Shown: positions 1-35,043 of the stretch, in pieces
Layout of the letters: every line of letters begins with the position of its first letter
Position numbering within the stretch: the stretch's first letter is position 1
IMG/VR virus record: IMGVR_UViG_3300017697_000004
Coordinates: 1 to 35,043 of that record
Direction: 5' to 3' (one strand)
Origin: a virus
DNA length: 35,043 nucleotides
The notes under the pieces: model-generated
Seen by the model: the letters and a program-made list of their open reading frames with translations, nothing else
Database searches by the model: none
Told to the model about the DNA's origin: nothing
Program-made: the position numbers and the translations under genes

Positions 1-119
1 ACACATCCAAAATATATTCATTCTTCCTCCTTTCCTGTTCCATCACATTCATCGCAGGTTTCGTGTTCAGGTTCGCCACAATGCTCATAGCAGGATGGAC
101 AACAATCATTCTCTTCCCA
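1..119. repeat. Left copy of the 119-bp end repeat (circular overlap)
   Basis: The first 119 bases recur exactly as the last 119 bases (34925-35043). Reading across the junction keeps gene order intact: the stop of the minus-strand gene at 18-281 overlaps, as ATGA, the start of the gene at 34763-34945. This fits a circular or circularly permuted genome whose contig overlaps itself. An exact 119-bp overlap matches a k-mer length used by some assemblers, so it is probably an assembly overlap rather than a biological terminal repeat. Confidence 0.95.
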
Positions 120-281
120 TCTGCCTTTCATATCATCGCCACAACAACTCATCTGTATATAACCATCTCCTTCACATTCACCACAATAATCTATCTCTTT
201 TGCCTTAAAAAAAATAGGATGATTTTTGACAAACCCTCCCTGCTTTAATGCTTTTTCCATAGACTTCCTTTTTCTCTTCAT
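18..281 (-). CDS. DnaJ-type zinc-finger mini-protein
   Basis: An 87-residue protein with a basic start and then a cysteine-rich body: CGECEGDGY, SCCGDD, CCPSC and CDECDGTGK. The two CxxCxGxG-like units resemble the zinc-binding repeats of the DnaJ central domain, but no J domain or substrate-binding domain is present. It is therefore a stand-alone zinc-finger protein, not a chaperone. AAGGAG lies about 5 nt upstream of the ATG. The stop overlaps, as ATGA, the start of the small membrane gene that lies at 34763-34945 in this linear view. Function unknown; it belongs to the early leftward operon. Confidence 0.8.
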   Translation of the reverse strand: MKRKRKSMEKALKQGGFVKNHPIFFKAKEIDYCGECEGDGYIQMSCCGDDMKGRWEENDCCPSCYEHCGEPEHETCDECDGTGKEEE

Positions 282-290
282 TATTACTCC

Positions 291-446
291 TTATTTATAC
301 CCATAGCCACACTTCAAAAGTTCCTCTGCTAATTCGTGGTCAGCAAACTCACTTGAAATTGAAATGAAATGTGGCTCTCTTTGGGTAATTAAAAGGCTCT
401 TTTTATAATATGCTATATCGGTAGTGAAACATATTAGGAGATGCAA
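291..446 (-). CDS. Small early protein, start uncertain
   Basis: An open frame ends with TAA nine bases before the ATG of the zinc-finger gene. Its C-terminal half (SEFADHELAEELLKCGYGYK) looks like real protein. No ATG is available in frame. The given start is the TTG at 446, about 51 residues, with AGGGA too close upstream to be convincing. The start region overlaps a strongly structured RNA segment (443-490), so translation may begin later or be structure-controlled. No family recognised. Confidence 0.4.
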   Translation of the reverse strand: MHLLICFTTDIAYYKKSLLITQREPHFISISSEFADHELAEELLKCGYGYK

Positions 447-490
447 TTCCCTACGCTTTCAGCCCGTGATAGGGTGTGTTCAGCGATTGC
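443..490 (-). ncRNA. Pseudoknotted RNA element
   Basis: Three complementary pairs interleave: GCAAT (443-447) with ATTGC (486-490), CCCTA (449-453) with TAGGG (470-474), and CGCT (454-457) with AGCG (482-485). The last two cross, giving a pseudoknot enclosed by the first stem. It lies in the leftward early transcript between a coiled-coil gene and the small gene ending at 291. Role unknown; it could be a leader regulating that gene. Confidence 0.5.
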
Positions 491-510
491 AAATTAGAGC
501 CTTAATGAAT

Positions 511-576
511 GGCATAGTCAAGCAAGGACAGGAAAGAACCTTGCTTAAAGGGGGAAAGGGTAGCCCTAACTATGCC
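511..576 (-). ncRNA. Long stacked hairpin
   Basis: Two consecutive 8-bp perfect stems stack with one unpaired base: GGCATAGT (511-518)/ACTATGCC (569-576) and AAGCAAGG (520-527)/CCTTGCTT (539-546). One strand of the outer stem overlaps the last codons of the gene at 566-760. The hairpin sits next to the pseudoknot at 443-490, so together they form a structured block of about 130 nt. It has no T-tract and is not a standard terminator. Confidence 0.6.
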
Positions 577-760
577 TTAATTCTTCTAAACATTGTTCTG
601 CTATCTTATAACTCTTACCCTCAACAGAACATCTTAAACCCTCTCTCAACAATTTATTTTGAGCCTGAAGGATACTAACCTCATTCTCAAGAACCTTAAT
701 CCTGTCGTTCTTGACCATTATATCCTTTAGGGCTTCTTCTTTTTGGTATTCTTCATCCAT
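566..760 (-). CDS. Small coiled-coil protein
   Basis: A 64-residue acidic protein that starts MDEEYQK. This start is chosen because AAAGGA lies 7-8 nt upstream; a longer frame upstream lacks a binding site. Residues about 15-40 (NDRIKVLENEVSILQAQNKLL) form a heptad-like coiled coil, suggesting a dimer. It follows the replication gene at 775-1176 closely. No family recognised. Confidence 0.7.
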   Translation of the reverse strand: MDEEYQKEEALKDIMVKNDRIKVLENEVSILQAQNKLLREGLRCSVEGKSYKIAEQCLEELRHS

Positions 761-774
761 CTTGTGTTCCTTTG

Positions 775-1176
775 TTAAGCAGGCTGACGAGTCGGAGTTA
801 CATTTCTCCCACAGCAACTACTCTGTTCTTGGTGTACTTGAAATTTGTCATAAAAGTCATTCTTGCCACAGGCTGAACAGTACCCTATCCTTGAAGAACC
901 TACTGCATCCATTTTATAATCGGTGGCTAAAATCTTCTTAACTGTTGTAACTTCAATCTCGAAATCATCTTCCCAATTCTCGCCATTTATAAAAGTAGAT
1001 GGATGTTTTATAAATTGAGGCTCAGTTCCCTGTATCTCAATTTGCTTGATGTATTTCTTAACACCTTCAATACATTCTGCTTGAGTTTTCTTAGGTAATC
1101 TATTAAAAGATACCCTCGCCCTCTTCTTCTCTTTCTTTCGTGGGTATATAGCCCAAAAATCATCAAATTTTCCCAT
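775..1176 (-). CDS. Replisome organizer / helicase-loader-like protein with C-terminal zinc ribbon
   Basis: A 133-residue protein beginning MGKFDDFWAIYPRKK. The pattern FxxFWxxYPRKxxKxxA, then a helical stretch, then FIKHPSTFINGENWEDDF is the C-terminal domain common to phage replication initiators of the O/DnaT-like class, which bring the host DnaB helicase to the origin. The usual N-terminal winged-helix domain is missing. A zinc ribbon (CSACGKND ... SCCGRN, residues about 100-125) follows instead. GGGGA lies about 5 nt before the chosen ATG; an ATG nine codons upstream lacks such a site. Neighbours include an SSB-like gene and zinc-ribbon genes, consistent with DNA replication. Confidence 0.75.
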   Translation of the reverse strand: MGKFDDFWAIYPRKKEKKRARVSFNRLPKKTQAECIEGVKKYIKQIEIQGTEPQFIKHPSTFINGENWEDDFEIEVTTVKKILATDYKMDAVGSSRIGYCSACGKNDFYDKFQVHQEQSSCCGRNVTPTRQPA

Positions 1177-1186
1177 AGTTTCCCCT

Positions 1187-1438
1187 TTATTCGCAATTAG
1201 CACAAGAATCTACCCTTTCTTTCCCTATTGATGGGAAATCTACATATACCTCTATCTCATTTCCCTCATAAAATCTCTTGGCTGAAAATATATTCTTCTG
1301 AAAGCAATGCTTACAGTTCGTGCAATATAATATTCTCTTATCTTGGCTTTGCTCTCCATCAGCACTATTGCGTTTTTTTTCATTTTCCTTCCTACTTCTT
1401 TCTCTTTCGACAGTAGGTACTGCCCATTCCATACTCAT
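1187..1438 (-). CDS. Zinc-ribbon protein
   Basis: An 83-residue protein with a charged, probably disordered N-terminal half and a C-terminal half holding CTNCKHC and CANC, spaced as one zinc-binding ribbon. AAAGGG lies 4-5 nt before the ATG. It lies between the SSB-like gene and the helicase-loader-like gene, so a nucleic-acid-binding role is plausible but unproven. Confidence 0.75.
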   Translation of the reverse strand: MSMEWAVPTVERERSRKENEKKRNSADGEQSQDKRILYCTNCKHCFQKNIFSAKRFYEGNEIEVYVDFPSIGKERVDSCANCE

Positions 1439-1455
1439 ATATCCCTTTCGATAAA

Positions 1456-1474
1456 GGGGGGAATTAATCCCCCC
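1456..1474 (-). terminator. G6/C6 hairpin after the SSB-like gene
   Basis: A perfect hairpin of six G and six C around an AT loop, followed on the minus strand by TTTAT. It sits between the stop of the SSB-like gene and the next ribosome binding site. The short T-run makes it a weak or partial terminator, or a 3' stabiliser. A similar G6/C6 hairpin follows the coat gene at 15015-15043. Confidence 0.5.
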
Positions 1475-1489
1475 ATAACTATATTTAGA

Positions 1490-1771
1490 CTAAAATGGTA
1501 AGTCGTCATCTACTGTATTAGCAACAGCAGGAGTTCCATTCCCACCATTAAATACAAACTCTTTACCATTACCAAGATAATTCTTAGGTGTCTTGGCTTC
1601 ACGGTCTTCCTTAGATTGTGTTTCATAAACATAGTGCGTATCACCATATTCACTCTCACCATCCATATTCTCAGCAACAGTTACATTAGTATAAGTTCCT
1701 TTTTTACCAACAAAGAACTTCTCTTTATCTAACTTAGTTACGTCTATCTTTAGGTTTATTATTTTACCCAT
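1490..1771 (-). CDS. Single-stranded DNA-binding protein (phage SSB-like)
   Basis: A 93-residue protein with a compact beta-rich N-terminal part (IINLKIDVTKLDKEKFFVGKK), a flexible Gly/Asn-rich linker and the C-terminus DDDLPF. That acidic tip ending in PF is the hallmark of bacterial-type SSB proteins, where it recruits replication and repair partners. The chain is shorter than host SSB (about 170 residues), as is common for phage versions. A GTGG-type site precedes the ATG, and the gene starts just after the zinc-ribbon gene at 1773-1913. It probably coats single-stranded DNA during replication and recombination. Confidence 0.75.
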   Translation of the reverse strand: MGKIINLKIDVTKLDKEKFFVGKKGTYTNVTVAENMDGESEYGDTHYVYETQSKEDREAKTPKNYLGNGKEFVFNGGNGTPAVANTVDDDLPF

Positions 1772-1772
1772 T

Positions 1773-1913
1773 TTACCACTCCTCTTCTAATTCGTCAAAT
1801 GAAAATGCTTCTTCGCATTTATCACAGACCATACAGGGTTCTGATACATCATACTCACCGTGAGCAAGGCACTCCCCCTCTTCCAATTTATAATCACACT
1901 TCGGACAATTCAT
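1773..1913 (-). CDS. 46-residue zinc-ribbon protein
   Basis: A short gene running MNCPKCDY to FDELEEEW with CPKC near the start and CMVCDKC at residues 27-33, a typical two-knuckle zinc ribbon with an acidic tail. AAGGG precedes the ATG. It overlaps the end of the gene at 1894-2475 by 20 nt and stops one base before the SSB start, so it is tightly packed within the operon. Function unknown. Confidence 0.75.
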   Translation of the reverse strand: MNCPKCDYKLEEGECLAHGEYDVSEPCMVCDKCEEAFSFDELEEEW

Positions 1914-2475
1914 TCTTCATCCCTTCTAACTTTGTAATATAAACATCTGCATCAGCAAATGTTAAGTTTGTAAAGTCAATAGGTCGTTTAATCTGACCTG
2001 TAAGTACAGTTTCAAGTTCAATAATCCTTCTGCCTTGAGCCTTAGAAAGCAATGGCTCTTGCTCAACATCCCTATGCTTTGCATAAGGGTCGTGTTTTAT
2101 AACAGGCTTTTTAAAGGAATCAGCTTCTGAGTCCGAATATATACCATATTCGTAGGCATTTATAAGTTTTAAGATACATCTATCAACTCCACGCTTTTCA
2201 GCCATAGAACCGTAATATTTTGATTGACAGTTCTCTTTACTTGCCTCACCTATAGATGCAATCTCTTTATCGCCCTTAGCCATAGTAATCAAGAACCTAC
2301 AAAAATCTCTCTCACTATTTAGGGTTTCCCATCCCTTAAGAACTATACCCTCCATTGATGCAATTTTCTCACACGCATCGTGAGTTATAATCCACTTACC
2401 ACTCTGCTTATGCTTCCAAAAGTCATTCTTTGGGTCAAGTTTAAACTTCTCAGCTAAATCCTTAATTTCCATCAT
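1894..2475 (-). CDS. Phage DNA-metabolism protein with AEKRxxDR motif
   Basis: A 193-residue protein. Its centre reads IGEASKENCQSKYYGSMAEKR followed by GVDRCILKLINAYEYGIYSDSEADSF. The pattern (GEA..N...Y..MAEKR..DR..LKL......YSE.EAD.F) recurs in uncharacterised phage and plasmid proteins. It loosely recalls the basic helix of Rad52/Sak-type annealing proteins, but I cannot confirm kinship. The location directly upstream of SSB and replication genes fits a role in recombination or replication. The C-terminal part is helical and acidic. Confidence 0.6.
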   Translation of the reverse strand: MMEIKDLAEKFKLDPKNDFWKHKQSGKWIITHDACEKIASMEGIVLKGWETLNSERDFCRFLITMAKGDKEIASIGEASKENCQSKYYGSMAEKRGVDRCILKLINAYEYGIYSDSEADSFKKPVIKHDPYAKHRDVEQEPLLSKAQGRRIIELETVLTGQIKRPIDFTNLTFADADVYITKLEGMKNELSEV

Positions 2476-2707
2476 TTACCCTTTCTTCTCTTAGTACGTT
2501 TATGTTTGGATATAAATCAGTCATCTTGCACCTCAAAAGTTTAGCCATATCTCTGACCTTGCCTCTATCAGGAGTTCTTCGTGATGAAATCCATTGACTT
2601 ATCTCGGTATCGTGAACACCTAACTGCTCGGCAATATAAGTATTCTTGTACCCACTCTTTAAAATATACTCTTTAATGTTGTTCAACTTTAACTCCATCT
2701 CTATCAT
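2462..2707 (-). CDS. XRE-family helix-turn-helix regulator
   Basis: An 81-residue protein. Residues about 12-60 (KNTYIAEQLGVHDTEISQWI, then SSRRTPD, then MAKLLRC) form the five-helix lambda-repressor fold: recognition helix DTEISQWISSRR, and the conserved LG and P positions. Starts at 2707 or 2698 are both possible; neither has a strong binding site, and the gene overlaps the preceding one, suggesting coupling. It may act on the operator-like palindromes in this genome. No integrase is visible, so lysogeny control is not implied. Confidence 0.8.
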   Translation of the reverse strand: MIEMELKLNNIKEYILKSGYKNTYIAEQLGVHDTEISQWISSRRTPDRGKVRDMAKLLRCKMTDLYPNINVLREERVNDGN

Positions 2708-2828
2708 ACGCCCATATAGTTATAACTGAATCATCATCAACTATAATCTCATAGGTATATGCGTTACCACAGAATGTTCGTGTCTTTCTGATTTCCAATG
2801 TTTCTCTCGCTATTGCTGTTACTTCCAT
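2673..2828 (-). CDS. Small early protein
   Basis: A 51-residue protein starting MEVTAIARETLEIRKT. This ATG is preferred over one 14 codons upstream because AAAGGGA lies 5 nt before it. The sequence predicts a small beta-rich fold (TYEIIVDDDSVITIWAYDR). It overlaps the XRE gene by 35 nt. No family recognised. Confidence 0.65.
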   Translation of the reverse strand: MEVTAIARETLEIRKTRTFCGNAYTYEIIVDDDSVITIWAYDRDGVKVEQH

Positions 2829-2855
2829 TTTATTCCCTTTCTGATATGTGTGTAA

Positions 2856-2883
2856 TTTATAATGGTTCAATTTATACTTGCAA
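2856..2883 (-). promoter_or_regulatory. Possible internal promoter
   Basis: On the minus strand, TTGCAA (2883-2878) and TATAAA (2861-2856) are separated by 16 bp, about 30 bp upstream of the gene at 2673-2828. It would transcribe the small gene, the XRE regulator and the replication genes independently of the distal promoter. In AT-rich DNA such matches also occur by chance. Confidence 0.35.
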
Positions 2884-3208
2884 GATATTTCTTAAAATAA
2901 GCAAAGAAAAATAAATCCTTTGCTATATTGTAGTATTTGTTTTATATTTCACGCCCTGCACCTTTTTGTGCGAAACCCTTTTAGGGGTGTAGGTTGTTAA
3001 AGTGGTTACTAAAAGGGGTGCATCAAAGCCACAAGGTATTCCGAAGTAGATAACGCCTGATGCAAACAGAATCACCTGTTTTCGAATCTGCCGAGTATAT
3101 ATGTGAATTATAATATGCTTATCCATTTCTAAGGCTTGGCTCCGTAGAGCGAGTAGGATAGAGGGTCTAACCTTACTAAACAGTAGGGGTAGGATTCCTC
3201 TATCCAAT
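2884..3208 (-). other. Structured non-coding region
   Basis: About 325 nt without a convincing gene. It holds several hairpins: GGATAGAGG/CCTCTATCC (3156-3164/3197-3205, 9 bp), a GCUC-UACG-GAGC tetraloop hairpin (3139-3150), AAACAG/CTGTTT (3064-3069/3076-3081) and GCAC/GTGC (2958-2971). The segment CCCTTTTAG (2976-2984) can form either a local hairpin with ACCC/GGGT or a 9-bp helix with CTAAAAGGG (3009-3017), so two folds compete. It precedes a possible promoter and the XRE gene. It could be a regulatory RNA or an origin; I cannot decide. Confidence 0.45.
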
Positions 3209-3427
3209 TCAAGACTTCCACCATAGAGCGAATATAAGAGAGTAGGTAATTAGGGAGAATATAAACAACCCTAAATACGTCAATACTCTTATAAGCGTTT
3301 TATTAAGATTTAAACTCAAGTAAAGTCTATCAAGCATTAATCCTATCATTATAGATAAACCCATCGCTAAAAATGGATTTAAGACTATAAAAATATTCAG
3401 CCATTTTATAGTATCGTATATAATCAT
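3209..3427 (-). CDS. Small membrane protein
   Basis: A 72-residue protein with two hydrophobic segments (about residues 10-32 and 46-68), predicting a double-spanning membrane protein. Its ATG overlaps the stop of the nuclease gene as ATGA, with AAAGG upstream. It is an early gene of unknown role; superinfection exclusion or host-membrane takeover are possible. Confidence 0.65.
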   Translation of the reverse strand: MIIYDTIKWLNIFIVLNPFLAMGLSIMIGLMLDRLYLSLNLNKTLIRVLTYLGLFIFSLITYSLIFALWWKS

Positions 3428-3906
3428 ACACTTAACCTTTCTTCTATTAAGTTTTTAGTTTGGTCAATAATATTTTTTTCATTACGAAACCATTCTGTAC
3501 CACCTAAACATATATGCTTTTTTAAATGCCTGTGCATTTCTTTTTCTACCGCAGTAGCTTCAAGTTTAGATTGAAATTTATACTTTTTTACAATCATTAA
3601 TTTATTAGGATTGGCAGTTTGTAAGGCATATAGCCTTTTTTGAGGATTAATACTTATCCCTATTTTGTAAAATGATGTACCAATAGCCTTTATTATATAG
3701 ACAAAAGTAGGCTGTTCTCTTTTTTGTGTCTTGGGGGGATTCCTTTTGCTTTGCTCATTTATCAAGTTGTTTTCATTTCTTAGGAATAAGATGTGTGCAG
3801 ATTGCATTTCATCTTCTGATTTCTTTTTGTTTCGGCGTTCTCTTAGCATAATGTCCTTTATTATCTCACCTCTTATGCCAACTCTGTCAAGCATAACATT
3901 TTTCAT
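3424..3906 (-). CDS. T5orf172/MUG113-type GIY-YIG nuclease
   Basis: A 160-residue protein. The C-terminal half carries VYIIKAIGTSFYKIGISINP, then RLYALQTANPNKLMIV, AVEKEMHRHL and GTEWFR. This is the T5orf172/MUG113 branch of the GIY-YIG superfamily (YI...YKIG, R..L, E..LH, G.EWF). The N-terminal half is charged and helical. Family members are thought to be DNA endonucleases, often in phages; a homing or host-DNA-cleaving role is possible. The start at 3906 is chosen because it overlaps the upstream stop as ATGA with GAGGATTAT before it. Confidence 0.8.
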   Translation of the reverse strand: MKNVMLDRVGIRGEIIKDIMLRERRNKKKSEDEMQSAHILFLRNENNLINEQSKRNPPKTQKREQPTFVYIIKAIGTSFYKIGISINPQKRLYALQTANPNKLMIVKKYKFQSKLEATAVEKEMHRHLKKHICLGGTEWFRNEKNIIDQTKNLIEERLSV

Positions 3907-4019
3907 CCTTTTATAATCCTCGCTATTATGTAAACCACTCCCATCATCAATGCCCAAACTCCGAAAAATTTAAGCATCTCCCAATACGCCAATATTGATT
4001 CTCTAACATTGAAACTCAT
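3903..4019 (-). CDS. 38-residue membrane protein
   Basis: A tiny gene, MSFNVRESILAYWEML to IIARIIKG, with one hydrophobic segment over residues about 18-35. Its ATG follows directly after the TAA of the preceding gene, whose final codons GAG GAA TTA TAA supply the ribosome binding site. Its stop overlaps the nuclease start. Function unknown. Confidence 0.65.
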   Translation of the reverse strand: MSFNVRESILAYWEMLKFFGVWALMMGVVYIIARIIKG

Positions 4020-4229
4020 TTATAATTCCTCCTTTTTATTTTTCCACCACTCCAAACCACCATTGTCTGCAAATACTTGTTTAATTACACTCAAAGGACA
4101 GTCTTGTGCATATCCAATATCTTTATAATCTCTTAAAAAAGAAATCATCTGATGTTTCAAGGGTGCTTTTCTTTTATTTGTTCTTTTAGGAATATAGCCC
4201 CCACCCATTCTTGGTAATGTATTTTTCAT
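4020..4229 (-). CDS. Small basic early protein
   Basis: A 69-residue basic protein (PKRTNKRKAPLKHQ) ending KKEEL. AAGGAGGAATTATAA stands directly before the ATG, and the same type of string, encoded as EEL-stop, ends this gene and serves the next one. No family recognised. Confidence 0.65.
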   Translation of the reverse strand: MKNTLPRMGGGYIPKRTNKRKAPLKHQMISFLRDYKDIGYAQDCPLSVIKQVFADNGGLEWWKNKKEEL

Positions 4230-4257
4230 TTATAATTCCTCCTTTTTATTGAGTAAC

Positions 4258-4434
4258 TTAAAAATCTTCATTATCTATTCCTTTCAACTCTATGTTATAG
4301 TCATTAGCCACCTTCTTAAGAAGTATATTTACATAATATCTCTTATCACTTGTAAGGTCTTCTATGAAGCCTTGTTGGTGAAAATACATTAATGCCTCTA
4401 AACAGTTTGCTTTACTCACCTTATGCTTATTCAT
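4258..4434 (-). CDS. 58-residue early protein
   Basis: A short gene, MNKHKVSKANCLEALMYFHQ to GIDNEDF, predicted helical and mildly charged. GAGGAATTATAA, which is the last four codons of the upstream gene, directly precedes its ATG. It stops 28 nt before the next gene. No family recognised. Confidence 0.65.
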   Translation of the reverse strand: MNKHKVSKANCLEALMYFHQQGFIEDLTSDKRYYVNILLKKVANDYNIELKGIDNEDF

Positions 4435-4435
4435 T

Positions 4436-4654
4436 TTATAATTCCTCTATTTGTTTTTGATATTCAGCCAATATATCTTTAGGAAGGTCTTTCGCCCAAG
4501 AAATAGTATCGCCAACCTCTAAGTCCTCCCTTTCATTTATTAGTTCAGATTGCGATTTGTAAGTATAGTCAGAAAATATAACTAACCTTCCATCTCCCCA
4601 CCTTACTAAATCTCCCCTATTATATACTAAGAAATCACTCATTTCTTTTCTCAT
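4436..4654 (-). CDS. Small early protein
   Basis: A 72-residue protein with a beta-rich start (DFLVYNRGDLVRWGDGRLVIFSD) and a helical acidic end (ILAEYQKQIEEL). The RGDLVRWGDGRL pattern suggests a small beta-barrel. The ATG follows the EEL-stop of the preceding gene with no gap. No family recognised. Confidence 0.65.
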   Translation of the reverse strand: MRKEMSDFLVYNRGDLVRWGDGRLVIFSDYTYKSQSELINEREDLEVGDTISWAKDLPKDILAEYQKQIEEL

Positions 4655-4846
4655 TTATAATTCCTCTCCTAATTGGGTTTTTAACATCTCAAGGCACTCT
4701 ATCCAACCTTGCAAGTTTTTATCAGATTCTCCACCATTAGCATATGATTCTCTTTCACATTCTAATATATCGTGTACTTGCATCATTAATTTGTTGCGTA
4801 CATCTGATACACCATCTGCATAACCTTGTTTATAATTATCATTCAT
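4655..4846 (-). CDS. Small helical early protein
   Basis: A 63-residue acidic helical protein (KQGYADGVSDVRNKLMMQVH), ending LGEEL. Its final codons encode the binding site for the next gene. It begins one base after the previous stop. No family recognised. Confidence 0.65.
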   Translation of the reverse strand: MNDNYKQGYADGVSDVRNKLMMQVHDILECERESYANGGESDKNLQGWIECLEMLKTQLGEEL

Positions 4847-4847
4847 T

Positions 4848-5003
4848 TTATAATTCCTCTCTTGTTGTATCTACAAAATCCATTAGGCTATCAACAGTAT
4901 CCATAATATTCTGTAATTTTGCTTTTTGTTTATCCTGTTCTACTTTCAACTCTCGCAAGAGTTCTTCATTTTGCGTTATTATACTTAACATAGCACGTTC
5001 CAT
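4848..5003 (-). CDS. 51-residue coiled-coil protein
   Basis: A short gene, MERAMLSIITQNEELLRELK to DTTREEL, nearly all helix with heptads (NEELLRELKVEQDKQKAKLQ). AAGGAATTATAA directly precedes the ATG. It is the first gene of the group with this leader type and lies downstream of a GNRA-loop hairpin and a tRNA-like minihelix. Confidence 0.65.
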   Translation of the reverse strand: MERAMLSIITQNEELLRELKVEQDKQKAKLQNIMDTVDSLMDFVDTTREEL

Positions 5004-5055
5004 TTATAATTCCTTTCCTGTTGTTTTAGGATTTTAAAGGCAATCCATATAGCCT

Positions 5056-5092
5056 ACTCCAAGCCCCCACCTCTCGGTGAGGACACAGGAGT
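5056..5092 (-). ncRNA. GNRA-capped hairpin after minihelix 1
   Basis: On the minus strand ACTCC/GGAGT encloses a 7-bp stem CCUCACC/GGUGGGG (one U-G pair) capped by a GAGA tetraloop. It lies between the minihelix at 5097-5138 and the gene at 4848-5003, in the 5' leader of the latter. Confidence 0.55.
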
Positions 5093-5096
5093 TAGA

Positions 5097-5138
5097 GGTA
5101 TAAGGGGGAATCGAACCCCCTTAATAACCATTTATACC
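5097..5138 (-). ncRNA. tRNA-like minihelix 1 (acceptor + T-arm)
   Basis: 42 nt on the minus strand: GGTATA, an 11-nt linker, AGGGGG, T-loop TTCGATT, CCCCCT, TATACC. The two stems stack to 12 bp, the length of a tRNA acceptor plus T stem, and the T-loop is canonical. The linker replaces the D and anticodon arms. It begins two bases after the stop of the gene at 5141-5311. Acceptor/T-arm minihelices are known minimal substrates of bacterial RNase P, so cleavage at the 5' G is the likely function (inference). Confidence 0.85.
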
Positions 5139-5140
5139 TT

Positions 5141-5311
5141 TTATATTTCTCCATTCATTTCACATATTTGAAGTGAAAGTTTGATTATGATTTTCCTTGC
5201 CTCTATCTCATATTCTGAAGCCTCACTCTCATCAAAATCATCCCATTTCTCTACAACATCTTTTAAATCACACGCTGTATTTTCGTGTCTGCAATAACTC
5301 ATATTAGCCAT
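5141..5311 (-). CDS. 56-residue MSYCR-type phage protein
   Basis: A short gene, MANMSYCRHENTACDLKDVV to LQICEMNGEI. The start MSYCR(F/H)xNTxxDLxD is a recurring pattern in small uncharacterised phage proteins. ACAGGAG lies about 7 nt before the ATG. The rest is acidic and helical. It lies between minihelices 1 and 2. Confidence 0.75.
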   Translation of the reverse strand: MANMSYCRHENTACDLKDVVEKWDDFDESEASEYEIEARKIIIKLSLQICEMNGEI

Positions 5312-5350
5312 TTTTTTCTCCTGTTTTATAAGAACATAATTGTCCTTTGA

Positions 5351-5392
5351 GGTATAGCAAGGAATCGAACCTTGCTAATAACCATTTATACC
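5351..5392 (-). ncRNA. tRNA-like minihelix 2 (acceptor + T-arm)
   Basis: 42 nt: GGTATA, an 11-nt linker nearly identical to that of minihelix 1, GCAAGG, TTCGATT, CCTTGC, TATACC. The T-stem differs at several positions from copy 1 yet remains fully paired, which is compensatory change. The first G is also the last base of the upstream TAG stop. It lies in the leader of the gene at 5141-5311. Confidence 0.85.
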
Positions 5393-5757
5393 TAACAATC
5401 AATAAACCCATCTTGGGTAACTAATATTCGTGTTTTTGTTCTTCTGATTTGGGGTTGATTGACAAGTGGTAATCCACTACAATCCCAATCATTATCATCC
5501 CATACGCCTCTATCAAGGTTAGATGATATACCGAGTTCAATCATTTTCTTATATAGTTTCTCATCGGTTAAACAACTATCAAACACCCACCAATTAGTCC
5601 AATATTCACCATCTTCTGTTGATTTAGTACCACTATAAAGCACATTATTCCTATTTAATTTCCAATAGTAATTAGCTTTAGCCTTAATATCAGCAAGTTT
5701 ACGCTCCAACTCATTAGCCTCTATATGAGCATCAACATATTTTTTTGCAACTTTCAT
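5392..5757 (-). CDS. Early protein of unknown function
   Basis: A 121-residue protein. The N-terminal 35 residues are a charged helix (AHIEANELERKLADIKAKAN). The remainder is rich in Trp, Tyr and Asp (GEYWTNWWVFDSC, DRGVWDDNDWDCSGL) and ends with a beta-like strand (RTKTRILVTQDGFIDC). ACAGGAG precedes the ATG. It is flanked by minihelix 3 upstream and minihelix 2 at its stop. No family recognised. Confidence 0.7.
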   Translation of the reverse strand: MKVAKKYVDAHIEANELERKLADIKAKANYYWKLNRNNVLYSGTKSTEDGEYWTNWWVFDSCLTDEKLYKKMIELGISSNLDRGVWDDNDWDCSGLPLVNQPQIRRTKTRILVTQDGFIDC

Positions 5758-5797
5758 TTTGGTTTCTCCTGTTTATAATCACTTAATTGTGATTTGA

Positions 5798-5839
5798 AAT
5801 CGGTAGTGGAATCGAACCACTAAAAACTCCAAGCCGATT
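5798..5839 (-). ncRNA. tRNA-like minihelix 3 (acceptor + T-arm)
   Basis: 42 nt: AATCGG, 11-nt linker CTTGGAGTTTT, TAGTGG, TTCGATT, CCACTA, CCGATT; one further A-T pair (5840/5797) extends the outer stem. Stems differ from copies 1 and 2 in almost every pair but stay complementary. Linker length, T-loop and the UCAAA-like 3' flank are kept. A small hairpin (AATCAC/GTGATT) follows before the ribosome binding site of the gene at 5392-5757. Confidence 0.85.
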
Positions 5840-5852
5840 TATAACCTATTTG

Positions 5853-6137
5853 TTATTTTATTCTATTTGAAAATACCCTATCTGTCAATCCATATAATCT
5901 GTCAATATCTCCATTTGGGAATATAGACAAACTACCTAAAACATAAGCATCTTCTATTGTGCAACCTATATCAACATTTAAGGCACTTAATTCATTCCAA
6001 GACGAAACCTCATAATCAGTCTTAAAATAGCCTTTTACACCATCTTTTACAATTATTACAGGCACTTTATCGCCTATGTCTAATTGTGCTTGATATATAG
6101 GTTGTACATAGTAAGCAAATATTGGTAATTCATTCAT
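5853..6137 (-). CDS. Early protein of unknown function
   Basis: A 94-residue protein, apparently alpha/beta (PVIIVKDGVKGYFKTDYEVSSW, then DIGCTIEDAYVLGSLSIF). No Cys cluster or membrane segment. ACAGGAGAAAATAA precedes the ATG. It lies between pseudoknot element 1 and minihelix 3. No family recognised. Confidence 0.7.
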   Translation of the reverse strand: MNELPIFAYYVQPIYQAQLDIGDKVPVIIVKDGVKGYFKTDYEVSSWNELSALNVDIGCTIEDAYVLGSLSIFPNGDIDRLYGLTDRVFSNRIK

Positions 6138-6158
6138 TTATTTTCTCCTGTTTATTGT

Positions 6159-6230
6159 GTGGTAATCTCATCAGTACAGAACCACAATTTAATCGATATA
6201 TTAATCTGTAAACGCCTTAAGGGCGTTAAT
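6159..6230 (-). ncRNA. Pseudoknot element copy 1
   Basis: Minus strand, 5' to 3': UUAA, hairpin P1 ACGCC/GGCGU, one U, P2 UACAG, an A/U-rich joint with AUAUCGAUUAAAU, P3 GUGGU, P2' CUGUA, loop CUGAUGAGAUU, P3' ACCAC. P2 and P3 interleave as an H-type pseudoknot. It fills the gap between the genes at 6239-6535 and 5853-6137 and ends 10-12 nt before the ribosome binding site. Confidence 0.8.
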
Positions 6231-6238
6231 CTTGTTTG

Positions 6239-6535
6239 CTATTTGTTAATAGCAGTTAAGCAATTCAATAAGAATATAAGAGTGAACTCATTAAGTTTTT
6301 TAAGATTTTTTCTGATATTATTATAATACCAATCAGAATCTTGATTGTCGCTATAAAGTTCTTCATCAAATTGCATAGCCATTTTCATAAAGTCATTAAA
6401 ATACATAGTGTTATGATTGTCAACATTACAATGCAATGAATCAAAGATTTCAGTTATAATCATATCTTTATCAGCAATTCTATTTCTTGATGCTGACCAA
6501 GAATTTTTACTATATACTTTACTTGAATGATACAT
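6239..6535 (-). CDS. Early protein of unknown function
   Basis: A 98-residue protein. The start MYHSSKVYSKNSW is chosen because ACAGGAGAAAATAAA stands directly upstream; a frame opening 12 codons earlier lacks a site and would overlap pseudoknot element 2. It is predicted mainly helical with an Asn/Asp-rich centre and a hydrophobic C-terminal helix (LNEFTLIFLLNCLTAINK). No family recognised. Confidence 0.65.
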   Translation of the reverse strand: MYHSSKVYSKNSWSASRNRIADKDMIITEIFDSLHCNVDNHNTMYFNDFMKMAMQFDEELYSDNQDSDWYYNNIRKNLKKLNEFTLIFLLNCLTAINK

Positions 6536-6558
6536 TTTATTTTCTCCTGTTTTATTAA

Positions 6559-6629
6559 GTGGCAACCTCATCGGTACAGCACCACGATTTATCGGTATTT
6601 TAATCTGTAGACCGCTTAAGGCGGTTAAT
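6559..6629 (-). ncRNA. Pseudoknot element copy 2
   Basis: Same architecture as copy 1, with P1 ACCGC/GCGGU, H position C, P2 UACAG/CUGUA, joint with AUACCGAUAAAU, P3 GUGGU/GCCAC and loop CCGAUGAGGUU. P1 differs by compensated changes. The joint C (AUACC) goes with loop G (GAGGU), whereas copies 1, 4 and 5 have U with A. It fills the gap between the genes at 6631-6975 and 6239-6535. Confidence 0.8.
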
Positions 6630-6630
6630 C

Positions 6631-6975
6631 TTAGCCAAATACAACCTTTCCATATAAAGCCACTTGAAATAATACATCAGCATCCCAAGCATCATATTCA
6701 CCATCATTTAAAAGGCGGTTATATACTTTTTTATACTCAATCGTAGGCAATTTAGCCAAAGCATCTAATATACTTTGCTTTGTGATTTCTTTACCTTCCA
6801 TTATAATGGTAGCACCCTTAGATAAAGAGTGAGAAGCATATTTAGCCCCTTTATAATCACCATTTTTTACTTTTAATCCATCACACCAATAATTAATCCC
6901 ACCTTCAAAAGCAGTTACTGCCCACGAATCAATTTGGTCATCAGATATTTCAATAGGTACATTTATAGTATTCAT
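6631..6975 (-). CDS. Early protein of unknown function
   Basis: A 114-residue protein starting MNTINVPIEISDDQID. The N-terminal part (ISDDQIDSWAVTAFEGGINY, then WCDGLKV) resembles uncharacterised phage proteins with a SDDxIxxxxVTAxEGGxxYW pattern. The rest is alpha/beta. ACAGGAG precedes the ATG. It lies between pseudoknot elements 3 and 2. Confidence 0.72.
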   Translation of the reverse strand: MNTINVPIEISDDQIDSWAVTAFEGGINYWCDGLKVKNGDYKGAKYASHSLSKGATIIMEGKEITKQSILDALAKLPTIEYKKVYNRLLNDGEYDAWDADVLFQVALYGKVVFG

Positions 6976-6998
6976 TTTGTTTTCTCCTGTTTATAATT

Positions 6999-7076
6999 TG
7001 GGTAACCTCATCAGATAAACGCCCATATTTATCGGTATATTAAGTTTATTATGGTTGATATGGCTCAACCATTAAA
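6999..7076 (-). ncRNA. Pseudoknot element copy 3
   Basis: P1 AUGGUUGA/UCAACCAU (8 bp), H position A, P2 AUAAAC/GUUUAU, joint with AUACCGAUAAAU, P3 UGGG/CCCA, loop CUGAUGAGGUUA. All three stems differ in sequence from copies 1 and 2 yet pair perfectly. It fills the gap between the membrane gene at 7091-7249 and the gene at 6631-6975. Confidence 0.82.
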
Positions 7077-7090
7077 AGCCTGTTTATTGT

Positions 7091-7249
7091 TTATAATACC
7101 TCTTTTTTATTGGTTAGAAATTCCACAGTCAAACCGCACATTATAAAATATAAAAGGCTAATTATAATATTAGACCCATTTATAATAAAGGTTATGGCTT
7201 GAAATAAGAATATGCCTACAAATAGTAATTTGATATTTTTTAACTTCAT
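7091..7249 (-). CDS. 52-residue membrane protein
   Basis: A short gene, MKLKNIKLLFVGIFLFQAIT to EFLTNKKEVL, with two hydrophobic stretches over residues about 7-25 and 28-44 and basic ends. AGGAGAAAAAA precedes the ATG. The hammerhead ribozyme lies just upstream; cleavage would leave a 5' leader of about 23 nt. Function unknown. Confidence 0.7.
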   Translation of the reverse strand: MKLKNIKLLFVGIFLFQAITFIINGSNIIISLLYFIMCGLTVEFLTNKKEVL

Positions 7250-7266
7250 TTTTTTCTCCTGTTTAT

Positions 7267-7318
7267 GTGTTAGACCCTCCGAAGAGGGTTTCGGTCATTT
7301 AGACCTCATCAGTAACAC
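7267..7318 (-). ncRNA. Type I hammerhead ribozyme
   Basis: All conserved parts are present, 5' to 3' on the minus strand: stem I GUGUUA, core CUGAUGA, stem II GGUC-UAAAU-GACC, core GAAA, stem III ACCCUC-UUCG-GAGGGU (A15.1 to U16.1), cleavage-site C, stem I' UAACAC. Cleavage is expected after the C at 7273. The first base of stem I is the G of the upstream TAG stop. Stem I is open, making it type I. It lies in the leader of the 52-residue membrane gene. Confidence 0.93.
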
Positions 7319-7500
7319 TATTTTATAACCTTGTAACCATACTCACGACCAACATAATTAATATGTTTTGAAGTAGTAACAGACCACCAACCCAAAGGCG
7401 TAATAGTCTTGTTTAAATGGTCAATATCAGCAACCTTTGTATCATATGAAAACACGTTACTATCAGTTACTCTAAGATTTTGTTTATATCTATCCATCAT
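7318..7500 (-). CDS. 60-residue early protein
   Basis: A small protein, MMDRYKQNLRVTDSNVFSYD to YVGREYGYKVIK, with beta-like strands. The motif VxSYDTKVADIDHLNKTI, then LGWWSVTTSKHINYV, resembles small phage proteins that bear a similar WSxTTSKHINYV string. A pair of ATGs starts the frame, with AGGAG upstream. Its stop codon overlaps the hammerhead ribozyme. Function unknown. Confidence 0.7.
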   Translation of the reverse strand: MMDRYKQNLRVTDSNVFSYDTKVADIDHLNKTITPLGWWSVTTSKHINYVGREYGYKVIK

Positions 7501-7524
7501 TTTTATTTTCTCCTGTTTTGTTAT

Positions 7525-7603
7525 GGGGTAATCTCATCAGCATAAAGCCCCTATTTAATCGATATTTTAATTTATGTATGGGTTATAAGGCTAACCCATT
7601 AAA
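7525..7603 (-). ncRNA. Pseudoknot element copy 4
   Basis: P1 AUGGGUU/AACCCAU, H position A, P2 CAUAAA/UUUAUG, joint with AUAUCGAUUAAAU, P3 GGGG/CCCC, loop CUGAUGAGAUUA. It ends shortly before the ribosome binding site of the gene at 7318-7500 and begins after the stop of the gene at 7613-7849. Confidence 0.82.
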
Positions 7604-7612
7604 AGCCCTTTA

Positions 7613-7849
7613 TTAGTCTATCAAGACCTTGTTACCGTTAGGCATAACTACATATTTGCCTATTTGATTTATAGTCATTTTCCGCCCATCACTTAAAGTA
7701 ATTGTAATATATGTTTCATCATCACTAAAATTTTTAGAATTATTGACCATATTTACAGAAGTGTTACTTGTTTCTATTGTTATATCATAATAACTGTTTC
7801 TGTTATCATTTAAATGTGAATCGGTGTCAAATTGTGTATTTACTATCAT
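7613..7849 (-). CDS. 78-residue early protein
   Basis: A small, probably all-beta protein: repeated alternating strands (YYDITIETSNTSVNMV, then YITITLSDGRKMTI, then KYVVMPNGNKVLID). ACAGGAGAAATAAA-type leader before the ATG. It lies between pseudoknot elements 5 and 4. No family recognised. Confidence 0.7.
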   Translation of the reverse strand: MIVNTQFDTDSHLNDNRNSYYDITIETSNTSVNMVNNSKNFSDDETYITITLSDGRKMTINQIGKYVVMPNGNKVLID

Positions 7850-7871
7850 TTTATTTCTCCTGTTTTGTTAC

Positions 7872-7943
7872 GGGGTAATCTCATCAGTATAACGCCCCTA
7901 TTTAATCGATATTTTAAGTTATAAACGCCTTAAGGGCGTTAAT
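7872..7943 (-). ncRNA. Pseudoknot element copy 5
   Basis: P1 ACGCC/GGCGU, H position U, P2 UAUAAC/GUUAUA, joint with AUAUCGAUUAAAU, P3 GGGG/CCCC, loop CUGAUGAGAUUA. P1 equals that of copy 1 while P2 and P3 differ, so the parts vary independently. It lies between the genes at 7949-8095 and 7613-7849. Confidence 0.82.
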
Positions 7944-7948
7944 CTTGT

Positions 7949-8095
7949 TTATTGTTGTTTGTTTTTTCTCAAGGCAATAATCCTTCCAATAAGTTCAGAT
8001 TTTGAAAGTTTAGCTAAGGTGTTAAAATGGGTTTCATCTTCATTTTTTAAAGTTAAATCCATATTTTCACCATAATAATCTTTAATTACTATCAT
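7949..8095 (-). CDS. 48-residue early protein, first gene of the leftward operon
   Basis: A short gene, MIVIKDYYGENMDLTLKNED to IIALRKNKQQ. Predicted small alpha/beta fold with a basic C-terminus. ACAGGAGAAAAAAA precedes the ATG. It follows an untranslated leader of about 320 nt and is the promoter-proximal gene. No family recognised. Confidence 0.65.
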   Translation of the reverse strand: MIVIKDYYGENMDLTLKNEDETHFNTLAKLSKSELIGRIIALRKNKQQ

Positions 8096-8415
8096 TTTTT
8101 TTCTCCTGTTTTGTTCTGTACTCACTATTTATACGGACTTGTAACCGTTGCGGAATTGCAGTTAGTTTACAGGAGGAGAATTTAACACTTGGTTATATTA
8201 GTTTGTATTCTAAAACACTCTATTCAATCCGCTTTATTCTGTCCTGTCTTGGTTTATTTGCGTGAGGCTCTTTGTAGCTCCTGTAAGTATTCGCACCTTA
8301 CAAGCACCCCTTAATGACTCTGGTGTGTGTCGGTGTGTTTTGGTTGGTTTCTCAGTTCTCAGCCTGTCCAACTCTCACACCTCTGTCAAATAACGTCATC
8401 AACTCTTTTTGATGA
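8096..8415 (-). other. Long untranslated leader of the early operon
   Basis: About 320 nt between the likely transcription start and the first gene, with no convincing gene on either strand. Near 8170-8181 the leader carries CTCCTCCTGT, complementary to the ACAGGAG site used by nine early genes, so it could sequester the first of them. The base composition is less A-rich than the neighbouring intergenic DNA. Function unknown. Confidence 0.4.
8396..8415 (-). promoter_or_regulatory. Hairpin/palindrome at the early transcript 5' end
   Basis: TCATCAA (8396-8402) and TTGATGA (8409-8415) form a perfect 7-bp inverted repeat around six bases. It starts right downstream of the early -10 box, so it is either a repressor operator or a 5'-terminal stem-loop that stabilises the early RNA. 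Confidence 0.5.
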
Positions 8416-8423
8416 TAAGAAAA

Positions 8424-8452
8424 TATATAACATTTACCCCTATTCAATGCAA
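8424..8452 (-). promoter_or_regulatory. Main early leftward promoter
   Basis: Minus strand: TTGCAT (8452-8447), a 17-bp spacer, TATATA (8429-8424). This is a good sigma-70-type match at the head of the long leftward gene chain. It would start transcription near 8416. Confidence 0.6.
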
Positions 8453-8812
8453 GTAATTATTTGCATATTATTACCAATTAATCAAATTAATTTGAAGTTA
8501 TAGAGGAGAAAATAGCAAAAAAAAATTCGATGCTACGCATAAAAAGCGTTTATTTGGGGGTATTAGGTCAAATGAGGTTTAAATAGGGGCGTTAAGTCGC
8601 TTATAATACCCCTGTCATCTCTTATCCTCCTCCTGAGAATTGATTTCTCGATGTTTTGGGGGTAGCATACTACTCAAACAAAATCGAGCCTTTAAAGGGC
8701 TATTTTGAGCCTCATATATTGAACTGACAAAGTCAAGTAAAATCTTCGATTAAGTTAATTTTTCTTTTTTCTTGTTTAATTGTTTGGGATGTTGTAGACG
8801 TGAGAGTTGCCC

Positions 8813-8832
8813 TTGAGATTCATTCTCATTTA
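8813..8832. promoter_or_regulatory. Operator-like palindrome A
   Basis: TTGAGAT then ATTCTCATTTA around two variable bases; the arms TGAGA/TCTCA are perfect with 5-bp spacing. It matches palindrome B, 75 bp away, at 18 of 20 positions. Likely a binding site for a phage regulator such as the XRE protein (inference). Confidence 0.5.
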
Positions 8833-8887
8833 CATTCTATACAACAAATAAAACTAACAAACAACTTGTTTATTAAATATATTCTAA

Positions 8888-8907
8888 TTGAGATAGATTC
8901 TCATTTA
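8888..8907. promoter_or_regulatory. Operator-like palindrome B
   Basis: Second copy of the 20-bp motif, with arms TGAGA/TCTCA; only positions 8-9 differ from copy A. The 75-bp offset is about seven helical turns, which would place both on the same DNA face. Confidence 0.5.
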
Positions 8908-9036
8908 GGGGGTAGGAGGGGATAGGCGACATTTCAGGTGGGGGGTCACCATTCCCTATAAAATGCAAAAACTAACTATGAAAAAATGAAATCAAAATAA
9001 CTTTGAAGGTATCTATTAAAATTCATAGATTTGGGT

Positions 9037-9693
9037 ATGACTAAGATTATGAAAAGACCTGAAAAAGACTTAGCTGTGGAGTTATTTGCCACACAACCTG
9101 ACTTAACTGTTGCTGAGGTTGCTGCAATGATTGGGGTTACCCCTAAAGCTGTTAAGAATTGGCGTGAGAATATTAACTTTATGGAAGCTATATATGATAG
9201 GTATATGGTTGAGTTTGGTGGTGAGTTGCCTGCTGTGTTAATGGCTATGGTTAGGGAGGCTAAGAGTGGTAATGTACAAGCAGGGAGGTTAGTGTTAGAG
9301 CATAGTGGGAAGTTAGTTAAGAATGTTAATGTAACTATAGATTCGCCTTTTGAAAAATTTATGAAGAAGGTTGATAATGCCGAAGTTGTTGATGCTGAGA
9401 TTATTGAAGAAGGTATGGATGTTATCTCTGAAGAGATAGAAGCTATAAGCCTTCCTGAGCGAAAGAAAGAAAGTCCTATTGCGAGAGTGCGTGAAGAAAA
9501 AAAGAAGATTCAAATATCTATAAAAGAAGAAGTGAAGCGACAGGATTACAATCGTAAGCAGAAGATATGGTATGAATGGAAGAAGCGAGCTAAAGCTGTA
9601 GGGGTAGAGCCTTTAAAAGCTAAAAGACCCACAAAGGGACAGCGTAAGGCTTGGGAAGATGAAATTGTAAGGAGAGAGAATGGCGAAGACTAA
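9037..9693 (+). CDS. terS: Terminase small subunit (HTH type)
   Basis: A 218-residue protein. Residues about 8-45 (LFATQPDLTVAEVAAMIGVT, then KAVKNWRENINFMEAI) form the helix-turn-helix seen in phage terminase small subunits of the phiBC6A51-like group. It is followed by a helical oligomerisation part and a long charged C-terminal region with WYEWKKRAKAVG. It would bind packaging DNA and hand it to the large subunit. The ATG at 9037 is preferred to the TTG at 9031; the binding site is weak. Unusually, the large-subunit gene is 2.4 kb away on the other strand. Confidence 0.75.
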   Translation: MTKIMKRPEKDLAVELFATQPDLTVAEVAAMIGVTPKAVKNWRENINFMEAIYDRYMVEFGGELPAVLMAMVREAKSGNVQAGRLVLEHSGKLVKNVNVTIDSPFEKFMKKVDNAEVVDAEIIEEGMDVISEEIEAISLPERKKESPIARVREEKKKIQISIKEEVKRQDYNRKQKIWYEWKKRAKAVGVEPLKAKRPTKGQRKAWEDEIVRRENGED

Positions 9694-9868
9694 AGCCACT
9701 AAAAAAGAGCTTCAGGACATTGTAGCAAGGTTAATTGCCAATGTTGCGATGTTAGAACAGAAGATTTCCTCATATAACACCTTATTTTCAATGTATGTTG
9801 GATTTAAGGGTGATGATAAGGATTTTCAAGCCTATTTAAAGGCAGAATTGGATAAAAAAGATGATTAA
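9680..9868 (+). CDS. Small coiled-coil protein
   Basis: A 62-residue protein. Residues about 8-35 (ELQDIVARLIANVAMLEQKI) form an amphipathic coiled coil. It starts inside the last codons of the terminase small subunit with AAGGAGAG upstream, so it is translationally coupled. Function unknown. Confidence 0.7.
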   Translation: MAKTKATKKELQDIVARLIANVAMLEQKISSYNTLFSMYVGFKGDDKDFQAYLKAELDKKDD

Positions 9869-10034
9869 GTGCTATAATTGCGATGCAGATATGATTTGGG
9901 GTAATGATTTTCACTTTGATGAGTGTGGGTACGAGGGTGAGGGTACAGTTACTTCTTTTACTTGCCCAAAATGTGATACTTATGCAGAATTTGTAATTCC
10001 TGAGAGGAATAGTAAGTACGCTGACTTTATGTAA
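9861..10034 (+). CDS. 57-residue zinc-ribbon phage protein
   Basis: A short gene, MIKCYNCDADMIWGNDFHFD to PERNSKYADFM. CYNC and CPKC form a zinc ribbon. The pattern MIxCxNCxxxMxWGxD.x..x.GxEGxGxVxxxxCxxC is common in small phage proteins of unknown function. It overlaps the previous gene by 8 nt and the end of the convergent gene at 10027-10275 by 8 nt, leaving no room for a separate terminator. Confidence 0.75.
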   Translation: MIKCYNCDADMIWGNDFHFDECGYEGEGTVTSFTCPKCDTYAEFVIPERNSKYADFM

Positions 10035-10275
10035 GCCCCATTAGTTCTATTTCGTCTTCTTCAAGGTATTCGCACATTTCGTTGTAGACTTCTTTAGTAA
10101 TTCTTATATCGCCTCTGTGTTCATCCTCAAACTCTTCGTATATCGGCTGTGAATTTGATTCCATTCTGTCTAATTGTGCCTGTACTGAGGCAAGTTGGTG
10201 GGTTATCTCTATATTTTGAGTAAAAATTAAGGTAAGTACGTCTTTCATTTCCTTGAACAGCTTAAATATCTTCAT
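10027..10275 (-). CDS. Small helical protein, possibly structural
   Basis: An 82-residue protein. Residues 1-42 are an amphipathic helix/coiled coil (ITHQLASVQAQLDRMES). The C-terminal part is very acidic (EEFEDEHRGD, YLEEDEIEL). AAAGGAGAAGT precedes the ATG. It is the last gene of the leftward terminase-portal cluster. Role unknown. Confidence 0.65.
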   Translation of the reverse strand: MKIFKLFKEMKDVLTLIFTQNIEITHQLASVQAQLDRMESNSQPIYEEFEDEHRGDIRITKEVYNEMCEYLEEDEIELMGLT

Positions 10276-10284
10276 ACTTCTCCT

Positions 10285-10803
10285 TTATTTTTTTAGTGCG
10301 TTATGAATACCCCTAAGAAACTTCCGTAAAACTTTTTTCCTTACAGTAAATGTTTTATCTGTGTGTATAAACTGTCTTGCAGGCACTTTAATATTCTTTG
10401 TGTTATTCTTAAAGAATACGCCCCTTTTAGTCTTTGCTTTCTTTACAGCTTGCCTACTTAGACCTGTAGGAATTTTCTTTGGTGTATATCCATCATTTTG
10501 ATACACTCCATATTTTTTTAGAGATACGCCTTTTTTAGTAGCTTTGATGCTATTTAAAAGCCGACCTGATGCGTTTAATGGAGGTTTATTCATAGATTGA
10601 TTCCTTATGCCTCTCATAAGCACAGTAGAGTCCTTGATAGGCTGCATCGGCTTTCCTGTGACTGTAGTTCCTGTAGAAACCTTGTGTTTCATCGTTTCTG
10701 CTTCCCTTTTTATGAGGTCTTGCATAACTTCTTCCTTTAGTTCCTTATATTTCTTTGCAAGTTTAGGAAAGCTAAAGTTAGTTTCTATTTCTATCTTAGG
10801 CAT
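10285..10803 (-). CDS. Phage virion morphogenesis / tail-completion protein (Mu gpG-like)
   Basis: A 172-residue basic protein with VTGKPMQPIKDSTVLMRG, then LNASGRLLNSI, YQNDGYTPKKIP and a late VPARQFI motif. The order GxxM-x-pL...L..SG.L..SI....G.Y...G......R.FxG/H is that of the phage virion morphogenesis family (Mu gpG, tail completion/HK97 gp10-like). It probably joins tail to head. Its ATG overlaps the stop of the portal gene. Confidence 0.72.
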   Translation of the reverse strand: MPKIEIETNFSFPKLAKKYKELKEEVMQDLIKREAETMKHKVSTGTTVTGKPMQPIKDSTVLMRGIRNQSMNKPPLNASGRLLNSIKATKKGVSLKKYGVYQNDGYTPKKIPTGLSRQAVKKAKTKRGVFFKNNTKNIKVPARQFIHTDKTFTVRKKVLRKFLRGIHNALKK

Positions 10804-12109
10804 CAGTTTCTTCTGCTGTAGGCTCTTCCTTCATAGCTTGTAAATGCTCATCTTCCATAGCTTCTCTGTTTGACATTATGATAGCTTCGGCTTCAGATTT
10901 ACTTAAATCTCCGTTATATTTCATAAGCAGCCCAATTTCATCAATCATATGATGATTTAGCATATGCTCATCCATCAAGATTTGGTCTTGGACTGTTTTT
11001 GGATACTCAGGCTCTTTAAAGTCAATCTTCAACTCTTCAGGTAAAGAAATATTGTTGTATGATGCAATCTTTTTCTCAATATCATATAAATCATACTCAT
11101 ACATACGATAAAGGTCTAAATCGTCTTGGTAATCTTCAAAACGCTCTAAATCTTTAATCTTGAGTGCAATTCCTGATGGAGTTTCTCCACCATCTTGAGC
11201 AAATTGCACATATAGATGGTTATTCTGAGCAACTAAGTCCAACTGAAATTTAACAGACTCAATTACTGCTTGAATATCGCCTTCAGGAGCAGCAATACCA
11301 AAAGTAGACCCTTCGGGTAAGTCAAGTATTGTATCACTCCCTGCTCGTTCTAATTTCTTATCCCCATACATCCCTGTAATGAATGGTTGCCCAAACATTT
11401 GGAATCTCAAGCCTAATTGAAGCTCTGTCATCGTTATATTTACCTGCTCATTGCAGCTAACAATGTCATTTGCTCCTTCTACGAAGAAAGAATCAATTTG
11501 GTCTTCTCTGTGGGTGAATAAAAATGGTATTACGCCATATCCGTGTTCATACTCGCCCATTATATTACCGTCTTCATCAAAATGTATATATCTTTCTTTA
11601 TCCCAATAAGCATAGTGTAGCTTTTCGGTAGCAGAAACATCGCTTACGTTCATCATTATCGGATATGTTATTGCTTCAGGCACAAAGGGGTTCTCGCCAA
11701 GATGCACATCAAAGTAATAAACAGGTCTATAATCAAAGCAGGGTTGGGGGAGGTCATCTCGGTAAACAACTTGCGTTGCTACAGACCCTACAAGACGAGT
11801 CATTCTTTCAATGTGCTTCATTTTAGTGTCTTTTTTACGAGTCAAAGAGGAGTAAGACTCGCTCACATTGCGAGAAGCCCCTACTGTGTAAATTCTTGAC
11901 ATCTTGTTGATAAACCTGCGTGTAAAATTCGCATTATACAAGGGAATCTCTCTAAAAGCATCAGCAGAAAAGTAATCATCAATATATTTTTCTGTTTCTG
12001 TGCCTGTATAGTAATCAAGGAGCTTGCGAATCTCATTTCGCCTTTCTTTTGCCATATTTAACTTATAGTCCTTGACCGATTCTTGTATTATGTCCATCGG
12101 ATTCATCAT
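10796..12109 (-). CDS. Portal protein
   Basis: A 437-residue protein. N-terminal helices (MAKERRNEIRKLLDYYTGTE) precede NANFTRRFINKMSRIYTV, a typical start of SPP1/phi29-like portals. A central beta region contains VIPFLFTHRED. A long helical part follows (QVNITMTELQLGLRFQMFGQ, then SGIALKIKDLERFEDYQDDL) and an acidic tail. Twelve copies would form the ring through which DNA enters the head. The start overlaps the terminase stop as ATGATGA. It is on the strand opposite to scaffold and coat. Confidence 0.85.
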   Translation of the reverse strand: MMNPMDIIQESVKDYKLNMAKERRNEIRKLLDYYTGTETEKYIDDYFSADAFREIPLYNANFTRRFINKMSRIYTVGASRNVSESYSSLTRKKDTKMKHIERMTRLVGSVATQVVYRDDLPQPCFDYRPVYYFDVHLGENPFVPEAITYPIMMNVSDVSATEKLHYAYWDKERYIHFDEDGNIMGEYEHGYGVIPFLFTHREDQIDSFFVEGANDIVSCNEQVNITMTELQLGLRFQMFGQPFITGMYGDKKLERAGSDTILDLPEGSTFGIAAPEGDIQAVIESVKFQLDLVAQNNHLYVQFAQDGGETPSGIALKIKDLERFEDYQDDLDLYRMYEYDLYDIEKKIASYNNISLPEELKIDFKEPEYPKTVQDQILMDEHMLNHHMIDEIGLLMKYNGDLSKSEAEAIIMSNREAMEDEHLQAMKEEPTAEETDA

Positions 12110-13428
12110 CGTGAAATTACTCCTAACTCTCGTTGTCTAATTGGAAATCTATTTAAAAAGAAATATCTGAAAGCATCCATACTGTGGTCGTGCCTTCCAT
12201 CCTTAACAGGGTCAGGTTTTAAGTCCTTACCTTCTCCTGACTCAGGGTATCTGTAATTTTCTAAATCTTCTGCTAACCCCATACACTTTTTGTCTAAATG
12301 TACAAACCTCTGTCCTTGTGCATTTTCTATAAACCCTCTAACGTGGCTTACTCCTGATGCAATACTCCTTGACACTTTATCTCTAATACTTCTTACGTGT
12401 ATGCCTTTACGTCTAAAAATTTCAATATCCCCTAATCCTGATTGTCCTTGTGCTTGCATACCTGCAGGGTCACCATAATATTCCCTTACATAGTAATGTT
12501 TATTTTTAATCATATCAGCGAACTCGTCAGTTTTAATGTTTGGCTTGTGTACAATCTCATCTATTACATTTATGTGCATTAATCCACCCACCATATAAGT
12601 CTGAAACCATATTGCTGCAGGCATCCTAAATCCAAAGTCTATCGAACAAAAAGTCGGGAAATTAGGATTGTATGGAAACTCTCCCATATCTAAAGCCCTA
12701 TCAAAGGGATAAACCCTGCCCTCAAACGAAGTAAACATTGCCCCATACTCCTGCTCATAAAGCTCTTTAGACATATTTCGTTTACGTTCAACAAGGAATT
12801 GGTCTTTTTTCCCATCAGGGAATACTACATCATTATCCCAAGTTGGGGCTTGATGAGATTCCCATAAATCATCTTCTTTGCCAAGCAAGAACAAATCATA
12901 TATCCAATTAAACCCTTCAGGGGTAGTAATGAATATTGCTTTGCCTTTTCTGTCAGACAAGGTTGGCGAAAGATACATATCCCATATCTTCCTCTTCATT
13001 TTAGCCACCTCATCCATAATGAGTAAATCTAACCCCTCTCCAACAAGTGAATCAGGATTATCAGCAGATTTAGCCTCTACAGTAGTTCCCCACTTAAATT
13101 TTATAAATCTTTCTTTTTCAGAGGCTCTTTCAATGTCATTAGCACGACCAATTACCATTTTTTGCCATACTTCTCTGAACATTAAGTCTGCTTTATCATA
13201 GGATAACCCAACTAACCATATTTTTTTGTTTGGCTGTGAGGCATAATAGGTTGCTTCCATCGCAGACGAGGTGGTTTTACCAAATCGCCTTCCACAGACC
13301 ATAACGAAGAATCTCGCTGTGTCTTTATCGGGAAAATGGAGCTTTCTTTGACCTAAATGGGGCTTGTAGCCCATAAAGTCAAACCATTGCTGCTTATATT
13401 GTATTTGATTATCCATTAATACTTGCAT
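12106..13428 (-). CDS. terL: Terminase large subunit
   Basis: A 440-residue packaging motor with both domains. ATPase: Walker A GRRFGKT (46-52), Walker B LLIMDE (135-140) with catalytic Glu, coupling motif ITTPEG (168 on). RNase H-like nuclease: Asp264 (CSIDFGF), Asp320 (YYGDPAG) and Asp414/Asp418 (DGRHDHSMDAF). It powers DNA into the prohead and cuts it at the portal. The start could be 13428 or the ATG four codons later; neither has a clear binding site. Promoter sequences lie in the divergent gap 13429-13519. Confidence 0.93.
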   Translation of the reverse strand: MQVLMDNQIQYKQQWFDFMGYKPHLGQRKLHFPDKDTARFFVMVCGRRFGKTTSSAMEATYYASQPNKKIWLVGLSYDKADLMFREVWQKMVIGRANDIERASEKERFIKFKWGTTVEAKSADNPDSLVGEGLDLLIMDEVAKMKRKIWDMYLSPTLSDRKGKAIFITTPEGFNWIYDLFLLGKEDDLWESHQAPTWDNDVVFPDGKKDQFLVERKRNMSKELYEQEYGAMFTSFEGRVYPFDRALDMGEFPYNPNFPTFCSIDFGFRMPAAIWFQTYMVGGLMHINVIDEIVHKPNIKTDEFADMIKNKHYYVREYYGDPAGMQAQGQSGLGDIEIFRRKGIHVRSIRDKVSRSIASGVSHVRGFIENAQGQRFVHLDKKCMGLAEDLENYRYPESGEGKDLKPDPVKDGRHDHSMDAFRYFFLNRFPIRQRELGVISR

Positions 13429-13459
13429 CTTACAAGTAAAGTAATTTAAGTTATCCTAC

Positions 13460-13490
13460 TTGTATTATGCAACATATTGTATGGTACAAT
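13460..13490 (+). promoter_or_regulatory. Rightward late promoter with palindromic -10 region
   Basis: TTGTAT (13460-13465) and TACAAT (13485-13490) are 19 bp apart, and TGG just before the -10 box makes an extended -10. ATTGTA-TGG-TACAAT (13476-13490) is a perfect 6-bp inverted repeat covering the -10, so a regulator binding it would control the scaffold/coat operon. A second inverted repeat, TACAAGTA/TACTTGTA, spans 13433-13464. Confidence 0.5.
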
Positions 13491-13519
13491 TTCCAAATAA
13501 CAATATATAGGAGGACAGT

Positions 13520-14044
13520 ATGTCCGAAGAACAATCCGTAGCTACCGAAACAGTAAGTGAGGAAACTACACAAGAAGCTCCTACAAATTCGCCTGAAGGA
13601 GCATTAATTGCAGAAAGCAAAAAGTATCGTAAGAGGGCACAGGAAGTAGAATCTGAAAACTCAAAACTCAAAGCTGTAATAGAAGCACAGAAAGAAGCTG
13701 AAATGTTAGCAGATGGCAAGAAAGATGAATTGATTGCCAAATACAAAGCTAATGCTGAGGCTGATGCTGAGGATGCTAATTGGGCAAGAGAGTTTAAAGC
13801 TAATGAAAGAGCTAAACTTTTAGAGCTACACCCTGAAGAGGATAGGGAAAAATTGGCAGAGCTGCCATTTGACACCCTTTCTTTTATAACTAATAAAATT
13901 AATAATGCAAAAGCTAATGTTCCTGAAGTCGCAGGAAGTTCAAGACAGCCTGAAAAGCCTTTGGGTGATTGGACTAAGATGAGTATGCAGGACAAAAAAG
14001 ATAATTGGGATACAATTATAGCTAATGCAAAAAAACAAAAATGA
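13520..14044 (+). CDS. Scaffold protein
   Basis: A 174-residue, highly charged, mostly helical protein. It has an acidic disordered start, then a coiled coil (ESKKYRKRAQEVESENSKLK, then AVIEAQKEAEML), and a basic end (DNWDTIIANAKKQK). Length, composition and position directly before the coat gene are those of phage head scaffolds, which guide coat assembly and then leave. AGGAGG stands 5-8 nt before the ATG. Confidence 0.8.
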   Translation: MSEEQSVATETVSEETTQEAPTNSPEGALIAESKKYRKRAQEVESENSKLKAVIEAQKEAEMLADGKKDELIAKYKANAEADAEDANWAREFKANERAKLLELHPEEDREKLAELPFDTLSFITNKINNAKANVPEVAGSSRQPEKPLGDWTKMSMQDKKDNWDTIIANAKKQK

Positions 14045-14054
14045 GGTAACATAA

Positions 14055-14996
14055 ATGGCAACAACTACAGGTTTAGCGAATCCTGCAGCATCGCAGGCTT
14101 CAGATACTGAATTAGCAGTATTTATCCCTGAAATATGGGCAGATGCAGTAAGAGCTTCTTTTAAAAAGAGCTTAATAATGGGCAACTTAGCAACTGATTT
14201 TTCTTCACTTGTTTCAGGTGGTGGTGACCAAGTTCACATTCCATCTGTAGCAGATGTAGCAGATGCAGCGACTAAAGCTCCTCACGTTCCTGTTAATTAT
14301 ACTAATGCTACTGAAGATAAATTAAGTATTGCACTAACTTCTCATCAATATGCTTCAGCTATGATTGAAGATATGGGTGTAGTTCAGTCAAGTGCTGATT
14401 TACTTTCTATGTACGCAGATTCTATTGGGTATAAATTAGGATTGGGCGTTGAGGTAGCTATTGAGGCAGCATTGGCAGGCACAACAGAGTGTATCAATAT
14501 TGCCGGTAACACAGTAGCTAAAACTATTGATGCTGCAACATTGGCACATATGAGTAAAGTAGCGATGGAAAACAATGCTCCACTTAATGAGTGTGTATTA
14601 GTTCTTAACCCTACTTTATATGCGTCACTATTTAGAATTGATGACTTTATTCACATTTCTAAAACAGCTGCAGTAGATGTTCCTAATGGTCAAGTTGGAA
14701 ATATTATGGGTATGCCTGTATTCCTTTCTAACAACATTTCATCTACAAACCATAATGATGCAGTAGATTCAGATGATGGTGCTTTAAATAACGCCAATGT
14801 TCTTGGTGGTTTCTTATTGCATAGGTCTGCTTTAGGTATAGCCTACAGCAAAGCTCCAACTGTAAACTCTAAATATGATATGGATTACATAGCACATAAA
14901 TTAGTAGGTGATACTATTTATGGCGTATCATTACTTCAAGATGCTTCCCAAACTAAATGTTGGGGAATTGTTGAAGAAGGCACTACAGCTTGGTAG
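14055..14996 (+). CDS. Major capsid protein
   Basis: A 313-residue protein directly after the scaffold. Features usual for HK97-fold coats: an N-terminal helix region (ELAVFIPEIWADAVRASFKK), a spine helix (GYKLGLGVEVAIEAAL), Ala-rich segments, NPTLYASL, and a C-terminal strand region with HRSALGIAYSKAPTV. AGGTAAC precedes the ATG. The fold assignment rests on these general features and gene order, not on a specific match. A strong hairpin follows the gene. Confidence 0.85.
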   Translation: MATTTGLANPAASQASDTELAVFIPEIWADAVRASFKKSLIMGNLATDFSSLVSGGGDQVHIPSVADVADAATKAPHVPVNYTNATEDKLSIALTSHQYASAMIEDMGVVQSSADLLSMYADSIGYKLGLGVEVAIEAALAGTTECINIAGNTVAKTIDAATLAHMSKVAMENNAPLNECVLVLNPTLYASLFRIDDFIHISKTAAVDVPNGQVGNIMGMPVFLSNNISSTNHNDAVDSDDGALNNANVLGGFLLHRSALGIAYSKAPTVNSKYDMDYIAHKLVGDTIYGVSLLQDASQTKCWGIVEEGTTAW

Positions 14997-15014
14997 AGTA
15001 GTTAGTTATAAAAT

Positions 15015-15043
15015 GTATATGGGGGGCAATAGCCCCCCTATAC
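15015..15043 (+). terminator. Strong G6/C6 hairpin after the coat gene
   Basis: GTATA, GGGGGGC, loop AATA, GCCCCCC, TATAC: a 12-bp stem with one bulged T. There is no T-tract on the plus strand, so complete termination is unlikely. It more likely protects the 3' end of abundant coat mRNA or trims read-through into downstream genes. Confidence 0.6.
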
Positions 15044-15058
15044 TAAAGTGGAGAGTTT

Positions 15059-15244
15059 ATGAAAGATATTAAGGTTGTTTTCAAGGGTAATAAAACCCCA
15101 TCAGGGTATAATTCAAACATCGAGTATTCTATTGGCGAGAAATATTTATCAAACCTGCAGGGCGATGGAAGGTTTGATATAGAGGTATTATCTAAATCAA
15201 AGCCAACTCCTAAAAAGAGTAAAAAAACTATCAAGTCTAAATGA
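15059..15244 (+). CDS. Small basic protein after the coat gene
   Basis: A 61-residue protein with an N-terminal beta part (DIKVVFKGNKTPSGYNSNIE) and a Lys/Ser-rich tail (PTPKKSKKTIKSK). GGAGAGTTT precedes the ATG. The position suggests a minor head or decoration protein; the tail may touch DNA. The stop overlaps the lysozyme start as ATGA. No family recognised. Confidence 0.65.
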   Translation: MKDIKVVFKGNKTPSGYNSNIEYSIGEKYLSNLQGDGRFDIEVLSKSKPTPKKSKKTIKSK

Positions 15245-15663
15245 AAGACTTATTAGAAAAGATTAAGCACCACGAGGGATTTGTTGAACACGTTTATGAC
15301 GATTCTCTTGGCATACCTACTATAGGGTATGGATTTGCAATAAAAGATTTAGTATTAGATGAGGATATTGCAGAAGACATCCTTATTAGAAAATTAGAAA
15401 AATTACAACGTAACGCTAATTCTCGCTTTCAATGGCTTGAAGATATGCCACAGGAAGTTCAAGAAGTAGTTTTAAATATGTGTTATCAGCTTGGTATTAC
15501 AGGCGTTTCAAAATTTAGGAAAGCAATCTCTGCCCTGCAAGAGGGTGAGTGGCAAGAAGCTGCTGATGAGATGCTTGACAGCTTATGGGCAAGACAAACG
15601 CCTAATAGAGCAGAAGAATTATCAAACATAGTAAGGAATCAGTCTGAGAAAATCAGTTCTTAA
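15241..15663 (+). CDS. Endolysin, T4-lysozyme family (GH24)
   Basis: A 140-residue muramidase. The catalytic triad of T4 lysozyme (Glu11, Asp20, Thr26) is matched by Glu12 (KHHEGF), Asp21 (YDDS) and Thr27 (GIPTIGYGF). Later VVLNMCYQLGITGVSKFRK and WARQTPNRAEEL correspond to the conserved C-terminal lobe (NM.(F/Y)..G..G...F, W....P.RA). There is no signal peptide, so export would depend on a holin. It starts in ATGA overlap with the previous gene. Confidence 0.92.
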   Translation: MKDLLEKIKHHEGFVEHVYDDSLGIPTIGYGFAIKDLVLDEDIAEDILIRKLEKLQRNANSRFQWLEDMPQEVQEVVLNMCYQLGITGVSKFRKAISALQEGEWQEAADEMLDSLWARQTPNRAEELSNIVRNQSEKISS

Positions 15664-16417
15664 AAGGGCGATAGTAACCCCTGATAAGCATTTCCCTCTT
15701 CACGACCAAAGAGCCATTAATGTAGTATGTAAGGCTATTGAGATGGTGAAGCCTGACATCTATATTGACTTAGGCGATACAGGAGAATGGGAATTGTTTG
15801 GGAATCATCATTGGAAGGATTTAGATAGACCACCTGACCATATTTTAATCCCGATGTTAGATAAATCGGTCAAACAGGTGAATAATGGGATGAGCCAAAT
15901 TGATAGGTCTTTAGACATAGTCGGATGTGAGATTCGGCATTTTGTTCAAGGAAATCACGAGGTATGGTTAGATAAGTTCGCCAAAAAAGAAACAAGACCT
16001 CGCTTTCTTACACAGAACGCATTAAACCTGAAGGAGAGGGGATATAAGTTTCATCCTTATTTCAGGAAGCGACCTTTAAAGATAGGTAAGCTGAATTTTA
16101 CTCACGGGCATAGAACAGGCGTACATCACGCTAAAGCACATTTAGCTATGTATAAAGAGTCTGTTATGTATGGGCACACTCACGACTTGCAGAGATTTAC
16201 AGAAACAGGATTAGGTGGGACTTTATCTGCTTGGTCATTAGGATGTTTGAAAGATATTAAAAAAGACGAAGATTGGCTTAGAGGCAACCTCACTAATTGG
16301 AATCACGCATTTGCAATCGTTGATTGGTTTAAGAATGGAAACTTTAAGGTTGATGTTGTTGAGATTTATGATGGCAGAACAACTGTTTGGGGTGAAGTGA
16401 TAGATGGGGGCAAGTAA
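15644..16417 (+). CDS. Metallophosphoesterase (calcineurin-like)
   Basis: From the first ATG (15743) the protein keeps GDTGEW, GNHE, THGH and GHTH but lacks motif I. The open frame upstream encodes TPDKHFPLHD, the D-x-H motif I, so the true start must be earlier. The best is CTG at 15644, with AAGGA six bases before it inside the lysozyme gene, giving 257 residues. The metal ligands Asp, His, Asp, Asn, His, His are then complete. Substrate unknown; phage members act on phosphodiester or phosphomonoester bonds. It lies among lysis genes. Confidence 0.8.
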   Translation: MRKSVLKRAIVTPDKHFPLHDQRAINVVCKAIEMVKPDIYIDLGDTGEWELFGNHHWKDLDRPPDHILIPMLDKSVKQVNNGMSQIDRSLDIVGCEIRHFVQGNHEVWLDKFAKKETRPRFLTQNALNLKERGYKFHPYFRKRPLKIGKLNFTHGHRTGVHHAKAHLAMYKESVMYGHTHDLQRFTETGLGGTLSAWSLGCLKDIKKDEDWLRGNLTNWNHAFAIVDWFKNGNFKVDVVEIYDGRTTVWGEVIDGGK

Positions 16418-16680
16418 TGGATTTAAACATTATAGACCAATATGGATTGCCCATAGCAATAACAATAGCTTTCGGCTACTTTATTTGGAAGCAGCAGACT
16501 TGGATTCAAAACGAATTAGTTGATGATTTAGAAAATCAGTTTCGCAGGTTAGAGGGTATAATCATTAAGTTGATTGACCAACAAAAAATTACACAGATGG
16601 ACATTAAAGAAGTTAAGGGTTATATTGAGGGTATTGAAGATATACTTTCACGCCTTATAAATGGAGAGCCAAAGAAGTGA
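16417..16680 (+). CDS. Membrane-anchored coiled-coil protein, holin/spanin candidate
   Basis: An 87-residue protein with an N-terminal transmembrane segment (PIAITIAFGYFIW, residues about 12-24) and a long helical, charged remainder (LVDDLENQFRRLEGIIIKLI). This layout is seen in XhlA-like lysis accessory proteins and inner spanins. It follows endolysin and precedes two more small membrane genes, so a lysis cassette is likely. It starts at the A of the previous stop. Confidence 0.6.
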   Translation: MDLNIIDQYGLPIAITIAFGYFIWKQQTWIQNELVDDLENQFRRLEGIIIKLIDQQKITQMDIKEVKGYIEGIEDILSRLINGEPKK

Positions 16681-16820
16681 CAGATTCCTTAAAGACTATT
16701 GGAGCAAGTGTAGGTACTATCGTTGTGAATGTGTGGGAATTAGTCCCTGAAGCATTAGGTGTATTGCTTATAGTATTGAACATAGTTTATGTAATATTAA
16801 AAATAAAGAAGGAGTATTAG
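16677..16820 (+). CDS. 47-residue membrane protein (GTG start), holin candidate
   Basis: A short gene from a GTG that overlaps the previous TGA stop, MTDSLKTIGASVGTIVVNVW to VILKIKKEY. It has a hydrophobic stretch from about residue 27 to 42 and a basic C-terminal tail, as in small holins. GGAG lies about 10 nt upstream. Confidence 0.6.
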   Translation: MTDSLKTIGASVGTIVVNVWELVPEALGVLLIVLNIVYVILKIKKEY

Positions 16821-16821
16821 A

Positions 16822-17121
16822 ATGTTATCAGCCTTAACAGCATTAGCAACTAAGAAAGTAGCAGTTTACGCAGGTATGGGTGTAGCAGGTGCAGCAACTG
16901 CCTTTGTATTGAAAAAGATTCCTAATGCAACCATCAAAGCCAAGTTTGGTTCTTGGATGTATAATCTTGGTGTAGTATGCACTTTAGGATTAGGCAAGTG
17001 GAAGTGGACTAAGAAAGTTTGGAATAAAACACTTGAACCTTATTGTATAGATGCTATTGATAACATTGTTGTTACAGGTATCGCAAAATTTGTAGAGGGT
17101 TTACGTTCAGATAATGCCTAA
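16822..17121 (+). CDS. Membrane protein of the lysis region
   Basis: A 99-residue protein with an Ala/Gly/Val-rich hydrophobic start (VAVYAGMGVAGAATAFVLKK), a second moderately hydrophobic segment (WMYNLGVVCTLGLG) and another near the end. Two or three membrane passes are plausible. AAGGAG precedes the ATG. Holin or minor virion protein; undecided. Confidence 0.55.
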   Translation: MLSALTALATKKVAVYAGMGVAGAATAFVLKKIPNATIKAKFGSWMYNLGVVCTLGLGKWKWTKKVWNKTLEPYCIDAIDNIVVTGIAKFVEGLRSDNA

Positions 17122-17800
17122 ACACCTCTCAATAGATAACGCACTTGATGGAAATCTAAAGCCTGTAAAGGATTCAGATGGAACTCCTTGTGCATTAGAA
17201 ATATCTTCTGATAAAGCAAGAGTAAAGAGTTTAGAAATATCAGGTGAGGCTAAGGGTCAAACTCCTACAACAGGTGATGGATTGGCTACCAAGCAATATG
17301 TAGATGATAATGCAGGTGGAGGTGGATATTGGATTCAATCTTGGAGTGCAAGATTTTATACTCGATATGATAATTGGTTCTATGGCAGTTCTCTTTATGG
17401 GCTTAATAACTTTCAATGGTCTACTAATAGGGCAAGTTCAACCTTAGAATATACTTGGCTTGATAGCTGGAATCCTCAGCTTGTAGTGCCAAAGGATTGT
17501 ACTCTAAAAGAATATAATTATACAGGTTCATTTAGCTCAAGCCAAACATATCAAGCAGCTTTGGTTAAAATTCCAAAGCCTACGTATGGTTCTGATGCTA
17601 CTTTTAATATGGAACAAATAGGTTCAACTCAAGAAGTGGTAGCAACCTCAAATAGACCTTACTCTTTAGGCGAAACTGGATTATCAGAAAATTTAGTAGC
17701 AGGTGATATGTTGCTACCTGCATTAAGAAGAACAACTACTGATAATAGTACCTACTATTATTTCTATATGTGCTTTAGTATAGTCTGTGAGGTAAGTTAA
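17114..17800 (+). CDS. Head-fibre/decoration-like virion protein
   Basis: A 228-residue protein. Its N-terminal 60 residues (SDGTPCALEISSDKARVKSL, then DGLATKQYVDDNAGGGG) are typical of phage fibres, in which an LATKxYVDD string precedes a Gly linker. The C-terminal part is beta-rich and aromatic. A shorter ISS-type stretch also occurs in the protein at 17927-18712. The gene overlaps the preceding one by 8 nt. Probably a surface appendage of the head. Confidence 0.6.
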   Translation: MPKHLSIDNALDGNLKPVKDSDGTPCALEISSDKARVKSLEISGEAKGQTPTTGDGLATKQYVDDNAGGGGYWIQSWSARFYTRYDNWFYGSSLYGLNNFQWSTNRASSTLEYTWLDSWNPQLVVPKDCTLKEYNYTGSFSSSQTYQAALVKIPKPTYGSDATFNMEQIGSTQEVVATSNRPYSLGETGLSENLVAGDMLLPALRRTTTDNSTYYYFYMCFSIVCEVS

Positions 17801-17801
17801 T

Positions 17802-17930
17802 ATGTCTATTGAAAAAATAAGTAATACTGATGAAGATAAAAAGGCTCTTGAAGATACTGAAGAGGGTATAGCTATTGATGCTATCAAAGAAAAGATTAAT
17901 GAAATTATAGATTGGATTAATGCTCAATGA
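17802..17930 (+). CDS. 42-residue acidic helical protein
   Basis: A short gene, MSIEKISNTDEDKKALEDTE to IIDWINAQ, predicted as one long acidic helix. GAGG stands upstream. The stop overlaps the next start as ATGA. It lies between two fibre-like genes, so a small virion or assembly protein is possible. Confidence 0.6.
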   Translation: MSIEKISNTDEDKKALEDTEEGIAIDAIKEKINEIIDWINAQ

Positions 17931-18712
17931 GTTTAACAGGTAAAACAAAAGCAGGTTCATATAAAGACCTATTACAGATGAATAATAGCAATAGTGGAGT
18001 AGATGCTACTACAAGAGCTGTTGTTGATGGAGAAGGAACAGCATCATCTCTTAATATATCATCATCAAGAACCATTGTACAAGGTGGTAGTGATACTTCA
18101 ACTAAATTTGCAGTACAAGATGCTGATTCTAATAATTTACTTTTAGTTGATTCAACCAATGATTTAGTTAAAGCAGGAGCAGGACAGCATATTGTAAATA
18201 CTCAAGTCAAAGACTTCTGTATTACCTCTGTAAATTCACAACCCTCAAGTGCTGATACTTGGACAGCTTTATCTTCTATAGGAAGTGCAAGATTTGTAGC
18301 AGCAGTAGAATTAGGTACAGGCTCAACCCCTGCCACTTCACTTACAATATCAACTACTGCGAACAATGTGGCTCAAGCAATGTGGTATGTACCATTTAAC
18401 ATAACAATAGATTCTTGTAATGTATGGTTTGGGGCAGATGCAGCAACTGGTGATGCTGTAAAATTTTCAGTTATGCAATATGCAGTAGATAGTGCAAATG
18501 GTGCTACAAGTGGTGATTTATCGTCAGGCTCAGAACTTTGCAATCAATCATTACCATTTAATGGGCAAGGGTATGAACAGGCATATTATGGTGCAATGAC
18601 AGTAGCATCAGCTAATGTAGATGCAGGTAAAGTAATAATGGCTTGTGTGCATCAAAATGGAACAAACGCAGATTTAACAGTCAATATGCAATTAGTATAT
18701 CATTTAAGGTAA
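17927..18712 (+). CDS. Virion structural protein (fibre/decoration-like)
   Basis: A 261-residue Ser/Thr/Ala-rich, beta-type protein. The N-terminal part (VDGEGTASSLNISSSRTIVQ) is followed by a C-terminal jelly-roll-like domain (WYVPFNITIDSCNVWFGADA, then KVIMACVHQN and MQLVYHLR) as in phage receptor or decoration domains. Position within the head genes suggests an appendage. Confidence 0.6.
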   Translation: MSLTGKTKAGSYKDLLQMNNSNSGVDATTRAVVDGEGTASSLNISSSRTIVQGGSDTSTKFAVQDADSNNLLLVDSTNDLVKAGAGQHIVNTQVKDFCITSVNSQPSSADTWTALSSIGSARFVAAVELGTGSTPATSLTISTTANNVAQAMWYVPFNITIDSCNVWFGADAATGDAVKFSVMQYAVDSANGATSGDLSSGSELCNQSLPFNGQGYEQAYYGAMTVASANVDAGKVIMACVHQNGTNADLTVNMQLVYHLR

Positions 18713-18721
18713 GGAATAAGA

Positions 18722-20263
18722 ATGGCAAAATTTTCAACAGATTTAACAATAACAACTCCTACAGAAGAAATATCTGTATCCAAGTCAGGTGATTATAGGG
18801 AGATATTTAAGGTTAGTCAAGAACTAAGTGCAGGGCTTAACCACAATACATTTATAGAAATATTAGAGCCTACTGGTACAGCAGCACAATCAGGCATTAA
18901 AAATGCAAAAGCATTGATGATTAGAAATGTTGGTCTTGTAGGAGCTGAAATACAAATAGAGTCAAATGAATGGGCTGATGGCTCATCTGCTCCTGATACT
19001 GTAGCAGGGCTGTCTTATCAAAGTTATTTACTCGCTTCAGGAGACTTTTTATTCTTGTCTAATTTACGTCAAGCTAATTTTAGAACAGACGTAAACAGTC
19101 TTGGTAATGGTTATACTTTAAACAACAAAGTCCCTGATGCCAATATGTATATAGCAGTAGATAACTCAGTTGGTACAGCAGGTGGTAGTGGTGACCCACA
19201 ATTATTAGCAACAGGTAGTACATTAAATAGTACTGATACATCTTTTGATGTAGATGATGGGGATTTCTTTTATGAAGGCGATATTATAAGATTAGAAGAT
19301 GAAGTGATGGAAGTAACCTCAAAATCAAGTAATACCTTAACAGTAATTAGAGGTGCGTATGGTTCTATTGCTGCAACACACTTAGATAATACTCCTTTAA
19401 GATTTTCATTCTTTAATGCTTATGCAGATTTTGATAAGTATTCAGTAGCTCAATCAGATGCTTCAGGAAGATTTAAATGTTCTAATTTCTTTGGGTTTGC
19501 AAGAAGTGAAGGTGTCGCTGATGGATTAGTTGCAGGTTCTGTATGTGGCAAGTTCTATCAATCAGGGTATCAAGAATTAGGCTTATCAGGGATTACAGCC
19601 TCAACAGAATCAGGATTGACTGCTTCAACTGCATATCAGTTTACAATAGCAGTAGATGGAGGCTCTGCTTATGACCTTGATGTTACCACATCAGCGAATA
19701 CTAAGTTTGGAGGCTCTGATGGAGTTATTAGAAAGATTCAGGATGCTTTAGATGCTGCTTATTATGCAAGTGGAAACTTATTTGAGAAAAGAGTTGCTGT
19801 TGGAATTGTAGGAGGAGATATTAGATTCACAAGTGGGCAACACTTATCTACATCTGCTATTGCTCTTGGCGACTCAAGTGGTGGTGATACTGATATTTGG
19901 GGAGTTGGGAGAATCCCTGCTGTTGCTAATGCAGAAGCATCTGTAGCAGCAAGACTTCCTGAAGATGTGGTATATGATAAAGCAACAGGCGTGAGGTCAG
20001 AAAACTTATCTGCCTTATTTTATGATGATGGTAAGGGCAATATCTCAGGAGCTTGTAGTGGTACAGTTAATTACAAGACAGGGGCTATTGATTTAAATGG
20101 ATGCCCACCAAATGGTGAATTTGTAGTTAGTGCTGCTTATGGCTCTGCACATAGTGGAGAAAATAGATATACTGCTGTAGATGGAAACTCTATCTCTAAA
20201 ATCTCAGGCAGAAGTGCAAATAGCAAGATTTACACAACCATAGAAGTGGTGGCATTACAGTAA
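18722..20263 (+). CDS. Large virion protein with shared 60-residue module
   Basis: A 513-residue beta-rich protein. Around residues 160-230 it carries LNSTDTSFDVDDGDFFYEGD followed by IIRLEDEVMEVTSKSSNTLT and VIRGAYGS. The connector-like protein at 20613-21806 has the same layout (GDIVKIDDEKMLVTNISSNT, ITVKRGFLGT). The module is a compact beta domain in structural proteins. Later parts are Gly/Ser-rich. AAGGAATAAG precedes the ATG. Its exact place in the virion is unknown. Confidence 0.6.
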   Translation: MAKFSTDLTITTPTEEISVSKSGDYREIFKVSQELSAGLNHNTFIEILEPTGTAAQSGIKNAKALMIRNVGLVGAEIQIESNEWADGSSAPDTVAGLSYQSYLLASGDFLFLSNLRQANFRTDVNSLGNGYTLNNKVPDANMYIAVDNSVGTAGGSGDPQLLATGSTLNSTDTSFDVDDGDFFYEGDIIRLEDEVMEVTSKSSNTLTVIRGAYGSIAATHLDNTPLRFSFFNAYADFDKYSVAQSDASGRFKCSNFFGFARSEGVADGLVAGSVCGKFYQSGYQELGLSGITASTESGLTASTAYQFTIAVDGGSAYDLDVTTSANTKFGGSDGVIRKIQDALDAAYYASGNLFEKRVAVGIVGGDIRFTSGQHLSTSAIALGDSSGGDTDIWGVGRIPAVANAEASVAARLPEDVVYDKATGVRSENLSALFYDDGKGNISGACSGTVNYKTGAIDLNGCPPNGEFVVSAAYGSAHSGENRYTAVDGNSISKISGRSANSKIYTTIEVVALQ

Positions 20264-20334
20264 TGGCTTATAAAAAAATGAAGAAGAAAAAGAAAGGCAA
20301 AAAGTATGGCAAAGTTCAAAGGAAGAAGCGTTAG
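20263..20334 (+). CDS. 23-residue polybasic peptide
   Basis: The ATG overlaps the previous TAA stop. The frame encodes MAYKKMKKKKKGKKYGKVQR plus three residues, more than half Lys or Arg. Its 3' end overlaps the start of the next gene in another frame. It could be a DNA-binding peptide or simply a coupling leader for the next gene. Reality uncertain. Confidence 0.35.
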   Translation: MAYKKMKKKKKGKKYGKVQRKKR

Positions 20335-20563
20335 ACTTAATAAGCCTTCAAGGATTACTAAAGGTCAAGCAGGATATGGAAGAAAAAAGTTTCAGGTGTA
20401 TGTTAGTAGTGGTAACAAGACTAAAAGAGTTACCTTTGGTGACCCTAATATGAGAATCAAAAAATCATCACCTGCAAGACGTAAATCATTTAGAGCAAGG
20501 CATCGGTGTGCGACAGCAAAAGATAGAACTTCTGCACGCTATTGGTCTTGTAAAATGTGGTAG
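20306..20563 (+). CDS. Conserved basic head protein (RARHxC...ARYWSCKMW)
   Basis: An 85-residue basic protein ending RRKSFRARHRCATAKDRTSA then RYWSCKMW, with a preceding VTFGDPNMRIK. This tail is strongly conserved in many phages, either as a small stand-alone protein or attached to head proteins; its function is not established. The paired Cys/His suggest metal binding. It lies between structural genes. Confidence 0.72.
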   Translation: MAKFKGRSVRLNKPSRITKGQAGYGRKKFQVYVSSGNKTKRVTFGDPNMRIKKSSPARRKSFRARHRCATAKDRTSARYWSCKMW

Positions 20564-20567
20564 AATG

Positions 20568-20587
20568 TTGTATATTACAAGTATAAT
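20568..20587 (+). promoter_or_regulatory. Palindrome next to a TATAAT box
   Basis: TTGTA-TAT-TACAA (20568-20580) is an inverted repeat of the same form as TTGTA-TGG-TACAA at the 13476-13490 promoter. TATAAT follows at 20582-20587. No good -35 box is visible, so a regulator bound at the palindrome may be required. It would drive the connector and tail genes from 20613. Confidence 0.4.
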
Positions 20588-20612
20588 TTTATATAGATTT
20601 TAAGGGGGTTGG

Positions 20613-21806
20613 ATGGCAACTGCACCAATTTACTGTACCCATCAAGAATTAAAAAGAGTCTTCCCTCAATTAGATGAGTTTGACAATAAAGTTCCTGTCT
20701 ATGGATGGACTCAATTATTTACTCATAGTGGATACGAGCTTTATGAATCATTTGATAGTGGCTTGGTTACAACACTATTTAAGGATGGTGAGGATTTAGC
20801 ACCATATCAAAAAGTTGAAAGCTATTCAGATTCTACTGCAAATACAGACGAAGCTGTTGATATTATTGAAACAGCTATAGATGTAACAGATGGAAGTGTA
20901 TTTGGTTATGGGGATATTGTTAAGATAGATGATGAAAAGATGCTTGTTACAAATATTTCATCAAATACCATTACTGTTAAGCGTGGATTTTTAGGAACTA
21001 CAGCAGTAACACATAATACAGGTGTAGATGTGTATATCGGTGTTGAGTGGTCAGAAGAGAACCAATGGCTATATAATAGTGGGTGTAATTCTCTTTTGTT
21101 CTATGCTGAATCAGTCAATCCATCTGATGCCCTAATGGAGGCAGGTGAAGATTTTACTTCACTTGTAACTCAGTTTAGAACTGATGCCAGTAGATATTTA
21201 GATTCAAAGTTAGACCCTAACTTGCCTGCCAATCAATTTAAAGATAAGTCAGGTAATTTTGACTATATGATTATTCGGACTACTGCACTTCTATGTGCTG
21301 TTCTTATGGTCAGAGCCAATGACCCTACAAGCGAGCAAGCCTCTGCAATGATGGTTGAGGCACAAGAGAACATTGATGCTCTTAATAATGGAAGAGCAGG
21401 CTTATCGTGGCAGAACACATCTGATTCCTCTAAGGGGGTTGTTAGGGACGTTACGTATACAGGTACAGTTAGACCTGTAGATACTCGTGGTCATTATACT
21501 GGTACATTTGATTTACTGAAGATTAAGATTACAACAGCAGGTGCTATTGGTACTGCTAAGTATTCTGTATGGTCTAAAGATGGTGACAAGCTTGGTATGA
21601 ATGAAGGTAATGAGATTGTTACTGATGAAATTATCAATGGTGACTATCAGTCCTTAGCAAGTGGTTTGCAAATAAGATTCTCAGGCACAGACTTTAATTC
21701 TACTGCTGCCCTTAATGATATTTGGGAAGTGGAAGTTCAAGGGTGGACAGAAGAGGTTGATTCTAATTCATTAAAACCTATTAGAATGACTCGCAGATGG
21801 CAGTAG
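20613..21806 (+). CDS. Head-tail connector-like protein with inserted module
   Basis: A 397-residue protein. The N-terminus (YCTHQELKRVFPQLDEFD) and the helical middle (SLVTQFRTDASRYLDSKLDP, YMIIRTTALLCAVLMVRAND) resemble DUF1320/gp6-like connectors. Inserted at about residues 85-145 is the beta module shared with the protein at 18722-20263; the C-terminal domain is beta-rich. GGGGG lies about 9 nt before the ATG. The position before the tail-completion gene fits a connector. Confidence 0.6.
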   Translation: MATAPIYCTHQELKRVFPQLDEFDNKVPVYGWTQLFTHSGYELYESFDSGLVTTLFKDGEDLAPYQKVESYSDSTANTDEAVDIIETAIDVTDGSVFGYGDIVKIDDEKMLVTNISSNTITVKRGFLGTTAVTHNTGVDVYIGVEWSEENQWLYNSGCNSLLFYAESVNPSDALMEAGEDFTSLVTQFRTDASRYLDSKLDPNLPANQFKDKSGNFDYMIIRTTALLCAVLMVRANDPTSEQASAMMVEAQENIDALNNGRAGLSWQNTSDSSKGVVRDVTYTGTVRPVDTRGHYTGTFDLLKIKITTAGAIGTAKYSVWSKDGDKLGMNEGNEIVTDEIINGDYQSLASGLQIRFSGTDFNSTAALNDIWEVEVQGWTEEVDSNSLKPIRMTRRWQ

Positions 21807-22234
21807 CCTTTACTAATAATTGGAAGAACATCCTTGACAAACTAAGGTCTGTTCTTCGTGCTGAATATGGCAATACTTTACCTGTCTATATAGGTGATGA
21901 GGATTCAGCAGCAAGTAGCCAGTATATTCGCCTTGACCCACAAAGTAGTGAGCTATCTGAATATAGCGTCAATGGTGAAACAAGAGAGTTTACTATAAAT
22001 ATTTTTTATGTCTTTTCAGGGGTTAATGTCAAGAAGACTGCCCTTGACCATATTTTAAGATTTGTATCAAGAACAGAAGCATTGATTCACGACAATATTA
22101 CAATGACATTGGCAGATAGTAGTAGTGCTTTTAATTGTAGATTTGAATCTACAGAGCTTGGTACAGATGAAGAAGAAAATGTTTATATAGTTAATTGGGT
22201 ATGGAAATGCCAACACTTAGGGAATTTAGATTAA
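21797..22234 (+). CDS. Tail completion / tail terminator-like protein
   Basis: A 145-residue alpha/beta protein: an N-terminal helix (NILDKLRSVLRAEYGNTLPV), strands (YIRLDPQ, REFTINIFYVF), a second helix (ALDHILRFVSRTEALIH) and closing strands (VNWVWKCQHLG). Size, order and position between connector and tail tube match phage minor tail/terminator proteins. Start overlaps the previous gene by 10 nt. Confidence 0.62.
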   Translation: MAVAFTNNWKNILDKLRSVLRAEYGNTLPVYIGDEDSAASSQYIRLDPQSSELSEYSVNGETREFTINIFYVFSGVNVKKTALDHILRFVSRTEALIHDNITMTLADSSSAFNCRFESTELGTDEEENVYIVNWVWKCQHLGNLD

Positions 22235-22235
22235 T

Positions 22236-22445
22236 ATGAAGATAAAATTAAAAGATAAGGCTAACCCTATAGGTTTAAACTCAGGGTGGTGCTTTATGAA
22301 TACAGGTTTTTGTTCAACTATTATAGAAAGTATTAACTTAGGCAAAGAGGTCAATGTAGACAGAGTTCCTAAAAAGGCTTTTGATTTGGTTGAAGAAGTT
22401 AAAAAACAAACCAAAAAACAAAACAAAACGAAAGGAGATAAGTAA
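22236..22445 (+). CDS. Small basic tail-region protein
   Basis: A 69-residue basic protein, MKIKLKDKANPIGLNSGWCF then a Lys-rich tail (KKQTKKQNKTKGDK). Similar short proteins with a KxxxxVDxVPxxAxxxV string (here NVDRVPKKAFDLV) occur beside tail-tube genes. The stop overlaps the next start by 1 nt (TAATG). Confidence 0.6.
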   Translation: MKIKLKDKANPIGLNSGWCFMNTGFCSTIIESINLGKEVNVDRVPKKAFDLVEEVKKQTKKQNKTKGDK

Positions 22446-23470
22446 TGGCAATTAATGCGAGTGCTTATTCACCAAAACAATTCTCGTTTCTGATAGCTGA
22501 ACAAGATGATTTTGGAACTTTTAATGCAGAGTCAGGTGGTGCAAGTACAAATTGGACTGCAGTTGATGTTGATTCTATCGGCAGCCCATCATTCAATCTT
22601 AATCAGGCGTTAGAGCCAAGAAATGGAAGCAGGGTCTTGCAGGCAACTGATTTCTTCCAAGATAATAAAGCTAAAGTTATGGAGATGTCTGTTAGTGGTA
22701 CTGCTACAACAGAGGTGTTAGACCTATTGCTTGGCAATATTACACAAGGGGATACTTCTCCTTATTTACTGCAATGCGATTCAGGCTCTCAAACATTTAC
22801 AACAGGGACTGAAAACCAAACAGCAAGTCAAATTCTTTCTATTGCATATTTATCTCCCTCTTCAGGGAATACTTTAGGCTTTAAGGATTGCTTTTGTACT
22901 TCAGTAACATTGAATGGTGATGCAGGAACTGAAGGAGGAAGAATTAAATTTTCTGCTACCTTTAAGTCAGGCAGTTTACCTCAAGATTTAACAGAAGCCA
23001 CTATTACAACTATAGACCAAGCGATTACAAGTAATAATTATTTTATGAGTAATTGGGTTTCAGACTATAGAGTTTTAGCTAATATTAGTGATGTCCTTGT
23101 AAATAGCTTTTCATTAACCATTGAAAACGATATGGTTTTTATGGGGGCTACATCAACAGGGTATGAATCAACAGCGAGAGTTGGGGAAATATCTGCAACA
23201 GCAGACTTTTCAGTTAAATATGATGACAATACAGATGTCTTATTTGAGAATTTCCACGACCAAGTTTCAGGAGCAGCAGCAGGTGAGGGGCAAACTCTTA
23301 TGGCTACTGACAGTACGCCTTCTGATGGTGAATTTGAATTTAAATTCGCTAAATCTGTAATGACTAATGTTGCATTTAATGAAGGTGATGCTATGATGCT
23401 AGATGTTTCAGTTAAGGCTGTTGGGGCAGGCATTGGCTCAACTGATGCTTTATTTGAAGTTGCTTGTTAA
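22445..23470 (+). CDS. Major tail (tube) protein
   Basis: A 341-residue beta-rich protein with N-terminal YSPKQFSFLIAEQDDFGTFN, repeated Thr/Ser-rich strands, and position directly upstream of the tail-assembly chaperone and tape measure. AAAGGAGATA precedes the ATG. Long Ser/Gly/Thr segments suggest one or two Ig-like surface domains. Function by order and composition. Confidence 0.72.
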   Translation: MAINASAYSPKQFSFLIAEQDDFGTFNAESGGASTNWTAVDVDSIGSPSFNLNQALEPRNGSRVLQATDFFQDNKAKVMEMSVSGTATTEVLDLLLGNITQGDTSPYLLQCDSGSQTFTTGTENQTASQILSIAYLSPSSGNTLGFKDCFCTSVTLNGDAGTEGGRIKFSATFKSGSLPQDLTEATITTIDQAITSNNYFMSNWVSDYRVLANISDVLVNSFSLTIENDMVFMGATSTGYESTARVGEISATADFSVKYDDNTDVLFENFHDQVSGAAAGEGQTLMATDSTPSDGEFEFKFAKSVMTNVAFNEGDAMMLDVSVKAVGAGIGSTDALFEVAC

Positions 23471-23486
23471 TTAAATAAGAGGTAAA

Positions 23487-23774
23487 ATGAAGTTAAAACT
23501 TGACTCAGGCAGAGAAGTTAAACTTAAAGATGTGTCCTTAGATGATAGGGATGAAATGTTAGATAAGGTGGAGTACCAGTTTGATTCTAAAGGTAATCCA
23601 CAAGGTGTAAAGATGATGCACTCAACCATCACATTTTGGTTGCGTAGAGGCTTGGATGGTGATTCTTCTGATGATTTTATCAGAGGCTTAACCTTTGAAG
23701 AAAGAACTGAAATATTCCTCAAGATGCAAGAAGGATTGCTCTTGGGGGAAGAGAAGCCCTCCAACTCGAAATAA
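23487..23774 (+). CDS. Tail assembly chaperone, short form (gpG-like)
   Basis: A 95-residue acidic helical protein (DVSLDDRDEMLDKVEYQFDS, FEERTEIFLKMQEGLLL) between tail tube and tape measure, the position of lambda gpG. Near its end the run of five G at 23744-23748 allows a -1 shift into an open frame that continues to 24202. Confidence 0.7.
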   Translation: MKLKLDSGREVKLKDVSLDDRDEMLDKVEYQFDSKGNPQGVKMMHSTITFWLRRGLDGDSSDDFIRGLTFEERTEIFLKMQEGLLLGEEKPSNSK

Positions 23775-24202
23775 ACGTAATTGCTGATGGTTGTGGAGGG
23801 TGTCAGTATCATAACTACCCATATAAGGCTCAATTACCTGTTTTAATCGAAGGAAAGCGACCTATTAGGGAGTTTACCTGTGATGAGGATGTTTGGGGCG
23901 TAATTGACCTACTTATAGAGGAAACTAAGCAAATGAACAATAAGGGCAATGAGTTTGATGTAGCTAAGTCAGTCAATTCTCAGTTGCCCTTTTTCTCTTG
24001 TAGGAACAAAGTTTTGAAGAATGAACATCAGAAAGACATACAAAGATATATTTATTGTAAGGAATTTGGCGTTCCTGCATATAGTGGAGCATATGGTGAC
24101 CAACCTTCCAAGTGGGTTGAGAAGTCTTTTGTAATTAAAAATGCTCTTGCAAAGAAAGAAAAGGATTTAATAGATGGCAGCAGACAAAAACATAACGATT
24201 AA
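23747..24202 (+). CDS. Tail assembly chaperone frameshift extension (gpT-like)
   Basis: In the -1 frame relative to the short form, an uninterrupted frame runs from about 23736 to 24202. It encodes VIADGCGGCQYHNYPYKAQL, EFTCDEDVWGVIDLLIEETK and a basic end. The expected fused product is about 238 residues, as in lambda gpG-T. GGG-to-GGG re-pairing in the P site is possible; the A-site pairing is poor, so the slip is not a perfect heptamer. An alternative is independent initiation at the ATG at 23933 with GAGGA upstream. The end overlaps the tape-measure start. Confidence 0.6.
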   Translation, partial: GREALQLEINVIADGCGGCQYHNYPYKAQLPVLIEGKRPIREFTCDEDVWGVIDLLIEETKQMNNKGNEFDVAKSVNSQLPFFSCRNKVLKNEHQKDIQRYIYCKEFGVPAYSGAYGDQPSKWVEKSFVIKNALAKKEKDLIDGSRQKHND

Positions 24203-26288
24203 GTTTCTTGCTAAAGGCGATGACAAATTAATTAAAGCCTTCAAGAACCTTGCTACATCCCAAAAGAAATTCAATAATACAAGTGACAATACTACAAAAT
24301 CTACAAGTAAGGTAAACGCTTCATTTCAAACTCTTGCTCTTCAGGTTAAAAATACAGTAGGCAGCTTTAAGAAACTTGATGTAAGCCAAGCCACTATCAA
24401 TAAGGCTATGAAGGGCAATAAAGTAGCCATTGATAAAGTTAGGCAGGCTATGAAACGCCTTGATGCTCAGAATGGAAAGACAAGGAAAGGTGCAAGATTA
24501 TTAGACAATACCTTTGCTACCCTTCGTTCTAAAATGCTTTTGTTTAGCTTTGCAATGTCATTGGGTGGAAGACAGATTGCAATGTTTGCTCAAGAGGCTG
24601 CTAAAGTGCAAGATATGGAAAGGGCTTTTACAAATCTTTCAGGGGGGGCAGAAAAAGCATCTATTGCTGTTGATAAATTAGGGGCTGCTACTAATGGAAC
24701 TATGAGTAAATTTGATTTGTTCCAACAGGCTAATAATGCTATGATACTTGGCGTAAGCAAAAACTCAGATGAGATGGCTCGTATGTTTGATGTAGCACAA
24801 AGACTTGGAGCTGCTCTTGGTAAAGATACTAAACATTCAGTTGAATCGCTTATTACGGGTATTGGTCGTCAATCTCGATTAATGCTTGATAATATTGGTA
24901 TTATTGTTAAATCAGATGAGGCATATCAGGCTTATGCAGCAGAATTAGGAATTAGTGCTGATAAATTAAGTGATGCTGAAAAGAAACAAGCGTTTCTTAA
25001 TGCAACTATGGAAGCAGCAGAGAAGAAGCTCCTCGATGTAGGAGATGAGGTTCTTTCTTATAACGCAAAGCTACAGATTGCAGGTGCGAGAATGGCTGAT
25101 GCAGGCGTGGCTATTGGAAATGTATTGTTGCCTGCCTTAGCATCCTTAGCCCTTTTCTTTACAGACACAGATAATATAAGACGTTTTACAACAGCTCTTT
25201 TAGGGCTTGGAGCAGGGATTGCATTTGTAAATAGAAAAGCTATACAGGCAAGGATTTCAGTTATAGCGATGAATATGTCTTTCAAGATGAGCAGGGCTGC
25301 TTTGATAGCATCGGGGTGGGGGGTGGCAGTTTTAGTTCTTGGAGAATTAGCAGCAAAATTATTAACAACAAAAGAAGCTAATGATGGGCTAACAGGCTCT
25401 TGGAAAAGAACGAGTGTTGCAATGTCCCCAATCTTGTTTAGTTACAAGAAGTTAATTGACCAAAAGGATAGATTAATAAAGGCTACAAAAGATGAGATGG
25501 CAGTCCTTGATGTCCCAAGCCCTCTAATTGAAAGTATGTCCACAGAAGAAAGGCTTGCTTTTGAAAAAAGGGCAAGACAAGACCAAGCGATTGAAGATGC
25601 TCGAGCCCGAAGAGCAGAAGAAAGTGAGATAGAAAATCAAAGGGTTGCAGAGGAGTTTAGCAGAGAGGCAGAATTAGCGAGAAAAGTAGAGGAGCTTAGG
25701 AGAGCAGCATTAGAAAGGTATGAGGAAGGGCAGAAAAAAATAAAGGAGTTAAATAAAGAAAGAATTAAGTCTGAAAAAGAGGCTACTAAAGCGATTGTTT
25801 CATCATCATTCTCTCAAGCTATGGCTTATGACAATGCAGGAGAAGCAGCACAAGCAGCAGTAAGGGATGTTATTTCAGCTAAAATACAATCTATGATTGC
25901 AAGTTTAATGGAAGATGCTATTGCTAAATTTGGTTGGCTTGGAATACCATTGGCAGCTACAGCAGGGGCAGTTGCAGGTTCACTTGTAGGGCAAGCACAA
26001 AGACATTGGAAGATGGATAAGTTTGAAGATGGTGGTCTTGTTGGTGGTCGTAGACATTCACAAGGTGGCACTATGATAGAAGCAGAGCAAGGTGAATTTG
26101 TAATGTCAAGAAATGCTGTAAATGCTGTAGGCATAGAAGCAATGAATCGTATCAATGCAGGTGGAGGTGCAGGCTCAGTAAACGTATCCTTTGCAGGCAA
26201 TGTTATGTCCCAAGACTTTATAGAAGATGAGGCTATTCCAATGATTAAAGAAGCAATCAGGCGTGGTGCTGACATAGGAGTTTCTTAA
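24174..26288 (+). CDS. Tail tape measure protein
   Basis: A 704-residue protein, the longest helical one here. It has Lys-rich helices at the start, hydrophobic Ala/Leu segments in the middle (GVAIGNVLLPALASLALFFT, then LLGLGAGIAFV), a long charged coiled coil around residues 455-540 (AEESEIENQRVAEEFSREAE) and a Gly-rich C-terminus. It sets tail length; at about 0.15 nm per residue the tail would be near 100 nm. It overlaps the chaperone extension by 29 nt. Confidence 0.9.
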   Translation: MAADKNITIKFLAKGDDKLIKAFKNLATSQKKFNNTSDNTTKSTSKVNASFQTLALQVKNTVGSFKKLDVSQATINKAMKGNKVAIDKVRQAMKRLDAQNGKTRKGARLLDNTFATLRSKMLLFSFAMSLGGRQIAMFAQEAAKVQDMERAFTNLSGGAEKASIAVDKLGAATNGTMSKFDLFQQANNAMILGVSKNSDEMARMFDVAQRLGAALGKDTKHSVESLITGIGRQSRLMLDNIGIIVKSDEAYQAYAAELGISADKLSDAEKKQAFLNATMEAAEKKLLDVGDEVLSYNAKLQIAGARMADAGVAIGNVLLPALASLALFFTDTDNIRRFTTALLGLGAGIAFVNRKAIQARISVIAMNMSFKMSRAALIASGWGVAVLVLGELAAKLLTTKEANDGLTGSWKRTSVAMSPILFSYKKLIDQKDRLIKATKDEMAVLDVPSPLIESMSTEERLAFEKRARQDQAIEDARARRAEESEIENQRVAEEFSREAELARKVEELRRAALERYEEGQKKIKELNKERIKSEKEATKAIVSSSFSQAMAYDNAGEAAQAAVRDVISAKIQSMIASLMEDAIAKFGWLGIPLAATAGAVAGSLVGQAQRHWKMDKFEDGGLVGGRRHSQGGTMIEAEQGEFVMSRNAVNAVGIEAMNRINAGGGAGSVNVSFAGNVMSQDFIEDEAIPMIKEAIRRGADIGVS

Positions 26289-29200
26289 TGTCTTTTGAAG
26301 ATGATATACAGGGTAAGAATACTCAACTATATCCTGTAGTAAAGATAGATGGTACTTGGTATTCAACCAACAATGTAACTGTTGAGTATGAAGACGTTCA
26401 ATATTACTGCAAACCTATTCTTATGAATATTCCTTCTATCAAGGAATCAGTTGATGTAGAGTCAAGAAGATTTAAGATTTCCAATGTATCGCTTCAATTC
26501 AATAACTTTTCTTTTGAGGGGGTTAGATTCTCTGACCAACTTTCTGAAACATCTTTAATTAATAAAGAAGCTACTATTTACTTTAAGAGTCAGTCAGACC
26601 TTAAAGAAGTTTTTAAGGGTATTGTTAGGCGTATATCTCACGATGATGAAAAAGTCAAGGTAGAACTTGAAGATTTAACAGAGAAAAAAGCACATAAGGA
26701 TTTACCTGAGATGTATGGGGATAATGATTATTTGCCTGAAAAAACAAGGAATAAGCCTAAAAATATAGTTTATGGATATGTAGATAGGTGTCCATTAATA
26801 AAAACAGGTAAAGAATTTATAGAGTTTACACAAGATGGTGAGGGTTACGAAGAAGACACTCTTACTGAATTAGACATTGACTATAAGCCTATTGCAGGGT
26901 TAGAGCCTACTGAATTTTCGATAGGGGCTCATAATTTTAATAGCTCAGGGTTAGTTGCAACATCAGACAGAATAGGGATTTCATCCAACTCTATATCTGA
27001 TAAGTCCCTCGAATCTATACCAAAAATTGAATTATTGGCGAATAAGCAGGGAGAGATAACTTCTTCTGCTTTTATTAGGGATTTTATAGGGATGAATGTT
27101 TTTGGAGGTAGCCAATATGTAATAAAGTTTTATGAAGGGGAGGATTACCTTTTCCCATCCGACAATATAGAGTCTTTATCTCACGATATATATTATGCCT
27201 TTAATTCAGATGGAAGCCCAAATTATTCTCAAGTAGGTTCACAGGAAATGAGTGACTTGGCTGATAATAGTGAATTAGGTTTTTCTTATACTAAAGACCT
27301 TACTACAAATACAGGCATAAGGATTCAAGGATATTCTGATAATGACCAAACTAATTATCATTATATTAGATTTAACCTCAATACATTAGAGAATGATTTT
27401 GATTGCGAAACATATATTATTTGCAAGATAAGAGCCAATCCTCACGAGGGGACATTAGATGGTTACCTTCCTTTTCTTGAAGGACAATCCTATCCTGATG
27501 GAGTTGATTTTGATATAGATGGATGGGAGGCTTATAGCGTATGGGTAGGAGAAATACCTGTCATAGCATCTGACAGTTTTTCAAATAGTGCAGGCTTTCA
27601 GGTGGATGACAATGAATATGGTAGGCAAATATATTTGAATGGGTCAATGAGTTTCAATAATTATAGTAGTGGGGATGAGGTTGAATTACGCCAACAGAAG
27701 GGGAATAAGGAAGGGCTTGGCTATTTCCATACATTGAATGAGTTTTCCTATCTTAACATAGGGGCAGTAAAGTCGCATTATGATAATGGAGTTGATGGCA
27801 GTAAGAATCATATCCACGATTTATTTATACAGGAAGCTCATCTATATCATATAGCCACTCTAAATAAATTATTAGGACACGATTATTACGCCAATATAAA
27901 AGGCAGAATAAATACATTCGATGACCACCCTCAATTACAAGTTGGGTCAGTTGATTATTTTCAAGAAAATTCAGAACAGGTGGCTGACTTTTTAGATAGC
28001 TCATTATTTAATGAAGCCCCTCAATATATACAGGAATATGCTACAGTATACCCTAATCTTAATACTACAGATTCTGCAGTATTAATGAACTATATTGACC
28101 AACTTTACGAAGTAGATTTTATACAAAACCCTATTGATATAATTTATGATTTAGTTAGAGGTGAGATTGGACACGAGAATATTGATGTTAATGAATATGA
28201 AGAAGCAAAGCTAGCTCACTCTGATTGGAAATTTGGCTTTACTGTAAACAAGAAAATTTCATCAAAGAAACTTATTGAAGATATAGCTAAATCTACTAAA
28301 TGCTTTCCTAAATTTAAGAATGATGGTAGCTTTGGTTTTAATACAGTTAAAGATAGTTATACTGTAGAAGGGGATGATAGTGATTATGCAGGTGCTATTC
28401 CAATTAAAGAATCAGAAGTTATATCTTACTCATTTAAGAAAACTAAGCCTGAGCAGATTTACAAGAAGGTAACTGTATCTTACAATAAGGACTATGCACA
28501 AGATTCATATCTCAAAACAACTACCCCTATTGATTTAGGTTCTGATGATTATTATGGTATTGAAGATTCTGATGATGCACATTTAGAATTTGAATCAGAC
28601 TATATTAGACATAAGGAAACTGCTGATTTATTGGCATCTTTCTTATCAGAGCAATATAAAAATGACCATTTAATATTTAACCTTAAGCTGCCACTACAAT
28701 ACATTGATTTGGAGATTGGGGATTTAGTTAAGTTTGAAACTCTATTTCAAGGTGTAAAAAGTTATGGCATAACGTATACTGATACTACTGATGTGAATGG
28801 TCAATTTAGATACCCATTGTTTATGGTAACTTCTACTACAAAAAATTTAGATTCAGTATCTGTTGAGTGTATGCAACTGCATCATTTAGAAGAATCTTTG
28901 CCTACTGGTACTGATTATGCTACATATAGTGGCGATGATATTGAAATAAGTGGGAATGTAGAATTAATTGGTGGTAATATGTCCCAAGCAATCAATATAT
29001 TAGTAGATGATGATTATGATTATTCAGGGATACTTTCAGGTAGCTTTTATTTTAAAGTATCTGGCATTGAAAGACCTGAAAATCCAGAGTTTGGTGATAA
29101 TGATATATTGGCTGTGTCCCATCAATATAGTTTAAATTTTGATGATGGAATACCAAATCATTTTACTTTACGTTGGGCGAATGAATCTGATTATAATGGG

Positions 29201-29500
29201 GATGGCATTGCTGATGACGTTAATGCAGATATAGATGTTCCATTTGGACTTGAAGAAGGACAACAAATAACAATTACTTTATCGTCATATACTATTCCAG
29301 AACCTTCATCAGAAACCCCCATTGGTGATGTTAATAATGATAGTATTGTTAATGTATTAGATGTAGTTCAAATGGTAAATGCAATTTTAGGTGACCCCAA
29401 CCCTAATCTTGATTGGAATCAAGCTGATTTAAATGCTGATGGTGGGCTTAATATTTTAGATGTCGTTCAACTCGTTAATAATATATTAACACAGGATTAA
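26288..29500 (+). CDS. Tail hub / tip protein with C-terminal dockerin-like repeats
   Basis: A 1070-residue protein directly after the tape measure. The N-terminal 170 residues (ATIYFKSQSDLKEVFKGIVR, VELEDLTEKKAHKDL) are baseplate-hub-like; residues about 630-880 (ISSKKLIEDIAKSTKCFPKF, IDLEIGDLVKFETL) match gp27/gpJ-type hub domains. The last 55 residues hold two repeats, GDVNNDSIVNVLDVVQMVNA and ADLNADGGLNILDVVQLVNN. These follow the 12-residue Ca-binding loop plus helix of type I dockerins, and are probably a module acquired from a host-type surface protein. It may bind a host surface partner. Confidence 0.78.
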   Translation: MSFEDDIQGKNTQLYPVVKIDGTWYSTNNVTVEYEDVQYYCKPILMNIPSIKESVDVESRRFKISNVSLQFNNFSFEGVRFSDQLSETSLINKEATIYFKSQSDLKEVFKGIVRRISHDDEKVKVELEDLTEKKAHKDLPEMYGDNDYLPEKTRNKPKNIVYGYVDRCPLIKTGKEFIEFTQDGEGYEEDTLTELDIDYKPIAGLEPTEFSIGAHNFNSSGLVATSDRIGISSNSISDKSLESIPKIELLANKQGEITSSAFIRDFIGMNVFGGSQYVIKFYEGEDYLFPSDNIESLSHDIYYAFNSDGSPNYSQVGSQEMSDLADNSELGFSYTKDLTTNTGIRIQGYSDNDQTNYHYIRFNLNTLENDFDCETYIICKIRANPHEGTLDGYLPFLEGQSYPDGVDFDIDGWEAYSVWVGEIPVIASDSFSNSAGFQVDDNEYGRQIYLNGSMSFNNYSSGDEVELRQQKGNKEGLGYFHTLNEFSYLNIGAVKSHYDNGVDGSKNHIHDLFIQEAHLYHIATLNKLLGHDYYANIKGRINTFDDHPQLQVGSVDYFQENSEQVADFLDSSLFNEAPQYIQEYATVYPNLNTTDSAVLMNYIDQLYEVDFIQNPIDIIYDLVRGEIGHENIDVNEYEEAKLAHSDWKFGFTVNKKISSKKLIEDIAKSTKCFPKFKNDGSFGFNTVKDSYTVEGDDSDYAGAIPIKESEVISYSFKKTKPEQIYKKVTVSYNKDYAQDSYLKTTTPIDLGSDDYYGIEDSDDAHLEFESDYIRHKETADLLASFLSEQYKNDHLIFNLKLPLQYIDLEIGDLVKFETLFQGVKSYGITYTDTTDVNGQFRYPLFMVTSTTKNLDSVSVECMQLHHLEESLPTGTDYATYSGDDIEISGNVELIGGNMSQAINILVDDDYDYSGILSGSFYFKVSGIERPENPEFGDNDILAVSHQYSLNFDDGIPNHFTLRWANESDYNGDGIADDVNADIDVPFGLEEGQQITITLSSYTIPEPSSETPIGDVNNDSIVNVLDVVQMVNAILGDPNPNLDWNQADLNADGGLNILDVVQLVNNILTQD

Positions 29501-29502
29501 TT

Positions 29503-31074
29503 ATGATAACTTATGGTAATGGCGAAGTAATAGGATTAGAAAATATACAAGGCTTTGATATTCGATTTAAAGGCAGTATAACAATAGACCCTGCACAAGA
29601 TAACTGGATTATCCAAGCTAATAAGAATCGTATAATAGGCATTTGCCTTAATCAGACATCTTCAGCATTACTTTTTACATACACAGGTGAGCTTAGAATC
29701 CTATCTGCTAAGTACATTAGGAACAATGAGCAGCATAGGTCAAGAATTACTTTACAAGGGGTTGATTTCTGGGGCTTAGATAGAGAGAAGTGGGAAGATG
29801 ATGGTTCATTATGGGGTACTCGTAATGGAACATATCTTGTTGGCACTAAAAAGAGAAAAACTACTGTAAAGAATTTAGAAAATGGGGTATCTAAAGTTCC
29901 TGTAATAGATGTTGGCTCAAAAGGATTTGATGCACCTTATGTTCCACCTCCCCCACCTCCACTTGTAAACACCTATAGCTTAAACTTTGATGGTAGTGAT
30001 GATTATGTGGATATTGGGGATTCTGATGATTTAATGGTAGGAACAAATGTAACTATTTCTACTTGGTTTAAAAATTCAAGTGGCACAAGAGCATATATGT
30101 TTCAAAGTCGCAGAGGCTCTACATCAACTAATTTATCTGTAGGTGTAAATATGAACGCAAGTGGAGTTGAAGAAGCAGGTTGGATAGGGATAGTAATATA
30201 TACAGGCTCAGGGCATTCATACGCATCTGTTGATGGTAATGTAGATGATGGAGCTTGGCATCATTTCGCAGCAACTGTTAGCGATGGAAGTCAAAAATTA
30301 TATCTTGATGGTAGTGAGGTTGCAAGTGCTTCTAATGCTTTCCCCAATGATGCTTCAGCTGACCATTCTATAATTGGTTCTAATAGTGGAAATAATAGGT
30401 TTATGAATGGCAATATTGATGAGGTTGCATTATGGAATACTGTATTGGATGCAGATGCTGTAACTGCTATTTACAATAGTGGTACACCTACTAATTTAAG
30501 TTCTGATTCAGGCGATTATGATAATTCTGCTAACCTTCAAGGCTATTGGAGAATGGGAGATGGAACTTTAGATACCTATCCATTAATTGCAGACCAAACA
30601 AATGCTACATTGGGTAGCAATTTACAGGATGCAACATTTAATAATAGTGATTTATTAGGGTTCACAGGGGCTACAGCTACAGGGTTTACAGCAGTTAATG
30701 CAGATTCAGGAGTAGGGGCAAATGATAATGCTTATGGAAAGGCTTTATCTTTAACAGCAGGTGATATATATAAACTATCTTGGACAACAACTATCAATTC
30801 ATATGATTTAGTTCAACAATTAGATGTAGCAGTTGCAACTTCTGTTGGAGGTGGTTCAGGCGATACGACTACAGCAGGTACACATACTGCATCAGGGGAT
30901 TATGTAAATTATTTCCAAGTGGCAAGTACAAATACATATTATATAGCCTTTAGGTTGGGAGGGAATAGGGAATATGACTTTACCATATCTAATGTTAGCC
31001 TTCAAAAGGTCAATGGTAATGCAGGTCTTATGAATAATATGGTATCAGGAGATATAGAGGAGGACACACCTTGA
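29503..31074 (+). CDS. Tail fibre with LamG-like domain
   Basis: A 523-residue protein. Residues 1-145 are a virion-attachment domain. A six-proline linker (148-153) precedes a LamG/concanavalin-like domain at about 156-290: YSLNFDGSDDYVDIGDSDDL, VTISTWFKN, DGAWHHFAATVSDGSQKLYL, GNIDEVALWN. A second jelly-roll-like domain with carbohydrate-binding character follows (WTTTINSYDLVQQLDVAVAT). It probably recognises host surface glycans. Confidence 0.8.
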   Translation: MITYGNGEVIGLENIQGFDIRFKGSITIDPAQDNWIIQANKNRIIGICLNQTSSALLFTYTGELRILSAKYIRNNEQHRSRITLQGVDFWGLDREKWEDDGSLWGTRNGTYLVGTKKRKTTVKNLENGVSKVPVIDVGSKGFDAPYVPPPPPPLVNTYSLNFDGSDDYVDIGDSDDLMVGTNVTISTWFKNSSGTRAYMFQSRRGSTSTNLSVGVNMNASGVEEAGWIGIVIYTGSGHSYASVDGNVDDGAWHHFAATVSDGSQKLYLDGSEVASASNAFPNDASADHSIIGSNSGNNRFMNGNIDEVALWNTVLDADAVTAIYNSGTPTNLSSDSGDYDNSANLQGYWRMGDGTLDTYPLIADQTNATLGSNLQDATFNNSDLLGFTGATATGFTAVNADSGVGANDNAYGKALSLTAGDIYKLSWTTTINSYDLVQQLDVAVATSVGGGSGDTTTAGTHTASGDYVNYFQVASTNTYYIAFRLGGNREYDFTISNVSLQKVNGNAGLMNNMVSGDIEEDTP

Positions 31075-31322
31075 GTTATGTAGATAGAAAATGGGCAATA
31101 ATAACCCTTGCTGATTATACAGATGAGCAATTAGAAGATTTAATAACAAAAGCCATTCAGACAAGTGTAAGTACACTTAGAAAGTCTGTAGATGACACAA
31201 AAGCAATTTTAAAATGGGATGGTAATACTCCTGAAGGATTTGAGGGTATTACTACATATACGCATAGCGAAATACGCACAACACTTTCCACCTCAGAGTG
31301 GACATCAGAGGATGGAGTATAA
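31071..31322 (+). CDS. Small tail protein (TTG start)
   Basis: An 83-residue protein beginning at TTG, whose last two bases plus A form the TGA of the fibre gene. GGAGG lies eight bases upstream, which supports the rare start. The sequence MSYVDRKWAIITLADYTDEQ resembles small tail proteins that accompany fibres. Function unknown. Confidence 0.65.
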   Translation: MSYVDRKWAIITLADYTDEQLEDLITKAIQTSVSTLRKSVDDTKAILKWDGNTPEGFEGITTYTHSEIRTTLSTSEWTSEDGV

Positions 31323-32185
31323 TGGCACAGAATGTAGGCACACCAAGATTTTATATCAACATATTAGAATATTTAGGGGCAATAGGGTATAGTGAAATTA
31401 GCGATACATATAGATTGAATCCAACATCACTTAAAGTTTCAGCAGAAAGAACAGCTACTGTACCTGAAGGAATATTTACCAACAAAACATACGTAGCATT
31501 TCTTGGACATTCAGGTACTTCATTAAATTTAAATCAAAACTATACATCTAATGTTTCAGTAAATGCACAGATAGATGGACTATATCCAAACAGTTTAGCA
31601 CCAGAGTATGCAGGATTTTCTATTGCAAGTTTTGATGGAGATAATGTTGGAGATACTATAACTACCTACACAGTGGGTAGCATAGGAAGTATAGTTGTTG
31701 GAACTTACTATGATATGCCACATTCCCCTGACTTAAATTTAAAGATGTCTATAGAAATGGATGGAATTAAGAGCATTCAAACCAAAGGGGGTAGCACTCT
31801 ATCTAATGCGACTTATACTAAACCTGCTGACTGGGGAGAGTATGGTGCTTGGCAATTAGGCGATAACCAGAATTATCGTAGTGGTCGTAGGGTATGGGAC
31901 TTATCATTTAGCTATCTTTCAGATACAGATATAATGCCTAATCTTGGAGTCCAGAATTATGAAGAGGGAGCAGTTACTGAAGATATTTTAACAGGTACTG
32001 ATTTCTTCTCTCAAGTATGGAATCGTACTATGGGTGGGCATTTACCATTCATCTTTCAAGCTAATAAGAGCAATAATAGTCCTGACCAATTTGCAATAGC
32101 AAGGTTCGATATGAACTCATTTTCATACGACCAAGTTGCAAATAATGTTTATAATGTTAAATTAAAGATAAGGGAGGTTTGGTAA
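31322..32185 (+). CDS. Tail-tip/fibre-associated protein
   Basis: A 287-residue protein starting MAQNVGTPRFYINILEYLGA; this start is used because it overlaps the previous TAA (TAATG) with GGAG upstream. It is beta-rich, with ARFDMNSFSYDQVANNVYNV then KLKIREVW near the end. Similar proteins with a PRFYxNxxE(Y/W)L start are common next to phage fibres. Function unknown. Confidence 0.65.
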   Translation: MAQNVGTPRFYINILEYLGAIGYSEISDTYRLNPTSLKVSAERTATVPEGIFTNKTYVAFLGHSGTSLNLNQNYTSNVSVNAQIDGLYPNSLAPEYAGFSIASFDGDNVGDTITTYTVGSIGSIVVGTYYDMPHSPDLNLKMSIEMDGIKSIQTKGGSTLSNATYTKPADWGEYGAWQLGDNQNYRSGRRVWDLSFSYLSDTDIMPNLGVQNYEEGAVTEDILTGTDFFSQVWNRTMGGHLPFIFQANKSNNSPDQFAIARFDMNSFSYDQVANNVYNVKLKIREVW

Positions 32186-32292
32186 TGGGAACGTGCTGTT
32201 CGGGTTCATTTTCGTACTACCAATATGGTGGTCACATCATCTTGATGACAACGCAATGGGAGGATACTACTGTCCAATATATTGTTCAGTAG
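32185..32292 (+). CDS. 35-residue terminal late protein
   Basis: A short gene whose ATG overlaps the previous TAA (TAATG), MGTCCSGSFSYYQYGGHIIL to QYIVQ. GGAGG lies about 9 nt upstream. It is the last gene of the rightward operon and stops 12 nt before the convergent early block. Confidence 0.55.
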   Translation: MGTCCSGSFSYYQYGGHIILMTTQWEDTTVQYIVQ

Positions 32293-32304
32293 AACACATA
32301 CACT

Positions 32305-32646
32305 TTATCGACCACGAGGGTCTTGCACAGGATACCCTAATTGTGCAAAATGAATTATTATCTTATCAAGATAATCAGAAAAATCTGCAACATTCAAATC
32401 CTTAGTGGACTCAATCCCAAACAACTGTTTCGTTGTTTTGTGCATTTCATCTTCTGTGTAGCCAAGCTCTTTGGCAATCTCTCTTATAATAGCTCTATAG
32501 TATGCGTTTTGCTTCGGAGAGTGCGTTTTTTCGGCTTGTTTTACCTCAAGCCATACTTCACCCTCATAATCAGATAAACTGCGTTTAAACCCCTCTTTAT
32601 CATAGAGTTTTAACTTACCATTTTTTACCGTTCCTGTAAACTTCAT
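32305..32646 (-). CDS. NinB-like recombination protein
   Basis: A 113-residue protein from the ATG at 32646 (overlapping the upstream stop as ATGA). It contains MKFTGTVKNGKL, WLEVKQAEKTHSPKQNAYYR and IIREIAKELGYTEDEMH, then STKDLNVADFSDYLDKIII. The pattern RS.xQNxYYxxxixxia...G.t.eE.H......ST..L....F..Y...I is found in phage proteins often grouped with NinB, an orf-like recombination accessory factor. Three nucleases precede it. Confidence 0.62.
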   Translation of the reverse strand: MKFTGTVKNGKLKLYDKEGFKRSLSDYEGEVWLEVKQAEKTHSPKQNAYYRAIIREIAKELGYTEDEMHKTTKQLFGIESTKDLNVADFSDYLDKIIIHFAQLGYPVQDPRGR

Positions 32647-33065
32647 ACTATTTGGATAATTTCGCAGGCATCTTGTATATTTATAAAACCACAATATTTG
32701 TCTACTTTTTTTGTTTTGTCAAATTCTGTTGTTTCGGGCATCAATTTCCAATGCCAACCAAAATCATAATTTATGCTCTCTAAATGCAGTATGTCAAACA
32801 TAGCCAAATTATTTTCTACTCTGTTTATATATAAAAAATTCAATTTATGCAACTTCGCAAACTCCTTGTTAAATGAGTATTTACAAAATTCAATTACAGG
32901 GGTATCCCAATATTCTTGAACATTCGCCCTGTGCTTTATCTCTACAATGCAATCTAAATTATAAGCATCAAATCTACTCATTTTTTTTGGGTACTCTTTA
33001 ATGGGATTATTAAACAGGTTATATTCGTTTGCTATTTTTATTATAGCTCTTTCTTTATCCTTCAT
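32643..33065 (-). CDS. PD-(D/E)XK-like nuclease candidate
   Basis: A 140-residue protein. SRFDAYNLDCIVEIKHR gives a D-(x)-IVEIK arrangement, the core of PD-(D/E)XK nucleases (Asp then E-x-K). An upstream acidic residue could complete the site. FLYINRVENNLAMFDI continues the predicted beta core. Phage relatives are short exonuclease or resolvase-like enzymes. It overlaps the HNH gene and the NinB-like gene. Confidence 0.55.
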   Translation of the reverse strand: MKDKERAIIKIANEYNLFNNPIKEYPKKMSRFDAYNLDCIVEIKHRANVQEYWDTPVIEFCKYSFNKEFAKLHKLNFLYINRVENNLAMFDILHLESINYDFGWHWKLMPETTEFDKTKKVDKYCGFINIQDACEIIQIV

Positions 33066-33330
33066 ATTTTTTAAACCCTTTATTCATCTGATAATTAACT
33101 TTCCATAGATTGATATTATATTTCCTGTAAAAATCTGTATCGCCAAGCTGATGCCATTGCTGATGGTGTTCTCGACAGAGGGGAACGCAAGAAAAATCCT
33201 CCTCGCAATCTCTCTTTCTATTGCCCCCCATACCTATCGTGTCCAAGTGGTGTGCATCAACAGGAGAAGTGCCGCACACACTACAGCCGAAAGTCTTGAC
33301 GAAACTTATAAAATCTTTATTTAAGCTCAC
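33055..33330 (-). CDS. HNH endonuclease
   Basis: A 91-residue nuclease with CSVCG (16-20), DAHHLD (25-30), and CVPLCREHHQQWHQLG: two CxxC-type zinc ligands around an HH-N-H core. The VPLCxxHHxxxHxxG tail is typical of the small phage HNH (DUF968/Ref-like) group found in recombination clusters. It likely nicks or cuts DNA. Confidence 0.85.
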   Translation of the reverse strand: MSLNKDFISFVKTFGCSVCGTSPVDAHHLDTIGMGGNRKRDCEEDFSCVPLCREHHQQWHQLGDTDFYRKYNINLWKVNYQMNKGFKKYEG

Positions 33331-33697
33331 GAAACAACGTATCTTTCAGTTCTTTGTTCTCCATTTCCAATGATTCATTATGCTGATACAGTTCATTAGT
33401 CCGAGTAATCATCTCACCTAACTTCTCAACTGTCATCGTTGCATAACTTCCTGTTCTATTGCCTTTAAAGATTTGGAAATCCACTTCTTCATTCGGGATA
33501 TAAAATGGCGATATTTGGGCTTTACATTTAGCTTGCCATTTATACTCGTCATTAAGCGTGCCATCAACTCCTTCAGTAAGACCCATACTACGACCATCAC
33601 TCCCCCAAGCACGCCTGCAAAGTAAGCCGACAGCTTCAAAAAAATTAACAATCCATCTCTCATAGTTATTCCCTTTTATTTTACTTTTATTTGGCAT
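33317..33697 (-). CDS. Holliday-junction-resolvase-like nuclease
   Basis: A 126-residue protein. KIKGNNYERWIVNFFEAVGL, then RRAWGSDGRSMGLTEGVDGT, then WQAKCKA fits the Hjc-like PD-(D/E)XK pattern: G..YER, RxxxSxGxs.G..e..D, and (Q/E)xK. The C-terminal 40 residues are a coiled coil (NELYQHNESLEMENKELKDT). It probably resolves branched DNA before packaging. Confidence 0.7.
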   Translation of the reverse strand: MPNKSKIKGNNYERWIVNFFEAVGLLCRRAWGSDGRSMGLTEGVDGTLNDEYKWQAKCKAQISPFYIPNEEVDFQIFKGNRTGSYATMTVEKLGEMITRTNELYQHNESLEMENKELKDTLFRELK

Positions 33698-34079
33698 CTG
33701 CCCACTCCTTGTTTTGTATGACGCAACTTACCTTAAACCCCCACCTATTAAATACATCATCGTCTGAAATATCATAGTATTCCCGATACATATCTTTATG
33801 ACCAAGTTTTTTGTATACAATTAACTCTGCAATCATAGCCATCCTAGAAGATTTACTTGAAGACATTTTTTCTATTTGCATCCTCCATTTAAATAGGTCA
33901 AGTGGGGATAAAGTGCCAAAACAAAATCTATAATTTGTTGTAAACTTCATTAAGGTATAATGCCCATCAAAATCATATTTAATTATATCCCAAACTTCAT
34001 TAGGGATAGATATTACAGACTCTAACTCTGTCCCTTTCGGGAATTTCATAGAAGTTATTGGTGTACCACCTGCTACCAT
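33687..34079 (-). CDS. Early protein of unknown function
   Basis: A 130-residue alpha/beta protein. A first half with strands (ELESVISIPNEVWDIIKYDF) is followed by a helical half (LDLFKWRMQIEKMSSSKSSR, MAMIAELIVYKKLG). No motif recognised. Starts in TAATG overlap with the previous gene and overlaps the resolvase gene by 11 nt. Confidence 0.65.
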   Translation of the reverse strand: MVAGGTPITSMKFPKGTELESVISIPNEVWDIIKYDFDGHYTLMKFTTNYRFCFGTLSPLDLFKWRMQIEKMSSSKSSRMAMIAELIVYKKLGHKDMYREYYDISDDDVFNRWGFKVSCVIQNKEWADAK

Positions 34080-34327
34080 TATTCATTCTCCTTTAACCAA
34101 TCCTCAACACTTGGATATTTTGACGCTTCTTCCTCTGTCATTATAATGCCAATTCTATCACACCATTGATATAATAGCATATCATACATTTCATCTGTAA
34201 TCTCATCTGAGGCTTCAATTAAACTCTGTGCAGATTTACTTAAATCAGCATCCTCCCCAAATACAGATTTATGAAAGCCCTCTGCATCAAAACGGTTCAT
34301 ATCAATAATAAAATCATTTATTCCCAT
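34079..34327 (-). CDS. Small acidic early protein
   Basis: An 82-residue acidic protein from the ATG at 34327 (MGINDFIIDMNRFDAEG). It is preferred to an ATG 15 codons upstream because AAGGA/GGGAAG stands before it and it lies inside the end of the preceding zinc-finger gene. Helical, ending SVEDWLKENE. No family recognised. Confidence 0.62.
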   Translation of the reverse strand: MGINDFIIDMNRFDAEGFHKSVFGEDADLSKSAQSLIEASDEITDEMYDMLLYQWCDRIGIIMTEEEASKYPSVEDWLKENE

Positions 34328-34538
34328 CTTCCCATTCCTTATATTTTTTGCTCTGTTTATACTTACTTCCAAACTCTTCCCTCATCGCACATACTTTACA
34401 TACTGTCCTGTTTTCAGGATTAGCAAGCAATTTTATAATCGCAGGATGAGGCTTTAATGTGTAGAATATGGCGTGTTTTTTATAAACGCCACACAACTCA
34501 CAGTTTCTTGTCTGCTTGCCCGTTGGTGTAATTCTCAA
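34314..34538 (-). CDS. Small zinc-finger protein
   Basis: A 74-residue basic protein with CELCG near residue 13 and CKVC near residue 47, forming one four-Cys zinc site around a helical hairpin (HPAIIKLLANPENR). The C-terminus is charged (YKQSKKYKEWEDGNK). Likely nucleic-acid binding. It overlaps both neighbours. Confidence 0.72.
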   Translation of the reverse strand: MRITPTGKQTRNCELCGVYKKHAIFYTLKPHPAIIKLLANPENRTVCKVCAMREEFGSKYKQSKKYKEWEDGNK

Positions 34539-34761
34539 TAGACTTTATACCTCTATGGTTTAGGTTTTGATTAATAAGCTCCATCAATCTCTTTTGAGTT
34601 ATATCTATCAACTCCTGTGTAACCCTCGTACCAAATTCAGTTTTCTTCCCAAACAAAAAGTTTCCCTCATCATCATATACTGATAATGCTCTAAACTTTT
34701 TTAATTGACCTCTATATACTGCCATTATACTATCTCTTGTTCTTTGACTCGCTGATGCCAT
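34498..34761 (-). CDS. Early protein of unknown function
   Basis: An 87-residue basic protein, MASASQRTRDSIMAVYRGQL, with a central beta segment (ALSVYDDEGNFLFGKKTEFG) and a C-terminal helix. AAAGGAATTAAG precedes the ATG. No family recognised. Confidence 0.65.
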   Translation of the reverse strand: MASASQRTRDSIMAVYRGQLKKFRALSVYDDEGNFLFGKKTEFGTRVTQELIDITQKRLMELINQNLNHRGIKSIENYTNGQADKKL

Positions 34762-34762
34762 C

Positions 34763-34945
34763 TTAATTCCTTTCTGTGTTATGTCCGCCTTTAAAATTCA
34801 AATCATCCATATACTCATCAAGTAATTCTCTTGACTTGTCTTGAAATATTACTGTTGTAATCAATATCTTCAGTTTGAAAATCTGCCACCATAGATAAAA
34901 TATAACTAAACATAACCCAAAGATACACATCCAAAATATATTCAT
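34763..34945 (-). CDS. Small membrane protein spanning the circular junction
   Basis: A 60-residue protein with a hydrophobic N-terminal segment (residues about 2-20, FWMCIFGLCLVIFYLWW) and a second moderately hydrophobic stretch, ending charged (GGHNTERN). Its start lies inside the 119-bp repeat, where GGAGGAAGA precedes the ATG and the ATG overlaps the stop of the zinc-finger gene, placed at 18-281 here. Function unknown. Confidence 0.68.
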   Translation of the reverse strand: MNIFWMCIFGLCLVIFYLWWQIFKLKILITTVIFQDKSRELLDEYMDDLNFKGGHNTERN

Positions 34946-35043
34946 TCTTCCTCCTTTCCTGTTCCATCACATTCATCGCAGGTTTCGTGTTCAGGTTCGC
35001 CACAATGCTCATAGCAGGATGGACAACAATCATTCTCTTCCCA
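34925..35043. repeat. Right copy of the 119-bp end repeat (circular overlap)
   Basis: Identical to bases 1-119. It ends inside the zinc-finger gene whose complete copy is at 18-281, so the gene fragment here is a duplicate, not a second gene. Confidence 0.95.

Follow-up and report, generated by a model that had tools for sequence, protein, structure and literature searches.

What a phage tail protein would gain from ending in a dockerin, and what that dockerin would hold on to, are the questions raised by the locus described here. The window, i.e., the whole stretch of viral DNA that was analyzed, comprises 35,043 nucleotides (positions 1 to 35,043 of IMG/VR record IMGVR_UViG_3300017697_000004). 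An open reading frame at 26288-29500 (+ strand) encodes 1070 amino acids, and its C-terminus carries a type I dockerin (29324..29497, +; residues 1013-1070). The original prediction had placed two dockerin-like repeats at 29322-29497, where a tail hub of 1070 residues ends; its coordinates are correct within two bases, and the repeats are borne out by Pfam and by the intact calcium loops. A search with the type I dockerin profile, which had been suggested as a check, gives a match above the cut-off: PF00404 (Dockerin_1) aligns with residues 1013-1067, i.e., 29324-29488, at an E-value of 1.1e-7 and with 32.4 bits against a curated cut-off of 22.9, and the alignment spans profile positions 2-57 of 57, covering both repeats. 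In a genome-wide scan with the same profile, the hub dockerin scores 39.1 bits.

Loop 1 (DVNNDSIVNVLD; 29327..29362, +) has the residues D-V-N-N-D-S-I-V-N-V-L-D, and loop 2 (DLNADGGLNILD; 29426..29461, +) has D-L-N-A-D-G-G-L-N-I-L-D. Both are intact, with D/N/D/N/D at positions 1, 3, 5, 9, and 12, which we take to be the calcium ligands. Positions 11 and 12 of each dockerin repeat are described as the cohesin-recognition residues in PMC5141474 and PMC5301203; in the hub, alignment A2 and the dyad counts given below place Val-Leu at these positions in repeat 1 (29354..29359, +) and Ile-Leu in repeat 2 (29453..29458, +). A chance or low-complexity motif is ruled out by the Pfam E-value of 1.1e-7 and by shuffling, since a dockerin profile based on 15 of its relatives, with the window left out, gives the hub 60.3 bits and the best of 2,000 shuffled hubs 10.5 bits. 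Its relatives with solved structures belong to the type I dockerins of cellulosomes (4fl4_A, E 1.9e-6). Structure prediction, also suggested at the outset, is less clear: the AlphaFold model of the hub places a helix after each loop (1023-1034 and 1056-1068), but the pLDDT of this region is only about 52-73 (10-residue blocks, 1021-1070), which is a low confidence. The full-length model, with an overall pLDDT of 44, is too poor for a fold search.

The hub core (residues 1-871; 26288..28900, +) was modeled with AlphaFold on a deep alignment of 83 sequences (A6); in the model, 341 residues reach a pLDDT of at least 90. The top Foldseek ranks for this model are held by pb3 of phages DT57C and T5 (5.8e-14 to 2.3e-13; E 2.2e-13 for T5 pb3, 7zqp_b), followed by lambda J (8xcg), Mu-type hubs, and the hubs of GTAs. 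VIA gives a Z-score of 18.9 to T5 pb3 over 467 aligned residues, 20.4 to the Mu hub 9ki1_G, 17 to 21 to Mu gp44, T4 gp27, and others, and about 16-21 to many hubs overall. A PHROG search returned no hub-family match for the ORF, and PF13550 (Phage-tail_3) occurs below its cut-off in two hub relatives. Directly upstream lies the gene for a tape measure protein (24174..26288, +; phrog_3779, E 2.2e-11), which is preceded by that for a tail tube protein (22445..23470, +; PF18906, E 4.8e-7). Judged by the predicted structure, the ORF at 26288-29500 indeed encodes a tail hub, with a core that folds like T5 pb3, Mu gp44, and T4 gp27; the initial assignment as a hub is thus upheld by the Foldseek and VIA matches and by the adjoining tape measure gene.

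In T5, a pb3 trimer closes the tail tube, the pb3 C-terminus begins the central fiber, and release of the linker after the pb3 core opens the tube (PMC10038345). Since the last pb3 residue aligned with the hub is residue 720, the variable stretch (residues 872-1012; 28901..29323, +), delimited by comparisons of length and identity, and the dockerin occupy the position at which the T5 central fiber starts.

The gene after the hub (29503..31074, +) encodes a conserved N-terminal domain of approximately 140 residues, which is found beside the hub across the family, and a LamG domain (residues 163-320), as defined by Pfam and family comparison. The LamG region at 29989-30462 looks like a recent addition, none of the others among the 103 matches being that long, and many copies of the gene finish with a Gly/Ser-rich tail ending in GGY. 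The LamG protein as a general partner of the dockerin is out, since a LamG-sized extension is confined to the window copy among the 103 matches.

The dockerin is a conserved feature of this hub family. Scans with hub-core peptides gave 139 loci, from which 16 ORFs running off their contigs were set aside; among the remaining 123 hub ORFs, all with the 3' end on the contig, the profile detects a dockerin in 117. As the 123 include near-copies of single phages, they were also clustered at 90% core identity, and the dockerin is present in 86 of 92 clusters, which rules out a one-off acquisition by one phage. By scan, the counts are 16/17, 63/63, and 38/43; the first scan used core peptides only. 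The seed alignments of the latter two (A3 and A4) stop before the dockerin but take their members from loci that had initially been detected by their dockerins, so these counts may favor dockerin-bearing subfamilies. Within the same loci and the window, 118 of 120 dockerin ORFs are hubs, the other two being the genes next to the hub in L294 and L298. A scan with just the dockerin found 156 viral stretches, the best 80 of which give 75 new loci, 55 of them hubs of this family. Among the 50,697 phages of INPHARED, no hub relative was found and dockerins are almost absent, the window dockerin having one weak match (38%, E 5e-3) and the L033 dockerin none.

The position of the module is equally constant, the dockerin ending 0-5 residues before the stop codon in 102 of the 117 hubs. 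The preceding stretch ranges from 18 to 392 amino acids in the 101 hubs measured (111 dockerin-ending hubs less 10 with no recognizable core end), and its identity drops much faster than that of the core. Between hubs sharing 70-80% identity over the last 280 core residues, identity is 45% in the stretch and 52% in the dockerin; at 60-70% core identity or less, dockerin identity is approximately 0.43-0.46. Several loci count against the reading developed below: L036, L289, and L291 have complete hubs and no detected dockerin at the locus, L282/L283 carry the dockerin near the ORF N-terminus, that of L286 lies 145 residues before the ORF end, and that of L297 matches weakly, at 4.4 bits. The L299 hub is also devoid of a dockerin, its contig ending 10 bases past the hub stop and before a next gene that might carry one. 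In L294 and L298, the hub has none and the next gene ends in one; these next-gene dockerins (L294 6176-6832 and L298 6116-6790) have different dyads, LR and KH, which may point to a hub split over two genes and to another host cohesin.

Some observations on these viral contigs stand apart from the hub. L006 and L018 are one contig of 33,238 bases, in which the hub starts at the contig end and finishes at its beginning; the record is therefore probably a complete, circularly permuted genome. A second dockerin protein is encoded in L149 (5122-6426), L176 (5074-6411), and L181 (5071-6411); judged by its motif, it is a trypsin-like serine protease that looks secreted, and the protease is succeeded by a dockerin and then a charged tail. 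Its dockerin part also occurs in L129, L141, L143, L147, L148, L156, and L158. L167 (3088-6288) encodes 1066 amino acids with a dockerin near the end, a subtilisin-type protease by the look of its sequence.

The original prediction had suggested that the module might hint at host taxonomy, and that the idea would fail were there no homologous repeats in bacteria. Such repeats are found, and the best of them point to Ca. Neomarinimicrobiota: among the best 80 dockerin loci from 84,980 bacterial and archaeal species genomes, 63 lie in this phylum (61 titled Neomarinimicrobiota or Marinimicrobia, together with L075 and L106, whose genomes G202 and G036 belong to the phylum search). PF00404 matches occur in 151 of 245 genomes of the phylum, and 27 of these 245 hold 62-223 first-look candidates each, at most about 25 per genome having been scored and nearly all of those having passed. 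These dockerin-rich genomes (among G016-G036 and G195-G203) measure 1.1-3.2 Mb. The candidates in the rich marine genomes sit mostly at protein C-termini, and 18 of 20 Pfam-selected dockerins from rich genomes end at most 5 residues before the stop. The dockerin contigs of L042 (a Pelagibacteraceae bin) and L110 (a Rickettsiales bin) look like Neomarinimicrobiota contamination, and that of L110 is taken as such, sharing its N-terminal stretch with L098 from a Neomarinimicrobiota bin and having an almost identical dockerin; a PF00963 search of the L042 and L110 genomes gave no cohesin match.

The recognition dyad matches that of the dockerin-rich lineage. Val-Leu or Ile-Leu occupies positions 11-12 in 180 of 212 phage loops and, with bacterial dockerins picked by Pfam score alone, in 36 of 40 loops from 20 dockerin-rich genomes of the phylum against 10 of 40 loops from 20 of its other genomes. 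At the DNA level, the 20 kb following window positions 1-15043 were searched against the phylum; 51 of the 63 matches listed hit the dockerin and are spread over 24 of the 27 rich genomes, and the remaining 12 lie elsewhere in the 20 kb. Another 14 genomes with dockerins, of which 13 belong to other phyla and one (G202) to this phylum, gave no match to the same query; the 13 mostly have a higher G+C content, and this may account for some of the difference. The likeness is 67-88% over short stretches and may reflect a common motif combined with A+T-rich codon use instead of transfer. In the search of these 20 kb for shared DNA or spacers linking phage and host, only the dockerin strip is matched in number.

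Hub genes within the phylum have also been sought. The hub core matches seven loci, with distant hub relatives, in 6 of the 245 genomes. All six complete ORFs end at the core, devoid of a dockerin; the ORF at the remaining locus is cut by the contig edge. A prophage link to the host was set aside. These six genomes have 0-7 dockerin matches each, and the module tracks the dockerin-rich lineage rather than the hubs of the phylum generally. Two results count against our reading: the hub core was not found in the 27 dockerin-rich genomes, and no dockerin-bearing hub was found in the collection of genome contigs. The shared dyad and the share of best matches nevertheless make a dockerin-rich member of Ca. 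Neomarinimicrobiota the likely host, which gives the early hint a definite direction.

A dockerin calls for a cohesin, and the search for cohesin-like domains in candidate hosts that had been proposed is rewarded. PF00963 matches occur in 151 of the 245 genomes of the phylum and in 25 of the 27 dockerin-rich ones. In the larger host proteins L302, L307, and L309, a cohesin is combined with a type IX sorting domain (Por_Secre_tail), both above their cut-offs, and L309 additionally has a dockerin. A recurrent host protein of approximately 250 amino acids (L322, L324, L326-L330, and L333; domains scanned in L322 and L330) begins with what resembles a signal peptide and contains a cohesin-like domain as well as a type IX sorting domain, which makes it a candidate for a general surface cohesin; the cohesin-like domains score 23.8 and 21.1, just below the Pfam cut-off of 24.1, which weighs against our reading. 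Since the sorting domain marks proteins for export, the host cohesin proteins are expected to reach the cell surface. No phage-encoded cohesin emerged as a partner: PF00963 found none in 45 viral records, several of them 30-37 kb, in a search that cohesins unlike PF00963 would escape.

On balance, we favor the view that the dockerin at the tail tip, being of the host type, lets the phage dock on cohesins that the host displays. The hub would be a trimer-type protein closing the tail tube, so that, if it is as trimeric as T5 pb3, each tail would bear three dockerins. Its C-terminus runs from the core through a fast-changing stretch into the dockerin; at this place, T5 pb3 passes into the central fiber. 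By host mimicry, the tail-tip dockerins could plug into host cohesins that are exported and displayed via type IX sorting domains, and this docking would hold the tail on the cell; tension on the linker that joins core and dockerin may assist in opening the hub, resembling the movement of the same linker in T5. The place of the dockerin and its match to the host repertoire suggest that it may be a receptor-binding element of the phage. Receptor binding and fiber docking were the two uses originally envisaged, and the evidence leans to docking on host cohesins because host-type cohesins with surface-sorting domains exist and none was found in the 45 viral records.

Three other functions have been considered, among which fiber docking ranks ahead of adhesion devoid of a receptor function, and a structural cap comes last. 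As an assembly joint of the virion, the hub dockerin would hold a separate fiber or adhesin via an unrecognized cohesin-like domain of the phage. The dockerins of L294 and L298 sit on a separate protein right behind the hub, just as pb4 comes after pb3 in T5. Also in favor of such a joint, the C-terminus of the T5 hub joins the central fiber protein pb4 (PMC10038345). However, the PF00963 search of the 45 viral records speaks against it, as does the persistence of the conserved downstream gene beside dockerin-less hubs (L036, L289, L294, and L298); an internal joint, moreover, need not copy the dyad and the extreme C-terminal position of host dockerins. We regard this explanation as unlikely.

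The dockerin might instead pick up shed host cohesin proteins or anchor virions to scaffold-rich particles, thereby cloaking the phage or raising the number of encounters. Dockerin-rich hosts are predicted by their domain content to export cohesin proteins, some of them large (L302, L307, and L309); the module, however, sits at the tube-closing hub tip, not on the head or the tube, which fits a role in adsorption and makes mere adhesion rather improbable. Still more doubtful is a calcium-dependent cap that finishes the hub and has no cohesin partner. The calcium loops persist as the remaining positions diverge, to dockerin identities of approximately 0.43-0.46, as a cap would predict, but the dyad is no calcium ligand and is nonetheless kept in 180 of 212 loops in the form found in the dockerin-rich lineage and not in other members of the phylum, and distant hubs manage without the module.

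Extending host-cohesin docking to the family as a whole, we tentatively propose, at slightly less than even confidence, that these marine phages adsorb via the host's own cohesin-dockerin surface system, the receptor being a protein-docking scaffold and not a porin, sugar, or pilus, with host range following cohesin specificity. If true, this would be a new mode of adsorption, and Neomarinimicrobiota would run a large cell-surface dockerin system. To our knowledge, the phylum is mostly uncultured and its phages are little known. A conserved tail-tip dockerin provides a clue to both host and receptor that is readable from sequence. It predicts what the host partner should be, namely cohesins bearing a type IX sorting domain, and this prediction can be tested with small recombinant domains and no culture of phage or host. 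The finding also exposes the very large dockerin repertoire of the 27 rich genomes.

Dockerins and tail hubs are each known, and what is new, within the literature searched, is a conserved tail-tip dockerin together with a matching host repertoire. This combination is not described in that literature, which includes PMC9377139 and PMC9012536 but from which most subscription papers are missing, so that its silence carries little weight, and no paper on the dockerin repertoire of Neomarinimicrobiota or Marinimicrobia was found in it. In reports on cultured phages, dockerins appear as a tailspike part modeled like a dockerin-CBM entry and as a BLAST note on gene 40 (PMC5967307 and PMC3558961); unlike the present case, the passages on these gene products describe neither a conserved hub dockerin nor a cohesin partner. 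The word dockerin is absent from a review of phage adhesion devices (PMC7291167), in which the lambda gpJ C-terminus is assigned a receptor-binding function. The core of gpJ is of the hub type, like that of the window hub (Foldseek, 8xcg). We know of no dockerin in lambda gpJ.

The closest structural counterpart is pb3 of T5 and DT57C, with which the fold is common over the whole core (467 residues, Z 18.9), as is a C-terminal extension after it. T5 pb3 continues with two FNIII domains to pb4 (PMC10038345), whereas the present hub continues with the variable stretch and the dockerin; unlike in T5/DT57C, the tape measure and hub ORFs of the window abut, with no Dit gene between them. Among dockerins, the cellulosomal type I modules of C. 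thermocellum (PF00404; PDB 4fl4, 1daq, and 1ohz) have the same two calcium-loop repeats, each followed by a helix (predicted in the hub), the same C-terminal position, and near-symmetrical recognition dyads. The dyad of C. thermocellum dockerins is Ser-Thr, as seen for 4fl4_A in the alignment with the hub, in contrast to the Val/Ile-Leu of the phage hub, and cellulosomal dockerins sit on secreted enzymes, whereas here the module sits on a virion hub and its partner cohesin is a candidate. The secreted-protein dockerins of Ca. Neomarinimicrobiota have in common with the phage hub the dyad, the extreme C-terminal position, and the likeness at the DNA level; many of these proteins have a signal-peptide-like N-terminus, whereas the phage hub is a structural protein.
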